Below, piece after piece: positions 1-64,000 of a stretch of DNA of 64,000 nucleotides. Source of the stretch: Caballeronia sp. Lep1P3 (GTDB taxonomy: Bacteria; Pseudomonadota; Gammaproteobacteria; Burkholderiales; Burkholderiaceae); NCBI RefSeq assembly GCF_022879595.1, contig NZ_CP084265.1:620001-684000 (forward strand), given 5' to 3'. The stretch's first letter is position 1. Every line of letters starts with the position of its first letter. The translations under genes were made by a program, and so were the position numbers. The notes beneath the pieces are model-generated. The model searched no databases. It worked only from the letters and a program-made list of their open reading frames with translations, and was not told the DNA's origin.

Positions 1-1150
1 CGCGCCCGTGCCGCCCGTCGAACAGATGCGCCAGCAGGTGCTCGACCAGATGGTGCTCGAGCGCATCCAGTTGCAGAAGGCGAAAGACGACGGCATCGTG
101 ATCGACGACGCCGCGGTCAACCGCACCCTGCAACGCCTCGCGCAGCAGAACCAGATGACGCTCGACGTCTACCGCGCGCGCATCGAGGCGCAAGGCGTGC
201 CGTGGTCCACCTTCGTGCACGACGCGCGCACCGAACTCACGCTCTCGAAGCTGCGCGAGAAGGAAGTGGACAGCAAAGTCACCGTGTCCGACGGCGAAGT
301 GGCGAACTACATCGCGAGCCAGCGCGGTCCCGGCGCGCGCAACGCGAGCGATCTGCACTTGCAGCACATCATGTTCAAGGTCGCGTCCGATGCGCCCGAG
401 GCGCAGGTCGCCGCGGTGCAGGCCAAAGCCGACGCCGTGCTGAAGCAGGCTCAGGCCGGCGACGACTTCGCCAAGCTCGCGAAGCAGAACTCGCAGGACA
501 CCGACGCGGGCAAGGGCGGCGATCTCGGCTTTCGCGCGCCGGGCACGCTGCCGGCGGGCATCGTTTCGGCGGTGTCGGCGCTGCGTCCGGGTCAGGTCGT
601 GCCGACGCTCCTGCGCACCGATGGCGGCTTCGAGATCGTGAAGCTCGTCGAGCGCCGCGCGAGCGAAGGCACCGCAGCGGACGCGCCCAAGCTCGTGCAG
701 ACGCATGTGCGCCATATCTTGCTGCGCGTGTCGGACGGCATGTCCGAGGCGAGCGCGCGCCAGAAACTGCTCGACATCAAGCAGCAAGTCGCGGCGGGCG
801 GCGATTTCGCGAACTTCGCGCGCACGTATTCGCAGGACGGCTCGGCGTCGCAGGGCGGCGATCTCGGCTGGATCAGCCCCGGCGAGACCGTGCCCGAGTT
901 CGAGCGCGCGATGAACAATCTGCAGGACGGCGCGGTCAGCGAACCCGTGCGCAGCGAATACGGCTATCACCTGATTCAGGTGCTCGGCCGGCGCGAGGCG
1001 GAAGGTTCGGCGACGCAGCAGCTCGACATCGCGCGTCAGGCCATCGGCCAGCGCAAGGCGGAGCAGGCGTACTCGGACTGGCTGCGCGAACTGCGCGACA
1101 CCGCTTACGTGCAGTACAAGGGCATCGCTGCGCAAGAGGCGCAGCAGTAA
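1..1150 (+). CDS. surA: Periplasmic chaperone / peptidyl-prolyl isomerase SurA (5' partial)
   Basis: SurA escorts unfolded outer-membrane proteins through the periplasm to the BAM complex. The gene enters the window already open; codons are in phase with position 2, so the signal peptide and the first part of the N-terminal chaperone domain lie outside. What remains is the helical SurA_N region and then two parvulin-type (PpiC) domains. Both show the family pattern of a QHIMFK or RHILLRV strand followed later by a GGDLG motif (near 510-530 and 855-870). The 6-nt gap to pdxA points to co-transcription, which is the usual lptD-surA-pdxA-rsmA arrangement. The GTG at position 8 is only the first in-frame start-like codon and is not a real start. 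Confidence 0.95.
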
Positions 1151-1156
1151 GCGCCG

Positions 1157-2146
1157 ATGACCACCGCCGCGCGTCCTGACCTGCCGCTCGCCGTCGCCAT
1201 CACGACGGGCGAACCGGCGGGCGTCGGTCCGGAACTGACGGCGGCGGCGCTTCGCGAGGCGCACACGCGCTGGCCCGGCGTGCGCTTCACCGTGCTCGGC
1301 GACCGCGCGTTGCTGCAAGCGCGGGCGCTTTCCGGCTGGCCTTCCAGCGGCGATTCGATTCACATCGAACATCACGCGCTCGCCGCGCCCGCCGAGGCCG
1401 GCAAGCTGAACGCGGCGAACGGGCGCTATGTGCTCGGCCTGCTCGATGCCGCCATCGACGGCGCCGTCGCGGGGCGTTTCGACGCCATCGTCACCGCGCC
1501 GCTGCAAAAGAGCACGATCAACGATGCCGGCGTCCCGTTCACCGGCCACACCGAATATTTGGCCGAACGCACGCATACGCCGCGCGTCGTGATGATGCTC
1601 GCGGGCACCGGCGAGCGTCCGCTGCGCGTCGCGCTCGCGACGACGCATCTGCCGCTGAAAGACGTATCGGCGGCACTGAGCATCGACGGGCTCGTGGAAA
1701 CGCTGCGCATCATCGATCACGACTTGCGCGCGCACTTCGGCCTTGCCGCGCCGCGCGTTCTCGTGACCGGCCTCAATCCGCACGCGGGCGAAAACGGCTA
1801 TCTGGGCCGCGAGGAAATCGACGTGATCGCGCCCGCGCTCGAACGCGCCCGCGCGCTCGACATCGACGCGCCGGGTCCGTATCCCGCCGACACGCTTTTT
1901 CAGCCGCGCTATCTGAAAGACGCCGATTGCGTGCTCGCCATGTTCCACGATCAGGGCTTGCCCGTGCTGAAATACGCGACGTTCGGCGAAGGCATCAACG
2001 TGACGCTCGGCTTGCCGATCATCCGCACTTCGGTCGATCACGGCACCGCGCTCGATCTCGCCGGCACCGGCCGCGCGGACGCGGGCAGCATGATCGCCGC
2101 CATCGACGCCGCCGTGACCATGGCGCGCCACAAACGCAGCGCCTGA
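1157..2146 (+). CDS. pdxA: 4-hydroxythreonine-4-phosphate dehydrogenase
   Basis: PdxA oxidises 4-phosphohydroxy-L-threonine in the DXP-dependent pathway to pyridoxal 5'-phosphate. The 329-residue length fits the family. The N-terminus carries the typical [12 protein letters not shown] stretch. Metal and substrate histidines are visible in [10 protein letters not shown] (about residue 131), [11 protein letters not shown] and [12 protein letters not shown]. The ATG lies six bases after the surA stop, and rsmA follows 19 nt downstream, so this is the middle gene of a surA-pdxA-rsmA operon. The window also has pdxH at 46891-47532, so two steps of vitamin B6 metabolism are encoded here. Confidence 0.96.
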
Positions 2147-2165
2147 CTGCATCCATCGAATACGT

Positions 2166-2975
2166 ATGTCTACCAGACACCAGGGCCATCTGGCGCGCAA
2201 GCGCTTCGGGCAGAACTTCCTCGTCGATCAGGGCGTGATCGATTCCATCGTCGATGCCATCGGGCCGAAGCGCGGCGAGCGCATGGTCGAGATCGGGCCG
2301 GGACTCGCCGCGCTCACCGAGCCGCTGATCGCGCGCGTCGCCACGCCGGATTCGCCGCTGCATGCGGTCGAACTGGACCGCGATCTGATCGGCCGGCTGG
2401 AGAAGCGCTTCGGCGACCGGCTCGTCGTGCATTCGTCCGATGCGCTTGAATTCGACTTCGGCGCGCTCGCAACCGACGCCGACAAGCCGACGCTGCGCAT
2501 CGTCGGCAATCTTCCGTACAACATTTCGAGCCCGCTGCTGTTTCATCTCACGGCGTTCGCGCCGAAAGTGATCGACCAGCATTTCATGCTTCAGGACGAA
2601 GTGGTCGAACGGATGATCGCGGAGCCGGCGAGCAAGGATTACGGGCGCTTGTCCGTGATGCTGCAATACCGCTATGTGATGGACAAGCTCATCGACGTGC
2701 CGCCCGATTCGTTCAATCCGCCGCCGAAGGTGAATTCCGCCATCGTCCGCATGATTCCGTTCGCGCCGCATGAATTGCCGGACGTGAGCGAAACCGTGCT
2801 GAGCGATGTCGTCAAGGCCGCGTTCGCGCAGCGTCGCAAAGTCTTGCGCAACAATCTGGCCGCGTATCGCGACAAGATCGACTTCGATGCGCTCGGTTTC
2901 GATCTCTCGCGCCGCGCCGAAGAAGTGCCAGTCGCGGAGTTCGTTGGACTCGCGCAGGCTGTCGCGCGTGCTTAG
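2166..2975 (+). CDS. rsmA: 16S rRNA dimethyladenosine transferase RsmA (KsgA)
   Basis: RsmA dimethylates two adjacent adenosines near the 3' end of 16S rRNA (A1518 and A1519 in E. coli numbering) during late 30S assembly. The 269-residue protein opens with a basic KRFGQNFL segment. It has the SAM-binding [13 protein letters not shown] loop near residue 40 and the catalytic [11 protein letters not shown] motif near residue 115, where Asn-Leu-Pro-Tyr marks N6-adenine methylation. The C-terminal helical domain includes the family stretch [13 protein letters not shown]. It is the last gene of the surA-pdxA-rsmA unit; the next gene lies on the opposite strand 18 nt away. Confidence 0.96.
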
Positions 2976-2993
2976 GTGCGTCTTCGGATGCGT

Positions 2994-3215
2994 TCATTGG
3001 CATAGCGCCTCGCACGTATCGGCGGCGAGCCGGTTCATCAGCCGTTCGAGCCGCATGCGCTGATCGCGCTGCAAACCGCGTGTCGCGCTGACCTGCTGCA
3101 CGCGCTTGCGCCAGTACGTTTGCCCGAAGAGCGAATTCGCGCCTTCAGCCGACAACACGCGCTCCAGATGCACGATCGCGGCGTCGACGTTATGCGCGGT
3201 ATAGGGACTCGTCAT
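2994..3215 (-). CDS. Small conserved hypothetical protein (73 aa)
   Basis: I do not recognise a named family. The start at 3215 is chosen because a strong GGAGG lies 7 nt upstream; the reading frame stays open further upstream, but only in low-complexity GC-rich sequence. The protein is soluble, without signal peptide or membrane segment, begins MTSPYTAHN and looks mostly helical (HLERVL, YWRKRVQQV, LERLMNRL). It is convergent with rsmA and divergent from the nuclease gene at 3396. About 180 nt separate the two starts, enough for back-to-back promoters. No function is proposed. Confidence 0.6.
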   Translation of the reverse strand: MTSPYTAHNVDAAIVHLERVLSAEGANSLFGQTYWRKRVQQVSATRGLQRDQRMRLERLMNRLAADTCEALCQ

Positions 3216-3395
3216 CGGTATGCCTCCGTTCGTTTCGACGTCCGCCGATTCTGCGTGCGCTTCGGGACATTCCGCGTCTCTTGCGCCGCACGCGCCGCTT
3301 CCGTTCAAAAGGACGCGAAGTGTCCCGATCGCGTGGCAGCATCGACGTTCGGATTCACGACGAAGCGCGGCCACTCATCCATAGGAGACAGCACC

Positions 3396-4661
3396 ATGCG
3401 CTTCATTCACGCGGCTGACATCCATCTCGACAGCCCGCTGCACGGCCTATCCGCCTACGCCGACGCGCCCGCCGATATGCTGCGCAACGCCACGCGCGAG
3501 GCGTTTTCGAAGCTCGTGTCGATTGCCATCGACGAGCACGTCGACTTCATGGTCATCGCGGGCGATCTCTACGACGGCACCTGGCGCGACCACAACACCG
3601 GCATCTTCTTCTGCCGCGAGATGGGACGCCTGCGTCGCGCGGGCATTCCGGTCTACGTGCTGTACGGCAATCACGACGCCGAGAGCGAAATGACGAGCCA
3701 GCTTCAATTGCCGGACAACGTCCACACGTTCTCGACGAAGAAGCCGCAGACCTTTCGCATCGACGCGCTCAAGGTCGCGCTGCACGGCCACAGCTTCAAG
3801 GACAAGGCCGTGACGACGAATCTCGTCACCGCGTATCCGCCGCCCGTGGACGGCTATTTCAATATCGGCGTGCTGCACACGGCGCTCGAAGGCGCGTCCA
3901 TGCACGCGAGCTACGCGCCGTGCACCGTCGCCGAACTGCACGCGCGCGAGTATCGCTATTGGGCTCTCGGTCACGTTCACGAATTCGCGATGTGGGGCGA
4001 CGCATCGACCATCGTGTTTCCCGGCAATCTGCAGGGGCGCAATATCCGCGAGACGGGCAGGCGCGGCGCGGTGCTCGTGAACGTGTCCGAGTCCGACGAA
4101 GTGAGCGTCGAGCGGCTGTTCATCGATGTGCTGCGCTGGGAATCCGTCATCGTCGATGCCTCCGATCTCGCCACGCTCGACGAAGTCGCGCGCGCGACCG
4201 GGCGTGCGCTCGAACAACTCGTCGATAGCGCCGAGCGGCCGGTGCCGCATGCGGTGCGCGTGACGATCACCGGCGCGACGAAGGCGCACGGCGAACTCTT
4301 CGCGCATGCAACGCAACTGCGCGCGGAAGTGCTCGCGCAGATCGCCGCGATCAGCCACGACCGCCTGTGGCTCGAAAAGGTGAAAGTCTCGACGCAGCCC
4401 ATCGCGCGCCAACTGGCCGAACCGCGCCTCGCCGACGGCGCCGACGCGCTCGCCGATCTTCACGGTCTTCTGATCGAAGCCGAATCCGATCCCGAATTTC
4501 TCGCGATGCTCAAGGAACGCCTCATCACGCTCGCGACGCAAGCGCCGAGCGAATTGCAGAAGTCCGTGCCCGAACTCGAATACGTGCGCGAGGGTGATCT
4601 CGCGAAGCTCGTCGCTGACGTGCGCTCGGGCCTGATCGCGCAACTCGCGGACGCGGAGTAA
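3396..4661 (+). CDS. SbcD/YhaO-like DNA repair exonuclease (metallophosphoesterase)
   Basis: This is a calcineurin-like phosphoesterase of the SbcD/Mre11 superfamily, closest in style to Bacillus YhaO. The five metal-ligand blocks are in order: AADIH (residues 6-10), GDLYDG (56-61), GNHD (91-94), a HGHS block near 130, and GHVH (192-195). The ATG at 3396 is preceded by an AGGAGA box and begins directly with the phosphoesterase core. An in-frame extension to 3120 lacks family character and was rejected. The 3-nt gap to the SMC-like ATPase gene shows they form a nuclease/ATPase pair, like SbcD with SbcC. A role at DNA ends or in double-strand-break processing is inferred from the family. Confidence 0.85.
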   Translation: MRFIHAADIHLDSPLHGLSAYADAPADMLRNATREAFSKLVSIAIDEHVDFMVIAGDLYDGTWRDHNTGIFFCREMGRLRRAGIPVYVLYGNHDAESEMTSQLQLPDNVHTFSTKKPQTFRIDALKVALHGHSFKDKAVTTNLVTAYPPPVDGYFNIGVLHTALEGASMHASYAPCTVAELHAREYRYWALGHVHEFAMWGDASTIVFPGNLQGRNIRETGRRGAVLVNVSESDEVSVERLFIDVLRWESVIVDASDLATLDEVARATGRALEQLVDSAERPVPHAVRVTITGATKAHGELFAHATQLRAEVLAQIAAISHDRLWLEKVKVSTQPIARQLAEPRLADGADALADLHGLLIEAESDPEFLAMLKERLITLATQAPSELQKSVPELEYVREGDLAKLVADVRSGLIAQLADAE

Positions 4662-4664
4662 CGC

Positions 4665-7600
4665 ATGCGCATCAGCCAGCTCGACCTCATCCGATACGGA
4701 AAATTCACGGATCACGCCGTCGAATTTCCGCAAGCGGAGCACGATTTTCACTTCGTCGTCGGACCGAACGAGGCGGGGAAATCGACGATCAAGACCGCGA
4801 TCGCCGAACTTCTCTTCGGCATGCCGCATAGTTCGCCGCTCGCGTTCGCGCATCCGCAAAGCGAGCTGCGCGTCGGCGGGACGCTTATGAAGGACGGCGC
4901 GCGCCTCGCGTTTCATCGCACGAAGAGCCGCAAGTCGCCGCTCGTCACGCCCGCCGGCGACGCGCTCGCCGCCGACGCGCTCGCGCCTTTTCTCGGCACG
5001 GCGGACAAGAGCTTCTTCGAGCAGATGTACTGCCTCGACCACACCGCGCTGATTCGCGGCGGCCAAAGCATTCTCGACGCATCGAGCGATGTCGGACAGG
5101 TGCTGTTTCAGTCGGCGGCGGGCATCGCGAGTCTGGGCGAAGTGCGCCAGCGTCTCGCCGACGAAGCCGACGCGCTCTGGGCGAGGCGCAAGTCCGGCGA
5201 GCGCGCGTACTACATCGGCCTGAAGCAATACGAGGACGCGAGCGCCGAACTCAAGGCCGCGAGCGTGCGCACCGCGCAGTGGCGCCGCGCGCACGGCGCG
5301 GTGGAGGAGGCGCAGGAGCGCAGCCGCGAACAGGAAGCGCGCCGCGCGGAACTCGAAACGAAGCGCGCGAAGCTGGAGCGCATCCGGCGCGTGGCGCCTT
5401 ATCTCAACGTGTGGCGCGAGAAGGCCGCGCAACTCGACGAACTGCGCGCGTCGTGGGAATCGGGCGATGGCGTCGAACTGCCCGCGAACGCCGAAGCGAC
5501 GTTGCAAAGCGCGCTGACGCGCCTCGCATCGGCGCAGACCGCGTTTCAACTGCACGCGGGCACGGTCGCGCAGTTGCAGAAGGACTTGAGCGCGATCCGC
5601 ATCGACGAGGCCGTATTCGCGGTCGAAGCCGACATTCGCGCGCTCGAAGCCACGCGCCACCGATGCGCGAATCACGCGGACGAAATCGCGCGCCTCGAGC
5701 AGGAAGTCGCCGCGCGCGTGCAGCACATCGCGCTGGACTGCGCGCAACTCGGCTGGCCGCAGGACGAAGCCGGCGCGCGCCGGACGCTGCCGGGACCGCT
5801 CGCGTTGCAGACGGTGTCGAGCCTCATGCTCGAACGCGGCGAACTGGAACTCGCGGTGCGCAACGCCGAGCGGGCGGCGCAAGAAGGCGCGGAGCACATC
5901 GAAACGCTGAAGGCGCGTCTCGACGGAATCGCGAACGCGCAGGTCGCGCCCGGCCTGCGCGCGGCGTTGCGTGCGGCGCAGAAGTCTCGCGATACGAGCG
6001 CAACGCAGCGCCGCCTCGACGATGCGCGCCGCGAAGCCGAGCATGCGCTCGAAGCGGGAATGGCATCGCTTGGCAAGTGGGCGCGGCCGCTCGCGGAACT
6101 CAGGGCGATGACGCTGCCCGCCGCCGAGCGCATCGCTGCGTTGCGCGACGAAAGGCAAACGCTCGCGTCGCGGCTCGTGCTCGCGGGCGATCGTCTCGCG
6201 GAGGCGAACGAAGCGCTGCACGCCGCGCAAACGCAACTCGGCGACTTCGTGCAGACGCACGATGTCGTCACGGCGGCCGATGTGCGCGACGCACGCGACG
6301 CGCGCGACGCCGCATGGCGCGTCATCCGGTCGGGCGAAGCGCCGTTCGCGCAGAGCGCGCCGCAATTCGAAAACGCGATGCACGCGGCGGACGACCTCGC
6401 GAACCGTCAGCTCGGCTCGGTCGGTCAGGCGACGCAGCTCGTCACGTTGAAGCGGCGCGTTGCGGCGGAAGAGGAAGCGCTCGCGCGTCGCGAGGAAGCC
6501 GAGCGCGATGCGGCGGCGGCGCTCGAACGGTTCGACGCGGCGTGGCGCGCGCTGGCCGCGCAATCGCAGATCGCGGACATGGCGCTAGACGACGTTTCGT
6601 CGTGGCTCGCGCGCCGTGAACACGCGCTGGCTGCGTCGCATACGCTCGACAAGCACAGCGAGGAACTCGCGCGCGAATCCGCCGACGCCGACGCACGCCG
6701 CGACGAACTCGCCCGGCAACTCGCGCTCGCGGGCGTTCCCGCCGATGCGCTCGCCGCCGTCGACACGCTATGCGACATCGCGGAAGGCTATATCGGCGGC
6801 ATCGACGAAGCGGTGGTCACGCGTCGCCATGTGAGCGAGCAACTCGACGCGGCGCGTACCGAGCGCATCGCGCGTCAGGGCGCGGCGAAGGCCGCGCGCG
6901 AGGCGTTCGAGCGCTGGCAGCAAGCGTGGTCGGCGGCGGTTGCGAAGGCGAGGCTCGCGGTCGCGGCGGACTCGCAATCGGCGGCGGAAACGGCCATCGG
7001 CATCGCGAAGAAAGTCGGCGAGCGGCTCGCGCAGATCGACGCCATTCGCGGCGGCCAGATCGATGTCATGCGCGCGTCGCTGGCATCGCTGGAATCGAAC
7101 GCGGCGCGGCTCGCCGCGCACATCGACAGCGCGATCTCCGCGCTCGATGCGAGCGGCATTTCGGTCGAATTGTCGTCGCGGCTCGAAAGCGCGTGCGCGG
7201 CGCGCGGCGAGGCCGAGCGCATCCGCAAGGAACTGGCGAGCGCGAACGAACAGGCGAGCGCCGCGAAAGCCGCAGTCGAGGAAGCGCGCGCGAGCTTGCA
7301 GCCGCTTTATGAACTCGCGCGCGTCGATACGCCGGATGCGCTCGCGGCACGCATCGCGCAGTCGCAGAAGAAGCGCGAGCTGAACGCGGCCGTGAACGAG
7401 GCGCGCGACGCGTTCATCAAGGGCGGCGACGGACTCGCACTCGACGCGCTCATCGCGGAAGTGGACGGCGCGGACATCGCGGGCGTGCAGGCAGAGCTTT
7501 CGCTGCTGAGCGGCGCGCTCAACGATTCCGTGCATGCGTCGACCGCGCTCGCCGCCGAACTCGATGCGGCGCGCCGCGAACTCGACGCCATTTCCGGCGA

Positions 7601-8147
7601 GGCCAACGCCGCGCGCGCCGAAGCGAGGCGTCAGGAAGCGCTGTCCGTCATGGCCGATGCCGCCGAGCGCTTCGTCAAAGTGGAGACGGCATCGACGCTG
7701 CTGAAATGGGCGATCGACCGTTATCGCGAACGCCGCCAGGGACCGATGCTCTCACGCGCGAGCACGATCTTCTCGGAACTGACGCTCGGCGCGTTCTCGC
7801 GGCTCGTCGTGGATTACGACCGTCAGCCGATGGCGCTCGCGGCCGTTCGCGCGGCGAGCGGCGAGCATGTGGAAATCGGCGGCATGAGCGAGGGCACGCG
7901 CGATCAGCTCTATCTCGCGCTGCGGCTCGCGGCGCTCGAGGAGCACGGCGAGAAGGCCTCGACGCTGCCGTTCGTCGCGGACGATCTCTTCATCAATTTC
8001 GACGATGGCCGCGCCCGCGCCGGCCTGCGCGTGCTTGCGCACGTCGCGAAGCGCACGCAAGTCATCTTCCTGAGCCACCACGACCATCTCGTCGGCATGG
8101 TGCGCGACGTGTTCGGGCCGCAGGTCAACGTGCGTTACATGGCCTGA
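4665..8147 (+). CDS. SbcC/YhaN-like SMC-family ATPase
   Basis: A 1160-residue ABC-type ATPase split by long coiled coils, as in SbcC/Rad50 and Bacillus YhaN. Walker A GPNEAGKST lies at residues 33-41. The ABC signature (GGMSEGTRDQL) starts near residue 1072 and Walker B (VADDLF) has its Asp pair near 1106-1107; the last region holds LSHHDHL, matching the His-switch position. Between them about 900 residues are rich in Ala, Glu and Arg with heptad character. It is translationally adjacent to the phosphoesterase gene, so a membrane-free nuclease complex acting on DNA ends is the likely job. Its 3' end overlaps the convergent Sir2 gene by 13 nt. The length is above that of Bacillus YhaN. Confidence 0.85.
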   Translation: MRISQLDLIRYGKFTDHAVEFPQAEHDFHFVVGPNEAGKSTIKTAIAELLFGMPHSSPLAFAHPQSELRVGGTLMKDGARLAFHRTKSRKSPLVTPAGDALAADALAPFLGTADKSFFEQMYCLDHTALIRGGQSILDASSDVGQVLFQSAAGIASLGEVRQRLADEADALWARRKSGERAYYIGLKQYEDASAELKAASVRTAQWRRAHGAVEEAQERSREQEARRAELETKRAKLERIRRVAPYLNVWREKAAQLDELRASWESGDGVELPANAEATLQSALTRLASAQTAFQLHAGTVAQLQKDLSAIRIDEAVFAVEADIRALEATRHRCANHADEIARLEQEVAARVQHIALDCAQLGWPQDEAGARRTLPGPLALQTVSSLMLERGELELAVRNAERAAQEGAEHIETLKARLDGIANAQVAPGLRAALRAAQKSRDTSATQRRLDDARREAEHALEAGMASLGKWARPLAELRAMTLPAAERIAALRDERQTLASRLVLAGDRLAEANEALHAAQTQLGDFVQTHDVVTAADVRDARDARDAAWRVIRSGEAPFAQSAPQFENAMHAADDLANRQLGSVGQATQLVTLKRRVAAEEEALARREEAERDAAAALERFDAAWRALAAQSQIADMALDDVSSWLARREHALAASHTLDKHSEELARESADADARRDELARQLALAGVPADALAAVDTLCDIAEGYIGGIDEAVVTRRHVSEQLDAARTERIARQGAAKAAREAFERWQQAWSAAVAKARLAVAADSQSAAETAIGIAKKVGERLAQIDAIRGGQIDVMRASLASLESNAARLAAHIDSAISALDASGISVELSSRLESACAARGEAERIRKELASANEQASAAKAAVEEARASLQPLYELARVDTPDALAARIAQSQKKRELNAAVNEARDAFIKGGDGLALDALIAEVDGADIAGVQAELSLLSGALNDSVHASTALAAELDAARRELDAISGEANAARAEARRQEALSVMADAAERFVKVETASTLLKWAIDRYRERRQGPMLSRASTIFSELTLGAFSRLVVDYDRQPMALAAVRAASGEHVEIGGMSEGTRDQLYLALRLAALEEHGEKASTLPFVADDLFINFDDGRARAGLRVLAHVAKRTQVIFLSHHDHLVGMVRDVFGPQVNVRYMA

Positions 8148-8959
8148 AGCGCGCGATCGAGGCGCAGGAGCGTCTCCTTCGCGCCGCTCGCGATGCCGAC
8201 GCCGGCGTTGGGCGCGATCGCATGCTCGCGCGGATTGATGCGAATGACGCGCGGCCCGTGGCGCTCGCTGAAGCGGCGCACCGTCGGCAAGGCGCGGCCC
8301 GCGCCAAGCTCCACGACCACGAGCCGCTGCACGCCGCCGAGCCATGCGGCAAGCGCGCGCTCCTGACGCGCCGAGCGTGTATCGATCCAGTTCCAGTCGC
8401 CGAACATGAGGATGTTGGGCCGCGCGATTCGCCCGCAATTCGGGCAGAGCGGCAGGTCGCTCACGAGTTCGCAGCGGCTTTCATCGACGATGGGCTCGAA
8501 GCCGTCCGCCGGCCAGATGTCGTTCGTGCAGGCGTCGGTGCATTGGATCGCGCCAATTGCGCCGTGGCATTCCGCGACGCCGCCGGGCGCGAACCCCGCG
8601 CGCTGGAACTGGCCGTCGACGTTGCTCGTGAACACGAACGCGCCGTGCGGCATGCGCGCGGCCCAGCGCTGCAGCACACGAAAACCTTCGTGCGGCTGTG
8701 TCGCCCGGTACAGCGCCAGCCGATGCCCGTAAAAGCCCCACGCGAGCCGCGGATGCGCCACGAAGCCTTGCGGATTGGCCATGTCCTCGAACGAAAAGCC
8801 GAGATGCCGCAGCGCCGGGTACGCGCGCCAGAAGCCTTCCGGTCGGCGAAAATCCGGCAGGCCGGAATCGACGCCCATGCCCGCGCCCGCCGTGACGAGC
8901 AGGCCGTCGGCGTCGCGCAGCCACGCGGCGGCCTGTTCGACGAAGGCTTCGTCGTTCAT
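8135..8959 (-). CDS. Sir2-family NAD-dependent protein deacylase
   Basis: Sirtuins remove acyl groups from lysine using NAD; some bacterial Sir2 domains instead destroy NAD. This 274-residue protein has the NAD-binding [14 protein letters not shown] block (residues 25-38), a TSNVD motif (111-115), the putative catalytic His132 in ECHGAIG, and a Cys4 zinc ribbon (C140, C144, C172, C175). Several positions depart from the usual sirtuin pattern: [10 protein letters not shown] replaces the more common N-I-D-x-L-H, and GAGRALP replaces G-T-S. It is therefore an atypical bacterial subgroup. The start at 8959 overlaps the WYL gene stop as ATGA, so the two genes are translationally coupled. Confidence 0.85.
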
Positions 8960-10044
8960 GCGGCGTCTCCCGTCTTGCGATAGCGGTTCGCGAGCTTCAG
9001 ATAATCCTGCGCGAATTCGTCGCGCAACGCTTGCGGCGCGAGAATTTCGACGCCCGCGCCCAGCGCGCGCAGCCACCAGCGCAGCTTGAGACTCGGCGTG
9101 ACGGTGCCCGAGACTTTCATGCGGCCGTCGGGCAGCGTGCCGATTTGCTGATCCTTCGACATCGGCGATTCGCGCAACTGATTGCCCGCGCTGCCTTCGA
9201 ACGCGAGTTCCAGGCGCACGGCGGGTTCCGGCAGGAAGTCGAACGCCTGCTGCGTTTCGATGTACTTGCGCAGCTTGAAATCGTCCGGATACGTGAAGGA
9301 CTCGCCGGATTCCGTCACCGAACGAATCCGGTCCAGCCGATACAGCGCGCGCGCCGACTGCGCCGACTCGCTTTCGCCTTCGCCGGCGCCCGCACGCGGT
9401 GCGCGGCGCGGGTCCTGCGCGACCATATACATGACGCCCGCCGATTCCACGAGCGCGAGCGGCCAGAGGCGCTTCGGCTCCTTGCGCTCGCCGCTTTCCG
9501 TCTTGTAGGCCGCGCGGTATTGCACGAGCAGCTCGCGCTCGAAAAACGTCGCGGTGGCGACGGTCTGGAATATGTCCGGGCGCAGCTTCGGGCGGATGAG
9601 CGTGAACGCGCCATCGACGGAATCGATCTTGTCGGCCCACGCGCGATAGATGCGGCTGTCCGCCTTCTCCTGCGACAGCCGCGCTTCGGCGGCCTTGAAA
9701 AGCGGATCGATGTCCTTCGTCACCGCGTTGGGCAGTTTATTGCCCGCGAACCGCTGGAGAATGTGAAACGCGACCGCCTCCGACGCGCTCATCAGCCCGA
9801 CGCCTTCCTGCAGGCCGTGCAGCCACGGCTTGCGCTGCCAGAGCAGTTCACGTCCGTTGATCGTCGAGATGACGCGCGAATCGGCTTCGAGCGCGCTCAA
9901 GTGGCGCTGCACCTTTTTCGTATAGCCGACGCGATGCCCGCGCTCTTCCAGCCGCCGGCGCACTTCGGGCGTGGAGAGCCACGCGACGGCGTCGCGTTCG
10001 GTGGGCAGCACGCGGAGAATGGCTTCGTCGAGGCTGGAGGTCAT
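8956..10044 (-). CDS. WYL-domain transcriptional regulator (YafY-like)
   Basis: A 362-residue regulator with an N-terminal winged helix-turn-helix (roughly residues 1-75, with [20 protein letters not shown] as the likely reader helix region) and a C-terminal WYL domain. WYL proteins sense ligands, often nucleic acid or nucleotides, and many control DNA-damage or defence genes. The first residues are [12 protein letters not shown]; the ATG at 10044 is preceded by GGAGCG about 9 nt upstream in the minus direction. The gene is first in an operon with the Sir2 gene. A -10 hexamer and a perfect inverted repeat sit just upstream, suggesting autoregulation. Confidence 0.85.
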
Positions 10045-10073
10045 GGCATCGGAGCGGGCGGGAATACGCGCCG

Positions 10074-10104
10074 ATTATACGGACGACCCGGACATAATCT
10101 GTCC
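10074..10104 (-). promoter_or_regulatory. Candidate WYL/Sir2 operon promoter with inverted-repeat operator
   Basis: On the minus strand a perfect TATAAT (complement of 10074-10079) lies about 30 nt before the WYL start codon. Eleven bases further upstream is the perfect inverted repeat GGACATAATCTGTCC (10090-10104; arms GGACA and TGTCC). It falls where the -35 element would be, and no good -35 hexamer is visible. This fits a regulator binding its own promoter; the assignment is inference. Confidence 0.45.
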
Positions 10105-10187
10105 TGGTGGCGCATTGCGGGTGCGGGCAAGGCATCGCGCGCGGGACCGATCGCACGATGTATCGTCATATGGACGCGCGGCGCCCG

Positions 10188-10205
10188 CCCCCTAGAAACG
10201 AGGGG
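10188..10205. repeat. Short G/C inverted repeat, copy A
   Basis: CCCCCTAGAAACGAGGGG forms a 5-bp CCCCT/AGGGG stem with a 7-nt loop. Related hairpins of the type C5-6, short loop ending ACGA or TCGA, G4-5 occur at 17710-17746 and 17779-17797, each upstream of a plus-strand fatty-acid operon. It may be a shared operator or an RNA hairpin in the leader. Confidence 0.4.
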
Positions 10206-10212
10206 TGTGACC

Positions 10213-10222
10213 GGGGGGGGGG
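10213..10222 (+). repeat. Homopolymeric G10 tract upstream of the thiolase gene
   Basis: Ten consecutive G residues lie 62 nt before the ATG at 10285, in the leader or promoter of the first beta-oxidation operon. Runs this long are prone to slippage during replication. The tract could alter promoter spacing or fold with neighbouring G runs. No coding frame crosses it. Confidence 0.8.
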
Positions 10223-10284
10223 CGTGCCTATGATGGTCCGGTGCCGATTCGCACGGCGTGGTGACGACAACCCAAGGAGAACAT

Positions 10285-11466
10285 ATGACGCGCAAAGTGG
10301 TGGTGGCGGGCGTGGGCATGGTGCCGTTCAGAAAGCCCGGCGCCAGCGAGACTTACGACGTGATGGGCGCGCAGGCCGCGCGCCTCGCGCTCGACGACGC
10401 GCGCGTCGCTTACGAGGCGGTCCAGCAGGCATACGCCTGTTTCGTCTACGGCGATTCCACGGCGGGCCAGCGCGCGCTCTATCACGTCGGCATGACCGGC
10501 CTGCCGATCTTCAACGTGAACAACAACTGTTCCACCGGCTCGACGGGGCTGTTCCTCGCGCGGCAAGCCATCGAATCCGGCGCGATCGACGTCGCGCTCG
10601 TCGTCGGCTTCGAGCAGATGAACCCCGGCGCGCTCGGCAGCTACTTCAACGACCGGCCGCTGCCATCGGAGCTTTTTCTCGCGCAGTGCGACAGGCTCGG
10701 CGTGCCGGTGGACATTCCGCCCGCGCTGCGCATCTTCGGCGGGGCCGGGTTGGAGCACATGAAACGCTTCGACACGCCGGTCGAATCGTTCGCGAAGATC
10801 CGCGCGAAAGCGAGCCGGCACGCGGCGAACAACCCGCTCGCGGTGTTCCGCAAAGTGGTGAGCGCCGAAGAGGTGATGGCGGACCAGCTTCTGTGGCCTG
10901 GCGTGATGACGCGCCTGATGGCATGCCCGCCGACCTGCGGCGCGGCGGCGGCCGTCCTCTGCAGCGACGACTACGCCCGGCGCCACGGCCTCGACACGCG
11001 CGTGTGGATTGCCGCGCAGGCGCTCACGACCGACCGCCCGGAATCGCTTTCCGGCGACGACATGCGCTACGTCGCGGGTTACGGCATGTCGCGGGATGCG
11101 GCGCGTCAGGTGTACGAAGCATCGGGGATCGGCGCGGAAGACGTCGACGTGATCGAACTGCACGACTGCTTCGCGCACAACGAACTCATCACCTACGAGG
11201 CGCTCGGCCTGTGTCCGGAAGGCGGCGCGGCGAAGTTCATCGACGACGGCGACAACACCTACGGCGGGCGCTACGTGGTGAATCCGTCGGGCGGGCTGCT
11301 GTCGAAGGGGCATCCGCTCGGCGCAACGGGACTCGCACAATGCACCGAGCTCGTTCAGCAATTGCGCGGCGCGGCCGGCGAACGTCAGGTGCCCGATGCG
11401 CGTGTCGCGCTTCAGCACAACGTCGGGATCGGCGGCGCGTGTGTCGTCACGATGTATCGCAACTAA
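10285..11466 (+). CDS. Thiolase-fold lipid-transfer protein (SCP-x type)
   Basis: The protein has the fold and order of SCP-x/Ltp thiolases, which cleave or retro-aldol cleave branched and sterol side-chain acyl-CoAs. The nucleophilic cysteine is C82 in NNNCSTGSTG. The C-terminal catalytic region shows KGHPLGATG and NVGIGGACVV. The ATG at 10285 is preceded by AAGGAGA; a frame extension to 10258 has no comparable signal. At 393 residues it is the thiolase part only, without a fused SCP-2 domain. The acyl-CoA dehydrogenase pair follows 12 nt downstream, so the five genes to 15231 read as one operon. The substrate is inferred from context. Confidence 0.85.
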   Translation: MTRKVVVAGVGMVPFRKPGASETYDVMGAQAARLALDDARVAYEAVQQAYACFVYGDSTAGQRALYHVGMTGLPIFNVNNNCSTGSTGLFLARQAIESGAIDVALVVGFEQMNPGALGSYFNDRPLPSELFLAQCDRLGVPVDIPPALRIFGGAGLEHMKRFDTPVESFAKIRAKASRHAANNPLAVFRKVVSAEEVMADQLLWPGVMTRLMACPPTCGAAAAVLCSDDYARRHGLDTRVWIAAQALTTDRPESLSGDDMRYVAGYGMSRDAARQVYEASGIGAEDVDVIELHDCFAHNELITYEALGLCPEGGAAKFIDDGDNTYGGRYVVNPSGGLLSKGHPLGATGLAQCTELVQQLRGAAGERQVPDARVALQHNVGIGGACVVTMYRN

Positions 11467-11478
11467 GCGGAGCGTTCG

Positions 11479-12678
11479 ATGGATTTTCGACCCGATGCGG
11501 ACCTGGCCGCGTTCCGCGCGCAAGTCCGTGCATTCCTGCGCGAAAGCCTGCCGGCCGATCTCGCGAACAAGCCCGTCGGCAGCGTGCGTTCGATGCGCGC
11601 CGATCTCGTGCGCTGGCAGCGCATCCTGAACCAGCGAGGCTGGGGCGCGCCGTACTGGGCGAAGGAGCACGGCGGCACCGGCTGGTCGGTGATGCAGCGC
11701 CTCGTTTTCGACGAGGAATGCGTGGCCGCCGGCGCGCCGACGCAGGACGGCTTCGCGCAGAAGCTGCTCGGGCCGGTACTCAATGCATTCGGTTCGGTGC
11801 GGCAGCAGGCCGAACACCGGCCGCTCATCCTCAACGGCGAGCGTCTGTGGTGCCAGGGGTTTTCCGAACCGGGCTCAGGTTCGGATCTGGCGTCGCTCTC
11901 CACGCGCGCGGAGCGCGACGGCGATCACTACGTCGTGAACGGCCAGAAGATCTGGACGAGCTACGCGCATGAATCCGACTGGATCTTCCTGCTCGTGCGC
12001 ACCGACGCGGGCGCGAAGAAGCAGGCGGGCATCAGCTTTCTGCTCGTCGACATGGCGACGCCCGGCATCACCGTGCGCCCGATCCGCAGCATCGACGATT
12101 GCCATCACCTCAACGAGACGTTCTTCGACAACGTGCGCGTGCCGGTCGCGAACCGCGTCGGCGAGGAAGGCGAGGGCTGGAAGATCACCAAGTTTCTGCT
12201 CAACAACGAGCACGCGTCGGCGGCGGAATTGCCGCTGCTCAGGCGCTTCATCGCGCAGATCAGGACGCTGGCTTCGAGCGAACGCGCGGGCGGCAAGGCG
12301 CTGATCGAGCTGCCCGAGTTCGCGATGAAGCTCGCGCGCTTCGAGGCCGAAGTGAGCGCGATCGCCGCGATGGTCCAGCGCGTCGCCGCCCTGGAACACG
12401 ACCATAGCCCCGCCGCGCACGCGCTCGGATCGATCCTCAAGGTGCGCGGGACCGAGTTGCAGCAGCGCCTGTCGGAATTCATCGTCGATGCGCTCGGCGA
12501 TTACGGCGCGGTCGCGTATCCGGAGCCGCACGACGCCGGGTTCGGCCAGCCGATGCCGCATCAGGACATCGCGCGCGGCATGGCCAACGAGATGTTCTTC
12601 CGGCGCGCGTCCACGATCTACGGCGGAACGAGCGAAGTGCAGCGCGGCATCATCGCGAAGATGCTGTTCCAACTCTGA
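11479..12678 (+). CDS. Acyl-CoA dehydrogenase, putative catalytic subunit of a two-subunit enzyme
   Basis: A 399-residue FadE-family flavoprotein that introduces the alpha,beta double bond into acyl-CoA. It has the QGFSEPGSGSDLA substrate/FAD loop and the C-terminal YGGTSEVQRG motif (from Y381). The probable catalytic base is E244 in NNEHAS, the isovaleryl-CoA-dehydrogenase-type position; the position used by medium-chain enzymes is Gly here. It lacks the R-K-Q-F-G and H-G-G-x-G elements that normally bind FAD across the dimer. Those are present in the next gene, 10 nt downstream, so the pair probably forms a heteromer like mycobacterial FadE28-FadE29. Confidence 0.85.
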   Translation: MDFRPDADLAAFRAQVRAFLRESLPADLANKPVGSVRSMRADLVRWQRILNQRGWGAPYWAKEHGGTGWSVMQRLVFDEECVAAGAPTQDGFAQKLLGPVLNAFGSVRQQAEHRPLILNGERLWCQGFSEPGSGSDLASLSTRAERDGDHYVVNGQKIWTSYAHESDWIFLLVRTDAGAKKQAGISFLLVDMATPGITVRPIRSIDDCHHLNETFFDNVRVPVANRVGEEGEGWKITKFLLNNEHASAAELPLLRRFIAQIRTLASSERAGGKALIELPEFAMKLARFEAEVSAIAAMVQRVAALEHDHSPAAHALGSILKVRGTELQQRLSEFIVDALGDYGAVAYPEPHDAGFGQPMPHQDIARGMANEMFFRRASTIYGGTSEVQRGIIAKMLFQL

Positions 12679-12688
12679 GTGGCCTGAC

Positions 12689-13843
12689 ATGAACTTCAAA
12701 CTGGATTCGGAGCAGCAACTGCTGCAGGACAGCGTGCGCCGCTTCGTCGACAAGGAATGCGCCTTCGAAACGCGCGCGGCGCAGCTCGAAAGCGGTCCGT
12801 CCTGCGAGCCGAAGCACTGGCGGACCTTCGCGGACAACGGCTGGCTCGCCGCCGCGTTGCCCGAAGCGGTTGGCGGACTCGGCGGCTCGGTGATCGACAC
12901 GGCGCTGATCGCGCAGGCATTCGGCCGTGCGCTCGTGCTCGATCCTTTCCTCGGCTGCGCGGTGCTGGGCGCGCAGACGCTCGTGGCGGCCGCGACGCCC
13001 GCGCAGCTCGATCATTACGTGCCGCAACTCGCCGACGGCTCGCTGCGCCTCGCGCTCGCGTACAGCGAAGCGCAATCGCGCGGCTTTCCCGAGCCGGTCG
13101 GAACGCGCGCGACGCGCACCGCCGACGGCTATCGGCTGCGCGGCACGAAAACGCTCGCCATCGGCGCGGCGGGCGCGAACGCGTTCATCGTGTCGGCGCT
13201 TACGGGCGATGACGAGCCGCTCACGCTCTTTCTCGTCGGCGCGTCGAGCGCGGGCGTGACGTGCCGCGACCTGCCGTTGCACGACGGAAGCCGGGCGGCG
13301 GAAATCGTGCTCGACAACGTTCTCGTGCGCGAAGACGCCGTGCTCGGCGCGGAAGGCCACGGACTGCCCGCGCTGCGGCATGGACTCGCGCACGGCACCG
13401 CCGCGCTGTGCGCCGAACTGGTCGGCGGGATGGAGAAGGCCATCGAGTTGTCCGCCGACTATCTGAAGATGCGCAAGCAGTTCGGCGTGCCGATCGGCAG
13501 CTTTCAGGCGTTGCAGCATCGCATGGCGGACATGGCGGCTGAAATGGAAATCGCCCGGTCGATGCTTTACGCGCTCTTCGCGTCGCTCGAAAACGACGAC
13601 GCCCGCACACGCGAGCGCGCGGTATCGCAGGCGAAATCGCTGATTGGCCGCGCGGCGAAGTTCGTCTGCGCGCAGGCGATTCAGCTTCACGGCGGCATCG
13701 GCATGACCGAGGAGTACGCGGTCGGCCATTACTACAAGCGCGCGGTCGTCGCGGACGTCCTGTTCGGCAGCAGCGACCGTCACGATGCGGCCTGCGCCGC
13801 GCAACTGCAACAGGACCTGCTGCAAGGAGACACGACAGCATGA
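12689..13843 (+). CDS. Acyl-CoA dehydrogenase, putative FAD-supporting partner subunit
   Basis: A 384-residue acyl-CoA dehydrogenase homologue. It keeps the FAD-contact elements RKQFG and QLHGGIGMTEEY but ends without the usual E-G-T-S-x-I-Q motif. At the isovaleryl-type base position it reads HGLAHGTAA instead of a Glu. The motif content is thus complementary to the preceding gene. The start at 12689 begins MNFKLDSEQQLL, a typical family N-terminus, 10 nt after the previous stop. The gene overlaps the following MaoC gene by 4 nt (ATGA). Function as half of a heteromeric dehydrogenase is inferred. Confidence 0.82.
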   Translation: MNFKLDSEQQLLQDSVRRFVDKECAFETRAAQLESGPSCEPKHWRTFADNGWLAAALPEAVGGLGGSVIDTALIAQAFGRALVLDPFLGCAVLGAQTLVAAATPAQLDHYVPQLADGSLRLALAYSEAQSRGFPEPVGTRATRTADGYRLRGTKTLAIGAAGANAFIVSALTGDDEPLTLFLVGASSAGVTCRDLPLHDGSRAAEIVLDNVLVREDAVLGAEGHGLPALRHGLAHGTAALCAELVGGMEKAIELSADYLKMRKQFGVPIGSFQALQHRMADMAAEMEIARSMLYALFASLENDDARTRERAVSQAKSLIGRAAKFVCAQAIQLHGGIGMTEEYAVGHYYKRAVVADVLFGSSDRHDAACAAQLQQDLLQGDTTA

Positions 13844-14295
13844 GAACTTTCGACAGAATCGCGGAACTGGAAGCGCTCGTGGGCGAAGGCATCGGCACGA
13901 GCGACTGGCTCACGATCGACCAGTCGCGCGTGAATCTGTTCGCGGACGCGACGGGCGACCATCAATGGATCCACGTCGACGTCGAGCGCGCGAAGGCCGG
14001 CCCGTTCGGCGGCACCATCGCGCATGGCTTCCTGACGCTGAGCCTCATGCCCGCGTTTCTCGCGACGGCCTTTCAGATTCGCGAGACGAAAAGCGGCCTC
14101 AACTACGGCCTCGACAAGGTGCGGTTCATCGCGCCCGTGAAGGTCGGCACGCGCGTGCGGGCGCATTTCAGGCTGCTTGCGTGGGACGCCATCGGCAAGG
14201 GCGGCGCGCAGCTGAAAGTGGAAATGACCGTGGAATGCGAAGGATCGGACAAGCCCGCGTGCCTCGCGGAATCGATCATCCGGCTCTTTCCCTGA
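13840..14295 (+). CDS. MaoC-family enoyl-CoA hydratase
   Basis: A 151-residue single hot-dog domain of the MaoC/NodN hydratase family, which adds water to trans-2-enoyl-CoA, usually giving the R-3-hydroxy product. The hydratase-2-type motif appears as GDHQWIHVDVERA, supplying the catalytic Asp and His, followed by GGTIAHGFLTLSL. Translational coupling with the dehydrogenase partner by an ATGA overlap places it directly after the dehydrogenation step. The next gene, an SDR, would oxidise the hydroxy product. Narrow substrate range cannot be read from the sequence. Confidence 0.85.
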   Translation: MRTFDRIAELEALVGEGIGTSDWLTIDQSRVNLFADATGDHQWIHVDVERAKAGPFGGTIAHGFLTLSLMPAFLATAFQIRETKSGLNYGLDKVRFIAPVKVGTRVRAHFRLLAWDAIGKGGAQLKVEMTVECEGSDKPACLAESIIRLFP

Positions 14296-14331
14296 GTTTG
14301 CTTTCTCGACAATTGAACTGGAGTGTGAAGC

Positions 14332-15231
14332 ATGAGTATTCGTTTCGATGGCAAAGTCGCGATCGTCACCGGCGCGGGCGCGGGCCTTGGCCGCGCGCAT
14401 GCGCTTGCGTTCGCGGCACGCGGCGCGAAAGTGGTCGTCAATGACTTCGGCGGCGCGCGCGACGGCAGCGGCGGTTCGTCGGACGCGGCCCTCGCCGTGG
14501 TCGACGAAATTCGCAAGGCGGGCGGCGCGGCCATTGCCGATGGTGCGAACGTCGCGGACTTCGCCCAGGTACAGGCGATGGTGCGCCGCGCCGTGGCCGA
14601 GTTCGGGCGCGTGGACATCCTCGTGAACAACGCGGGCATACTGCGCGACAAGAGCTTCGCGAAGCTGGAAATGGCCGATATCGAAGCCGTTCTCGACGTT
14701 CACCTGATGGGCGCGATCAACTGCTCGAAGGCCGTGTGGGACATCATGCGCGAACAGGGTTACGGGCGCATCGTGATGACGACTTCGTCGTCGGGCATGT
14801 ACGGCAACTTCGGCCAGGCCAACTACGGCGCGGCGAAGATGGCGGTGATCGGCCTGATGAACGCGCTGACGACCGAAGGCAAGAAGAACAACATCAAGGT
14901 CAACACGATCGCGCCCGTCGCCGCGACGCGCATGACCGCCGACATCCTTCCCGAGGCCATGCTCGCGCGCATTCAGCCGGAGCGCGTCACGCCGGCCGTG
15001 CTGTTCCTCGCGAGCGACGACGCGCCGTCGAAGACGATCATCGCGGCAGGCGGCGGCGCGTTCGCTGCGGCGACCGTGGTGGAAACCGCGCCGGTGTTGC
15101 TGCCCGAAGCCGACGTGACGCCCGAAGGCGTGGCGGCGCACTTCGGCGAGATCGCGAACTGGAGCACGGCGCAGGCTTACGAGGAGTCGGGCCATCAGGT
15201 CGGCGCATTCCTGAAGCTGGTCTGCGGCTGA
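14332..15231 (+). CDS. SDR-family 3-hydroxyacyl-CoA dehydrogenase (MFE-2-like)
   Basis: A 299-residue short-chain dehydrogenase. The N-terminal TGAGAGLGRAHA loop followed by VVVNDFGG is characteristic of the dehydrogenase domain of peroxisomal multifunctional enzyme type 2, which oxidises R-3-hydroxyacyl-CoAs including branched and bile-acid intermediates. The catalytic Y165-x3-K169 is in NYGAAKM, with SSSGMYG before it. It follows the MaoC hydratase by 36 nt; together they supply the two activities fused in MFE-2. The stop codon lies inside a 9-bp tandem repeat, and a strong terminator follows, closing the first operon of the island. Confidence 0.82.
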   Translation: MSIRFDGKVAIVTGAGAGLGRAHALAFAARGAKVVVNDFGGARDGSGGSSDAALAVVDEIRKAGGAAIADGANVADFAQVQAMVRRAVAEFGRVDILVNNAGILRDKSFAKLEMADIEAVLDVHLMGAINCSKAVWDIMREQGYGRIVMTTSSSGMYGNFGQANYGAAKMAVIGLMNALTTEGKKNNIKVNTIAPVAATRMTADILPEAMLARIQPERVTPAVLFLASDDAPSKTIIAAGGGAFAAATVVETAPVLLPEADVTPEGVAAHFGEIANWSTAQAYEESGHQVGAFLKLVCG

Positions 15232-15272
15232 TCCGGCTGATCCTGCTGATCCTGCTGATCCCGCTGATCCCA
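15228..15272. repeat. Five tandem copies of a 9-bp repeat
   Basis: Five consecutive units of CTGATCC followed by two variable bases (GG, TG, TG, CG, CA) start at the last codon and stop of the SDR gene. The first unit contains its TGA. The array lies just before the operon terminator. It looks like a slippage-generated minisatellite. Confidence 0.85.
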
Positions 15273-15297
15273 ATAGCGCGAGACAGAGACCAAAAGA

Positions 15298-15327
15298 GCG
15301 CGCCCGGCAGAACCGGGCGCGCTTTTT
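15298..15327 (+). terminator. Rho-independent terminator after the first beta-oxidation operon
   Basis: A perfect 10-bp stem, GCGCGCCCGG and CCGGGCGCGC with a 5-nt loop, is followed by five T residues on the plus strand. It ends transcription from 10285-15231 before the convergent acyl-CoA dehydrogenase gene. Confidence 0.85.
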
Positions 15328-15352
15328 CGTTTCCGCGATTGAAAGCTGCGGT

Positions 15353-16498
15353 CTAGCCGAGACTGCGCGCGATGATGAGCTTCTGAATATGGCTCGTCCC
15401 TTCGTAGATCTTGCAGATTCGCACGTCGCGCAGATAGCGCTCGACCGGGAAGTCGGTGAGATAGCCGTAGCCGCCGTGAATCTGCAGCGCGTCCGAGCAG
15501 ACCTTTTCGGCCATCTCGCTTGCATGGAGCTTCGCGATGGACGCTTCCTTCACGCAGTCAATGGCCGCATCGCGCAGACGGGCGGCGTGCAGGCAGTACT
15601 GGTACGTGATATCGACCTGGGCGGCCATGTCCGCGAGATCGAACGCCACGCCTTGCAACCTGGCGATGGGCGCGCCGTAGGCTTCGCGCTCGTTCGCGTA
15701 GCGAATCGCGGCGTCGAGCGCCGCGCGCGCCACGCCCGCCGCGATGAACGCAATGCCGATGCGCCCATCCGACAAACCGCCCATGACGGTGCGATACCCG
15801 TCGCCTTCGCCGCCGAGCAGGTTCCCCGCCGGCACGCGGTAATTGTCCAGCGTGATCTGCGCGGTGTGCGCCGTGTGCTGGCCGAGCTTGCTCTCGATGC
15901 GCGTGATCTCGTAGCCGGGCTGTCGCGGATCGACGATGAACGTGCTCGCGCCGCGCTTGCCCGCGCGCTTGTCGGTCATCGCATAGACGACGCCCACGCC
16001 CGCTTCGCTGCCGTTCGAGATGAACTGCTTCGCGCCGTTGAGCACGTAGTGGTCGCCGTCGCGGTGCGCAGTGGCGCGCAAGGCGGCGGTGTCCGAGCCG
16101 GCTTGCGGTTCCGTGAGCAGGAATGCGCCAATCGATTCGCCGCGCGCCATCGCGGGAAGAAAGCGGCGTTTCTGCTCCTCGGTGCCGTTCTCCGCAATCG
16201 TGAGCGCCGTGAAATTGTGGACGTGGTTGATGGTCGCGAGGCCGGCATCGGCGGCGGCGATCTCGTGTTGAGCGAGGCAGAAGTCGAGCACGCCGGCTCC
16301 GGTGCCGCCGTATTCCTCCGGAATGAGCATGCCGAGATAGCCGAGGTCCGCGAGCGCCCTCAATTCGTCGCGCGGCCACGCCGATTCGCGGTCGCGCGCG
16401 GCTGCCGTCGGCGCGACGATCTCGCTCGTGACGCGGCGCGCGGAGTCGCGAATCAGACGCTGCTCTTCGGTCAGGAAAAAGTCGGATGAAGCGGTCAT
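15353..16498 (-). CDS. Acyl-CoA dehydrogenase (FadE family, complete motif set)
   Basis: A 381-residue acyl-CoA dehydrogenase with all usual elements: LTEPQAGSDTAA for substrate and flavin binding, the REAYGAPIARLQ region, QIHGGYGYLTDF, and the catalytic Glu366 in IYEGTSHIQK near the C-terminus. It is of the homotetrameric short/branched-chain type, unlike the split pair encoded at 11479-13843. The start at 16498 overlaps the stop of the upstream racemase gene as ATGA, so the two are translationally coupled. This is the second gene of a two-gene minus-strand operon within the island. Confidence 0.92.
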   Translation of the reverse strand: MTASSDFFLTEEQRLIRDSARRVTSEIVAPTAAARDRESAWPRDELRALADLGYLGMLIPEEYGGTGAGVLDFCLAQHEIAAADAGLATINHVHNFTALTIAENGTEEQKRRFLPAMARGESIGAFLLTEPQAGSDTAALRATAHRDGDHYVLNGAKQFISNGSEAGVGVVYAMTDKRAGKRGASTFIVDPRQPGYEITRIESKLGQHTAHTAQITLDNYRVPAGNLLGGEGDGYRTVMGGLSDGRIGIAFIAAGVARAALDAAIRYANEREAYGAPIARLQGVAFDLADMAAQVDITYQYCLHAARLRDAAIDCVKEASIAKLHASEMAEKVCSDALQIHGGYGYLTDFPVERYLRDVRICKIYEGTSHIQKLIIARSLG

Positions 16499-17661
16499 CG
16501 TGCGTGTCCCTTGTTTGCGGTGATGGAGTTGGGGCAGGGCGCCCAGTCGCGCAGCACCGCTTCCGTGTGTTCGCCGCGGCGAGGAATCGCGCCGGGCGCC
16601 TGTGCGGGCGTTGCGGAAAAGCGCGGCGCGGCAGTCGGCTGCAAGATGCCGTGTTCGCGCGAATAGACGCCGCGCGCGCGCATGTGCGGGTGTGACGCCG
16701 CTTCGTCCGGGGTCAGCACCGGGGCGAAACAGACATCGGTGCCTTCGAGCAGGCGGCACCACTCGTCGCGGCTGCGGGTCGCGAAGATGCCCGCAAGACG
16801 CTCGCGCAGCGCGGGCCAGTTTTCCGGGTCGTAGGGGCGGTCGAAGGCGGGATCGTCGGCGAGGCCGAGCTTTTCGCGCAATAGCCGGTAGAACTTGGGT
16901 TCGAGCGCGCCGACCGAGACATACGCGCCGTCCGCGCAGCGATACGTGTGGTACCAGTGCGGGCCGTCGAGCAGGCTCTTGCCGCGCGCGGCCACCATCT
17001 GCTGCGACGCCTGCAACGCGAGCAGCAGGCTCGTCATGTGCGCGCTTCCATCGACGATGGCGGCGTCGATCACCTGTCCCTCGCCGGTGGCGCACGCGTG
17101 CACGACACCCGCGAGAATGCCGACGGCGAGATACATCGCGCCGCCGCCCACGTCGCCGACGAGACTCGGCGGGCTGACCGGCGCGCTGCCGGGCTCGCCC
17201 GCGTACCAGAGCGCGCCCGAGAGCGCGACGTAGTTCAGATCGTGCCCGGCTGCGTGAGCGAGCGGTCCGTGCTGGCCCCAGCCGGTCATGCGTCCGTAGA
17301 CGAGGCGCCGGTTGCGCGCGAGGCATACGTCGGGGCCGAGGCCGAGCCGCTCCATCACGCCGGGGCGCATGCCTTCGATGAGCGCGTCGCAACGCTCGAC
17401 GAGCCCGAGCACGGTCGCGACGCCCTCGGGCGATTTGAGATCGACGGCGATCGATCGCTTGCCGCGATTGGCAATCTGCGCATCGCCGAGATCGAGCGCG
17501 TCGGCGGCGGCCTCGACGCGATCGACCACGACGACATCCGCGCCGAGGTCCGCGAGCAGCATGCCGCAGAACGGCCCCGGCCCGATGCCGGCGATCTCCA
17601 GCACGCGCAGTCCCGCGAGCGGCCCGCGCCTTTTCGCCGTGATAGCGGTCGTCGCTGTCAT
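16495..17661 (-). CDS. Alpha-methylacyl-CoA racemase (CaiB/BaiF fold)
   Basis: A 388-residue family III CoA-transferase fold protein. The diagnostic stretch AGHDLNYVALSG contains His140, and SLVGDVGGGAM contains Asp170. The pair is spaced 30 residues apart, as in the catalytic His126/Asp156 of Mycobacterium MCR. This supports racemisation of 2-methylacyl-CoA rather than CoA transfer, which would use an Asp nucleophile at the His-Asp block. Racemases of this type convert 2R to 2S epimers so that stereospecific acyl-CoA dehydrogenases can act. The start at 17661 follows a GGGAGA box. It is first in an operon with an acyl-CoA dehydrogenase. Confidence 0.8.
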   Translation of the reverse strand: MTATTAITAKRRGPLAGLRVLEIAGIGPGPFCGMLLADLGADVVVVDRVEAAADALDLGDAQIANRGKRSIAVDLKSPEGVATVLGLVERCDALIEGMRPGVMERLGLGPDVCLARNRRLVYGRMTGWGQHGPLAHAAGHDLNYVALSGALWYAGEPGSAPVSPPSLVGDVGGGAMYLAVGILAGVVHACATGEGQVIDAAIVDGSAHMTSLLLALQASQQMVAARGKSLLDGPHWYHTYRCADGAYVSVGALEPKFYRLLREKLGLADDPAFDRPYDPENWPALRERLAGIFATRSRDEWCRLLEGTDVCFAPVLTPDEAASHPHMRARGVYSREHGILQPTAAPRFSATPAQAPGAIPRRGEHTEAVLRDWAPCPNSITANKGHAR

Positions 17662-17683
17662 GGCTGTCTCCCTGTGATTGTCT

Positions 17684-17709
17684 GCGGGCCATGATAGTGA
17701 GCGGCCCGC
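17684..17709. repeat. Inverted repeat next to the racemase start
   Basis: GCGGGCC at 17684-17690 and GGCCCGC at 17703-17709 form a 7-bp perfect inverted repeat with a 12-nt spacer, 23 nt upstream of the racemase start codon on the minus strand. It lies in the divergent promoter region and could be an operator. Confidence 0.4.
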
Positions 17710-17746
17710 GCACGCACGCCCCCTCGTCGAGAGGGGGCGCGTGTGC
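17710..17746. repeat. Long G/C hairpin, copy B
   Basis: Arms at 17710-17725 and 17731-17746 pair over 16 positions with two mismatches around a GTCGA loop; the core is CCCCCTC/GAGGGGG. It resembles the hairpins at 10188 and 17779. It lies between the divergent racemase and SDR operons. Confidence 0.55.
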
Positions 17747-17778
17747 CCGCGCCGGCGCGCTGGCCGCCCAACGGGCGT

Positions 17779-17797
17779 CCCCCCGTTTACGAGGGGG
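17779..17797. repeat. Short G/C inverted repeat, copy C
   Basis: CCCCCCGTTTACGAGGGGG pairs CCCCC with GGGGG and CGT with ACG around a two-base centre, with one unpaired A. It lies about 105 nt before the SDR start and shares the ACGAGGGG right half with copy A at 10188. Confidence 0.5.
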
Positions 17798-17902
17798 CGG
17801 CGTTCGTCCGGATCGCGAATATTCTGGGTGACGTGCCCGCAAAGCCGGCCGCAGGCGGACGAGGACATCGGCGAGATCGGCGCGCTCAACGAGGAGACAA
17901 GC

Positions 17903-18649
17903 ATGAAACTGGAGAACAAGGTTGCGATCGTGACGGGGGCCGCCTCCGGCCTCGGGCTCGCGACGTGCCACGCGCTCGCGGCGGCCGGCGCGAAAGTCGT
18001 CGGGTTCGATCTCGACGGCGACAAGCTCAAGGAAGCGCTCGGTCGAGACATCGCGTCGATCGCCGTGGATGTCGCCGACGAAGCGAGCGTCGCCGATGCG
18101 GTCCGCGAGGTTGTCGCGCGGCACGGCGGCGTGCACATCGCGGTGAATTGCGCCGGCATTCTCGGGCCGTGCAAGACGATATTCAAGGGTCAGCTCTTTC
18201 CCGGCGAATTGTGGAACCGCGTGCTGGCCGTCAATCTCACCGGCACGTTCAACGTGGTCCGTCACGCCGCGCTCGCCATGACGCGGAACGAACCCGAAGA
18301 CACCGGCGAGCGCGGCGTCATCATCAATACGGCATCGGGCGCGGCGAAGGGCGGGCAGATGGGCCAGGCCGCGTACAGCGCGAGCAAGGCCGGCGTGATC
18401 GGCATGACGGTTCCCGTCGCGCGCGATCTCGCGGAACACGGCATTCGCGTGCTCGCCATCGCGCCGGGGCTTTTCGAGTCCGGCATGTCGGCCGGAATGC
18501 CGCAGAAGGTGTCGGACGGCCTCATCGAGAAGATGCTGTTTCCGCGCCGCATGGGCCGCGCGAGCGAGTTCGCGCAGCTCGTGCTCGATCTCATCGGCAA
18601 CGCATACATGAACGCGACCACCGTCGACATCGACTGCGGCACGCGCTAG
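17903..18649 (+). CDS. SDR-family 3-hydroxyacyl-CoA dehydrogenase (HSD10/type II-like)
   Basis: A 248-residue classical short-chain dehydrogenase of the type II 3-hydroxyacyl-CoA dehydrogenase group, whose members oxidise short and 2-methyl-branched 3-hydroxyacyl-CoAs. The cofactor loop is TGAASGLGLA, with the specificity Asp in FDLDGDK favouring NAD. The catalytic Y158-x3-K162 sits in AAYSASKAG, preceded by NTASGAAKGGQMGQ, a signature of the HSD10-like branch. A GAGGAGA box precedes the ATG at 17903. It is the first gene of the second plus-strand operon of the island, running to 23853. Confidence 0.85.
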   Translation: MKLENKVAIVTGAASGLGLATCHALAAAGAKVVGFDLDGDKLKEALGRDIASIAVDVADEASVADAVREVVARHGGVHIAVNCAGILGPCKTIFKGQLFPGELWNRVLAVNLTGTFNVVRHAALAMTRNEPEDTGERGVIINTASGAAKGGQMGQAAYSASKAGVIGMTVPVARDLAEHGIRVLAIAPGLFESGMSAGMPQKVSDGLIEKMLFPRRMGRASEFAQLVLDLIGNAYMNATTVDIDCGTR

Positions 18650-18687
18650 GCATTGCTTCACGAAAAGCCAATTCAGAGGACTTCAGC

Positions 18688-20769
18688 ATGACAGCGATGT
18701 ATCACCTTGAGCACGACGTGGCCGTCATCACGCTCGACCATCCTCCCGTCAACGGTCTCTGCCACGCCACCCGCATCGGCATCATGAATGCGCTGAACCG
18801 CGCGCTCGACGACGCCTCCGTGAAGGCGATCGTCGTCACCGGCGCCGGCAACGCGTTTTCGGGCGGCGCGGACATCCGCGAGTTCGGCACGCCCGCCGCG
18901 TTCGCGGAGCCGAGTCTCGCGACGGTGATCGGCGCGATCGAGGCATCGGCGAAACCGGTTGTCGCCGCCATTCACTCGGTCGCGATGGGCGGCGGCCTGG
19001 AACTCGCGCTCGGCTGTCACTATCGGCTCGCCACGCGAGACGCGAAGATCGCGCTGCCCGAAGTGAACCTCGGTCTATTGCCCGGCGCGGGCGGCACGCA
19101 GCGCCTGCCGCGCGCGATCGGCCTCGAAGCGGCTCTGAACATGATCGTCTCGGGCAAGACCCGGCTCGCGGGGCAGTTCGCGGGCGCGGGGCTTTTCGAC
19201 GAGATCGTCGCGGGCGCCGCGCTCGCCGCCGCCGTGAGCTTCGCGCGCGCCGCAGCCGAAAGCGGCGGGACGCATCCGCGTTTGCGCGACATCGACGTGC
19301 GCCATGAGAACGCCGAGGCGTATCTAGGTTTCGCGCGCAGCACTGTCGCGGCGAGCGCGGGACCGTATCCGGCGCCGCTCGCGTGCGTGGATGCGGTCGC
19401 GGCATCGCTCAAGCCGTTCGACGCCGGTATCGACGCGGAGCGCGACGGCTTTTTCTTCCTGATGAACACGCCCGAATCGCGCGCGCTGCGGCACGCGTTT
19501 CTCGGCGAGCGCGCGGCGAGCCGCATTCCCGACGTTCCCGCCGATACGCCGGTGCGCAACATCGCGCGCGTCGCGGTGGTCGGCGCGGGCACGATGGGCG
19601 GCGGCATCGCCATGTGCTTTCTGAATGCGGGATTGCCGGTCACGATGCTGGAGACGAAAGCGGACGCGCTCGAACGCGGCGTGAGCGCCATTCGCCGCAA
19701 CTACGAGAACTCGGCGAAGAAAGGCAAGCTCACGCAAGCACAACTCGACGCCCGCATGGCGCTCTTGCGAACCACGCTTTCCTACGACGACATTCGCGAC
19801 GCCGACCTCGTCGTCGAAGCCGTGTTCGAGGACATGGCCGTGAAAAAGGCCGTCTTTCAGCGTCTCGACGAAGTGATGAAGCCCGGCGCGATCCTCGCCT
19901 CGAATACCTCGACGCTCGACGTGAACGCGATCGCATCGTTCACGCGGCGTCCGCAAGACGTGGTCGGCACGCACTTCTTCAGCCCCGCGAACGTCATGCG
20001 GCTGCTCGAAGTCGTGCGTGGCGCGCGCACCGCGAACGACGTGCTCGCAACCGTGATGCGGCTCGCGAAGAAGATCGGCAAGGTCGCGGTAGTCTCGGGC
20101 GTGTGCGACGGGTTCATCGGCAACCGGATGGTGGAGCAGTACAGCCGTCAGGCGGGCTTTCTGCTCGACGAGGGCGCGCTGCCGCAGCAAGTCGATCGCG
20201 CGATCGAGCGCTTCGGCTTCGCGATGGGTCCGTTCCGCATGATCGACATGGCGGGCAACGACATCAGCTGGGCCATCCGAAAGCGCCGCGCGGTCGAGCA
20301 GCCCGAGTTCAACTACTCGAAGACGGGCGACCTCTTGTGCGAGATGGGGCGCTTCGGCCAGAAGGTCGGAGCCGGCTGGTACGACTACAAGCCGGGCGAG
20401 CGCAAGGCGCATCCGAGCCCGCTCGTCGACGAGATGATCGTGCGGCACTCGAAGGCGCTCGGCGTGACGCGCCGCGCGATCAGCGACGAAGAGATCGTCG
20501 AGCGGCTCGTCTTCGCGCTCGTGAACGAAGGCGCGATGATTCTCGCGGAAGGCATCGCGTCGAAGGCGTCGGACATCGACATGGTCTATCTCAACGGCTA
20601 TGGCTTTCCGAAGTTCCGTGGCGGCCCGATGCACTACGCGGACGAAGTCGGCCTCTACAACGTCGTGCAGGCGATCTCCCGCTACGCGAAGGGCTATCAG
20701 GGACACGCGTGGCACGTTGCGCCGATGCTGCAAAAGCTCGCCGACGCGGGCAAGACCTTCAACCACTGA
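18688..20769 (+). CDS. Bifunctional enoyl-CoA hydratase / 3-hydroxyacyl-CoA dehydrogenase
   Basis: A 693-residue FadB/peroxisomal-bifunctional-type enzyme. The crotonase domain occupies roughly residues 1-200, with an oxyanion region at SGGADIREF and the two catalytic Glu in GGGLELALG and [14 protein letters not shown]. From about residue 293 a Rossmann domain starts at [14 protein letters not shown], followed by the [13 protein letters not shown] active-site region and two 3HCDH C-terminal domains. The domain order and length resemble the peroxisomal bifunctional enzyme more than E. coli FadB. It follows the SDR by 38 nt and precedes a thiolase by 29 nt. Confidence 0.92.
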
Positions 20770-20798
20770 CGCGCATCCATTCAGCCAACGGGGACAAC

Positions 20799-21977
20799 AT
20801 GAACGAAGCAGTGATCGTATCTACCGCGCGCACCGCACTGGCGAAGAGCTGGAAGGGCGCGTTCAACATGACCCACGGCGCGACGCTCGGCGGCCACGCG
20901 GTCGGCCACGCGATCGCGCGCGCCGGCATCGAGGCGGGCGAAGTCGAGGACGTGCTGATCGGCTGCGCGAATCCGGAGGGCGCTACGGGCGGCAACATCG
21001 GCCGGCAGATCGCGTTGCGCGCGGGCTGTCCGGTGACGGTGCCGGGCGCGACCATCAACCGCTTCTGTTCGTCCGGATTGCAGAGCATTGCGATGGCCGC
21101 GCAACGCGTGATCGCGGGCGAGGGCGAAATCTTCCTCGCGGGCGGCGTCGAGAGCATCTCGTGGACGCAGCGTCAGATGAACCTGCAGTTCGCGAACGAT
21201 CCGTGGCTCGCCGAGCACAAGCCCGAAATCTACTGGAGCATGCTGCAGACCGCCGAACAGGTCGCGAAGCGCTACGGCATCTCGCGCGAGCGCCAGGACG
21301 AATACGGCGTCGCCAGCCAGCAGCGCGCCGCCGCCGCGCGCGAGGCCGGCCGTTTCGACGATGAAATCGTGCCGATGACCGTGAGGGCGGGCGTCGTCGA
21401 TCAGGCGAGCGGCGAGATCGTGACGCGCGAAGTGACGATTGCGTCGGACGAAGGCATCCGCGCCGACACGACGCTGGAAGGCGTCGCGAAGATTCGCACG
21501 GCGTTTCCCGGCGGCGTCATTTCGGCGGGCAACGCGTCGCAATTTTCCGATGGCGCATCGGCGTGCGTCGTCATGGATGCGCGCGTGGCCGAGGCGCGCG
21601 GGCTGCGTCCGCTCGGCGCGTTCCGGGGCTTTGCGGTGACGGGCTGCGAGCCCGATGAAATGGGCATCGGTCCGGTGTTCGCCGTGCCCAAGCTGCTGAA
21701 AAAAGCGGGCCTCACCGTTGACGACATCGGCCTGTGGGAGCTGAATGAGGCCTTCGCCGTGCAGGTTCTCTATTGCGCCGACACGCTCGGCATCCCGATG
21801 GAGCGCCTCAACGTGGACGGCGGCGCGATTGCGGTGGGGCATCCCTTCGGCGTGTCGGGCGCGCGGCTCGTCGGGCACGCGCTCATCGAAGGCAAACGCC
21901 GCGGCGTGAAGTACGCAGTGGTGACGATGTGCATCGGCGGCGGACAAGGCGCCGCCGGCCTGTTCGAGCTCTTTTGA
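20799..21977 (+). CDS. Acetyl-CoA acyltransferase (3-ketoacyl-CoA thiolase)
   Basis: A 392-residue type I thiolase that cleaves 3-ketoacyl-CoA with CoA. The nucleophilic cysteine is C90 in [10 protein letters not shown]. The other catalytic motifs are [19 protein letters not shown] with the active His, and [11 protein letters not shown] with the C-terminal active Cys. It sits between the bifunctional hydratase/dehydrogenase and the large acyl-CoA dehydrogenase, 13 nt ahead of the latter. The island therefore carries two thiolases of different subfamilies: this one for linear chain shortening, and the SCP-x-like one at 10285. Confidence 0.93.
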
Positions 21978-21990
21978 CGAGGACGCTGAC

Positions 21991-23853
21991 ATGTCGTTGA
22001 TCCTTTCCCGCCGCGACCTGAACTTCATGCTGTACGAGTGGCTGAAGGTCGAGGCGCTGACCGCGATTCCGCGTTACGCGGATCATTCGCGCGAGACCTT
22101 CGACGCCGCGCTCGATACTTGCGAGAAGATCGCCACCGACCTCTTCGCGACGCACAACAAGAAGAACGATCAGCACGAACCGCATTTCGACGGCAAGACG
22201 GTGCACGTCATTCCCGAAGTGAAGGCGGCGCTCGCGGCGTTCTGCGAGGCGGGGCTGATGGCGGCGGGGCAGGATGACGAACTCGGCGGCATGCAGTTGC
22301 CGGTGGTCGTCGAGAAAGCCGGCTTCGCGTACTTTCTCGCGGCGAACATCGGCACGGCGGCGTATCCGTTTCTCACCATCGGCAATGCGAATCTCCTGCT
22401 CGCCTATGGTTCGCGCAGGCAGATCGACGCGTTCGTCCGGCCGCAAATGCAAGGGCGCTTCTTCGGGACGATGTGCCTGTCGGAGCCGCAGGCGGGATCA
22501 TCGCTGTCGGACATCACGACGCGCGCCGAGTACGAGGGCGAGTCGGCGTTCGGCGCGCAATATCGGCTGCGCGGCAACAAGATGTGGATTTCCGGCGGCG
22601 AGCATGAGCTATCCGACAACATCGTGCATCTGGTGCTCGCCAAGATTCCCGGTCCGGACGGCAAGCTCGTGCCGGGCGTCAAAGGCATTTCGCTTTTCAT
22701 CGTACCCAAGTTTCTCGTCGATGAAAATGGCGCGCCCGGCGAACACAACGACGTCGTGCTCGCGGGCCTCAATCACAAGATGGGCTATCGCGGCACGACC
22801 AACTGTCTGCTCAACTTCGGCGAAGGCATGCAGCACCGTCCGCGCGGCGAGGCGGGCGCGATAGGCTATCTCGTCGGCGAGGCGGGCGCGGGCCTCGCGT
22901 GCATGTTCCACATGATGAACGAGGCGCGCATCGGCGTGGGGCTGGGCGCGGCGGCGCTCGGCTACACCGGCTATCTGCATGCGCTCGACTACGCGCGCAA
23001 CCGCCCGCAGGGACGCACGGCGGGCGCGGGCGGCAAGAATCCGGCAAGCCCGCAGGTGAAGCTGGTCGAGCATGCCGACGTGCGCCGCATGCTGCTCGCG
23101 CAGAAGAGCTATGTGGAGGGCGGTCTCGCGCTGACGCTGTACTGCGCGAAACTCGTCGATGAAGCGCGCGCCGCCCGCGTCGCCGACGACATTGCGCAAC
23201 ACGAACGTCTCACGCTGCTGCTGGACATCCTGACGCCGATCGCGAAGAGTTGGCCGTCGCAATGGTGTCTCAAAGCGAACGATCTCGCGATTCAGGTGCA
23301 CGGCGGTTACGGCTACACGCGCGAGTACAACGTCGAACAGTTTTATCGCGACAACCGGTTGAACCCGATCCACGAAGGCACGCACGGCATTCAGGGGCTG
23401 GACCTGCTCGGGCGCAAGGTGACGATGCAGGGCGGCGCGGCGCTTCGGCTGCTCGTCGACCGGATGCACGCAAGCGCGGCGCGCGCGTCGGCCACGCGGG
23501 TGACGGCGCTCGCAGCGCATGCCTCGTTGCTCGACGACGCGGTCACGCGCCTGCTGCACGTCACGCGCATGCTGTGGACGGCGGACGATGCGACAGTGAC
23601 GCTCGCGAATTCATCCGTCTATCTCGAAGCGTTCGGCCATGTGGTGATGGCGTGGATGTGGCTCGAGCAGGCGCTCGCGGCAGACTCGGGGCTCGCGCGC
23701 GCACGCAGCGACGAGGACGCGGCTTTCTATCGCGGCAAGTTGGCGGCGGCGGCGTATTTCTTTCGATGGGAGTTGCCGCGAGTCGGTCCGCAACTCGATT
23801 TGCTGGCGTCGTTCGATCGCACGACGCTGGATGTGCAGGACGCGTGGTTTTGA
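21991..23853 (+). CDS. Large acyl-CoA dehydrogenase with extended C-terminus (DmdC-like)
   Basis: A 620-residue acyl-CoA dehydrogenase, longer than the usual 380-400 because of N- and C-terminal additions typical of the group that includes 3-methylmercaptopropionyl-CoA dehydrogenase (DmdC). The core shows LSEPQAGSSLSDI, the conserved KGISLFIVPKF stretch of this group, VHGGYGYTREYNVEQFYRD and the catalytic E462 in IHEGTHGIQGLDLLGRK. The last 130 residues form the helical C-terminal domain. It is the last gene of the operon beginning at 17903. Whether its substrate is a sulfur compound or an ordinary acyl-CoA cannot be decided here. Confidence 0.88.
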   Translation: MSLILSRRDLNFMLYEWLKVEALTAIPRYADHSRETFDAALDTCEKIATDLFATHNKKNDQHEPHFDGKTVHVIPEVKAALAAFCEAGLMAAGQDDELGGMQLPVVVEKAGFAYFLAANIGTAAYPFLTIGNANLLLAYGSRRQIDAFVRPQMQGRFFGTMCLSEPQAGSSLSDITTRAEYEGESAFGAQYRLRGNKMWISGGEHELSDNIVHLVLAKIPGPDGKLVPGVKGISLFIVPKFLVDENGAPGEHNDVVLAGLNHKMGYRGTTNCLLNFGEGMQHRPRGEAGAIGYLVGEAGAGLACMFHMMNEARIGVGLGAAALGYTGYLHALDYARNRPQGRTAGAGGKNPASPQVKLVEHADVRRMLLAQKSYVEGGLALTLYCAKLVDEARAARVADDIAQHERLTLLLDILTPIAKSWPSQWCLKANDLAIQVHGGYGYTREYNVEQFYRDNRLNPIHEGTHGIQGLDLLGRKVTMQGGAALRLLVDRMHASAARASATRVTALAAHASLLDDAVTRLLHVTRMLWTADDATVTLANSSVYLEAFGHVVMAWMWLEQALAADSGLARARSDEDAAFYRGKLAAAAYFFRWELPRVGPQLDLLASFDRTTLDVQDAWF

Positions 23854-23997
23854 AGGAGCGGGGCGCTCGATAGCATCAACGCTTCAGAAGCCAAAAGAGC
23901 GCAACTGGCGCCGCGCCGCGTATCGTTCGCGAATTTCGCATAGCGGTGCGAAGGATTGCGGTGCGCGGACGCTCACGCGAAAGCCGAGCCGCAAAGC

Positions 23998-24028
23998 AAA
24001 AAGCCCAGTCACGAAGACTGGGCTTTTT
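23998..24028. terminator. Bidirectional rho-independent terminator
   Basis: AAAAAGCCCAGTC and GACTGGGCTTTTT pair over 13 bases around ACGAA, with an A run on one side and a T run on the other. It can stop the plus-strand operon ending at 23853 and the minus-strand tRNA transcript starting upstream of 24114. Confidence 0.9.
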
Positions 24029-24038
24029 GTTTGATTCT

Positions 24039-24114
24039 TGGTAGGCCGTGCGGGATTCGAACCTGCGACCAACGGATTAAAAGTCCGCTGCTCTACCAGC
24101 TGAGCTAACGACCC
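24039..24114 (-). tRNA. tRNA-Lys (anticodon UUU)
   Basis: The minus strand reads GGGTCGTTAGCTCAGCTGG at its 5' end and ends with an encoded CCA, 76 nt in all. The cloverleaf is complete: D arm with AGCTCAGCTGGTAGAGCA, anticodon loop CTTTTAA giving UUU, T loop GGTTCGAATCC, and a seven-pair acceptor stem (GGGTCGT with a partner ending before ACCA, one G-U included). A consensus promoter lies directly upstream. It is not part of a tRNA cluster, and no integrated element abuts its 3' end. Confidence 0.97.
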
Positions 24115-24126
24115 GAAAGAGGCGAA

Positions 24127-24156
24127 ATTATAAGCGGCGACTTCTGATGCTGTCAA
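24127..24156 (-). promoter_or_regulatory. Sigma-70 promoter for tRNA-Lys
   Basis: On the minus strand TTGACA (complement of 24151-24156) and TATAAT (complement of 24127-24132) are separated by 18 nt. Both hexamers match the consensus exactly. The start site would be a few bases upstream of the mature tRNA 5' end. Confidence 0.85.
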
Positions 24157-24231
24157 CCAATGTAACCGTCACATCGCAGAGAAGATGCCTGCGGCAGGCA
24201 GGCCCGCCGGCATTTCCACGACAGGCGCCGC

Positions 24232-24981
24232 TTACTTCACCTGCGACATCTTGCTTTGCGCGCTCTGCGCGACTTCGGTGCCCGAATACTGCGAGATGAT
24301 CTGCTGCAGCGTCTGCTTTGCAGCCGCCTTCTGGCCTTGCTCGATCTGGTTGTTCGCGATTGCGAGCAACGCTTCGGGCGCTCGCGGATGCGTCGGGTAG
24401 GTCTTCACCAGGTTTTGCCAGATGGCGGTCGAGCCCTTGTAGTCGCGCTGCGCGTACAGCGCATTGCCGAGCCAATACTGCGCGGTCGGCTGATACGGGC
24501 TTTGCGGATACTTCGCCACGAACGCCTTGAACGACGCTGCGGCGTTCTTGTAGTCGCCGTTACGGAACTGAGTCGACGCTGCGTTGAACGCTTCGGTCTC
24601 GCCGGGCTGCACCGAACCGGTTACGCCGTCGATCGTCTCTTGCTGCGGCTCGAATTTCTTCAGGCGCGTGTCGAGATCGGCGTAATAGTCCTTCTGCTGC
24701 TTTTGCAGCGTCGCGACCTGGTTCGCCAGATCCTCGTTCTGGCCGCGAAGCGTGGCGACCTGCTGATTCAGCTGGTCGATACGATTCGACTGATCGAGGA
24801 TCGTGCGCTGCGCAGCCGACAACTGGCTGGCGAGGCCATCCGTTTTCGTGCGCAGATCGAGCACGGCCTTGCGCGCTTCGTTGTCGTCGAAGACGCCGGC
24901 GTGCGCGGGCACGCAAAGCATCGTCGAGCCGGCGAAGCATGCGGCTGCGGCGAGCCGCAGCAAGGAGAAGCGATACGACAT
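24232..24981 (-). CDS. cpoB: Cell division coordinator CpoB (YbgF)
   Basis: CpoB is the periplasmic Tol-associated protein that links outer-membrane constriction with PBP1B-driven septal peptidoglycan synthesis in E. coli. The 249-residue protein has a Sec signal peptide (MSYRFSLLRL then a hydrophobic run to AHA). A coiled-coil trimerisation segment with repeated Gln follows (about residues 35-110), and then TPR units (from about FNAASTQFRNGDY). The start at 24981 was chosen because GGTGAG lies 7 nt upstream; a GTG at 24993 is the alternative. It is the last gene of the tol-pal cluster, 33 nt after pal. Confidence 0.93.
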   Translation of the reverse strand: MSYRFSLLRLAAAACFAGSTMLCVPAHAGVFDDNEARKAVLDLRTKTDGLASQLSAAQRTILDQSNRIDQLNQQVATLRGQNEDLANQVATLQKQQKDYYADLDTRLKKFEPQQETIDGVTGSVQPGETEAFNAASTQFRNGDYKNAAASFKAFVAKYPQSPYQPTAQYWLGNALYAQRDYKGSTAIWQNLVKTYPTHPRAPEALLAIANNQIEQGQKAAAKQTLQQIISQYSGTEVAQSAQSKMSQVK

Positions 24982-25014
24982 AGGGCGACTCACCCGTGAC
25001 TGGTTACGTGACTA

Positions 25015-25521
25015 TTACTGTTGGTAGACGAGATCGGCGCGGCGGTTCTGCGCATACGACGATTCGTCGTGACCCGTCGCCATCGGCTTTTCCTTGCCGA
25101 GGCTCACGGCTTCCATCTGCGAATCCGCAACGCCCATCAGCGACATCGCGCGGCGCACCGCTTCCGCACGCTTCTGGCCGAGCGCGAGGTTGTACTCGCT
25201 CGTGCCGCGCTCGTCCGTGTTGCCCTGAATCAGGACGTGACGCTCCGGATGGCCCTTCAGATACGACGAGTGCTGCTGCAGCAGCGGCTGATAGTCGTCC
25301 TTCACGGCATAGCTGTCGAAGTCGAAATAGATGCTGCGCTTCGCGAGCGGGCTGTTCGGGTCGTTCAGCGGGTCGATATTGACCTGCTTCACGTCCGTCG
25401 GGTTGGGCTGCGTGCCCACCGCACCCTTGTTCGCGCCTTCGTCGAGCTTCACGCCCGAGTGACACGCCGCCAATGCGCCGACCATCGCAACTGCCAGGCC
25501 GATACGAAGTTTCGACATCAT
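25015..25521 (-). CDS. pal: Peptidoglycan-associated lipoprotein Pal
   Basis: Pal anchors the outer membrane to peptidoglycan and interacts with TolA and TolB. The 168-residue precursor starts MMSKLRIGL and has a lipobox LAAC at residues 18-21, giving a lipidated cysteine. The OmpA-like C-terminal domain shows IYFDFDSY, GNTDERGTSEYNLALGQ and the final NRRADLVYQQ, which include the residues that bind diaminopimelate. The start at 25521 has AGGAG 7 nt upstream. It lies 55 nt after tolB in the conserved tol-pal order. Confidence 0.96.
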   Translation of the reverse strand: MMSKLRIGLAVAMVGALAACHSGVKLDEGANKGAVGTQPNPTDVKQVNIDPLNDPNSPLAKRSIYFDFDSYAVKDDYQPLLQQHSSYLKGHPERHVLIQGNTDERGTSEYNLALGQKRAEAVRRAMSLMGVADSQMEAVSLGKEKPMATGHDESSYAQNRRADLVYQQ

Positions 25522-25576
25522 GGTACCTCTCCTTGTGTTGTAGCTGAACGTTGTCTGTGAAACGTTATTGCTGGAC

Positions 25577-26869
25577 TTATTGCATGAACGGACCCCAGGA
25601 CGGCTCGCGCACCGCACCGCCCTGAACTGACAAGACTTGCCGCGTGCGACCATCGGTCGACACGGCTGCCAACACGCCACGTCCGTTCACTTGGGTGGCG
25701 TAGAGGATGTACTGACCATTCGCCGCGAAGCTCGGCGATTCGTCATGCGTCGTGTCGGTCAGCCCCGTAGCCGTGCCGGACGAAAGGTCCTGCAAATACA
25801 GCTTGAAGCCGCCGCCAGTGCGCGAAATGTACGCGAGTTGCTTGCCGTCCGGACTCACGCGCGGGCTCGTGTTGTAGCTGCCCGTGAACGTGACCCGCTG
25901 GGCCGCGCCGGCGCTTTCCCCCGACGCCGGCATCTTGTAGATCTGCGGTTGGCCGCCGCGATCGCTCGTGAAATAGATGGAGTTGCCATCGGGCGAGAAC
26001 GACGGCTCGGTATCGATGGAACTGCCTTGCGTCAGACGGCGCAGGCCGGTACCGTCCGCGTTGACTTCGAAAATCTGCGTATTGCCGGTGCGCGAGAGCG
26101 CGACCGCGAGCTTGCGGCCGTCAGGCGACCACGCCGGCGCACTGTTGTTGCCTTTCTGGTTGGAGACGACCACGCGCCGGCCCGTCGGCAGGTCGTGAAT
26201 GTAGACCACCGGCTTCTTCTTCTCGAAGGACACGTAGGCGACCTTCGTGCCGTCCGGCGACCACGCCGGGGAAATGATCGGTTCCGGGCTGGAGAGGGCG
26301 ATCTTCGCGTCCTGACCGTCGGAGTCGGAAATCTGCAACTGGTAGCGCCCGCCCGTCTGGATGACGTAGGACAGGCGCGTCGCGAACACGCCGCGGCCGC
26401 CGAGCAGCTTCGCGTAGATGTAATCCGCGATCTTGTGCGCGCTCATGCGCAAGCCGCTTTCCGCGCTCACGAGCGAAAGACCGCCGAGATTCTGCTGCTT
26501 CACCGTGTCATAGAGACGGAAGCGCACTTCGTACTGACCGTTCGACAGGCGCGTGACGCTGCCCGACACGAACGCGTCGGCGCCTTTCGCCTTCCACGCG
26601 CCGAGATCCACGGAGTCGGTTTCCGAAACCGGCGTGCCGCCCGCGTCGATGTTCGTGAACTTGCCGCTTCTCTGCAGATCCTGACGAATGATCGCGCTCA
26701 CTTGCTGCGGCGAGTTCGCCTCGTTCGCGAAATTGGCCGTCGCGATGGGGAACTGCGTAGAACCGACGCCGGTGACGAGCACGTTCAACTGGGCGTGTGC
26801 GGCGGTGCCGGCTGCGATCAGGCAGGATGCGACCAGCGTTCTCAGGCCAAGCTTCGTCATCAAACTCAT
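25577..26869 (-). CDS. tolB: Tol-Pal system protein TolB
   Basis: TolB is a periplasmic beta-propeller that exchanges between Pal and TolA. The 430-residue precursor has a signal peptide ending TAAHAQ, an N-terminal alpha/beta domain (about residues 30-165), and six WD40-like PD40 repeats visible as recurring [33 protein letters not shown] and [11 protein letters not shown] motifs. The start MSLMTKLGL at 26869 agrees with the family N-terminus. It lies between tolA (91 nt) and pal (55 nt). Confidence 0.96.
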
Positions 26870-26960
26870 GCTGTATAGGTTCCGAAAAAAGCGTTTCAAG
26901 TGTCTGGGGAATGCAGAGCAGACCCCCGTTTGCACAATTCGTTCCCGCGTGACGGCAGCG

Positions 26961-28076
26961 TCAGCCGCCCGCCGGGCGCAGCGTGATGGTGAAGTGATCG
27001 GGCGCCTTGCCGTCGGTGTCGACGGGCATCGGGTCCGAACGCTGCACCGCCCGTAGCGCGGCCTGATCCCACTGCTCATTGCCGCTCGAACGGCTGATGC
27101 TGGCCGAAAGCAGCGTGCCCGACGACGAGCAGCGCACCGACACGACCGTTTCGAGGCCAGCGGTTTCGCCTGCCCACACGATGTTCGGCCGCACGCGCCG
27201 CTGCACCTTCTCGGCATAACCCGGCGACGTCGCGTTGCCGCCCGCACCGCGGCCCGTGCCGCTCTTGGCGAGCCCTTCGCCGCTCGAACTCGTACCGCCG
27301 CCCAACTGACCTTGCAGGGCCGCGAGACGCGCCTTGCGCTCGGCGTCGACCTTGGCTTTCGCTTCGGCGTCGGCCTTCGCCTTCGCCTGCGCCGCAGCCT
27401 TCGCTTTTGCCTCGGCCTCGGCTTTCGCCTTCGCCTGCGCATCGGCCTTCGCCTTGGCTTCCTTCTGTTCCTGAAGCTGTTCGGCCTTCTGCGCATCGGC
27501 CTGCTGCTGGCGTTCCTTTTCCTGCTGCGCCTTGGCTTGCTGCTGCTGCTGTTGTTGCTTCTGCAACTCGGCCTGGCGCTGCTTCTCGATTTGCTTCTGC
27601 TTCTCCTGCATCGCCTTTTGCGTGACGGCAGCGGCGGCGGCCTGCGCGGCCAGTTGCTGCTGACGCTTCGCTTCGGCTTCCTCGCGTGCCTCCTGCTGAC
27701 GGCGCTGTTCGGCAAGCTGCGCTTCGCGCGCGGCGGCTTCCTGCTGCTTGCGTTTTTTCTCCTGCAACGCGATGTCGGCTTCTTCGTCCTTCGCGGGCGG
27801 CGGCGCGGGTTGCGCTTTCACCGGCGCGGGCGGCGGCGGGGCGGGGCGCGGCGTCGGCGCGGACATGTCGGGAATGTCGGTCCAGATTTCGGCTTCCGCG
27901 CCGGCCGGCGTGTTGTTCTGCCAGTTGATGCCGTGATAGAGCAGCCAGCCGAGCAGCAGATGCATGACCGCCGCGAGCGCGAACGCCTTGCCCGTGCCGC
28001 GCTCGCGCGGCGGGCGCACGGGCCGCGCGATGTGCACGCGCGCCTCTCGGGGCTGGGCGGTGTGACGATCGATCAT
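26961..28076 (-). CDS. tolA: Tol-Pal system inner-membrane protein TolA
   Basis: TolA spans the periplasm and carries force from the TolQR motor to TolB-Pal. The 371-residue protein has one N-terminal membrane helix (about residues 30-48, [14 protein letters not shown]). A long helical domain II made of Ala/Lys/Gln/Glu repeats (about 95-255, including poly-Q runs) follows, and the C-terminal domain III ends TITLRPAGG. The coding repeats make this stretch of DNA low in complexity. The start overlaps the tolR stop as ATGA, so the two genes are translationally coupled. Confidence 0.95.
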
Positions 28077-28516
28077 TGCGATTTGACGAGCAATCCCACG
28101 CGCTTCACGCCGCGCGCCTTCATATCGGACATCACGTTCATGACGACTTCGTACTTCACCGTCTTGTCAGCCGCAATGACGACGGGCTGATCCGGATGCG
28201 ATTCCTGCCGGTTGAGCACGAACGCGTTGAGGTCGTCCTTGGTCATGCGCTGCTCTTGCGTCGCGCCGCCTTCTTCCTTGTAGCGCACGTTCATGCTGCC
28301 GTCCGCCTTGATGTTGATGACGAGCGGCGGCTGCTGCTCCTGCGGCTGCGCGTTGCCGACGGTCGGCAGATTGATGATGGACGGGGACACGAGCGGCGCC
28401 GTCACCATGAAGATGACGAGCAGCACGAGCATCACGTCGATATACGGCACGACGTTGATGTCGGCCATCGCGCGGCGCGAGCTGCCGCGCATGCTGGAAC
28501 GAATCGGGCCTGCCAT
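28073..28516 (-). CDS. tolR: Tol-Pal system protein TolR (ExbD family)
   Basis: TolR is a stator component of the proton-driven TolQR motor. The 147-residue protein has a short cytoplasmic N-terminus (MAGPIRSSMRGSSRR), then INVVPYIDVMLVLLVIFMV, a single membrane helix with the essential Asp at the ID pair. The periplasmic domain follows, ending in [11 protein letters not shown]. It sits 12 nt after tolQ and overlaps tolA by 4 nt. Confidence 0.95.
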   Translation of the reverse strand: MAGPIRSSMRGSSRRAMADINVVPYIDVMLVLLVIFMVTAPLVSPSIINLPTVGNAQPQEQQPPLVINIKADGSMNVRYKEEGGATQEQRMTKDDLNAFVLNRQESHPDQPVVIAADKTVKYEVVMNVMSDMKARGVKRVGLLVKSQ

Positions 28517-28528
28517 CGCGAACTCCTG

Positions 28529-29206
28529 TTAGTGCGCCTGACGCTGCAAGATGTTCGAGAACTCTTCGATAAAGGTCTCGAAGCGGATCGCCAGACGGTC
28601 GATGTCATGCGCGTAGCGGTTGTACGCGACCACGGCGGGAATGGCGGCGAAGAGGCCGATCGCCGTCGCGACGAGGGCTTCCGCGATGCCCGGCGCGACG
28701 TTCGCGAGCGTTGCCTGCTGCACGTTGGCGAGACCGCGGAACGAATTCATGATGCCCCACACGGTGCCGAAAAGACCGATATACGGACTCACCGAGCCGA
28801 CCGACGCGAGAAACGCGAGATTCGCTTCGAGGACGTCCATTTCACGCTGAAACGCGGCGCGCATTGCGCGGCGCGAGCCATCCAGAATCGCGCCCGGATC
28901 GGTGATACGGCGCTCCTTGCCTTTCAGGAATTCGCGCATGCCGGATTCGAAGATACGCTCCAGCGCGCCGATGGTGTGGCGGTTGTTCGCCGCGCTCTGA
29001 TAGAGCGCCTGAAGGTCGCCGCCCGACCAGAAGTCCCGTTCGAAGCGCTCGGTCTGCGCGCGCGCGCGGCGAATGGCGAACCACTTGCGGAAAATGAAAG
29101 TCCAGGACAGAAGCGACAGAATCAGGAGCAGCGCCATCACGGCCTGCGCGAGCAGGCTCGCGTGAATGACGAGAGATACGATCGACAGGTCTTGTGTGTT
29201 GTTCAT
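28529..29206 (-). CDS. tolQ: Tol-Pal system protein TolQ (ExbB/MotA family)
   Basis: TolQ forms the pentameric stator around TolR and couples the proton gradient to envelope constriction. The 225-residue protein shows a first membrane helix near residues 15-37, a cytoplasmic loop, and two further helices around FLASVGSVSPYIGLFGTVWG and AEALVATAIGLFAAIPAVVAY. These carry the conserved Gly, Thr and Pro residues of MotA/TolQ/ExbB proteins. It follows ybgC by 132 nt, a gap large enough for an internal promoter. Confidence 0.95.
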   Translation of the reverse strand: MNNTQDLSIVSLVIHASLLAQAVMALLLILSLLSWTFIFRKWFAIRRARAQTERFERDFWSGGDLQALYQSAANNRHTIGALERIFESGMREFLKGKERRITDPGAILDGSRRAMRAAFQREMDVLEANLAFLASVGSVSPYIGLFGTVWGIMNSFRGLANVQQATLANVAPGIAEALVATAIGLFAAIPAVVAYNRYAHDIDRLAIRFETFIEEFSNILQRQAH

Positions 29207-29338
29207 AAAGGTCTGCTGTTACGCCCGGAAAGTCCCGGAAAAATGGGCCTCCGGTCAGGAGCGCGTCAGGCTTTCGTGATTGGAGTGTGAATAAAACGAA
29301 AGCCGCGCCACGGCCGGCTTTTATCGGTTGTCGTTTCG

Positions 29339-29830
29339 CTATTCACGGCTTGGTCCGCCATGAGGCGCAAAGGGTTCATCGGCGGACTGATTCGCATGCG
29401 TTGCACGGGGGCTGCGTTCTGGGCCGCGTCTGAGTCCGTCGAGAACCGGCTGCGGAATGCCCACGGGACGGATCGAGGCGCGCTCGACGGATGCCACGCG
29501 GATATCGCCGCTCGCGAGCAGCACGCCGTCGCGCCATGCTTCCTGGTGAAAGTCCACCGACGCGCGGCCAAGCCGCTCGATACGGCTCTTGACCTGAATG
29601 ACGTCGTCGAGGCGCGCGGGCGCCGAATAGTCGACCGATGTCTTTTTCACCACGAACACGATGCCGTCCGACTGCGCGAGCCGCTGCTGGTCGATGCCGC
29701 ACGCGCGCAGCCATTCCGTGCGCGCCCGCTCGAAGAACTTCAGGTAGTTCGCGTAGAACACGATGCCGCCTGCGTCGGTGTCCTCGTAATACACGCGAAC
29801 CGGCCATTCGAAAAGCAGGGGATTGCTCAC
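29339..29830 (-). CDS. ybgC: Acyl-CoA thioesterase YbgC
   Basis: YbgC is a hot-dog thioesterase found at the head of most tol-pal operons, with activity on acyl-CoA or acyl-ACP and proposed links to phospholipid metabolism. The 163-residue protein begins with a GTG coding for VSNPLLFEWPVRVYYEDTD, where the Asp of EDTDAGG is the catalytic residue; YANYLKFFERARTEW follows. The frame stays open to a TTG at 29890, but those extra residues are basic low-complexity sequence absent from the family, so 29830 is preferred. There is no strong ribosome-binding site at either. Confidence 0.9.
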   Translation of the reverse strand: MSNPLLFEWPVRVYYEDTDAGGIVFYANYLKFFERARTEWLRACGIDQQRLAQSDGIVFVVKKTSVDYSAPARLDDVIQVKSRIERLGRASVDFHQEAWRDGVLLASGDIRVASVERASIRPVGIPQPVLDGLRRGPERSPRATHANQSADEPFAPHGGPSRE

Positions 29831-29952
29831 CTTCGCGCCGTCCCGCCTGCGCCGGACACGATCAGCCCGCTTCGGCTCGCTTTTTGACAAATATTCATCC
29901 GCGGCATTTTACCGGAACCCGTTGCACGCTCGCCAAATCCTCAGGCAGTTGA

Positions 29953-30702
29953 TTAAGAGCCGCGGTGAATTTGCAACGGTCCGAACGTCTGCGCAACCGG
30001 CATCAGTTCGATGGCGTTGATGTTGACGTGCGCGGGCCGCGTGGCGATCCAGTAGATCGCGTCCGCGATGTCCTCGGGTGTGAGCGGCTGCACGTCCTTG
30101 TAGACGCCAGCCGCCTTGTCGTCGTCGCCCTTGAAGCGCACGTTGGAGAATTCGGTTCCGCCGCACAGCCCCGGTTCGATGTCGGTCACGCGCAGCGCGG
30201 TGCCGGCGAGGTCCGCGCGCAGGTTCAGGCTGAACTGCCGCACGAATGCCTTGGTCGCGCCGTAGACGTTGCCGCCGGGATACGGATAGCTGCCCGCCAC
30301 CGACCCGAGATTGAACACATGTCCGCGATTGCGCTCGACCATGCCCGGCAGGATCGCATGCGTGACCGCGACGAGGCCCGCGCAATTCGTGTCGATCATG
30401 TTCTTCCAGTCGTCGAGGTTCGCGCGCTGCGCAGGCTCGAGACCGAGCGCGAGGCCCGCGTTGTTGACGAGCACGTCGATCTGCGAGAACGCGGCGGGCA
30501 GCGAAGCGATGGCGTTCCTCACGGCGTTGTCGTCGCGCACGTCGAGCTCGATGGGCAACAGCGCGTCGCCGAGTTCGTTCGAGAGCGCAACGAGCCGATC
30601 CTTGCGGCGCGCCGTCGCGATGACGCGATGCCCGCCCTTGACGAAAGAGCGCGCGATGGCAGCGCCGAAGCCGGCGGACGCGCCGGTGACGAAGACGATC
30701 AT
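29953..30702 (-). CDS. SDR-family oxidoreductase (YdfG-like)
   Basis: A 249-residue classical short-chain dehydrogenase close to YdfG, which reduces malonic semialdehyde and oxidises L-allo-threonine or 3-hydroxy acids in E. coli. It has TGASAGFGAAIA for cofactor binding, NNAGLALG, and the catalytic Tyr-x3-Lys in NVYGATKAF. The start at 30702 has GGAG 7 nt upstream. It is on the same strand as ybgC but ends 122 nt before the ybgC start, so it may have its own transcript. It is divergent from the riboswitch-controlled glyA; the substrate here is not evident. Confidence 0.88.
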   Translation of the reverse strand: MIVFVTGASAGFGAAIARSFVKGGHRVIATARRKDRLVALSNELGDALLPIELDVRDDNAVRNAIASLPAAFSQIDVLVNNAGLALGLEPAQRANLDDWKNMIDTNCAGLVAVTHAILPGMVERNRGHVFNLGSVAGSYPYPGGNVYGATKAFVRQFSLNLRADLAGTALRVTDIEPGLCGGTEFSNVRFKGDDDKAAGVYKDVQPLTPEDIADAIYWIATRPAHVNINAIELMPVAQTFGPLQIHRGS

Positions 30703-30922
30703 GTTCCAACTCCGGGTCGATTGGGCCGATATGCGGAACCGGGCGGCGCTGGCATGCGCGTCCGGCAACGGCGCAAAGGGTACTTCCATTGATGCGGCGC
30801 GGCAAGTAAGCGCGGGCGCGAACGGTCGTGCTTGCGGCGCTTGCCGCAGGGTGGCGAAATCGCGGGGGAATCGGCCCGCGAAATGGCCCAAGAAACCGCC
30901 CCCGAAACCGCCCGCAGCTCGG

Positions 30923-30951
30923 TTGCCTAAAGCCCGGCCGCCCATTAAACT
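30923..30951 (+). promoter_or_regulatory. Sigma-70 promoter for glyA
   Basis: TTGCCT (30923-30928) and TAAACT (30946-30951) are spaced 17 nt apart. The predicted start near 30958 falls at the 5' edge of the ZTP riboswitch, as expected for a riboswitch leader. Confidence 0.6.
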
Positions 30952-30962
30952 ACAACGCTCAA

Positions 30963-31054
30963 ACCCCGCGTGACTGGCGATAGAATCTTCGGATTCAAGG
31001 TGGAACGACCCACTAGGAAGCGCGGAGCGTCGCTTTGCCGTTCGCCTGGGCAGC
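30963..31054 (+). ncRNA. ZTP riboswitch (pfl motif) in the glyA leader
   Basis: The leader carries the conserved blocks of the ZTP/ZMP riboswitch in order: GCGTGACTGGCG (30968-30979), a GTGGA...CCCAC hairpin followed by AGGAAGCG (31000-31022), and the 3' domain GCCGTTCGCCTGGGCAG (31037-31053), where CGCCTGGGC is the ligand-contact segment. ZTP riboswitches sense 5-aminoimidazole-4-carboxamide ribotide phosphates, which build up when 10-formyl-THF is scarce, and raise expression of one-carbon genes. The position upstream of serine hydroxymethyltransferase fits exactly. About 170 nt remain to the start codon; I could not assign a clear terminator or sequestering stem there. Confidence 0.9.
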
Positions 31055-31227
31055 TGAGATCCGCGCGCCGTCGCTGCGTTGCCGGTGGCTGTCCGTTCCG
31101 CGAAACCGGAGTCTTCCCCCATCCGTCGCGTCATGGCCCAGTCGCTGTCAAGCGTCTTGCGCGCCTGCGTGAAGCACGCATCTGCACGCGCGATCCAGTC
31201 AACCTGTTTTGATCTCACGGAAAACGT

Positions 31228-32475
31228 ATGTTCGACAGAGCCCAAAGTACCCTTGCCAACGTCGATCCCGAATTGCTCAAGGCCATCGAGCAGGAAAACG
31301 GCCGGCAGGAAGAGCACATCGAGCTGATCGCCTCGGAAAACTACACGTCGCCCGCGGTGATGGCGGCGCAAGGTTCCCAACTCACGAACAAGTACGCGGA
31401 AGGCTATCCCGGCAAGCGCTACTACGGCGGCTGCGAGTACGTGGATATCGTCGAGCAGCTCGCCATCGACCGCGTGAAGCAGCTCTTCGGCGCCGAAGCC
31501 GCCAACGTGCAGCCGAACTCCGGCTCGCAGGCGAATCAGGGCGTGTTCTTCGCCGTGCTGAAGCCGGGCGACACCATCATGGGCATGAGCCTCGCCGAAG
31601 GCGGCCACCTGACGCACGGCTCGCCCGTGAACATGTCGGGCAAGTGGTTCAACGTGGTGAGCTACGGCCTGAACGAAGCGGAAGACATCGACTACGAAAA
31701 GACCGAAGCGCTTGCGAAGGAACACAAGCCGAAGCTGATCGTCGCGGGTGCGTCGGCGTTTGCGCTGCGCATCGACTTCGAGCGTCTGTCGCAGATCGCG
31801 AAGAGCGTCGGCGCGTACTTCATGGTCGACATGGCGCACTACGCCGGTCTCGTCGCGGCGGGCGTGTATCCGAACCCCGTGCCGCATGCGGATTTCGTCA
31901 CCACGACCACGCACAAGAGCCTGCGCGGGCCGCGCGGCGGCGTCATCCTGATGAAGGCGGAGTTCGAGAAGCAGATCAACTCGGCCATTTTCCCCGGCAT
32001 TCAGGGCGGCCCGCTGATGCACGTGATTGCGGCGAAGGCCGTCGCGTTCAAGGAAGCGCTGTCGCCGGAATTCAAGACGTATCAGCAGGCTGTCGTCGAG
32101 AACGCGCGCGTGCTGGCGGAAACGCTCGTCAAGCGCGGTTTGCGCATCGTGTCGGGCCGCACGGAAAGCCATGTGATGCTCGTCGACCTGCGCGCGAAGA
32201 AGATCACCGGCAAGGCTGCGGAAGCCGCGCTCGGCGCCGCGCACATCACGGTGAACAAGAACGCGATTCCGAACGATCCGGAAAAGCCGTTCGTCACGAG
32301 CGGCGTGCGTCTCGGCTCGCCCGCCATGACCACGCGCGGCTTCGGCGTGAAGGAAGCGGAGATCGTCGGCAACCTGATCGCGGACGTGCTCGACAATCCG
32401 GAAGACCAGGCGAACCTCGAGCGCGTGCGCGCGCAAGTGGCCGATCTCACCAAGCGTTTCCCGGTCTACCGTTAA
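31228..32475 (+). CDS. glyA: Serine hydroxymethyltransferase
   Basis: GlyA interconverts serine and glycine and charges tetrahydrofolate with a one-carbon unit, in the cytoplasm. The 415-residue protein has the expected [14 protein letters not shown] segment, the [14 protein letters not shown] region, and K230 in [13 protein letters not shown], which forms the PLP Schiff base. It is preceded by the ZTP riboswitch, tying its expression to folate status, and is followed after 18 nt by nrdR. The glyA-nrdR pairing is common in beta-proteobacteria. Confidence 0.98.
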
Positions 32476-32493
32476 CCTTCGAGTCACACGCCA

Positions 32494-32976
32494 ATGCACT
32501 GCCCGTTCTGCCGACACGAAGACACCCAGGTTGTCGATTCCCGCGTGTCGGAGGACGGCGCGGCCATTCGGCGGCGCAGGCGCTGTCCCGCGTGCGACAA
32601 GCGTTTCACCACGTATGAACGCGTCGAACTCGCGCTGCCGTCGGTCGTGAAGAAAGACGGCAGCCGCACCGAGTTCGATCGCCGCAAGATCGTCGCGAGC
32701 ATGAAGCTCGCGCTGCGCAAGCGTCCGGTCGCGGCCGACGCCATCGACGCAGCCGTCGCGCGCATCGAATATCAATTGCTCGGCAGCGGCGAGCGCGAAG
32801 TGCGCAGCGAGCGTCTCGGCGAACTCGTGATGAACGAGTTGCGCCAGCTCGACACCATCGCCTACGTGCGTTTCGCTTCGGTCTACAAACGCTTCGAAGA
32901 CGTCTCCGAGTTCGAAGACGTGCTCGACGAATTCCGCCGCGCCGCGCCCAAAAAGTCGGCGTCGCGCAAACGCTGA
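32494..32976 (+). CDS. nrdR: Transcriptional repressor NrdR
   Basis: NrdR senses (d)ATP levels and represses ribonucleotide reductase genes at NrdR boxes. The 160-residue protein has an N-terminal zinc ribbon with C3, C6, C31 and C34 (MHCPFC and [14 protein letters not shown]) and a central ATP-cone domain (from about residue 46, [19 protein letters not shown]). It is co-oriented with glyA at 18 nt, so it is probably part of the riboswitch-controlled transcript. Confidence 0.97.
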
Positions 32977-33129
32977 TTCCTTTCGCATCCTTCCTCCGCA
33001 GTCCTTTTCTGCATTCCCGCGCATAGTCTGCCGGCCGAAAAGCGCGCTGAACACTCGGCCATTCGGCTAATGGCGAGGCGCGCTTCTTCCCGCTAGATTC
33101 GACGTTCATTCAACTCGAATCGATCAGGG

Positions 33130-33678
33130 ATGCAGATGAATCGCCCGTCCAGATCCGGCTTCACGCTCGTGGAACTTTGCGTCGTGCTCGCCATCATGGC
33201 GATCGTCGCGACGTTCGCGACGCCGTCTTTCTTCGCCTGGCAGACGCGCGACCAAATCGATGCACGCGCACGCTCGCTCTTCGCGACGCTCTCGCTTGCA
33301 CGCGCCGAAGCCGTGCGTCGCGGCGCGCGCGTGACCCTGTGCAGGATCGACGCCGCGCGCCATTGCCTCGCGTCGGGGAAAGCGTGCGACAACGGCGTGA
33401 CCGACTGGTCGTGCGGCTGGGCGCTTTTCGTCGATCGCGACGGCGTGCCCGCGCTGCTGCGCGTGGAGCCGGCGATATCGTCGATTGCGATAGCAGGCGC
33501 GGCGACCGACCTGTTGTTCACGCCGCCCGCCGGACAGGTCATCGGCGGGTTTCGCAGCTTCGACTTCGGCCCGCGCGGTGCGGCAACCACTGCGAATGGC
33601 GCGTCGCGGCGCTGCATCCGGCTGGCGGCAGGCGGCCGTCCGCGCATCACGCAAGGCAGTTGCGGAGCCTCGGCATGA
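33130..33678 (+). CDS. Type IV pilus minor pseudopilin GspH/FimT
   Basis: A 182-residue type IV pilin-like protein that would help prime pilus assembly. The prepilin peptidase site is SGFTLVELCVVLA, with the Gly, Phe and Glu at +5 in place, followed by a hydrophobic helix to about residue 32. The C-terminal half is the GspH-type domain with pairs of cysteines. The first ATG (33130) is listed; another at 33136 is equally near the GGGA box. It begins a five-gene cluster in which each gene overlaps or abuts the next. Confidence 0.85.
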   Translation: MQMNRPSRSGFTLVELCVVLAIMAIVATFATPSFFAWQTRDQIDARARSLFATLSLARAEAVRRGARVTLCRIDAARHCLASGKACDNGVTDWSCGWALFVDRDGVPALLRVEPAISSIAIAGAATDLLFTPPAGQVIGGFRSFDFGPRGAATTANGASRRCIRLAAGGRPRITQGSCGASA

Positions 33679-34058
33679 CGACGCGGCAATCCGGCGATTC
33701 ACTGCTCGAAGTGATGATTGCGCTTTCGCTCACGGCGATCACGGCGCTCGGGCTGATAGCGGTTCAAAGCGCGCTCGCGCGGGGCGAGCGTCTTGCGCTC
33801 GTCCGTGAGCGCGCGGCGTTGGTCGCGGATTCGGTGGCCGAAAGCATCCGCACGGACGCGGATCGAGCCGCCGTGCTGTCGCGCTGGCAGGCGAGCGCGG
33901 CGTCGATGTTGCCGGATGGCGACGTGGCCGTGATCGACCGCGCCGACGGCCTGTACGTCGCGACCGTGAGCTGGCATGCCGCCGACCGTTCCGATCCGTG
34001 TCCCGAGCCGCAAGTGAGGCCCAGCGCTTCATGCATTTCCGTGGCGTTCGCACGATGA
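33675..34058 (+). CDS. Type IV pilus minor pseudopilin PilV-like
   Basis: A 127-residue minor pilin. The processing motif is GDSLLEVMIALSLTAITALGL; the leader MTTRQS is short, and Glu is at +5. The ATG overlaps the stop of the preceding gene by 4 nt and its own stop overlaps the next start, so translation is coupled along the operon. It matches PilV by position and by its opening helix; the rest of the protein is short and Ala-rich. Confidence 0.8.
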   Translation: MTTRQSGDSLLEVMIALSLTAITALGLIAVQSALARGERLALVRERAALVADSVAESIRTDADRAAVLSRWQASAASMLPDGDVAVIDRADGLYVATVSWHAADRSDPCPEPQVRPSASCISVAFAR

Positions 34059-34843
34059 ACCCGCGCTCGCCTCGCTCGCGTGTTTCGCGCGGTCACACGC
34101 TGCTCGAACTCACGATTTCCCTCGCGCTCGGCATGTTGATCGTCGTGGCCGCGCTTTCGCTGTATCGCGCGCAGCGTGCGGCGTTCGAGCGCGCCGCCGA
34201 TGTCGCGCGCATCCACGATGCCGGCGTCTCCGCGCTCGAACTCCTCGCGCAGCAAATCCAATTGGCCGGCTTCGGAACGGCGCGCTCGGACGCCCCGTTG
34301 TTCGGCTGCACTCAGGGCCGCGTGATCGGCGCCGATACGGCGGCTTCGTGCGAGTCGCTCGCGAGCCGGTCGGACGGCGTGCAGGTTCGCTACGCGGCCG
34401 ACATCGTCGCGACGTGGCCGACATCGGGCGGCGTGCCGACGGATTGCATCGGCCAGGGCGTCGCCGATGCATTCGTCGGCAACCGCTTCTATGCGAAGCC
34501 GAGCACGTCCACCGGCGAGCCCGAACTCTATTGCGAAGGCGGCGGCAAGCAGGCGCAGCCGCTCGTGGAAGGCATCGAGCGAATAGGGCTCGCTTACTGG
34601 CTGACCGGCGCATCCAGCGCGGTGGATGCGTCCGCCATTGCGCGCGACAGGTGGCCCGACGTCCACGCCGTCGACATATGCGTCCAGGTGCGCGGCTTCG
34701 CGGTTGCGGGCAAACGCCGGACGAACTATGCCGATTGCGCCGGAGCGCCTGTCACGACCGACGATGGACGCACGCATCAGGCGTTCTCGCGCCGCGTCGA
34801 AATTCGCAATGTCAGCGCGCCACTCGACAAAGGTGGAGCATGA
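34055..34843 (+). CDS. pilW: Type IV pilus assembly protein PilW
   Basis: A 262-residue minor pseudopilin with processing site GHTLLELTISLALGMLIV, followed by a helix continuing to about residue 60 and a larger globular domain with several cysteines. Size, position and the conserved QIQLAGFG stretch after the helix fit PilW. It overlaps pilV (ATGA) and pilX, so the set is translated as a unit. A longer in-frame start at 33998 lies inside pilV and has no pilin leader. Confidence 0.85.
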   Translation: MNPRSPRSRVSRGHTLLELTISLALGMLIVVAALSLYRAQRAAFERAADVARIHDAGVSALELLAQQIQLAGFGTARSDAPLFGCTQGRVIGADTAASCESLASRSDGVQVRYAADIVATWPTSGGVPTDCIGQGVADAFVGNRFYAKPSTSTGEPELYCEGGGKQAQPLVEGIERIGLAYWLTGASSAVDASAIARDRWPDVHAVDICVQVRGFAVAGKRRTNYADCAGAPVTTDDGRTHQAFSRRVEIRNVSAPLDKGGA

Positions 34844-35340
34844 AACGTCGAATGTACTCACGGGGCATCGCGTTGCCGATCGTCCTGCTGCTTGCCTCGC
34901 TGATGCTCGTCACCGCTGGCGCGTGGCTGCAAACGTCGCTCGTCGCCGCGCGCGCGACCGTGGCGGCTCGCGAGCGCGTGCAGGCTTTTCACGCGGCGGA
35001 CAGCGCGCTCATTCGTTGCAGCCGCATGCTTTCGTCCGCGCTGCCCGCAAGCGGGCCGGTCGATCAGGAGCCGGCGCGCTGGCGGCTCAGGTCGTCGTTC
35101 GAGGGAGCGTCGGCGCTTGCGTTGGCGCCGTTCGCATCCTGGCCTTACGCGATGCGAGCGCCGCAATGTCTGATCGAGACATGGCCGCGAGCCGGGCAGT
35201 CATCGGCCATTTCGTATCTCGTCACGGCGCGAGGCTTTGGCGCGACGCCGCAGACCGAGGCATGGCTGCAACTGCGCATCGATATGACCGGGCGCACCGT
35301 CACGCAGCAGTGGCGACGCGTCGCGGGCAAGCCATTTTGA
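34840..35340 (+). CDS. Type IV pilus assembly protein PilX-like
   Basis: A 166-residue protein with an N-terminal helix in GIALPIVLLLASLMLVTAG. The leader peptide is basic (MKRRMYSR). PilX proteins often have this atypical processing site without the +5 Glu of other pilins; the +5 residue here is Pro. A GGTGGAG box precedes the ATG, which overlaps the pilW stop by 4 nt. In many species a large pilY1 adhesin gene follows pilX, but here a pilin-type gene follows after 12 nt. Confidence 0.78.
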   Translation: MKRRMYSRGIALPIVLLLASLMLVTAGAWLQTSLVAARATVAARERVQAFHAADSALIRCSRMLSSALPASGPVDQEPARWRLRSSFEGASALALAPFASWPYAMRAPQCLIETWPRAGQSSAISYLVTARGFGATPQTEAWLQLRIDMTGRTVTQQWRRVAGKPF

Positions 35341-35352
35341 GGAGCACGACGA

Positions 35353-35811
35353 ATGAACGGATGTGGAAGGCGCGCGGGCTTCAGCCTGCTCGAATTGATG
35401 ATCGCGCTGGGCGTTGCGGCGATCATCGCGATGTTCGCGCTCCCGGCGTATCGGGCGCATGTGGCGAAGGCGCATCGGCTGGATGCCGCCGCCGCGCTGA
35501 TCCGGGCCGCGCAGTTTGTCGAGAGCGCGCGTCTTTCTCAGGCGGCGTCGGATGCCGTCGCATTGAGCGCCGGCATGGATCAGGCGCCTGCGGGCGGCGT
35601 GCCGGTTTATCGGCTCGCGCTCCTGGCGGAATCCGCGACCAACGGCGGGTATGCGATCGAAGCCGTTCCCGTGTCGCCGGGCGCAATGAAGGACGACGCA
35701 TGCGGCGTGTTCGTCATCGACGCGACCGGCTTGCGCTCGAATCGGCTTTCAGGCAGCGCCGCCCCGCTCGATGCGGCGAAGTCGTCCGCATGCTGGGCGG
35801 GGAAGGGATGA
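35353..35811 (+). CDS. Type IV pilin-like protein PilE
   Basis: A 152-residue pilin with leader MNGCGRRA and processing site GFSLLELMIALGVAAII, including the +5 Glu, and a C-terminal pair of cysteines (DDACGVF and SSACWAG) that can form the pilin disulphide loop. The AGGAGC box at 35339-35344 is about 9 nt before the ATG. It closes the minor pilin cluster and is convergent with the next gene, 5 nt away. It is a minor subunit by context, since no other pilus machinery is near. Confidence 0.82.
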   Translation: MNGCGRRAGFSLLELMIALGVAAIIAMFALPAYRAHVAKAHRLDAAAALIRAAQFVESARLSQAASDAVALSAGMDQAPAGGVPVYRLALLAESATNGGYAIEAVPVSPGAMKDDACGVFVIDATGLRSNRLSGSAAPLDAAKSSACWAGKG

Positions 35812-35816
35812 TGCGC

Positions 35817-36332
35817 TTAGAAGACGGTGGGATCGACGGCGTCGGTCGAGGTTTCGACGCTGGTGGTCTTCATCTGTTGCCAGATGCGCCAGCCTTCCCA
35901 CGCGGCGAGACCGAGTCCGCCCCATTTGACGAGGGGTTTGGCGCTGCGCAGAAGTCCTCTTCGCACGGGCTTCGTGAGCAGCAGCGAAGCGAGCGAGCCG
36001 ACCACCGGATACTGCTTGAAGAGGAAGCCGAACTTGCCGCCGCGCGCGCCGCCGCTGAAAAGCGAGCTCAGCATGTCGCTAATGCCGCCGCCTGTCGCGC
36101 TGCGCCGTCCGAAGCGCCGCCCCGGACGGCTGACGCCCGGCACGAGCATGCCGATGAGCGGCAGATGAGCGACCGAATCGCGGAGGTCGTGCGTGGCTTG
36201 CCGCAGTTCCATGCGCTCGACATCCGCGCGCGCGAGCAGCAGTTCCTTGCGCAGCGAGCGCATGTGCGGCTTGCGAAGCTGTTGCTGCACTTCATGCTTG
36301 GCTGCCGGCGATGTTGCGTCGTTATGGCTCAT
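35817..36332 (-). CDS. Hypothetical protein of the YqjD/YqjE-type locus (171 aa)
   Basis: I do not recognise a named domain. The protein starts MSHNDATSPAAKHEVQQQ, has a helical charged N-terminal half (RKELLLARADVERMELRQ) and a Gly-rich middle (SLFSGGARGGKFGF). The C-terminal part has amphipathic or weakly membrane-seeking segments (VVGSLASLLL, GGLGLAAWEGWRIW). It follows the YqjE-type gene by 68 nt on the same strand. That position is held in many Burkholderiaceae by a third small protein of the yqjDEK-like stress locus; function unknown. Confidence 0.7.
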   Translation of the reverse strand: MSHNDATSPAAKHEVQQQLRKPHMRSLRKELLLARADVERMELRQATHDLRDSVAHLPLIGMLVPGVSRPGRRFGRRSATGGGISDMLSSLFSGGARGGKFGFLFKQYPVVGSLASLLLTKPVRRGLLRSAKPLVKWGGLGLAAWEGWRIWQQMKTTSVETSTDAVDPTVF

Positions 36333-36400
36333 GGTCGAACGGGCGAGTGTGGTGCGCGTTTGAAGGAAGGATCGCGTGCAACGGCGGTGCGTCGCGATGC

Positions 36401-36781
36401 TCAGTTGAAAATGTCGCGATCCTTGCGGAACTGGTCGAGCGTGTCGTCGAAAAGATGCGGTGCATCGCGCAGCTTGCTGCGTGCACGCAGTCCGCACACG
36501 ATCGCGATGACCGCGTACAGCAGCGTGATGCCGCCGAGCGCTTCCCAACGATACGTGTCCCAGAAGAAGATCGCGATCAGCACGGTCAGGGAGATGAGGG
36601 CCATCATCGCGAGCAACATCGCGGCGAGCCCGAGAAACAACACGCCGATGAGCCGTTCCTTCTCTTCCTGCAACTCGATGCCGATGAGTTCGAGCCGCGT
36701 CTCGGCGATGGCGAAAACCGAGCTCAGGATTCGGCGCAAGGGTCCGGGGGACGAATCGCGCGGTAGCCGTTCTGTCGTCAT
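36401..36781 (-). CDS. Phage-holin-type membrane protein, YqjE family
   Basis: A 126-residue inner-membrane protein with a charged N-terminal helix (AETRLELIGIELQEEKER) and then two membrane helices (LIGVLFLGLAAMLLAMMAL and GGITLLYAVIAIVCGL). That layout is typical of the YqjE/holin-X superfamily. In E. coli YqjE is encoded next to the DUF883 protein YqjD, which attaches ribosomes to the membrane in stationary phase. The same neighbourhood is seen here. It is not a prophage gene: no other phage genes surround it. Confidence 0.82.
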   Translation of the reverse strand: MTTERLPRDSSPGPLRRILSSVFAIAETRLELIGIELQEEKERLIGVLFLGLAAMLLAMMALISLTVLIAIFFWDTYRWEALGGITLLYAVIAIVCGLRARSKLRDAPHLFDDTLDQFRKDRDIFN

Positions 36782-36916
36782 GGTTTGGGTGCGAGAGCGC
36801 GTTGGGTGCCGCTTTGGATGTTTCCGGCCGATGCACGAGGCAAACGGCCGGCGCGAAAGTCGAGCCGTGCGCCCGGGCAGGGCGCGCGCGACGCGATATT
36901 GTTTCGATCCGAACGA

Positions 36917-36933
36917 ACCGGTCGGTCACCGGT
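36917..36933. repeat. Paired ACCGGT palindromes
   Basis: Two copies of the self-complementary ACCGGT lie 11 bp apart (36917-36922 and 36928-36933) upstream of the YqjE-type gene, which is transcribed away from them on the minus strand. Spacing of about one helical turn suits a dimeric regulator; no binder is known from this window. Confidence 0.3.
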
Positions 36934-36977
36934 CTAGCGAACCGTTTAGCAAACGCCGGGCCATTCTTCGAAATTCT

Positions 36978-37003
36978 GCTGCCCGAACCAAAAGCCGGGC
37001 AGC
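36978..37003 (-). terminator. Candidate terminator or attenuator after the DUF883 gene
   Basis: GCTGCCCG and CGGGCAGC form an 8-bp stem with a 10-nt loop, starting 10 nt beyond the DUF883 stop on the minus strand. The following AGAATTT is only partly U-rich, so termination may be incomplete. Confidence 0.45.
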
Positions 37004-37012
37004 ACGAAGCGC

Positions 37013-37288
37013 TTACTTCCGATTGATTAGCAGACCGATGACCATGCCGATGCCCGCCGCGATCCCGATCGACGCCCACGGATGTTCGTGGACGTAGTCG
37101 TCGGTGGCGCGCGCCGCTTTTCGGCCGCGCTCGATTACGACGACTTGCGCGTCGGCGGCCTTTTCCTTGGCTTGCTTGAGGCGCGACATGGCGGTTTCGC
37201 GCAGCTCCGAAGCGCGCTCGCCGGTAGCGGTGGCGGCTTGCCTGAGCAGGTCTTCAGCGTCAGCCAGAACGGTTTTGATATCGGACAT
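37013..37288 (-). CDS. DUF883 family protein (YqjD/ElaB-like)
   Basis: A 91-residue protein with a long charged amphipathic helix (ADAEDLLRQAATATGERASE and onwards) and one C-terminal membrane helix (PWASIGIAAGIGMVIGLLI) ending NRK. The tail-anchored layout is that of YqjD, ElaB and YgaM, which bind ribosomes or protect the membrane in stationary phase and under stress in E. coli. The start at 37288 has AAGGAG 7 nt upstream and is preferred over an in-frame ATG at 37312. Confidence 0.9.
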   Translation of the reverse strand: MSDIKTVLADAEDLLRQAATATGERASELRETAMSRLKQAKEKAADAQVVVIERGRKAARATDDYVHEHPWASIGIAAGIGMVIGLLINRK

Positions 37289-37609
37289 GAATCGCTCCTT
37301 ATGGGTTTCTGACATTAAAGGCTCCATCGGTGAGGCTACGCAGATCGTAACCAAAGATGCCGTCGCTGACGAGGAGGCCGGGATGCCGCGGCGATGCACC
37401 GCAGGTTCCGTTCCAGTGCCGGTCCTTGCGCCGCAGCGGGACTCGCAACGCTCGTCATCGAAAGAGGGACACCGTTGACGATGGAGGCGATCTGACCCGT
37501 AAAAGTTTCAGCCGCTTATCGAAAGTTACAAACACGCTGCCGTCGTCGCGAAAAAAAGAAGGCCGCTTCGCGAGAAGCGGCCTTCAGATGCGAAAGGCGA
37601 TTCGTGCCT
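37289..37609. other. Intergenic region (321 bp) between DUF883 and glutaryl-CoA dehydrogenase genes
   Basis: This holds the promoter region of the DUF883 gene on its left side and the 3' region and terminator of the glutaryl-CoA dehydrogenase gene on its right. I see no convincing small gene or structured RNA between about 37320 and 37550. Confidence 0.6.
37551..37586 (-). terminator. Rho-independent terminator of gcdH
   Basis: GAAGGCCGCTTC and GAAGCGGCCTTC form a 12-bp stem around GCGA. On the minus strand it is followed by a run of T (complement of 37551-37557). It lies 24 nt after the glutaryl-CoA dehydrogenase stop codon. Confidence 0.9.
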
Positions 37610-38800
37610 TCAGAAGAACGCCTGAATGCCCGTCTGCGCGCGGCCCAGAATGAGCGCGTGGACGTCGTGCGTGCCTTCGTAGGTGTTGACCACTTCGAGA
37701 TTGACGAGATGGCGCGCGACGCCGAATTCATCGGAAATGCCGTTGCCGCCGAGCATGTCGCGCGCGAGCCGGGCGATGTCCAGCGCCTTGCCGCACGAAT
37801 TGCGCTTCATGATCGACGTGATCTCGACTGCCGCCGTGCCTTCGTCCTTCATGCGGCCGAGGCGCAGCACGCCTTGCAAGCCGAGCGTGATTTCGGTCTG
37901 CATGTCGGCGAGCTTCTTCTGGATCAGCTGGTTGGCGGCGAGCGGCCGGCCGAACTGTTTGCGATCGAGCGTGTATTGCCGCGCCGTGTGCCAGCACGCT
38001 TCCGCCGCACCGAGCGCGCCCCAGGAAATGCCGTAGCGCGCCGAGTTGAGGCAGGTGAACGGCCCTTTGAGCCCGCGCACATTGGGCAGCAGGTTCTCTT
38101 GCGGTACGAAAACTTCGTCCATCACGATCTCGCCGGTGATCGACGCGCGCAAGCCCACTTTGCCGTGGATGGCCGGCGCGGACAGCCCCTTCCAGCCCTT
38201 TTCGAGGATAAAGCCACGAATCTCGTCGCGGCCGTCCTCTTCCAGCTTCGCCCAGACGACGAACACATCCGCGATCGGCGAGTTCGAAATCCACATCTTC
38301 GAGCCGGACAGCGAATAACCGCCTTCAACTTTCTTCGCGCGCGTCGTCATGCTGGCCGGATCGGAGCCGGCGTTCGGCTCCGTCAGCCCGAAGCAGCCGA
38401 TCCACTCGCCGCGCGCAAGCTTCGGCAGATATTTTTCCTTCTGTTCGTCGCTGCCGAACGTGTGGATCGGCACCATGACGAGCGAAGATTGCACCGACAT
38501 CATCGAGCGATAGCCCGAATCCACACGCTCGACCTCGCGCGCGATGAGGCCGTAGCTCACGTAATTCAATCCGGGTCCGCCGTATTGCTCCGGAATCGTC
38601 GGGCCGAGCAGTCCGAGTTCGCCCATCTCCCGGAAGATAGCCGGATCGGTTTTTTCCTCGCGGAACGCCTGCATCACACGCGGCTGCAGCTTGTCCTGCG
38701 CGTAAGCGTGCGCCGCGTCGCGCACCATGCGTTCTTCTTCCGTCAATTGCTGATCCAGCAGCAGCGGATCTTCCCAGTTGAAGCGTGCGGCGTCGGCCAT
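37610..38800 (-). CDS. gcdH: Glutaryl-CoA dehydrogenase
   Basis: GcdH oxidises and decarboxylates glutaryl-CoA to crotonyl-CoA at the end of lysine and tryptophan breakdown. The 396-residue protein has [16 protein letters not shown], which carries the Arg that binds the distal carboxylate in this subfamily. It also has [28 protein letters not shown] and the catalytic E375 in [16 protein letters not shown]. The start at 38800 ([12 protein letters not shown]) is the family-typical N-terminus. The divergent IclR-type gene and the palindrome between them suggest local control. Confidence 0.95.
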
Positions 38801-38850
38801 GTGCGTTCTCCAATGTGAGCGAAAGCGCCTTCGCCGGGCGCTTGACGTGG

Positions 38851-38867
38851 GTTCCGCTATGCGGAAC
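38851..38867. promoter_or_regulatory. Candidate IclR-type operator between gcdH and its divergent regulator
   Basis: GTTCCGCTATGCGGAAC is a perfect inverted repeat with 7-bp arms and a 3-bp centre. Dyads with a TTCCGC/GCGGAA core are typical binding sites of IclR-family regulators. It lies 50 nt upstream of the gcdH start and 35 nt upstream of the IclR start, so one dimer site could control both genes. Confidence 0.7.
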
Positions 38868-38902
38868 AATGTTCTGCAAATGAGCGATCAGTTTAGCATT
38901 CG

Positions 38903-39691
38903 ATGACACCCGATTCCAGCACGAACGCCGCCGCGAGAACACCGCCCGAGGGCATCGACGAGCGGAGATTCGTCGTCGCGCTCGCACGCGGGTTCGACCT
39001 TCTGCGCGCGTTTCGCCCCGGCGAGACGCTGCTCGGCAATCGCGATTTCGTCGAACGCACCGGCCTGCCGAAAGCCACCGTCAACCGTCTCGCCTATACG
39101 CTCGCGACGCTCGGCTATCTGCGTTTCGACGAAGCGGCCGGCAAATACGCGCTCGATACCGGCGTGCTGTCGCTCGGCTTCGCGCTTCTGGCCGGCGCGG
39201 ACACGCTCGAACTCGCGCGGCCGCACATGCGCGCGCTCGCGCGCGAAATCGGCGCGGCGGTGTCGCTCGGTTGCCGCGACGGGCTCGACATGATCTATCT
39301 GGAAACGATTCGCAGCGAGACGGCGCTCACGCTCGGCCTCGCACCGGGATCGCGCCTGTCCATGCTCACGAGTTCGATGGGCCGCGCGTATCTCGCGGTC
39401 CAGGAACCGGCGGCGCGCGACGTGTTGCTGGAGGAATTGGGGAAAGCGGAGGGCGGGGCGCAGGTGGAAGCCGCGACGCGCGCCATCGAGGATTACGCTC
39501 GCGATGGCTGTTGCTACTCGTTTCGCGAATGGCACGACGACGTCAACGCGATCGCCGCGCCTTTTCGGGACGTGCGCAATGGCCGCTGGCTCGTGCTGAG
39601 CAGCAGCGGCCCGGCATCGTCGATGGACGAGGCGTATTTCCGCGAGGTCATCGGGCCGAAGCTGAGAGCACTGGCGGCGCGCCTCGCGTAG
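38903..39691 (+). CDS. IclR-family transcriptional regulator
   Basis: A 262-residue regulator with an N-terminal winged helix (about residues 20-80; TGLPKATVNRLAYTLATLGYL is the recognition region) and a C-terminal GAF-like effector domain (from about LARPHMRALAREIGAAVSLG). Most IclR proteins bind small carboxylates or their CoA esters. Its divergent placement against gcdH, with a palindrome in between, suggests control of glutaryl-CoA use and of its own gene. The effector is not known. Confidence 0.9.
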   Translation: MTPDSSTNAAARTPPEGIDERRFVVALARGFDLLRAFRPGETLLGNRDFVERTGLPKATVNRLAYTLATLGYLRFDEAAGKYALDTGVLSLGFALLAGADTLELARPHMRALAREIGAAVSLGCRDGLDMIYLETIRSETALTLGLAPGSRLSMLTSSMGRAYLAVQEPAARDVLLEELGKAEGGAQVEAATRAIEDYARDGCCYSFREWHDDVNAIAAPFRDVRNGRWLVLSSSGPASSMDEAYFREVIGPKLRALAARLA

Positions 39692-39703
39692 AACCGGGCA
39701 GGC

Positions 39704-40573
39704 TCAGAGCAGCGTGCGCACCTGCCAAAGCTCCGGAAAGAGCACGACATCGAGCATCTTGCGCAGATACGACGCGCCCGCCGTGCCGCCCGTGCCCTGC
39801 TTGAAGCCGATGATGCGCTCGACCGTGGTCACATGCCGGAATCGCCATTGGCGAAACGCGTCTTCGAGATCAACGAGTTCCTCGGCCATTTCATAGAGTT
39901 CCCAGTGCTTCGACGGCTCGCGATACACCGCGAGCCACGCCGCTTCGACGGACGCATCGTGCGTGGTCGGCTGCGTCCAGTCGCGCTCGAGCCGCGCCGG
40001 ATCGATGTCGAAGCCGCGTCGCGCGAGCAGGCGGATCACTTCGTCGTAGAAAGAGGGCGCCTCGAGCGTCTCGCGCACCTGTGCGACGACGTCCGGCCGA
40101 TGCGCGTGCGGCTTGAGCATCTGCGTATTCTTGTTGCCGAGCAGGAACTCGATCTGCCGATACTGATGCGACTGAAACCCCGACGACGCACCGAGATACG
40201 GCCGCATCGCGGTGTATTCGGACGGCGTCATCGTCGCGAGCACGTTCCACGCTTGCACCAGTTGCTCGAAAATGCGCGAGACGCGCGCGAGCATCTTGAA
40301 CGCGGGCGGCAATTCATCGCGATGAACGGCGGCGAGCGCCGCGCGCAGTTCGTAGAGCGCGAGCTTCATCCACAGTTCGCTGGTCTGATGCTGCACGATG
40401 AAAAGCATCTCGTTGTGATCCGGCGAAAGCGGATGCTGCGCCGTGAGAATCGCATCGAGGCCGAGATAATCGCCGTAGCTCATCGAATCGGAGAAATCGA
40501 GCTGGGCATCGTGCCAGCCTTTCTCTTCGCCTTGCGCGCCGTGGCCGAACGGACAACCTTTGGTTTCGCTCAT
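39704..40573 (-). CDS. kynA: Tryptophan 2,3-dioxygenase
   Basis: KynA is a heme enzyme that opens the indole ring of L-tryptophan to N-formylkynurenine. The 289-residue protein has the family segments [52 protein letters not shown] and the C-terminal [14 protein letters not shown]. The ATG at 40573 is chosen because GAGG stands 9 nt upstream; a GTG at 40588 overlaps the kynU stop. It is the last gene of kynB-kynU-kynA and runs head-on toward the IclR gene. Confidence 0.96.
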
Positions 40574-40584
40574 GATTCCAGTCC

Positions 40585-41835
40585 TCACGTCACCGACCCG
40601 CGCGCGGCGAATTCCGGCGCGCGCCAGCTTTCTGTCGCGAGCACGTCGCGCAGCAGCTCGACGGCATCCCAGACATCGACGAAACGCGTGTAGAGCGGCG
40701 TGAAGCCGAAGCGAAGAATGCCCGGCTCGCGATAATCGCCGATCACGCCGCGCGCGATGAGCGCCTGCATCACTTCATAGCCGTTCGGATGATCGAAGCT
40801 CACCTGCGAGCCGCGTTTCGCGTGATCGCGCGGCGTCGCGAGCGTGAGCGGGAATTCGCCGCAACGCGCCTGAACCAGCGCGATGAACAAGTCGCCGAGC
40901 GCGAGCGACTTGCGCCGCAGCGCCTGCATGTCGGTTTGCAGAAAGACGTCGAGGCCGCATTCGACGAGCGCCATCGACACGATCGGCTGCGTGCCGCATA
41001 GAAAGCGGCCAATGCCGTCGTCCGGCCGGTACACCGGGTTCATCTCGAACGGCTTCCTGTGGCTCCACCACCCGGAAAGCGGCTGCGAAAAGTCGTTCTG
41101 GTGGCGCTTGGGCACCCACACGAACGCCGGCGAGCCCGGTCCGCCGTTCAGATATTTGTACGTGCAGCCGACCGCGTAATCCGCGCCGACGCCGTTCAGA
41201 TCGACCGGCACCGCGCCCGCCGAATGCGCGAGATCCCACACGGCGAGCGCGCCCGCGCGATGAATCGTCTCGGTGAGCGCGGCCATGTCGTGCATTTCGC
41301 CGGTGCGGTAGTTGACGTGCGTGATCATCGCGACGGCGGTGTTCTCGTCGATGGCGGCGGGAAGCTCGGCGGCATCGTCGACGAGGCGCAGTTCGTAACC
41401 GCGATCCAGTTGCTCGATCAAACCCTGCGCGATGTAGAGATCGCTCGGAAAGTTCGACCGTTCGGAGACGATCACGCGGCGCTTCGGATCGCGCGCGTTC
41501 GCGAGCTTGAGCGCGGCCGAGAGCACTTTGAAGAGGTTCGCGGAAATCGTGTCCGTGACGACGACTTCGTCCTCGCCCGCGCCGATCAGCGGAGCCAGCT
41601 TGTTGCCGAGGCGCTTGGGCAGCGCGAACCAGCCGGCCGTGTTCCAGCTTCGGATCAACCCTTCGCCCCATTCCTCGCCGATCACGCTTGCGGCGCGCGC
41701 GGCGGCGGCTTTCGGCGGCACGCCGAGCGAATTGCCGTCCAGATAGATGACGCCATCCGCGAGCGCGAACTGGTCGCGCAGGCGGGCAAGCGGGTCGTCG
41801 CGGTCGAGCAGGGCGGCATCGTCACGATGTTTCAT
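40585..41835 (-). CDS. kynU: Kynureninase
   Basis: KynU is a PLP enzyme that cleaves kynurenine to anthranilate and alanine. The 416-residue protein shows [11 protein letters not shown] near the N-terminus, the PLP-binding [11 protein letters not shown] segment and the lysine in [14 protein letters not shown]. The start at 41835 gives the usual family length; an ATG at 41847 would add four residues (MDFS), and neither has a clear ribosome-binding site. It lies 28 nt after kynB and overlaps or abuts kynA, so the three enzymes are made together. Confidence 0.95.
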
Positions 41836-41862
41836 CGAAAAGTCCATTTGTTCGGGGAAGAT

Positions 41863-42489
41863 TCAGGAGAGAGGACGCAGGACGGCGCGCACGGGGCTCG
41901 CGTCGAGCGTCGCGAATTTGAGCGGAAGCGCGATCAGTTCGTAATCGCCGGGCGCGGCGGCGTCCAGCACGAGGCCTTCGAGGATCGCCATGCCGTGCGC
42001 GCGAATGCGGCGGTGGGCATTCATCGTCTTCGAGTCCTGCGGATCGAGCGAAGGCGTGTCGATGCCGATGAGCTTCACGCCGCTCTTCGCCAGCAAGTCG
42101 ATGGTTTCGGGCGCGACCGCGCAGAACGCGCTGTCCCACGCGTCGAGCGGCGCGCGGTCATACGTGCGCAGGAGAATGCGCGGCGGCGCGTCGTGGAGTT
42201 GCGCGGCGATCATCTCCGGCGTCACGGCCGGCTTGGCGCCGATGCAGTGCACGACCCGGCACGCGCCGATGTACGTCTCCAGCGCGACTTCGCCGATGGG
42301 CGCGCCGGCTTCGTCGTAGTGCAGCGGGGCATCGGCATGCGCGCCGGTATGCGGCGAAAGCGTGAGACGCGCGACGTTCACCGGCGAGCCGGCTTCCATT
42401 CGCCAGACGCGCTCGATGCCGACGGGCGTGTCGCCCGGCCAAACCGGCGTGCCGGCGGCGATCGGCGGGGAAATGTCGAGGAGCGTCAT
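41863..42489 (-). CDS. kynB: Kynurenine formamidase
   Basis: KynB hydrolyses N-formylkynurenine to kynurenine. It belongs to the metal-dependent cyclase-type hydrolases; the 208-residue protein carries the motif [12 protein letters not shown], supplying His and Asp ligands. The N-terminus has [16 protein letters not shown], also typical. It is the first gene of the kyn operon, divergent from an Lrp/AsnC-type regulator with a 133-nt shared promoter region. With kynU and kynA it converts tryptophan to anthranilate. Confidence 0.95.
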
Positions 42490-42622
42490 CGAGCGGCCTA
42501 GCAGAGAGCGTGGATATGCGTCAAATCATAGCCGCGTTATCTCGAAAAGTGATTGCAAAATAACCACCCAAAAGGTTTGTGGCTAGAACATAATTCGAGG
42601 AAACGGGCTAGGAGACTCAAAA
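42490..42622. promoter_or_regulatory. Divergent kynB / Lrp-type regulator control region
   Basis: The 133-bp gap is visibly more AT-rich than its surroundings between about 42530 and 42600, with A-tracts (GATTGCAAAATAACC and CATAATTCG). A CCACCCAAAAGGTTTGTGG stretch near 42565-42583 has matching CCAC and GTGG ends. This is the likely binding site of the adjacent Lrp-type protein; the exact boxes are not resolved. Confidence 0.5.
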
Positions 42623-43120
42623 GTGACCGGATTCACGCTCGATGCAACCGATTGCCGAATTCTGGCGGTGCTGCAGGAAGACGGACGGATCAGCAACCTG
42701 GACCTGGCGGAGCGTATTTCGCTTTCGCCGTCGGCCTGTTTGCGCCGAATGCGTCTGCTCGAAGAAGAAGGGGTCATCGCGAGTTATCGCGCGTGTCTGG
42801 ATCGGGAGCGGCTGGGTATCGAACTGGAGGCGTTCGTTCACGTCTCGATGCGCAATGACCAGGAAAACTGGCACGAGAAGTTCGCGGCGGCGGTGCGCGA
42901 GTGGCCGGAAGTAGTCGGCGCGTTCGTCGTGACCGGCGACACGCATTACGTGCTGCGCGTGCTGGCGCACAACCTCAAGCACTATTCCGACTTCATTCTG
43001 ACGAAGCTGTACAAGGCGCCGGGCGTCATCGACATCCGTTCGAACATCGTGCTGCAAACCATGAAGGACGACGCGGGCGTGCCCGTCGCGCTGATCGAGC
43101 AGCCAGCGCGCGGCGCGTGA
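42623..43120 (+). CDS. kynR: Lrp/AsnC-family regulator of the kyn operon
   Basis: A 165-residue feast/famine regulator: an N-terminal helix-turn-helix (about residues 6-60; ILAVLQEDGRISNLDLAERI and SLSPSACLRRMRLLEEEG) and a C-terminal RAM domain that binds an amino-acid-like effector. The start is GTG, supported by AGGAGA about 8 nt upstream. In Pseudomonas and Burkholderia the divergent Lrp-type protein KynR activates kynBUA in response to kynurenine; that role is transferred here from identical gene order. Confidence 0.88.
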   Translation: MTGFTLDATDCRILAVLQEDGRISNLDLAERISLSPSACLRRMRLLEEEGVIASYRACLDRERLGIELEAFVHVSMRNDQENWHEKFAAAVREWPEVVGAFVVTGDTHYVLRVLAHNLKHYSDFILTKLYKAPGVIDIRSNIVLQTMKDDAGVPVALIEQPARGA

Positions 43121-43141
43121 ATGCGTGAGCGCGCGGGCGCG

Positions 43142-43654
43142 TTATTCCAGCGTCCCGAGCGTGTGGAAGGCGCCGGCCTGAAATACGAGCGGCGCGACTC
43201 CGTTGGCGTCCTCGCGCACGCCGCAGCGTTCCACTTCGCCGACGAAGATGACGTGATCGCCTTCGTCGTAACGGCTGCGGTTGTGGCACTCGAACCACGC
43301 GAGCGCGCCGTCCAGCACGGGCATGCCGCTGTCGCCCGCCGCGTGCGAGACGCCGGCGAAGCGGTCGCCCTTGACGGTTGCGAAGCGCCGGCACAGGTCG
43401 ATCTGCGAAGCCGCCAGCACGTTGATCACGTAATGACTGTTCGAGCGGAACACCGGCATCGACGCCGAGCGCGTCGCGAGACTCCACAGCACGAGCGGCG
43501 GATCGAGGGAAACCGAATTGAACGAACTCGCCGTAATGCCGATCAACTGGCCGGACTCCGTGCGCGTGGTGATGACGGTGACGCCGGTCGCAAACTGGCC
43601 GAGCGCGGCGCGAAACGCGGCGGGATCGAAATTCGGGGTTTTTGCGCGTGTCAT
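43142..43654 (-). CDS. Flavin reductase family protein
   Basis: A 170-residue flavin reductase-like (FMN-binding split-barrel) protein, of the kind that supplies reduced flavin to two-component monooxygenases. It shows FATGVTVITTRTESG, ITASSFNSVSLDPPLVL and the C-terminal HVIFVGEVERCG. The ATG at 43654 (MTRAKTPNFDP) is the family-like start; an upstream ATG at 43740 lacks a ribosome-binding site. It is convergent with the Lrp-type gene. No partner oxygenase gene is in the window. Confidence 0.85.
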   Translation of the reverse strand: MTRAKTPNFDPAAFRAALGQFATGVTVITTRTESGQLIGITASSFNSVSLDPPLVLWSLATRSASMPVFRSNSHYVINVLAASQIDLCRRFATVKGDRFAGVSHAAGDSGMPVLDGALAWFECHNRSRYDEGDHVIFVGEVERCGVREDANGVAPLVFQAGAFHTLGTLE

Positions 43655-43927
43655 CGGGCTAGTGGGCGGTCGAAATATGTCTTGCGGAACCGAACGGGCC
43701 CCGGGTCGCGCTTGCGTCGGATTGACCTTTTGTGAAGTCATATAAAAGCTGAAGGTTTGTTTCGATTCTAGCGGAATCGGCTGGCGGGAGCCGCCATAAG
43801 CCAGTACGAAGAACGTGCGCAACGCCGCTTAGCAAAAGGCCGTAAGCTCTGGAGAAGTTGAGAAAGCAACCTGGCGCATCCATATGGATGGTCCGCGGCG
43901 TGGCCGCTGCACTTTGGAGGAGCAGGC

Positions 43928-44479
43928 ATGAATCAGCAGGCGAGACTCGAAACCGCGACGCTCGGCGGCGGTTGTTTCTGGTGCACCGAAGCCGTGTTTC
44001 TGGCCGTCGAAGGCGTGCAGTCGGTCGAATCCGGCTACGCGGGCGGGCAGGTGGCGAACCCTTCGTATGAGCAAGTCTGCGACGGCAACACCGGCCACGC
44101 GGAAGTCGTGAAGGTCGTGTTCGATCCGGATGTCATCGTGTATCGCGAGATTCTCGAGATCTTCTTCGCGACGCACGATCCGACGCAGTTGAATCGTCAG
44201 GGCAACGATGTCGGCACGCAGTATCGGTCGGCGGTGTTCACGCATTCGGACGAGCAGCGCGAAATCGCGCAGGAAGTCATCGACGAACTGCAGCGCGAGG
44301 ATGTCCACGGCGGCAAGATCGTGACCGAAGTCACCGCGCTACGCGACGACTACTATCCGGCCGAGGCGTATCACCAGAACTTCTTCGCGCAGCATCCGAA
44401 TCAGGGTTACTGCGCGGTGGTCGTCGGCCCGAAAGTGGCGAAGTTCCGCAAGAAGTTCGCACACCGGCTGAAGGCGTGA
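43928..44479 (+). CDS. msrA: Peptide-methionine (S)-S-oxide reductase MsrA
   Basis: MsrA reduces the S epimer of methionine sulfoxide in proteins, using thioredoxin. The 183-residue protein has the active-site motif GGGCFWCTEAVF with nucleophilic C16, the GYAGG segment, and a Glu/Tyr pocket later in the domain (HDPTQLNRQGNDVGTQYRS). A GGAGGAG box lies about 6 nt before the ATG. It stands alone, 273 nt from the divergent flavin reductase gene, and converges on the DUF72 gene. Confidence 0.97.
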   Translation: MNQQARLETATLGGGCFWCTEAVFLAVEGVQSVESGYAGGQVANPSYEQVCDGNTGHAEVVKVVFDPDVIVYREILEIFFATHDPTQLNRQGNDVGTQYRSAVFTHSDEQREIAQEVIDELQREDVHGGKIVTEVTALRDDYYPAEAYHQNFFAQHPNQGYCAVVVGPKVAKFRKKFAHRLKA

Positions 44480-44486
44480 TGCGGCG

Positions 44487-45587
44487 CTAACTTGAGTCCG
44501 GTCGCGCGCGCTCGCAGATGTCCGCGATGCGGCGCGCGAGTTCGAAGCACGTCAGCGGGGCCGAGCCTTCCGCCTTGTTGTTCACGGCGATCACCACGGG
44601 CTGGCCCGCAATCGCATACTCTGCGGCGAGTTCCGCGAGCGCCTGGCGCGTCTCGCGGTCTTCATCGACGATTCTGTCGAACGGCTCGTATTTCGCCTTC
44701 GCCTGTTCGTAGCGCGCGCCGCTTCGCAGACTCCAGCGCACGACGAGCGGCCCCCGTTCATCCTGATCCAGCAGCGCGAGCGCCTTCGCCTGACGGCGCA
44801 CGTCCGGCATGCGCGCATGCACGCCGATGCAGTAGCGCACCTTCGCGTCCCGCAGCGCGCGGACAAAGCGCGGCGTGAGCATCACGGCATCGCGCAACTC
44901 GACCGCATAGCAGGCTTCGCCTTCGAGCGGCGGCAGCGCGGCGAGGAACACCGAAAGGCGATCGACGAAGCGCGACGGCTCCACGATCATCGCGTCGGAG
45001 AGCGGCGGGAACTGGAACACGAACGCGCCGGCCTTCGCCCCGAGTCCGCCGATGCACGGCGCCACGAATTCGTCGATGGCCACTTGCGCGTTCAGGAACG
45101 CGGGGTTGTCGGCATCGGGTGCGCCGCGTTGTCCGCGAATGAACGCGTCGGTGACGGACGCGGGCGCCTTCACGATGAAGCGAAAACGCTCCGGCACCTG
45201 CGACGCGTATCGCGCATAGTCCGCGAGCGATACCGGCCCGTAGAACGAACGGTCGATGGACACGCTCCCGAGCAGCGGATGCGCGGCATAGGCGACGAGA
45301 CCGTCGCGCGCGAGCTTTGTGTTCGGGTAGTCGTCGCCGTAGACGATGCCGCGCCAGCCGGGGAACGACCATGTCGACGTGCCGAGGCGCACGTTCGCCG
45401 GCAGCCGCTGCGCAAGTTCCGCGATGTCGCGTTGCAACGGCGCGGGCAGCACGCCGCGCGGCTTCGAAGCGGCAGCATGCGCGGTCTCGCCAAACAGATC
45501 GAACTGTTCGTCGTGGTCCGCGCCTGTGTCGATCAGCGACGGCTCCCGGCTCAGAGCGGCTTCTCGTAGATATATCGCCGCGACCAC
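44487..45587 (-). CDS. DUF72 domain protein
   Basis: A 366-residue member of the DUF72 (YecE) family, TIM-barrel-like proteins of unknown activity. The core starts near residue 65 with RLGTSTWSFPGWRGIVY and continues with SIDRSFYGP and FRFIVKAPASVTD. The first 60 residues, including EQFDLFGETAHAA, look extended. The start codon is GTG at 45587, inside the cfa gene, giving a 37-nt overlap. No later good start is evident, so the overlap may be real and couple the two genes. Confidence 0.8.
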   Translation of the reverse strand: MVAAIYLREAALSREPSLIDTGADHDEQFDLFGETAHAAASKPRGVLPAPLQRDIAELAQRLPANVRLGTSTWSFPGWRGIVYGDDYPNTKLARDGLVAYAAHPLLGSVSIDRSFYGPVSLADYARYASQVPERFRFIVKAPASVTDAFIRGQRGAPDADNPAFLNAQVAIDEFVAPCIGGLGAKAGAFVFQFPPLSDAMIVEPSRFVDRLSVFLAALPPLEGEACYAVELRDAVMLTPRFVRALRDAKVRYCIGVHARMPDVRRQAKALALLDQDERGPLVVRWSLRSGARYEQAKAKYEPFDRIVDEDRETRQALAELAAEYAIAGQPVVIAVNNKAEGSAPLTCFELARRIADICERARPDSS

Positions 45588-46765
45588 GGCAGCGTCTTTG
45601 CGCTGCGTCCCGCCTTGCGGCAGATCACCTGATAGATCGAGACGTCGTCGTTCTCGAACGCATACGCGCAGCCCGCGAGATACACACGCCAGATGCGGAA
45701 CTTCTCGTCGTCGACGAGCTTCCTCGCTTCTTCGGCATTCGCTTCGAACCGCTCCGCCCAGATGCCGAGCGTATGCGCGTAGTGACGGCGCAGGCTTTCC
45801 ACGTCGACCGCTTCCAGCCCGCCGCGCTGCATGCTTTCGAGCGCGAGACTGATGTGCGGCAACTCGCCGTCCGGAAACACGTATTTGTCGATGAACTCGC
45901 CGCCGCCGAGCGACGTCTCGCCGCTCTCCGCATCCGACGACGTGATGCCGTGATTCATCGCGATGCCGTCATCGACAAGCAGTTCGCGGACTTTCGCGAA
46001 GTAATCGGGCAGGTTCTTGCGGCCGACGTGCTCGAACATCCCGACGCTCGTGATGCGGTCGAACTGGCCCGGCACATCGCGGTAATCCTGCAGGCGAATC
46101 TCGATCTTGTCCTCGAGACCGGCATCTTTCACGCGCTGCGTGGCGAGCTTGAACTGGTTCTCGGACAGCGTGATGCCCACGCACTGCGCGCCGAACTTCT
46201 GCGCGGCGCGAATGACGAGCGCGCCCCAGCCGCAGCCGATGTCCAGCAGACGCTGCCCCGGCTGCACCTGAATCTTGGTCAGGATGTGGTCGATTTTCTT
46301 GATCTGCGCCGTGTCGATGTCTTCGTCGCCGTTCTCGAAGTACGCGCACGAATAGACCATGTTCTTGTCGAGCCAGAGCTGGTAGAACTCGTTCGACACG
46401 TCGTAGTGGTACTGAATGGCTTTCTTGTCCGACGCCTTCGAGTGATTGAAGTAGCGTCGCACGCGGGCGAGCTTGCCCGCATGCGTGACCGTGCTCTTCG
46501 CAAGCGAATAGCTGACATTGATGATGTCCGAGAGCTTGCCCTCGATATCGATCTTGCCTTTGACATACGCCTCGCCCAGATTGTCGAGGCTCGGCTCCAG
46601 CAGATACGGCAACGCCGTCGCGCTTTTTACGTGCAGCGTCACGCGGGGCGCTGCAAAACGGCCGAAATCGTGCTGCTGCCCGTCCCACAGTACGAGGCGC
46701 GCGGGCAGGTTGGCCTCCTCGCGCACTTCCTCGACCCACTGCGTCAGCTTCTTCTCCCAGAACAT
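45551..46765 (-). CDS. cfa: Cyclopropane-fatty-acyl-phospholipid synthase
   Basis: Cfa methylenates cis double bonds of membrane phospholipid acyl chains with SAM, mostly in stationary phase. The 404-residue protein has an N-terminal lipid-binding domain (about residues 1-120), then the SAM-binding LLDIGCGWGALVI. The catalytic pocket has GITLSENQ, GMFEHVGRKNLPDYF and the late GGGEFIDKYVFPDGELPH. It begins MFWEKKLTQW. It lies 125 nt downstream of pdxH on the same strand; a GAAGGCC/GGCCTTC palindrome sits in that gap at 46798-46813. Confidence 0.93.
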   Translation of the reverse strand: MFWEKKLTQWVEEVREEANLPARLVLWDGQQHDFGRFAAPRVTLHVKSATALPYLLEPSLDNLGEAYVKGKIDIEGKLSDIINVSYSLAKSTVTHAGKLARVRRYFNHSKASDKKAIQYHYDVSNEFYQLWLDKNMVYSCAYFENGDEDIDTAQIKKIDHILTKIQVQPGQRLLDIGCGWGALVIRAAQKFGAQCVGITLSENQFKLATQRVKDAGLEDKIEIRLQDYRDVPGQFDRITSVGMFEHVGRKNLPDYFAKVRELLVDDGIAMNHGITSSDAESGETSLGGGEFIDKYVFPDGELPHISLALESMQRGGLEAVDVESLRRHYAHTLGIWAERFEANAEEARKLVDDEKFRIWRVYLAGCAYAFENDDVSIYQVICRKAGRSAKTLPWSRRYIYEKPL

Positions 46766-46890
46766 GCTTGTTTCTCCGCGCTAAGAAAATCAAGATCGAA
46801 GGCCGGGGCCTTCATGTTCGTTGCCGTTTGCTGCGCCGGCTTGTCATTTGCGCGCCGCGTGCCGCGGCGGTCTTTGCATTCTGCGTTGCG

Positions 46891-47532
46891 TCAGGGGGCG
46901 AGCCTCGCGATGCGCCACGGCGCCTGCGCGCCCTCGCGCGTATAGACGATGCGATCGTGCAGCCGCGACGGACGTCCTTGCCAAAACTCGATGGTCCCCG
47001 GCACGAGCCGGTAGCCGCCCCAGTGCGGCGGTCGCGGCGGCGCGTCGCCGTACTTCTCGATCATGTCGCGCTCGCGTGCTTCGAGCGCCTCGCGGCTTTC
47101 GAGCGGCTGGCTCTGATCCGACGCCCACGCGCCGATGCGCGATCCGACCGGCCGCGATGCGTAATACGCGTCGCTTTCTTCGTCGCTCGTCTTGACGATC
47201 GTGCCCTCCACGCGCACCTGGCGCTCGAGTTCGATCCAGTGAAAGAGCAGGCTCGCATGCGGATTGGCGGCGAGTTCGCGACCCTTGCGGCTTCCGTAGT
47301 TGGTGAAGAACACGAACCCGCGGTCATCGACGCCCTTGATGAGGACGATCCGCGCGGACGGGCGTCCTTGCGCGTCGACGGTTGCGAGCGTCATGGCATT
47401 TGGTTCGGGCAACTTGGCATCGAGCGCCTGGGCGAACCAGGTCTGGAATTGCCGCACCGGGTTCGGATCGACATCAGCGGCGTCGAGCGCGCCGCGCGAA
47501 TAGTTTTTACGAAGGTCTGCGAGGGTCGTCAT
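46891..47532 (-). CDS. pdxH: Pyridoxamine 5'-phosphate oxidase
   Basis: PdxH oxidises pyridoxine or pyridoxamine 5'-phosphate to PLP using FMN. The 213-residue protein shows [19 protein letters not shown] and [19 protein letters not shown] for FMN and substrate binding, and ends with the PdxH C-terminal segment [18 protein letters not shown]. The length and start ([12 protein letters not shown]) match the family. It is divergent from tcdA across a 263-nt region. Confidence 0.96.
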
Positions 47533-47795
47533 TTATATGCGAACGCTACAGTCGCGTCAGTATAGCCAAGGTGATACGTTCTTGCCCTGATTACGAAAAT
47601 CTTGCAATGACGAACGTCAAGCACGGCACACGCGCCGATGCGCTGCCTATCACGCCGTGACATTCGATAAGGCAGAATACGCAATTCAGCCGGATTTTGC
47701 ATGAAGGGACTGCCAAGTTTTTCGCGCCCGACAGCCGCCCGTAAGCCTTCTCCATGGGCACGCCGGTCCGTTTTTCACATTGCCGCCCGCAAGCC

Positions 47796-48638
47796 ATGAC
47801 CTCATCCGATGCCACCGTCACGCCTCCCGTTGAAGACACCGTCGATCGCGCGCGGCGCTTCGGGGGCGTCGCGCGTCTGTACGGTCCGGGCGCGCTGGCG
47901 GCGTTCGAGCGCGCGCATGTCGCGGTGATCGGCATCGGCGGCGTGGGATCGTGGGTCGCGGAGGCGCTGGCGCGCAGCGCGGTCGGCACGCTCACGCTCA
48001 TCGACCTCGACAACGTCGCCGAGAGCAACACGAACCGGCAGGTTCACGCGCTCGATGGCAACTACGGCAAGGCCAAGGTCGCGGCGATGGCCGAGCGCAT
48101 CGCGCTCATCGATCCCGCGTGCGACGTGCGGCAGGTCGAAGACTTCGTCGAGCCGGGCAATTTCGACGCGACGCTCGGCGCAGGCTTCGACTTCGTCGTC
48201 GATGCGATCGACAGCGTCCGCACGAAGACCGCGCTAATCGCATGGTGCGTCGCGCGCAAGCAGCCGATGATTACCGTGGGCGGCGCGGGCGGGCAACTGG
48301 ACCCGACGCGCATCCGCATCGACGATCTCGCGCTCACGATTCAAGACCCGCTGCTCTCGAAGGTGCGCGGCCAGTTGCGCAAGCAGCATGGATTTCCGCG
48401 CGGCCCGAAGGCGCGCTTCAAGGTGAGCGCCGTGTATTCCGACGAGCCGCTCATCTATCCGGAAGCGCCGTCGTGCGACATCAGCGAGGGCGCGGAGCAT
48501 CTGGAAACGGGCGCGAACTACGCGGGTCCGGTCGGGCTGAATTGCGCGGGATTCGGATCGAGCGTGTGCGTGACGGCCAGCTTCGGGTTTGCTGCGGCGG
48601 CGTTCGTGCTGCGGGAACTCGCGAAGCGCGCGGCGTAG
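47796..48638 (+). CDS. tcdA: tRNA threonylcarbamoyladenosine dehydratase TcdA
   Basis: TcdA cyclises t6A37 in ANN-decoding tRNAs to ct6A, using ATP, with an E1-like ThiF/MoeB fold. The 280-residue protein has VIGIGGVGSWVAEALARS for nucleotide binding, LIDLDNVAESNTNRQ, and GAGGQLDPTRIRI. The ATG at 47796 (MTSSDATVTPP) is preferred to one at 47754. An active-site cysteine lies in YPEAPSCDIS. It stands alone, with a terminator downstream shared with the convergent cnoX-like gene. Confidence 0.9.
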   Translation: MTSSDATVTPPVEDTVDRARRFGGVARLYGPGALAAFERAHVAVIGIGGVGSWVAEALARSAVGTLTLIDLDNVAESNTNRQVHALDGNYGKAKVAAMAERIALIDPACDVRQVEDFVEPGNFDATLGAGFDFVVDAIDSVRTKTALIAWCVARKQPMITVGGAGGQLDPTRIRIDDLALTIQDPLLSKVRGQLRKQHGFPRGPKARFKVSAVYSDEPLIYPEAPSCDISEGAEHLETGANYAGPVGLNCAGFGSSVCVTASFGFAAAAFVLRELAKRAA

Positions 48639-48658
48639 CTTCCGGCGTTCGCGCAACG

Positions 48659-48692
48659 AAAAACGGCCAGCGTTCGTCGCTGGCCGTTGTCG
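48659..48692 (-). terminator. Rho-independent terminator of the cnoX-like gene
   Basis: AACGGCCAGCG and CGCTGGCCGTT pair over 11 bases with loop TTCGT. On the minus strand it is followed by TTTTT (complement of 48659-48663). It lies between convergent genes and may weakly stop the tcdA transcript too. Confidence 0.8.
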
Positions 48693-48717
48693 TTCGTGCG
48701 CTCCTGCAAGCGCGCGA

Positions 48718-49566
48718 TCAGTTCATCGCCGCGCTCAATCTGCGTCGCCAGAACGACACGAGATCCGGCTGATTCGACGCCAGTTCGAACACCGACAGCA
48801 TCGTCTTGCGGCCGACATCGTCCATGAAACCGCGATCGCGCTCGACGATGGCAAGCAGATGCTCGAGCGCGCCCGCATAGTCGCGGCCCGCGATCAGGCG
48901 GTTCGCGAGCGCAAAGCGCGCGTCGAGATCGTCGGGGTTGGCGTTCACGGCGTCGATGAGCGCGTCGGCGGGCGGCAGCGCGGCGGCGGCATCGGCGGCG
49001 TCGATTTCGGTCTTCAGCGCGTTGTAGCGCGCGTCGATGCCTTGCGTCGTCTTCGGCGAGAGCAGTTTTTCTTCTTCCTTCGCCTCGTCCACGCGCCGTT
49101 GCGCGAGCAGCCACTCGATCAGATCGAGGCGCGCGTCGTCATAGCCCGGATCGAGCGCGAGCGCGGCCTCGATGCGGTTGATCGCTTCATCGCGATTGCC
49201 GAGCGCCCACGCGTTGTGCGCCGCGCGGCGCTCCGCATCGGCGCCATCGGGCACGAGCTTGTCGAGGAACGCGCGCAACTGGCTCTCCGGCAGCACGCCG
49301 ATGAACTGGTCGATCGGCTGTCCGTCCGCGAACGCGATCACGTGCGGAATGCTGCGCACCTGAAAGTGCTGCGCGAGTTCCTGATTCTCGTCGACGTTCA
49401 CCTTGACGAGCTTCCATTTGCCGCCGGCTTCGGCTTCGAGCCGTTCGAGCATCGGGCCGAGCGTCTTGCAGGGGCCGCACCAGGGCGCCCAGAAATCGAC
49501 GAGGACGGGCGCGAGCATCGACGCCGTGATGACGTCGTTCTCGAATGTGGCGAGGGTCGTATCCAT
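48718..49566 (-). CDS. Thioredoxin-TPR chaperedoxin, CnoX (YbbN) family
   Basis: A 282-residue protein with an N-terminal thioredoxin fold (about residues 1-107) and C-terminal TPR-like helices (from about 115). This is the CnoX layout, a chaperone that protects substrates from overoxidation and hands them to GroEL and DnaK. The redox motif is intact: WCGPC with C30 and C33. E. coli CnoX lacks a usable CXXC, while Caulobacter CnoX has one with redox activity, so this copy likely can reduce disulfides. It is a monocistronic minus-strand gene. Confidence 0.88.
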   Translation of the reverse strand: MDTTLATFENDVITASMLAPVLVDFWAPWCGPCKTLGPMLERLEAEAGGKWKLVKVNVDENQELAQHFQVRSIPHVIAFADGQPIDQFIGVLPESQLRAFLDKLVPDGADAERRAAHNAWALGNRDEAINRIEAALALDPGYDDARLDLIEWLLAQRRVDEAKEEEKLLSPKTTQGIDARYNALKTEIDAADAAAALPPADALIDAVNANPDDLDARFALANRLIAGRDYAGALEHLLAIVERDRGFMDDVGRKTMLSVFELASNQPDLVSFWRRRLSAAMN

Positions 49567-49660
49567 GCGTTTCTCCTAATGCTTGCGAGCTATCTCGAAA
49601 TGTCAGATGGGGACGAACCGCGTGGGTCTCAATGTCTGCGTCCGCTGCGTCGCGCACGCC

Positions 49661-50560
49661 TCATGCCTCGGGCGCGCGTGTTTCGCGGCGCGGCGGCGGC
49701 AGTGGAATGAATTCGGTTTCGCCCGGCACATGGCCCATGCGCTGCTCGCTCCACGCGTGTTTCGCGGCTTCTATCTTGTCGCGCGAACTGGACACGAAGT
49801 TCCATTCGATGAAACGCGCGCCGTCGAGCGGCGCGCCGCCGAGCAGCATCGCGGTTGCGCCTTGCCTGCTCGCGAGACGCACCGTCGCGCCGGGCGAAAG
49901 CACGGCCATCTGCTGCGGCGGGAGCGCTTCGCCATCGATGCTGAGGTCGCCATCGACGAGATATACGCCGCGTTCCTCGTGTTCGGCATCCAGCGCCAGT
50001 GCGCTGGCCGCCGCGAAGTGCGCGGCCACGTAGAGCGTCGGCGAAAACGTGCGCGTGGGAGCCGTCGCGCCGAACGCCGTGCCCGCGATCACGCGCAAGG
50101 TCACGCCGTCGCGCTCGATCTGCGGCAGCGTCGCGGCGGCGTGATGCTCGAACGATGGCTCGACGTCCTCGCTCGCCACCGGCAGCGCGACCCACGTCTG
50201 GACGCCGTGCATCGACTGACCGGCGGCGCGCTCCTCGTCCGGCGTGCGCTCGGAATGCACGATGCCCCGGCCCGCCGTCATCCAGTTGACATCGCCGGGC
50301 ACGATCTTCTGCACCGAGCCGACGCTGTCGCGGTGCATGATCGCGCCGTCGAAGAGATACGTGACCGTCGCGAGCCCGATATGCGGATGCGGCCGCACGT
50401 CGAGGCCGTTGCCAGGCATGAGGGTTGCGGGACCGATATGGTCGAAAAAGATGAAGGGTCCGACAGTGCGCGCAGCGAGAGCGGGCAGGACGCGCCTCAC
50501 CGTGAGGCCGCCGACGTCGTGCTGATGAGGCTTCAACTGCGCGTGGATCGTCGAGGACAT
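49661..50560 (-). CDS. Pirin family protein
   Basis: A 299-residue bicupin of the pirin family; bacterial members include quercetinases and metabolic regulators, so a precise activity is not assigned. The N-terminal cupin has the iron ligands in RPHPHIGLATVTY and IVHSERTPDEE, matching the His-x-His ... His-x-Glu set. The C-terminal cupin follows (YLVDGDLSIDGE). The ATG at 50560 is the first family-like start; in-frame extension upstream to 50731 is low-complexity. It is divergent from a small secreted-protein gene. Confidence 0.9.
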   Translation of the reverse strand: MSSTIHAQLKPHQHDVGGLTVRRVLPALAARTVGPFIFFDHIGPATLMPGNGLDVRPHPHIGLATVTYLFDGAIMHRDSVGSVQKIVPGDVNWMTAGRGIVHSERTPDEERAAGQSMHGVQTWVALPVASEDVEPSFEHHAAATLPQIERDGVTLRVIAGTAFGATAPTRTFSPTLYVAAHFAAASALALDAEHEERGVYLVDGDLSIDGEALPPQQMAVLSPGATVRLASRQGATAMLLGGAPLDGARFIEWNFVSSSRDKIEAAKHAWSEQRMGHVPGETEFIPLPPPRRETRAPEA

Positions 50561-50751
50561 GGCGGTCACCGAAGCATGGCGGGCGCCGGAATGGCGCACC
50601 AGAACCGCCGATTCTACCGGTGGCCGCAGACAGGCGCATGGCAGGCAGTCCGGGCGTGCGCCGCGCCCTTCACAGTTCCGTGCGGTCGCGACCGGCCGCG
50701 CTTTTTGAAGCATGCGTGCAGCTTCGCGCAACCTTGATAGGAGTGGGAAAA

Positions 50752-51027
50752 ATGAGCAAGAACAAGCTTTTGATCGCCCTCACCGCAGGCCTTTTTGCAG
50801 CGACGGGCGCGCTCGCGCAGACCTCGTCCGGCAATTCGTCGGCCGCGATGGGCGGCGACACGGGCGGCGCGACGGCCACGCAAGGCGATGCGTCCGCGGG
50901 CACGGGGTCGACGATGACCAAGAAGCACCGCGCGCGCAGGCACACCGCGCATCCGTCGGCGGGCAAGAAGACGCCCGATGTCGAAACCGGCAACAATCCG
51001 GCTGCGGAATCCGGCCAGAGCAAGTAA
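50752..51027 (+). CDS. Small secreted protein with basic tail (91 aa)
   Basis: I do not recognise a family. The precursor has a clear Sec signal peptide (MSKNKLLIALTAGLFAATGALAQ as two halves: basic start, then a hydrophobic core ending ALA). A short mature region of Ser, Gly, Thr and Ala follows, then a Lys/Arg/His-rich segment (KKHRARRHTAH). GGAGTGGG lies just before the ATG. A strong terminator follows, so it is a monocistronic unit. Low complexity suggests an unfolded periplasmic or exported peptide. Confidence 0.75.
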   Translation: MSKNKLLIALTAGLFAATGALAQTSSGNSSAAMGGDTGGATATQGDASAGTGSTMTKKHRARRHTAHPSAGKKTPDVETGNNPAAESGQSK

Positions 51028-51050
51028 CTCGCGGTTTCCCGCATCACACG

Positions 51051-51083
51051 AAGCGCCCGCGCCTTGAAACGCGCGGGCGCTTT
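51051..51083 (+). terminator. Rho-independent terminator after the small secreted protein gene
   Basis: GCGCCCGCG and CGCGGGCGC form a 9-bp stem with a loop around CTTGAAACG, followed by TTTG on the plus strand. It lies 25 nt after the stop codon at 51027. Confidence 0.7.
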
Positions 51084-51194
51084 GCGTCGTTTCGACCCGT
51101 CCACGTCGAGCGCAGCTTTTAACAATCCTTCCCTCGCGCGCTTCGCTACACTCGCCGGATTGCAAGCCATTCGCACCGAACGAGGGGAGCGGCG

Positions 51195-52076
51195 ATGTCG
51201 CCTAAGGATTTGCTGATTGCAACGGTCGTCATTTTTGCGTGGGGCGTGAACTTCGTCGTCATCAAGCTGGGGCTGCATGGCGTGCCGCCGATGCTGCTCG
51301 GCGCGCTGCGTTTCGCGCTCGCCGCCGTCCCGGTGTTCTTCGTCAAGCGCCCGCAGATTCCGCTGCGATGGCTCTTCGCCTACGGCCTCACCATTTCGCT
51401 CGGGCAATTCGCGCTGCTCTTCTATGGCATGTATGTCGGCATGCCGGCGGGCCTCGCGTCGCTCGTGCTTCAGGCGCAGGCGTTCTTCACGCTGATATTC
51501 GCCGCGATGTTCCTCGGCGAACGCATCCGCGCGGCCAATGTGATCGGCCTCGTGATCGCGGCGGCGGGACTCGCGCTGATCGGCATGCACGGCGGCCAGG
51601 CGATGACGCTCACGGGCTTTCTGTTCACGCTCGGCGCATCCGCGATGTGGGCGCTCGGCAATGTCGTGACCAAGCGCATGGGCAAGGTCGATCTGCTGTC
51701 GCTCGTCGTGTGGGCGAGCCTGATTCCGCCACTTCCGTTTCTCGCGCTCTCGCTGATCTTCGAAGGCCCGGCGCGCATTCAATCCAGTCTCGCCGCGATT
51801 CCGCTCGTTTCGGTGCTCGCGGTCGTGTATCTGTCGTTCGTCGCGACCATCGTCGGATACAGCTTGTGGGGCAAGCTGCTCGCGCGCTATCCGGCGGCGC
51901 AGGTCGCGCCGTTCTCGCTGCTGGTGCCGGTGATCGGCCTCGCGTCGGCGGCGGTCTTTCTCGGGGAAGGCCTGAGCGCTATCGAGGTGGCGGGCGCCGC
52001 GCTCGTCATGGCGGGACTCGCGGTGAACGTGTTCGGCGGGCGGCTCGTGCAGCGCTTTTTGCCTGCGACGCGCTGA
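51195..52076 (+). CDS. EamA-family drug/metabolite transporter
   Basis: A 293-residue inner-membrane protein with about ten membrane helices arranged as two EamA repeats (starting near residues 5 and 143). It begins MSPKDLLIATVVIFAWGVNFVVIKLG. The closest well-known relative by style is E. coli EamA, an O-acetylserine/cysteine exporter, with the conserved FAWGVNFVVIKLGLHG-type opening; the substrate here is inferred only. GAGGGGAG precedes the ATG. It is convergent with amiC, 15 nt apart. Confidence 0.85.
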   Translation: MSPKDLLIATVVIFAWGVNFVVIKLGLHGVPPMLLGALRFALAAVPVFFVKRPQIPLRWLFAYGLTISLGQFALLFYGMYVGMPAGLASLVLQAQAFFTLIFAAMFLGERIRAANVIGLVIAAAGLALIGMHGGQAMTLTGFLFTLGASAMWALGNVVTKRMGKVDLLSLVVWASLIPPLPFLALSLIFEGPARIQSSLAAIPLVSVLAVVYLSFVATIVGYSLWGKLLARYPAAQVAPFSLLVPVIGLASAAVFLGEGLSAIEVAGAALVMAGLAVNVFGGRLVQRFLPATR

Positions 52077-52091
52077 AGCGAGCCGTGCCGC

Positions 52092-53630
52092 TTACGTCAT
52101 GCGGCTCTTGGCCAGCGGCGGATTCGCGGCGAAGTAGCGCTTGATGCCCTTCAGAATGGCGTTCGCCATCTTGTCGCGATAGGCGTCGTCGTTCAGGCGC
52201 GTTTCCTCGTCCGGATTGCTGATGAACGCCGTTTCGACGAGGATCGATGGAATGTCCGGCGCCTTCAGCACGGCGAATCCCGCCTGCTCGACCGATCCCT
52301 TGTGCAGCTTGTTGATGCCGCCGATTTCGTTCAGCACGAAGTTGCCGTAGCGCATCGAATCGCGGATTTGCGCGGTCGTCGACATGTCGAAGAGCGCGCG
52401 GCTCACGGCTGCGTCCTGCGTCTTGACGTTGATGCCGCCGACCTGATCCGACGAGTTTTCCTTGTTCGCCATCCAGCGCGCGGCCGCGCTCGACGCGCCG
52501 TGCTCCGACAACGCGAAGACCGACGAGCCGCGCGCATCGGGCGAGGTGAAGGCGTCGGCGTGAATCGAGACGAAGAGGTCGGCGGAAACGCGCTGCGCCT
52601 TTTGCACGCGCACGTTGAGCGGCACGAAGAAGTCGGCGTCGCGGGTCATCATCGCGCGCATGTTCGGCTGCGCGTCGATCTTCGCGCGCAGTTTCTTCGC
52701 GATGTCGAGCGCGATGTGCTTCTCGTACGTGCCCGCGCCGCCGATCGCGCCGGGATCTTCGCCCCCGTGACCGGGATCGATCGCGACGGTCAGAAGGCGT
52801 GTGGTTCCGGCGCGATCCTGCTTCGGCGACGAGAACGCGTAGTGGTCGTCGTCATCGTCGTCTTTCTTCTTCGCGATGACCGGCGGCACCGCGACGGGCG
52901 GCACGCGCGGCTTGACGGCGGGCGCGGGCGCGGCTTTCGGGGCGGGCGCGGCGGTGTCGTCGGAAAGATCGTTTTGCGCGTACTTCTGGAAAAACTCGTC
53001 GGTCGAATCCTGCGCGAGCGGCTTTTGCGCGGTGGCCGGGCCGGAAAGCGTCGCGGGCGGCGGCGCGGCCGGATTCGGATTCGCGCGGTCGAACGCTTCC
53101 TGCTTGTGCTCGGTCTGCGCGAGCAGTTCCATCAGCGGATCGGGCGCGACGGCGGGATAGAGGTCGAACACGAGCCGGTACTTGTAGCTGCCGATCGGCC
53201 CGAGCGTGAACACCTGCGGCTTCACCGAGCCCTTGAGGTCGAACACCATCCGCACGACATGCGGCTGATATTGCCCGACGCGCACCGCCTGAATCTGCGG
53301 ATCGTTCGGCGTGATCTTCGAGACGAGATCCCGCAACGCCTGATCGAGATCGATGCCGTTCAGATCGACGACGAGCCGGTCCGGTCCCTGCAAAAGCTGA
53401 TTGTTGTTCGTGAGCGGCTGGTCGGATTCGATCGTCACGCGCGTGTAATCGCGCGCCGGCCACACGCGCACGCCGAGCACGGAGCTGGCATGCGCGAGCT
53501 TCGGCCCGACGAGCGCGAGCACGAGCGTCGATGCGCCCGCGCGCAGCACCTGGCGCCGGCGCCAGTTGTGCGGCGCGCCCGCGCTCGATTCGATCGAATG
53601 GAACGGCTTGATCAGCATCTTTCGAGACAT
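52092..53630 (-). CDS. amiC: N-acetylmuramoyl-L-alanine amidase AmiC
   Basis: AmiC splits septal peptidoglycan between muramic acid and L-alanine during daughter-cell separation. The 512-residue precursor has a Tat-type signal (WRRRQVLRAG then a hydrophobic run to AHA) and an N-terminal AMIN domain (about residues 50-155). A long Pro/Ala linker with a run of six Asp follows (near 270-280), then a C-terminal zinc amidase_3 domain. Metal ligands are in IDPGHGGEDPG, FVSIHADAF and the catalytic Glu in ILVETAFISNP. The start overlaps tsaE by 19 nt, so the genes are coupled. Confidence 0.94.
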   Translation of the reverse strand: MSRKMLIKPFHSIESSAGAPHNWRRRQVLRAGASTLVLALVGPKLAHASSVLGVRVWPARDYTRVTIESDQPLTNNNQLLQGPDRLVVDLNGIDLDQALRDLVSKITPNDPQIQAVRVGQYQPHVVRMVFDLKGSVKPQVFTLGPIGSYKYRLVFDLYPAVAPDPLMELLAQTEHKQEAFDRANPNPAAPPPATLSGPATAQKPLAQDSTDEFFQKYAQNDLSDDTAAPAPKAAPAPAVKPRVPPVAVPPVIAKKKDDDDDDHYAFSSPKQDRAGTTRLLTVAIDPGHGGEDPGAIGGAGTYEKHIALDIAKKLRAKIDAQPNMRAMMTRDADFFVPLNVRVQKAQRVSADLFVSIHADAFTSPDARGSSVFALSEHGASSAAARWMANKENSSDQVGGINVKTQDAAVSRALFDMSTTAQIRDSMRYGNFVLNEIGGINKLHKGSVEQAGFAVLKAPDIPSILVETAFISNPDEETRLNDDAYRDKMANAILKGIKRYFAANPPLAKSRMT

Positions 53631-54199
53631 GACTTTCCTGTTTCGCTGAACGCCCGCGCGGTCAGCACGCGGCCTTCTTCTTCGTTCGTTTGCGTTGATT
53701 CTCTTGCGGGCGCGCCGGCTTGCGGCAGCGTCAGCACGAACACGAGGTCCGGCACGCCGAGCAAGCCGCCCGCTTGCTGCGGCCATTCGACGAGACAGAT
53801 CGCGCCCCGGTCGAAATATTCGCGAAAGCCGGCATCGGCCCATTCGGCCGGATCGGCGAAGCGGTAGAGATCGAAGTGATAGACATCGAGCGGGCCGCCC
53901 GGCGCGTCGATCGAATACGGCTCGACGAGCGTGTAAGTCGGGCTTTTCACGCGGCCAACGTGCCCGAGCGCGCGCAATGTCGCGCGCACCAGCGTGGTCT
54001 TGCCCGCGCCGAGGTCTCCGAACAACTGGACTTGCAGTCCGTGGAATGGTTCAGACGATGCCTGCGCGCGCGTCTCGCCGATAGCGCGTGCAAAGCGCTC
54101 GCCGAAGGCGAGCGTCGCGGCTTCGTCGCGCAGATCGAAGCGGCGTTCGATGAGCGCGGCGGGGAGATCGGGCGTCGATGGTGCGAGGCTTTCGGGCAT
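53612..54199 (-). CDS. tsaE: tRNA t6A synthesis ATPase TsaE
   Basis: TsaE is the ATPase of the TsaB-TsaD-TsaE complex that makes threonylcarbamoyladenosine at position 37 of tRNAs. The 195-residue protein has Walker A GDLGAGKTT (residues 61-69), then SPTYTLVEPY and the Walker B-like HFDLYRF region with EWP (VEWPQQ) as in the family. The C-terminal 30 residues are an unusual Ser/Glu-rich tail. It is followed at once by amiC, an arrangement seen in many beta-proteobacteria, and is divergent from queG by 18 nt. Confidence 0.93.
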   Translation of the reverse strand: MPESLAPSTPDLPAALIERRFDLRDEAATLAFGERFARAIGETRAQASSEPFHGLQVQLFGDLGAGKTTLVRATLRALGHVGRVKSPTYTLVEPYSIDAPGGPLDVYHFDLYRFADPAEWADAGFREYFDRGAICLVEWPQQAGGLLGVPDLVFVLTLPQAGAPARESTQTNEEEGRVLTARAFSETGKSCLERC

Positions 54200-54217
54200 T
54201 GCTCGTAAAATGTCGTG

Positions 54218-55468
54218 ATGAACCGATTGCCGGAACACTCCGTTGAAGTCACGACCGCGGCGAGCGACGCCGCCGTCGACTCGCGCGCCTTGCATCGCAT
54301 CGAGAGCGACGAGGCCGCGCTGGCGGAACTCGCGCAGCGCATCAGGACGTGGGGGCGCGAGCTGGGATTCGGTGCGGTCGGCATCAGCGATATCGACCTG
54401 ACGGATGCCGAGGAGGGCCTTGCTAGTTGGCTCGAAGCAGGCTATCACGGCGAAATGGATTATATGGCCAAACATGGGATGAAACGCGCAAGGCCGGCCG
54501 AGCTTGTGGCCGGAACGCGACGGGTCATCACGGCGCGCATGGCTTATCTTCCGGCTGCGACGCTCGCGCAAAAGGGCGATGAAAGTGTCGCGACAGCGGA
54601 CGGTCAGAAGAACGACTGGCGCGCGGTCGAATGGACGCGGCTCGCCGATCCAGCGCAAGCCGTCGTGTCGATCTACGCGCGTGGCCGCGACTATCACAAG
54701 GTCATGCGCAACCGCTTGCAGCAGCTTGCCGAGCGGATAGAAGGCGAGGTCGGGCAGTTCGGGCATCGCGCGTTCACGGACTCGGCGCCGGTGCTGGAAG
54801 TCGCGCTCGCGCAGAAAGCGGGCAACGGCTGGCGCGGCAAGCACACGCTGCTGCTCGATCGGGATGCCGGGTCGCTGTTCTTTCTCGGCGAGATTTACGT
54901 CGATCTGCCGTTGCCGGTCGATCCGCAACCCGAAGAGGACGGCGCGCATTGCGGACAATGCACGCGCTGCGTCGGCGCGTGTCCGACGGGCGCGATCGTC
55001 GGGCCGTATCGCGTGGACGCGCGGCGCTGCATCTCCTATCTGACGATCGAACTGCACGGTAGCATTCCGGAAGCGATGCGCCCGCTCATCGGCAATCGCG
55101 TGTACGGCTGCGACGATTGCCAGCTCGCGTGTCCGTGGAACAAGTTCGCGCAGGCCGCGCCGGTCGCGGATTTCGACGTGCGGCACGGGCTGGACCGTGC
55201 GACGCTCGTCGAACTCTTCGCGTGGAGCGCCGAGGATTTCGACACGCGCATGCAGGGCAGCGCGATCCGGCGCATCGGACACGAGCGATGGCTGCGCAAT
55301 ATCGCCGTCGCGATGGGCAACGCGCTGCGCTCGCCGCTGCCGCGCGATGAACGCGCGGCCATCGTCGACGCGTTGCGCGCGCGCGCCGGCGATTCGTCGG
55401 CGCTGGTGCGCGAACACGTCGAATGGGCGCTGAAGCAAGGGGAAACGCATGAAAAGCATGCTGTCTGA
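54218..55468 (+). CDS. queG: Epoxyqueuosine reductase QueG
   Basis: QueG reduces epoxyqueuosine to queuosine in tRNA, using a cobalamin cofactor and two [4Fe-4S] clusters. The 416-residue protein has two cysteine sets: C245-x2-C248-x2-C251-x3-C255 (HCGQCTRCVGACPTGA) and C298-x2-C301-x3-C305 (GCDDCQLACPW). The N-terminal part carries the cobalamin-binding EMDYMAKHGMKRARP segment. A TAAAAT hexamer ends 6 nt before this ATG and no ribosome-binding site is present, suggesting a leaderless transcript. The 3' end overlaps ogt by 20 nt. Confidence 0.95.
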   Translation: MNRLPEHSVEVTTAASDAAVDSRALHRIESDEAALAELAQRIRTWGRELGFGAVGISDIDLTDAEEGLASWLEAGYHGEMDYMAKHGMKRARPAELVAGTRRVITARMAYLPAATLAQKGDESVATADGQKNDWRAVEWTRLADPAQAVVSIYARGRDYHKVMRNRLQQLAERIEGEVGQFGHRAFTDSAPVLEVALAQKAGNGWRGKHTLLLDRDAGSLFFLGEIYVDLPLPVDPQPEEDGAHCGQCTRCVGACPTGAIVGPYRVDARRCISYLTIELHGSIPEAMRPLIGNRVYGCDDCQLACPWNKFAQAAPVADFDVRHGLDRATLVELFAWSAEDFDTRMQGSAIRRIGHERWLRNIAVAMGNALRSPLPRDERAAIVDALRARAGDSSALVREHVEWALKQGETHEKHAV

Positions 55469-55991
55469 AGGCGTTTTCGATGCCGCGCGCCACGCACCGC
55501 GCCACACACCGAGTTCTGCGCCGTTCGATGCGATCATCGACGCGCCGTTCGGCAAGGTCGGCATCCGCGCCGGCGAGCACACGGTGCGCGAGATCGTCTA
55601 TCTTCCGGCAGACGTGGAAGCTGTCGACCCGGCTTCACCGCTCGCGCAAGAAGCCGCAGCGCAGATTCGCCGCTACTTCGATACGCCGTCGATGCGCTTC
55701 GACTTGCCGCTCGCCGTTCGCGGCACCGCGTTTCAGCAGCGCGTGTGGCGCGGCATCGGCGGCATCGCGGCGGGGCAGGTCTGGACGTATGGGCAACTCG
55801 CGCGCGAAATCGGCAGTGTGCCGCGCGCGGTCGGGCAGGCGTGCGGCTCCAATCCGCTGCCTATCGTGATACCGTGCCACCGCGTTGTCGCGTCGGGCGG
55901 AATCGGCGGCTTCGCACATCATCCCGGCGATGGCTTTTTTCGCGACGTGAAGCGCTGGCTGCTGGCGCATGAAGGTGTATCGATCGCATGA
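55449..55991 (+). CDS. ogt: Methylated-DNA--[protein]-cysteine S-methyltransferase
   Basis: This suicide enzyme moves methyl groups from O6-methylguanine to its own cysteine. The 180-residue protein has the acceptor C143 in PIVIPCHRVVASGG, the Arg-finger/recognition helix around YGQLAREIGSVPRAVGQACGSNP, and the N-terminal ribonuclease-like domain. The start at 55449 lies inside queG, with AAGGGGAA 6 nt upstream; another ATG at 55458 is possible. It overlaps xerD by 4 nt (ATGA), so queG-ogt-xerD is one operon. Confidence 0.93.
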   Translation: MKSMLSEGVFDAARHAPRHTPSSAPFDAIIDAPFGKVGIRAGEHTVREIVYLPADVEAVDPASPLAQEAAAQIRRYFDTPSMRFDLPLAVRGTAFQQRVWRGIGGIAAGQVWTYGQLAREIGSVPRAVGQACGSNPLPIVIPCHRVVASGGIGGFAHHPGDGFFRDVKRWLLAHEGVSIA

Positions 55992-56926
55992 CGAGCATGA
56001 CGAGCGCAACGACTGAAGAACTGGAAACGCCCGAACTCACGGCGAGCAGCGACGCCATCGACCTCTTTTGCGACGCGCTGTGGCTCGAACACGGACTCGC
56101 CAAGAATTCGCTCGATGCGTATCGCCGCGATCTGAAGCTCTTCGCCGAATGGCTCGCGAAGCAGCGGGGCGCGTCCATCGACTTCGCCACCGAAGCCGAC
56201 ATGAACGGCTACATGGCCGCGCGCCGCGGCGACAAGGCGACCTCCGCAAACCGGCGTCTTTCCGTCTTTCGCCGCTATTACGCGTGGGCGCTGCGGGAGC
56301 ATCGCGCCACCGCCGATCCGACGCTCAAGCTGCGCTCGGCGAAGCAGGCGCCGCGTTTCCCGTCGACGTTGAACGAAGCGCAAGTCGAGGCGCTGTTGCA
56401 CGCGCCCGATATCGAGACGCCGCTCGGCTTGCGCGACCGCACGATGCTCGAACTGATGTACGCGAGCGGGCTTCGCGTGACCGAACTCGTCACGCTGAAG
56501 ACCGTGGAAGTCGGGCTGAACGAGGGCGTCGTGCGCGTGATGGGCAAGGGCTCGAAGGAGCGGCTCGTGCCGTTCGGCGAGGCGGCGCACGAGTGGATCA
56601 CGCGCTATCTGCGCGAATCGCGCCCGGCGCTGCTCGGCGCGCGCGCCGCCGATGCGCTTTTCGTCACCGCGCGCGGCGAAGGCATGACGCGCCAGCAGTT
56701 CTGGAACATCATCAAGCGCCACGCGCTGAACGGCGGCGTGCACGCGCCGCTTTCGCCGCACACGCTGCGTCACGCGTTCGCGACGCATCTGCTGAACCAC
56801 GGCGCCGACTTGCGCGTCGTGCAATTGCTGCTCGGCCACTCCGACATCTCGACGACGCAAATCTACACGCACGTCGCGCGCGAACGTCTGCAGAAGCTGC
56901 ATCGCGAACATCATCCGCGCGGCTAG
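55988..56926 (+). CDS. xerD: Site-specific tyrosine recombinase XerD
   Basis: XerD acts with XerC and FtsK at the dif site to resolve chromosome dimers. The 312-residue protein has the SAM-like N-terminal core-binding domain (about residues 20-110) and the catalytic domain with R163 (SGLRVTEL), K187 (GKGSK), H258 and R261 (LSPHTLRHAF), H284 (LGHSD) and nucleophile Y293 (TQIYTHV). All match the XerD pattern. It is a chromosomal housekeeping recombinase, not a phage integrase; no integrated element flanks it. Its TAG stop shares a CTAG with the stop of the convergent gene. Confidence 0.95.
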   Translation: MTSMTSATTEELETPELTASSDAIDLFCDALWLEHGLAKNSLDAYRRDLKLFAEWLAKQRGASIDFATEADMNGYMAARRGDKATSANRRLSVFRRYYAWALREHRATADPTLKLRSAKQAPRFPSTLNEAQVEALLHAPDIETPLGLRDRTMLELMYASGLRVTELVTLKTVEVGLNEGVVRVMGKGSKERLVPFGEAAHEWITRYLRESRPALLGARAADALFVTARGEGMTRQQFWNIIKRHALNGGVHAPLSPHTLRHAFATHLLNHGADLRVVQLLLGHSDISTTQIYTHVARERLQKLHREHHPRG

Positions 56927-58074
56927 ATGTCCGCGCCGCGCATGAGTCCTCGCGCGATGATCACCTGCTGAATCTGCGACGTGCCTTCGTAGAGCCTGAA
57001 GAGCCGCACGTCGCGATAGAAACGCTCGATGCCGTACTCCGCGACATAGCCCGCGCCGCCATGCACCTGCACCGCGCGATCCGCGACGCGCCCGCACATT
57101 TCCGTTGCGAAGTACTTCGCAGCGGACGCTTCGATGGACACGTCGCGGCCTTCGTCGCGGCGGCGCGCGGCGTCGAGCACCATGCATTCGGCGGCATACA
57201 GTTCGGTCTTGCTGTCCGCGAGCATGCCCTGAACGAGCTGGAATTCCGCGATTGGCTGGCCGAACTGGCGGCGTTCCATCGCGTAGGCGAGGGCGTCGCG
57301 CAACATGCGCTTCGCCGCGCCGACCGCGATTGCCGCGATATGAATGCGCCCTTTGTCGAGCGTTTTCATCGCCGTCTTGAAGCCGACGCCTTCCACGCCG
57401 CCGATCAGTTGCCGCGCCGGCACGCGGCAGTTCTCGAAGATGACGTCGCTCGTATGCGCGCCGCGCTGGCCCATCTTGCGATCCGGCTTGCCGAGCGACA
57501 GCCCCGGCGTATCGCGCTCGACGATGAACGCGGAAATGGCGCTCGCGCCTTTCGCGTCGCCGGTGCGGGCCATGACCGTATAGATGCCCGCTTCGGGCGC
57601 GTTCGTGATGAAGCGCTTAGTCCCGTTGAGCACGTAGGCGTCGCCGTCTTTTCGCGCCGTTGTCTTGAGCGAGGCGGCATCCGATCCGGAATCCGGCTCC
57701 GTGAGACAGAACGAGCCGATCAGTTCGCCCGACGCGAGCTTCGGCAGATAGTGCGCCTTTTGCTCCTCGGTGCCGTCGAGCAGAATGCCGATCGACCCGA
57801 TGCCGTTGTTCGTGCCGATGACCGAGCGAAACGCGGGCGACGTCTGCCCGAGCTCGAACGCAATGCGAACTTCCTCTTCCATCGTCAGACCGAGTCCGCC
57901 ATACGCCTCCGGAATCGTGAGTCCGAACATGCCGATTTCGCGCATCGCCGCGATGAGATCGGCGGGAATGGCGTCGGTTTCGTCGACTTCGGCTTCGCGC
58001 GGCACGAGCTTCTCGCGCACGAATCGGCGGATGGTGTCCTCAAGCAGCGTTTGAGTTTCGGCGTCGCGGATCAT
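56923..58074 (-). CDS. Acyl-CoA dehydrogenase
   Basis: A 383-residue acyl-CoA dehydrogenase with all standard motifs: LTEPDSGSDAASL, the ERRQFGQPIAEFQLVQ FAD contact, VHGGAGYVAEYGIERFYRD and the catalytic E363 in LYEGTSQIQQ. It resembles short- or branched-chain enzymes. It is monocistronic, convergent with xerD, and far from the beta-oxidation island, so it is not assigned to that pathway. The start MIRDAETQTLLEDTI is family-typical. It is the sixth acyl-CoA dehydrogenase gene of the window. Confidence 0.92.
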   Translation of the reverse strand: MIRDAETQTLLEDTIRRFVREKLVPREAEVDETDAIPADLIAAMREIGMFGLTIPEAYGGLGLTMEEEVRIAFELGQTSPAFRSVIGTNNGIGSIGILLDGTEEQKAHYLPKLASGELIGSFCLTEPDSGSDAASLKTTARKDGDAYVLNGTKRFITNAPEAGIYTVMARTGDAKGASAISAFIVERDTPGLSLGKPDRKMGQRGAHTSDVIFENCRVPARQLIGGVEGVGFKTAMKTLDKGRIHIAAIAVGAAKRMLRDALAYAMERRQFGQPIAEFQLVQGMLADSKTELYAAECMVLDAARRRDEGRDVSIEASAAKYFATEMCGRVADRAVQVHGGAGYVAEYGIERFYRDVRLFRLYEGTSQIQQVIIARGLMRGADI

Positions 58075-58179
58075 GGCTATTTCCTTGTCAGGCGAACGAT
58101 CGTCTCATAGCCGGGCGTCGCCGTACACTCGGCCGAATGGCCGATGGTGAGCCGGGTTGGGCGCCGCTACAATGCGTGC

Positions 58180-58671
58180 ATGTCGAAATCCAAACACGTC
58201 TCCGAAACGCCCGCGACGCAATTCCTGCGCCGTCACAACGTCGCGTTCGGCGAGCATCCCTATGAGTACGTCGAGCATGGCGGCACCGAGGAATCGGCGC
58301 GGCAACTGGGCGTGGACGAGCATCGCGTCGTCAAGACGCTCGTGATGGAAGACGAGCACGCGAAGCCGCTCATCGTGCTCATGCACGGCGATCGCACGGT
58401 GTCGACGAAAAACCTTGCGCGGCAGACGGGCGCAAAGCGCATCGAGCCGTGCAAGCCCGACGTGGCGAACCGGCATTCGGGCTATCTCGTCGGCGGCACG
58501 TCGCCCTTCGGCACGAAGAAGGCCATGCCCGTGTATGTCGAATCGACCATTCTCGATCTCGACACCATCTACCTGAACGGCGGGCGGCGCGGCTACCTCG
58601 TGAGCCTGAACCCTGCCGTGTTGACGGAACTGCTCGACGCGAAGCCGGTTCAGTGCGCGAGCGTCGATTAG
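58180..58671 (+). CDS. ybaK: Cys-tRNA(Pro)/Cys-tRNA(Cys) deacylase YbaK
   Basis: YbaK removes cysteine wrongly attached to tRNA-Pro. The 163-residue protein has the YbaK/ProX fold with EESARQLGVDEHRVVKTLVM (catalytic Lys region), the GDRTVSTKNLA segment and GGTSPFGTKKAMP with the Gly-x-x-x-Pro specificity loop. The ATG at 58180 follows a TACAAT hexamer by 6 nt and has no ribosome-binding site, so a leaderless mRNA is likely. The alternative start at 58144 (GTG-rich upstream sequence) lacks family similarity. Confidence 0.92.
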   Translation: MSKSKHVSETPATQFLRRHNVAFGEHPYEYVEHGGTEESARQLGVDEHRVVKTLVMEDEHAKPLIVLMHGDRTVSTKNLARQTGAKRIEPCKPDVANRHSGYLVGGTSPFGTKKAMPVYVESTILDLDTIYLNGGRRGYLVSLNPAVLTELLDAKPVQCASVD

Positions 58672-58720
58672 AATGCTGACCGCGAATTTTTCCAAGACTT
58701 CCTAAGCCGAAAGAGAACTC

Positions 58721-59347
58721 ATGATCTATCTGATCGTCGCCGTCGTGTCCTATCTGATCGGCTCGATTTCATTCGCCGTCGTCGTCAGTTCGGCGATGGG
58801 ACTCGCCGATCCGCGTTCCTACGGCTCGGGCAACCCCGGCGCGACCAACGTGCTGCGCACCGGCAACAAGCGCGCGGCCATCCTCACGCTTATCGGCGAT
58901 GCCTTCAAGGGCTGGCTGCCGGTGTGGATCGTCGCGCATTTCGGCGCGCGCTTCGGACTCGACGCGACCGGCCTTGCAACAGCCGTCGCGCTATCGGCCA
59001 TCGCTGTTTTTCTCGGGCATCTGTACCCGATCTTCTTCAAGTTTCAGGGCGGAAAGGGCGTCGCGACGGCGGCGGGCGTGCTGCTCGCCATTCATCCGGT
59101 GCTCGGGCTCGCGACGCTGCTGACGTGGGTCATCATCGCGTTCTTCTTTCGTTATTCGTCGCTCGCGGCGCTCGTCGCGGCGGTGTTCGCGCCGTTCTTC
59201 CAGGTGTTTTTGTTCGGGCCGAGCCGCGTCTCGCTTGCCGTGCTCGCGATGAGCGCGCTGCTCGTCTGGCGGCATCGCGCCAATATTTCGAAGCTGCTCG
59301 CGGGGCAGGAGAGCCGCATCGGGGAGAAGAAAAAAGCGGCGCAGTGA
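58721..59347 (+). CDS. plsY: Acyl-phosphate--glycerol-3-phosphate acyltransferase PlsY
   Basis: PlsY transfers an acyl group from acyl-phosphate to glycerol-3-phosphate, the first step of phospholipid synthesis, in the inner membrane. The 208-residue protein has about five to seven membrane helices and the three conserved loops [34 protein letters not shown] and an FFRYSSLAA region. GAAAGAGA stands before the ATG. It follows ybaK by 49 nt. A terminator in the 63-nt gap to the convergent yajQ gene follows it. Confidence 0.96.
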
Positions 59348-59353
59348 GGCACG

Positions 59354-59386
59354 AAAAAAGCCGTTCCGCAGGGCGCGAAACGGCTT
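59354..59386 (-). terminator. Rho-independent terminator of yajQ
   Basis: AAGCCGTT and AACGGCTT pair over 8 bases around a GC-rich loop. On the minus strand it is followed by TTTTTT (complement of 59354-59359). It lies in the gap between convergent plsY and yajQ. Confidence 0.75.
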
Positions 59387-59410
59387 CGGTACAGCGCGCA
59401 GCGAGCGCGT

Positions 59411-59896
59411 TCAGTCGCGGAAATTGTTGAAGTCGAGCGGCGTATCCGTCACTTCTTTCTTCAGAAGCGCGATGGTGCTCTGCAGATCGTCACGCTTGGT
59501 GCCCTGCACGCGTACCGCGTCGCCCTGAATGCTCGCCTGCACCTTGATCTTGCTGTCCTTCACGATCTTGACGACCTTCTTCGCCAGATCGCCGGACACG
59601 CCTTTCTTGATCGTGACGACCTGCTTGAGCCTGTCGCCGCCAATCTTCTCCTGCTTGCCGTAGTCCAGAAAGCGCACGTCGACACCGCGTTTCGCGAGCT
59701 TGCCGAGCAGCACGTCCTTCACCTGGCCGAGCTTGAAATCGTCGTCGGCATAGAGCGTCAGTTCGCGCTCCTTCTGCTCGACGCGTGAATCCGAACCCTT
59801 GAAGTCGAAACGCGTCGAGATTTCCTTGTTGGACTGCTCGATGGCGTTCTTCACTTCGATCATGTTTGCTTCGCTGACGACGTCAAACGATGGCAT
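59411..59896 (-). CDS. yajQ: YajQ family nucleotide-binding protein
   Basis: YajQ proteins are small cytosolic proteins with two ferredoxin-like folds that bind nucleotides; some bind cyclic di-GMP (as in Xanthomonas) and act with transcription factors. The 161-residue protein shows [30 protein letters not shown] and the C-terminal [16 protein letters not shown] and [11 protein letters not shown] that define the family. GAAGGGGAAG precedes the ATG at 59896; in-frame sequence upstream to 59956 is unsupported. Confidence 0.95.
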
Positions 59897-59947
59897 CTGT
59901 CTTCCCCTTCGTTGAGGCGAGCGCGCGGGCGCGGCTCGCGCAATCGC

Positions 59948-59953
59948 TATAAT
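59948..59953 (+). promoter_or_regulatory. -10 hexamer of the murB promoter
   Basis: A perfect TATAAT stands 82 nt before the murB ATG. No clear -35 is present 16-18 nt upstream. The assignment is by position and the rarity of this hexamer in GC-rich DNA. Confidence 0.5.
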
Positions 59954-60035
59954 CACGGACCTGACGTCATTCTACCGACGCGCTTTGGTTTTCCCCAAGG
60001 CCGCTTCCATTCCAGCATTCGCCACGCGGTTTCCC

Positions 60036-61070
60036 ATGTCCGACGCTTCCTCTCTCGCGCCCGCGCTGCTCGCGGACTATTCGCTGCGTGAGCACAACAC
60101 TTTCGGCTTCGACGTGCGCGCGCGCCACGCGATGCGCGTCGGGAGCGCGGACGCGGCCGCCGCGCTCGCCCGCGACGCGCGCATCGCGAACATGCCGAAA
60201 CTCGTGCTGGGCGGCGGAAGCAACGTCGTGCTGACACGCGATTTCGACGGCGTCGCGCTGATCGTCGGCATCGAAGGCAAGCGCGTGATCGGCGAGGACG
60301 ACGAAGCGTATCTCGTCGAAGCCGGCGCGGGCGAGAACTGGCACGCGTTCGTCGCCTGGACGCTTGCACACGGCATGCCGGGCCTCGAAAACCTCGCGCT
60401 GATTCCCGGCACGGTCGGCGCGGCGCCGATTCAGAACATCGGCGCTTACGGGCTGGAAATGGTCGAGCGCTTCGAGCGGCTTCGCGCGGTGGAACTCGAA
60501 ACGGGCGCGCTCGCCGAATTCGACCGCGACGCATGCGCGTTCGGCTACCGCGACAGTTTTTTCAAGCGCGCGGGGCGCGGGCGCTTTCTAATCACGTCGG
60601 TGGTTTTCCGGTTGCCGAAAGCGTGGACGCCGCGCGCCGATTACGCCGACGTCGCGCGCGCACTCGAAGGCGCGTCGTCGCGAGACGCGCAAGCCATCTT
60701 CGATGCGGTCGTGGCCGTGCGCCGCGCGAAGCTGCCGGACTGGACCGTGCTCGGCAACGCCGGCAGCTTCTTCAAGAATCCGGTCGTGAGCGCCGCCACG
60801 TTCGATGCGTTGCGCGCGAAAGAGCCGGGCGTCGTCTCGTATATGCAGCCCGATGGCAGCGTGAAGCTCGCGGCGGGCTGGCTGATCGACCAGTGCGGGT
60901 GGAAGGGGCGCGGCGTCGGCGGCGCGGCGGTGCACGACCGCCAGGCGCTCGTGCTCGTGAACCGCGGCGGCGCGACCGGCGCGCACGTGCTCGAACTCGC
61001 GCAGGCCATCAAGCGCGACGTGCTCGCGCGCTTTGGCGTCGAGCTGGAGATGGAGCCGGTCGTCGTCTGA
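60036..61070 (+). CDS. murB: UDP-N-acetylenolpyruvoylglucosamine reductase MurB
   Basis: MurB reduces UDP-GlcNAc-enolpyruvate to UDP-MurNAc in peptidoglycan precursor synthesis, using FAD and NADPH. The 344-residue protein has [14 protein letters not shown] and [10 protein letters not shown] for FAD binding, the [15 protein letters not shown] active-site segment, a YRDSFFK motif, and [10 protein letters not shown] with the catalytic Ser. It is of the E. coli type I size. The start at 60036 ([11 protein letters not shown]) is chosen over an ATG at 59985. It is convergent with argF, 9 nt apart. Confidence 0.96.
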
Positions 61071-61079
61071 CGAAATGAC

Positions 61080-62009
<930 letters not shown>

Positions 62010-62506
62010 GAAACGCAAGCGGCGGCTTCGAACCGGGCGCGCGACTTCAGACGATTGTCGCCGGACCGGACGGCGCCGCCGTCGGGAGTGGGTTAGCGTT
62101 CGAGCATAAAGGATTTTGTGAGCTTTGACGAGGCCGGCCAGAAGCGCGCCAGAGGGCGTCGCGAGCGCCCGCCCACGCGCGCCGAAGCCTTGTGTGCGCT
62201 GCGGAAAAGGGGGCGCTGCTGTATAATTGCTCGCGCTTGTTTCAACGAGTCTGCAACACTCAGTAACGCTCAGCACCGTTTTACGCGCATGTTAGGCGTT
62301 GGCTCGCAAGAGTCCGCTCGGTGTTCTTTTGCGCTTGCGAATTCTTCGTGCTGCCGGGTCCGCCATCGTGTCGCGGGCGCGCCCAGTCCTCTCCGGACTG
62401 TTTCGCAAGCACCGCCCGGCGCTCCTTGCATGCCGGCCAGCGCGGTTCCCGCGTCGAGCGTGTGCATTCGCCGGTGCCGCCACCGGCCGACAAAAGGTAT
62501 TGCTAC
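62010..62506. other. Long divergent intergenic region (497 bp) between argF and the DUF3579 gene
   Basis: It contains a perfect TATAAT at 62222-62227 on the plus strand, which would give a leader of about 270 nt for the DUF3579 gene. That leader holds one short open frame from an ATG at 62289 that runs into the downstream gene in another frame, and several GC-rich hairpin-capable stretches. I recognise no known RNA family. Confidence 0.5.
62222..62227 (+). promoter_or_regulatory. -10 hexamer for the DUF3579 gene
   Basis: TATAAT on the plus strand, preceded by CTG and a GC-rich spacer without a good -35. It is the only strong hexamer in the 497-bp gap, so transcription of the gene at 62507 probably starts near 62234. 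Confidence 0.55.
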
Positions 62507-62842
62507 ATGGCTGAATCATCCCCTACCGAGTACTTCATACAAGGCATCACCAAGAGCGGGAGGAAGTTTCGGCCCAGCGACTGGTCCGAGCGCCTGTGCG
62601 GTGTGATGTCGGGGTTCGGGCCGAAATTGAAGGGGCCGAACGCACGGCTGCAATATTCCATCTACGTGCGTCCGACGATGATCGGCGACATCAAGGTCGT
62701 GATCGTCGATTCGCGCCTGCGCGACATCGAGCCGATGGCGTTCGATTTCGTGCTGAACTTCGCGAAGGACAACGATCTCGTCGTGACCGAGGCGTGCGAA
62801 TTGCCGCCGCATCACGGCACGCAGACGCAGCAGCATCGCTAG
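62507..62842 (+). CDS. DUF3579 domain protein (111 aa)
   Basis: A 111-residue conserved beta-proteobacterial protein of the DUF3579 family, with no assigned function. It begins MAESSPTEYFIQGITKSG. Notable conserved-looking segments are RKFRPSDWSERLCGVMS, YVRPTMIGDIKVVIVD and DFVLNFAKDNDLVVTEACELP. There is no signal peptide or membrane segment. It follows a very long leader and is closed by a bidirectional terminator shared with rpsT. AAAAGG 10 nt before the ATG is a weak ribosome-binding site. Confidence 0.88.
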   Translation: MAESSPTEYFIQGITKSGRKFRPSDWSERLCGVMSGFGPKLKGPNARLQYSIYVRPTMIGDIKVVIVDSRLRDIEPMAFDFVLNFAKDNDLVVTEACELPPHHGTQTQQHR

Positions 62843-62875
62843 CGCGCGAAGCGCCAACGGAATGCAACCGAATGC

Positions 62876-62904
62876 AAAAAAGCCCGCGCGAAGCGGGCTT
62901 TTTC
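62876..62904. terminator. Bidirectional rho-independent terminator
   Basis: AAAAAGCCCGC and GCGGGCTTTTT form an 11-bp stem around GCGAA, with an A run on one side and a T run on the other. It serves the plus-strand DUF3579 gene and the minus-strand rpsT gene. Confidence 0.9.
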
Positions 62905-62984
62905 GTTACTGCGCAGCGGAAACAGGAGGCTGCTTCGACGAACGCGACCGGAAACTCAGTGCGCGCGCCCGAAGCGAGCCGGAA

Positions 62985-63263
62985 TTACTGGGCTGCGGGA
63001 GCCTGCAGACCCTTGATGGCTGCAGCCAGGCGGCTCTTATGGCGAGCGGCCTTGTTCTTGTGGACGATCTTCTTGTCCGCGATGATGTCGATCGTCTTCG
63101 ACGACGACTTCAACACTTCGGCGGCCTTGGCCTGATCGCCGGCTTCGATTGCCTTGCGAACTGCCTTGATGGCCGTGCGGAACTTCGAGCGCAGCGCCGA
63201 GTTGTGCGAGTTGGCTTTGGCGGCCTGACGGGCGCGCTTGCGAGCTTGTGCGGTATTTGCCAT
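62985..63263 (-). CDS. rpsT: 30S ribosomal protein S20
   Basis: S20 is an early-binding 30S protein. The 92-residue sequence is rich in Ala, Lys and Arg, starts [20 protein letters not shown] and shows the three-helix family pattern, with [20 protein letters not shown] near the end. A long leader of about 190 nt precedes it, which fits autogenous control known for E. coli rpsT. It is divergent from murJ, the usual beta-proteobacterial arrangement. Confidence 0.97.
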
Positions 63264-63461
63264 GACGGTTCCTTATCCTGTTCCTGCTGTTACTTGTCGG
63301 AGCGGGCTTCACCCTCTGGCCCGGCGTGGGGCCGGAAGCGGTGATCGGTGCGCGCTGCCTCTGATCTGAAATCCCGGGAGCGATTGCCCGAGAACCTGTA
63401 ATACATCGCCGACGGAGTCGGAAAGACGCGAAGTCGCCAGAACGGAGCTTCGAAACCCGCG

Positions 63462-63491
63462 ATTATAGCAAGCCGATACGAGATATGACAA
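63462..63491 (-). promoter_or_regulatory. Sigma-70 promoter for rpsT
   Basis: On the minus strand TTGTCA (complement of 63486-63491) and TATAAT (complement of 63462-63467) are 18 nt apart. Transcription would start near 63455, giving an untranslated leader of about 190 nt. Confidence 0.8.
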
Positions 63492-63601
63492 GCGCGCGAT
63501 GTCGCCCGCGCCGCGAGGCGGGTTCGCCGCAAATCTGATGCAATCCGTCATTCTCGCGGATCGGGACGCCAGCATTGCGAAGCCCGACCATGCGCGGCCC
63601 G

Positions 63602-63607
63602 TATAAT
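63602..63607 (+). promoter_or_regulatory. -10 hexamer immediately upstream of murJ
   Basis: TATAAT ends 9 nt before the murJ ATG. A start site at the usual distance would fall at 63614-63617, at or next to the A of the ATG. No good -35 is seen; the nearest is TTGCGA with a 21-nt spacer. Confidence 0.5.
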
Positions 63608-63616
63608 AAGCGCCCC

Positions 63617-64000
63617 ATGAATCTATTCCGAGCCCTCCTGACGGTCAGCGGCTTCACGCTGCTGTCGCGCGTGACCGGCCTGATCCGCGAAACGCTGATC
63701 GCCCGAGCCTTCGGCGCCAGTCTCTACACCGACGCGTTCTACGTCGCATTCCGCATCCCCAACCTGCTGCGGCGCCTGTCCGCGGAAGGCGCGTTCGCGC
63801 AGGCGTTCGTGCCGATTCTCGCAGAATTCAAGAACAGCAAGGGTCACGATCCGACCAAGGCGCTCGTCGATGCCATGTCCACTGTGCTGACGTGGGGCCT
63901 CGTCGTGCTGTCGCTCGTCGGAATGGCGGGGGCGAGCTGGGTCGTGTTCGCCGTGGCGTCGGGCCTGAAGCACGACGGCGGCGCGTACCCGCTCGCCGTC
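63617..64000 (+). CDS. murJ: Lipid II flippase MurJ (3' partial)
   Basis: MurJ moves lipid II across the inner membrane for peptidoglycan synthesis. The window contains the first 128 codons and ends on a codon boundary. The opening MNLFRALLTVSGFTLLSRVTG, then RETLIARAFGAS, TDAFYVAFRIPNLLRRL and AEGAFAQAFVPIL are the conserved first two membrane helices and loops of the MviN/MurJ family, including the essential Arg of the first helices. The ATG follows a TATAAT by 9 nt and has no ribosome-binding site, so translation may be leaderless. Confidence 0.95.
   Translation, partial: MNLFRALLTVSGFTLLSRVTGLIRETLIARAFGASLYTDAFYVAFRIPNLLRRLSAEGAFAQAFVPILAEFKNSKGHDPTKALVDAMSTVLTWGLVVLSLVGMAGASWVVFAVASGLKHDGGAYPLAV

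Follow-up and report, generated by a model that had tools for sequence, protein, structure and literature searches.

The stretch of DNA analysed here (the window, 64,000 nucleotides of Caballeronia sp. Lep1P3) contains eleven acyl-CoA genes, which occupy positions 10285–23853 (Table 1). Every enzyme type named in the first-pass annotation was found there as an intact open frame, and only the third dehydrogenase ACAD3 had been omitted from its list. The ACAD3 frame shares 4 bases with that of the racemase. The name "DmdC-like" for the 620-aa dehydrogenase is a label of that annotation. Within the island, FadB', FadA and ACAD4 form a separable module of the fatty-acid type.

Table 1. Genes and sequence features of the acyl-CoA island and its borders (positions in the window).
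Feature	Position	Strand	Remark
Operator palindrome	10189–10205		~80 bp ahead of the SCPx start codon
SCP2/SCP-x type-1 thiolase (SCPx)	10285–11466	+	NF006102 over cut-off
Acyl-CoA dehydrogenase subunit 1 (ACAD1), catalytic-type	11479–12678	+	E244 aligned with Glu of 4x28_A
Acyl-CoA dehydrogenase subunit 2 (ACAD2), presumed partner of ACAD1	12689–13843	+	Glu absent from each of the two usual catalytic positions
MaoC-type enoyl-CoA hydratase	13840–14295	+	GDxxxxH present
MFE-2-like (3R)-hydroxyacyl-CoA dehydrogenase, SDR (SDR1)	14332–15231	+	structure matches
Third ~380-aa acyl-CoA dehydrogenase (ACAD3)	15353–16498	-	YEGTS present
Alpha-methylacyl-CoA racemase (AMACR)	16495–17661	-	H/D/E aligned with MCR His126/Asp156/Glu241
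Operator palindrome	17720–17736		between divergent racemase and HSD10-like genes
HSD10-like short-chain dehydrogenase	17903–18649	+	sequence match
FadB'-type enoyl-CoA hydratase/3-hydroxyacyl-CoA dehydrogenase	18688–20769	+	sequence match
FadA-type thiolase	20799–21977	+	NF005494 over cut-off
620-aa acyl-CoA dehydrogenase (ACAD4)	21991–23853	+	Acyl-CoA_dh_C domain match
tRNA-Lys	24039–24114	-	island border

The enzymes were compared with characterized proteins and structures. In the alignment with M. tuberculosis MCR, the catalytic His126, Asp156 and Glu241 (PMC12246613, excerpt) were all matched by identical residues of AMACR. The nearest structures of ACAD1 were the heteromeric dehydrogenases 4x28_A and 6wy9/6wy8_B. 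We take 4x28_A to be the steroid dehydrogenase ChsE4, Tcur3483 to be its Thermomonospora counterpart, and the Glu aligned with E244 to be the base of ChsE4. The top PDB matches of ACAD2 were not heteromer partners: 8i4p and 7w0j came ahead, the partner subunit 6wy8_A was third, and 4x28_D ranked lower. The scores against 4x28 were modest for both proteins (184 bits for ACAD1 and 86 bits for ACAD2). The two genes adjoin each other, ACAD1 has the helix-G Glu, and ACAD2 possesses no base at what are presumably the usual catalytic positions. ACAD1 and ACAD2 thus look like a heteromeric pair with the catalytic Glu in ACAD1 alone. SDR1 was nearest to MFE-2-type structures, and SCPx to SCP2-thiolases of type 1 (6hsj, 430 bits; NF006102, 655 bits against a cut-off of 436). 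Unlike an aldolase, SCPx retains the Cys, HDC, GHP and GIGGAC motifs, which we take to be those of the thiolase active site. The nearest PDB entry of FadB' was 6ium (1153 bits), presumably FadB' of Ralstonia eutropha. By themselves, FadB', FadA and ACAD4 are compatible with plain fatty acids. An assignment to the pimeloyl-CoA dehydrogenase PimC/PimD was rejected (TIGR03204, 375.9 against 623.85 bits; TIGR03203, 277.6 against 652.7 bits). AMACR, MFE-2 and SCP-x are the enzymes of animal peroxisomal branched-chain beta-oxidation. The island's AMACR, ACAD pair, MFE-2-like SDR and SCP2-thiolase are predicted to be the same peroxisomal branched-chain set, and the MCR residues, the 4x28-type pair and the structure matches bear out the first-pass claim that racemase, SCP-x thiolase, MFE-2 activities and a heteromeric dehydrogenase occur together.

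The island is bordered on its right by the tRNA-Lys gene. In four relatives (four of the six loci scanned for tRNAs; nine loci were taken from ten genomes), tRNA-Lys lies 147–300 bp from the homologue of the left-flank gene (8956–10044), which corresponds to an empty site. No integrase was found among the eleven island genes, and an integrative element with att repeats was rejected because no direct repeat of at least nine nucleotides was shared by 9901–10300 and 23851–24120.

The gene order was searched for in relatives, as the first-pass annotation had proposed. A total of 98 relatives of ACAD1 were found and 80 loci kept, of which the 30 with at least 65% identity were compared and the 50 below were dropped; gene order was counted by eye, and two of the loci lie on one Variovorax contig. 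SCPx, ACAD1 and ACAD2 were consecutive in 24 of the 30 loci, and the complete run SCPx-ACAD1-ACAD2-MaoC-SDR1-ACAD3-AMACR was present in 10. AMACR with at least 65% identity occurred within the ~10-kb flanks in 19/30 loci, and at least one Ame-type homologue in 9/30. Since the order recurs across these loci, the island set is not a chance grouping. Plasmids of Variovorax PBL-E5 and EBFNA2 and of Massilia putida were rejected as the same system on account of their differing gene arrangements, and so was Variovorax VAI-C, where the match is a CoA-transferase of another cluster. The records of Variovorax PDNC026 and B. stagnalis are unannotated at the locus.

The palindrome CCCCT-N7-AGGGG occurs twice in the island, compared with a mean of 0.01 in the shuffled window. 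The 6.18-Mb genome holds five copies, the other three being on another replicon, and the reversed-pattern control gave none. All five are restricted to the promoters of cluster genes, with centres 67–204 bp upstream of the nearest cluster-gene homologue. Sites ahead of SCPx are centred 88–93 bp upstream of it in all ten loci having one. The geometry count comprised 62 sites and excluded G038:C33, G007, G012 and G050 (off-cluster or relic) and repeat loci. Among the 58 genomes of the genus, all seven with a close island (ACAD1 at least 79% identical) carry 4–9 sites (reversed control, 0–2), and all 51 remaining genomes carry 0–2; the reversed pattern occurs 0–8 times per genome across the genus, chance matches being common. 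One site was found in the genome with ACAD1 at 70–73% (G043), and none in C. hypogeia, which has a related SCPx-ACAD1-SDR1-AMACR cluster. Of the 30 ACAD1 loci compared above, 11 lack the palindrome. Because the sites adjoin pathway genes on both replicons and track the close island, we read the island as the chromosome-borne half of a single catabolic regulon that spans two replicons. A LuxR/MalT-type regulator gene adjoins one palindrome, and its product is the probable binder of CCCCT-N7-AGGGG.

The window belongs to replicon C1, and the other half of the regulon lies at ~10–31 kb of replicon C3. It contains genes for a ligase, MMPL, YCF48, DUF1329 and DUF1302 proteins, the LuxR/MalT-type regulator, an SDR, an enoyl-CoA hydratase (ECH), a thiolase and an acyl-CoA dehydrogenase, which are 71–93% identical to C. 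grimmiae genes adjoining the same modules; for the C. grimmiae hydrolase, C3 gave a 60-residue match only. C3 also encodes a sulfatase and an FGE-like protein. The genes DUF1302-DUF1329-YCF48-MMPL are adjacent on C3 in the order annotated in C. grimmiae, forming an AmeABCD-like cassette, and the DUF1302 gene (302 bits) is the only one in the genome. The earlier statement that transport genes are lacking holds for the island, but the cassette, the ligase and the regulator are on C3 under the same operator. A single 52.7-kb contig of C. glebae carries 8 sites together with both modules, the regulator, the ligase, the sulfatase and the FGE-like gene. The Ame-like cassette varies in its presence: that contig yielded no Ame-type homologue, and 8Y has the island but lacks DUF1302.

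The sulfatases fall into several groups, ~26–45% identical between groups. The site C-x-[P/A]-x-R, which we take to indicate dependence on FGE, reads CTAGR on C3 and CSPTR in 8Y. The 8Y protein contains PF00884; for the C3 protein, covered by the NCBIfam scan only, arylsulfatase models were far below cut-off. The stretches examined of C. grimmiae contained no sulfatase. The C. glebae sulfatase gene is flanked by two operator sites, and that of 8Y lies downstream of ACADx, behind two sites; by this position the sulfatase is therefore tied, at the level of sequence, to a carbon-source regulon. Such placement argues against the explanation that the sulfatases and FGE-like genes serve sulfur scavenging only and are passengers of the regulon. 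That explanation is nevertheless possible, if somewhat doubtful, as sulfatases are not universal and belong to several unrelated types. Hydrolase and WS/DGAT genes also lie downstream of a site in C. glebae.

C3 further carries a HisD paralogue. Only three of the seven genomes with a close island have it, and one genome that lacks the island has it at 71%. It is not the only HisD-family gene of the genome, as would be expected of the HisD of histidine biosynthesis; a second one (37% identical) is located at C1:399550. HpsN, the DHPS dehydrogenase, has the motif G-R-Y-A/S-H (PMC11382572). The C3 paralogue shares its histidinol-dehydrogenase fold family, which makes a four-electron alcohol oxidation plausible, but has GKYPL at the His126 motif, and the HpsN/DHPS pathway was rejected. 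Neighbourhoods of close relatives in Klebsiella, Novosphingobium and Roseomonas indicated no shared function.

The regulon resembles several known systems in part. Like animal peroxisomal beta-oxidation, it brings together a racemase, the (R)-hydratase/(R)-dehydrogenase logic and an SCP-x thiolase; unlike it, the polypeptides are separate, with MaoC and SDR unfused, a dehydrogenase pair replaces the oxidase, and a bacterial regulator and envelope transport are added. The cassette is similar to AmeABCD of Castellaniella defragrans (DUF1302, DUF1329, YCF48/COG4447-like and HAE3-type RND proteins; PMC6394551, excerpt), but it is on another replicon than the main enzyme set, and the HAE3 model was below cut-off for the C. 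grimmiae RND protein. The myrcene island of Pseudomonas sp. M1 likewise has LuxR-type regulators over a CoA-dependent terpenoid pathway (PMC13111069, excerpt), whereas here no hydroxylase was recognised and a racemase, an SCP-x thiolase and a sulfatase are extra. It was rejected as the same system, the word "racemase" occurring 0 times in the main texts of PMC10386936 and PMC13111069. In the R. eutropha H16 fad operon (A0459–A0464; PMC4230905, excerpt), FadB', presumably 6ium, is highly similar to ours; however, the island genes adjoin module A, and a second FadB' is elsewhere in the genome.

Taken together, we consider it probable that the two-replicon regulon imports a lipophilic chain with alpha-methyl branches, activates it and degrades it by beta-oxidation; a sulfate ester may be its source. 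Gene content, conserved order, the palindrome with its genome-wide restriction and its co-occurrence with the close island are computed results, whereas we infer the binding of the regulator, the branched nature of the substrate, its sulfate group, and the order and cellular location of the steps. The lipophilic compound would cross the envelope via the putative AmeABCD-like DUF1302/DUF1329/YCF48/MMPL system. A sulfate ester, where present, may be cleaved outside the cytoplasm by the sulfatase, matured by the FGE-like protein. The alcohol could be oxidised to the acid by the HisD-paralogue and SDR dehydrogenases and converted to the CoA ester by the AMP-forming ligase, and AMACR would equilibrate the 2-methyl epimers. 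ACAD1/ACAD2, MaoC, the MFE-2-like SDR and the SCP-x thiolase would then run a peroxisome-like cycle yielding propionyl-CoA at methyl-branched steps, and FadB'/FadA/ACAD4 and ECH-Thio3-ACAD5 would perform the straight steps with release of acetyl-CoA. The LuxR/MalT-type regulator is expected to turn on both replicons jointly through CCCCT-N7-AGGGG. A regulon dedicated to sulfate esters of alpha-methyl-branched lipophilic alcohols, from desulfation to propionyl-CoA release, is a more tentative and rather unlikely version. Among the matches listed in the open-licence literature (titles and abstract starts), no bacterial sulfatase was found in one regulon with a racemase/SCP-x cycle.

Other substrates may account for parts of these data. 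It is somewhat unlikely that the system degrades mono- or sesquiterpene acids, with an oxidised terpenoid entering as the acid and being shortened with propionyl-CoA release. The Ame-type cassette is known from a monoterpene island (PMC6394551, excerpt), Prp (2-methylcitrate) proteins were followed along with the LuxR-type regulators in M1 (PMC13111069, excerpt), and myrcenoic acid, a 2-methyl acid, is an intermediate (PMC10386936, excerpt). However, neither half yielded a recognisable terpene hydroxylase (P450 being the family searched), and it is not evident what sulfatase and FGE-like genes would do in those pathways. An entry step by P450 was rejected, since all three P450 loci of the genome are away from both halves. 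We regard it as unlikely that the system is an accessory regulon for straight chains, degrading plain fatty acids or lipid esters by beta-oxidation and responding to lipids as inducers, although the 6ium match and the C. glebae hydrolase and WS/DGAT genes would suit it. The fad operon with R. eutropha FadB' is induced by trioleate (PMC4230905, excerpt), and P. putida DUF1302/DUF1329 proteins are required on Tween 20 (PMC10866462, excerpt). For straight chains, however, AMACR, the SCP-x thiolase, MaoC and the MFE-2-like SDR would be superfluous, the genome already has another FadB' (C1:1576874) and 9 Thiolase_C loci, and the module is patchy, with ACAD1 in 9 of the 58 genomes of the genus.

A sterol or bile-acid system, which would shorten the side chain of a steroid such as a bile alcohol or a cholesterol-like sulfate and break down the nucleus as well, appears very unlikely. 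In animals, AMACR, MFE-2 and SCP-x process C27 bile-acid side chains, and ChsE4-ChsE5, MCR and EchA19 belong to the mycobacterial cholesterol side-chain set. The heteromeric type of ACAD1, nearest to 4x28_A and Tcur3483, and the racemase, nearest MCR, recall this set, and the ECH adjoining Thio3 was nearest EchA19, although its 226.7 bits fall short of the cut-off, which is 400. On the other hand, the ACAD scores are modest, SCPx has thiolase rather than aldolase-like motifs, and KshA_C matched nothing in the genome of the window, in C. grimmiae R27 or in C. hypogeia. The search works, as another genome of the genus (G034) gave 247 bits; seven of the remaining genomes had best scores of 21–35 bits, and the island-bearing 8Y reached only 23.7 bits, where the cut-off is 23.3. 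ChsE4/5 are heteromeric steroid dehydrogenases and KshA acts at the 9,10-seco step, although a bile-acid degrader is described in which no seco-steroids were seen (PMC8399759, excerpt). With KshA_C as the sole marker and no match to it, full aerobic steroid degradation by the window genome is unlikely. Of the first-pass suggestion of a branched or sterol-type substrate, the branched chain stays plausible given the AMACR/ACAD/SDR/SCP2 set, but the steroid nucleus is unlikely.

The 17-bp operator makes a testable regulon out of the open-ended proposal of some branched substrate. Moreover, it provides an example of a single catabolic pathway split across two replicons and joined by a common operator. 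If the sulfate-ester reading is true, Caballeronia and Paraburkholderia would couple organosulfate turnover with the catabolism of branched lipids.

Eleven intact acyl-CoA genes were found by family and structure-sequence searches to fill positions 10285–23853. The first-pass annotation, which had inferred an island for branched or polycyclic side chains, was half right in that inference. The island is real and larger than described, with a further half under the same operator on another replicon, C3. This two-replicon regulon under a 17-bp operator is new and is the strongest element of the finding. The enzymes named earlier were correct, except that the list omitted a third acyl-CoA dehydrogenase of about 380 residues (ACAD3), whose frame overlaps that of the racemase by 4 bases.

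Features of the window genome (C1, replicon of the window; positions without a prefix are those of the window)
Feature	Position	Strand	Basis
SCPx	10285–11466	+	
ACAD1	11479–12678	+	
ACAD2	12689–13843	+	
MaoC	13840–14295	+	
SDR1	14332–15231	+	
ACAD3	15353–16498	-	
AMACR (racemase)	16495–17661	-	
SDR2	17903–18649		
FadB'	18688–20769		
FadA	20799–21977		
ACAD4	21991–23853		
Operator sites, chromosome	C1:630189, C1:637720 (10189, 17720)		pattern search
Operator sites, other replicon	C3:16887, C3:20631, C3:31132		pattern search
Run of ten G	10213–10222		
ACAD and IclR genes	37610–41847		
Second FadB'	C1:1576874		
DUF1302 gene	C3:29194–30891		

The enzymes of the island all belong to known families. 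Active-site motifs were seen in the SCP-x thiolase, MaoC, SDR1 and FadA. In a sequence search against structures, ACAD1 was nearest to 4x28_A and 6wy9/6wy8_B, and ACAD2 to 8i4p and 7w0j, with 6wy8_A third and 4x28_D further down. At the helix-G position where 4x28_A has its Glu, ACAD1 has one as well; ACAD2 lacks Glu both there and at the C-terminal position, these being the two usual catalytic positions. The racemase aligned with M. tuberculosis MCR over most of its length (330 bits), with His, Asp and Glu at MCR His126, Asp156 and Glu241, the catalytic residues according to an excerpt of PMC12246613. Elsewhere in the window, an acyl-CoA dehydrogenase and an IclR regulator beside a kynureninase-type gene are perhaps a separate tryptophan/glutaryl-CoA locus.

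A conserved palindrome was found in aligned upstream regions of relatives before SCPx, in the AMACR/SDR2 gap, in the LuxR/ECH gap and before DUF1302. The genome (6.18 Mb) has exactly five copies of the putative operator, CCCCT-N7-AGGGG, each centred 67–204 bp before the nearest cluster-gene homologue. The backwards pattern gave no site in this genome, and dinucleotide shuffles of the window gave a mean of 0.01 sites against 2 observed. The run of ten G between operator and SCPx start was not in seven aligned relatives; it might reflect slippage or an artefact of the assembly.

Among 58 genomes of the genus, which are related and so are not 58 independent trials, the seven with ACAD1 of at least 79% identity held 4, 5, 5, 5, 5, 5 and 9 sites (reversed control 0–2), whereas the other 51 held 0–2 (reversed control 0–8); among these 51, the two genomes with a more distant ACAD1 (70–73%) had 0 and 1. 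Therefore, the regulon is marked by the place and number of sites together, not by their mere presence. In C. grimmiae R27, four of five sites were at the cluster and one elsewhere. Of the five in Burkholderia sp. 8Y, two lie in the island, two precede an ACADx-sulfatase-FGE stretch, for one of which no scored gene lay within 400 bp, and one precedes a DUF1254 gene. In 35 chosen loci, 55 of 62 sites had a cluster-gene homologue no more than 400 bp downstream, at distances that show geometry rather than enrichment, since the loci were picked for having both cluster genes and sites, and several of them are from a single genome. The distance was 88–93 bp for SCPx (10/10) and 86–87 bp for ECH (10/12), the remaining two being 73 bp and, in a frame-broken symbiont locus, 5 bp. 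Two sites also stand at a locus (G012:C3:176000–195900) in a genome without a close ACAD1, next to a hydrolase and a ligase match split between two frames; this locus is probably what remains of the second locus.

The island consists of two separable modules: A (SCPx-ACAD1-ACAD2-MaoC-SDR1, reversed ACAD3-AMACR, then SDR2) and B (FadB'-FadA-ACAD4). In Caballeronia grimmiae Lep1A1, module A is borne by a plasmid of 0.9 Mb and module B lies about 10 kb upstream of it, and 8Y has both together as in the window, with porin and etf genes, identified by eye, in between. In the 8Y island (L017 8448–9638), etfB is whole but etfA retains only the last 143 residues; etfA is whole in GAFFF1 and C. glebae. 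ACAD3 of C. grimmiae R27 (L018 9786–10927) lies in two frames, against a single annotated gene in Lep1A1. Loci were taken from 80 of 98 relatives, 50 below 65% ACAD1 identity being left out before the count; in the 30 at or above it, counted by eye, SCPx-ACAD1-ACAD2 were consecutive in 24 and the full SCPx-to-AMACR order occurred in 10. An operator site was present in 19 of the 30 and absent from 11. ACAD1 reached E 1e-150 or better in 9 of the 58 genomes of the genus. At least one FadB' was present in all 12 genomes searched, and the window genome has a second, 64% identical to that of module B. The uncultured Paraburkholderia Vmac symbiont (L057) keeps much of the cluster, with many of the genes split between several reading frames, a pattern like that of a symbiont genome in decay. 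A variant cluster (G009:C27:33000–52000), without a close ACAD1, has a partial ACAD2, MaoC, LuxR, one operator site and ACAD5; its LuxR-ACAD5 part resembles P. hiiakae L040.

The island of 8Y has the same neighbours as in the window: to its left a WCX-domain gene (91% identical) together with SbcCD-like genes, and to its right tRNA-Lys together with tol-pal genes. The left-flank gene was sought in ten genomes and nine loci were fetched, with tRNA scans of six. Four relatives, C. grimmiae R27 among them, had tRNA-Lys 147–300 bp from this gene, so the site is empty there; the other two of the six gave no tRNA. A search of the island borders gave no direct repeats.

The earlier statement that transport genes are lacking holds for the window, but a transport-type cassette sits on C3, so the missing genes are on another replicon. 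DUF1302, present in 5 of 12 genomes searched, is single-copy in the window genome, surrounded by ACAD5, Thio3, ECH, LuxR/MalT (GerE and MalT-type TPR domains), SDR, ligase, MMPL, YCF48 and DUF1329. Between and before its modules, C. grimmiae has an AMP-binding ligase, DUF1302, DUF1329, a YCF48-related gene, MMPL, hydrolase and WS/DGAT, along with a LuxR-type regulator, ECH, thiolase, ACAD and other genes. The C3 genes, DUF1302 included, were 71–93% identical to these counterparts, and the hydrolase had a mere 60-residue match. The cassette shares its four-protein composition with AmeABCD of the Castellaniella monoterpene island, given as DUF1302/DUF1329/COG4447/HAE3 in an excerpt of PMC6394551. 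It is not constant: 8Y lacks DUF1302, and the 52.7-kb C. glebae contig yielded no Ame-type homologue.

That contig has eight sites, before, in order, hydrolase and WS/DGAT, FGE-like, ACADx, module B, LuxR/ECH, SCPx, AMACR (with a divergent HisD paralogue-sulfatase-thioesterase set) and porin followed by SDR2; thioesterase, porin and a phasin-like gene were identified by eye. On C3, HisD paralogue, sulfatase and thioesterase follow ACAD5 (90, 85–86 and 77% identical to those of C. glebae), and an FGE-like gene is placed under the site at C3:20631. The cluster includes sulfatases, of several kinds, in P. monticola, WSM2232, C. glebae, P. phenoliruptrix HU18 (where the frame is shortened) and a MAG, and in 8Y one lies at the second locus; the fetched C. 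grimmiae stretches had none. A sulfatase thus looks from these gene neighbourhoods like a trait of the regulon, though an inconstant one. At L111 12128–13441, the histidinol-dehydrogenase paralogue was 37% identical to the genome's other HisD-family gene but shared 80–83% identity with plasmid-borne genes of Klebsiella, Roseomonas, Rhizobium and Novosphingobium, and it lacked the HpsN histidine.

In peroxisomes, an (R)-type cycle with an epimerase is the logic for 2-methyl-branched acids. Module A is probably a self-sufficient cycle of this type, and propionyl-CoA would be expected at each branched step. Module B and ECH-Thio3-ACAD5 would handle unbranched steps. A general role for module B is supported by R. 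eutropha FadB', which uses straight C4 substrates and whose operon responds to trioleate (PMC4230905, excerpt). Entry of the substrate as a sulfate ester, which would then become alcohol, acid and CoA ester, is suggested by the presence of sulfatase, HisD paralogue and ligase genes. The KshA_C profile found no KshA in the window genome; given the role of KshA (PMC8399759, excerpt), full aerobic steroid degradation is disfavoured, but KshA-independent routes or side-chain-only use of a sterol-like compound may apply. With the regulon of the 17-bp operator, the substrate question becomes directly testable.
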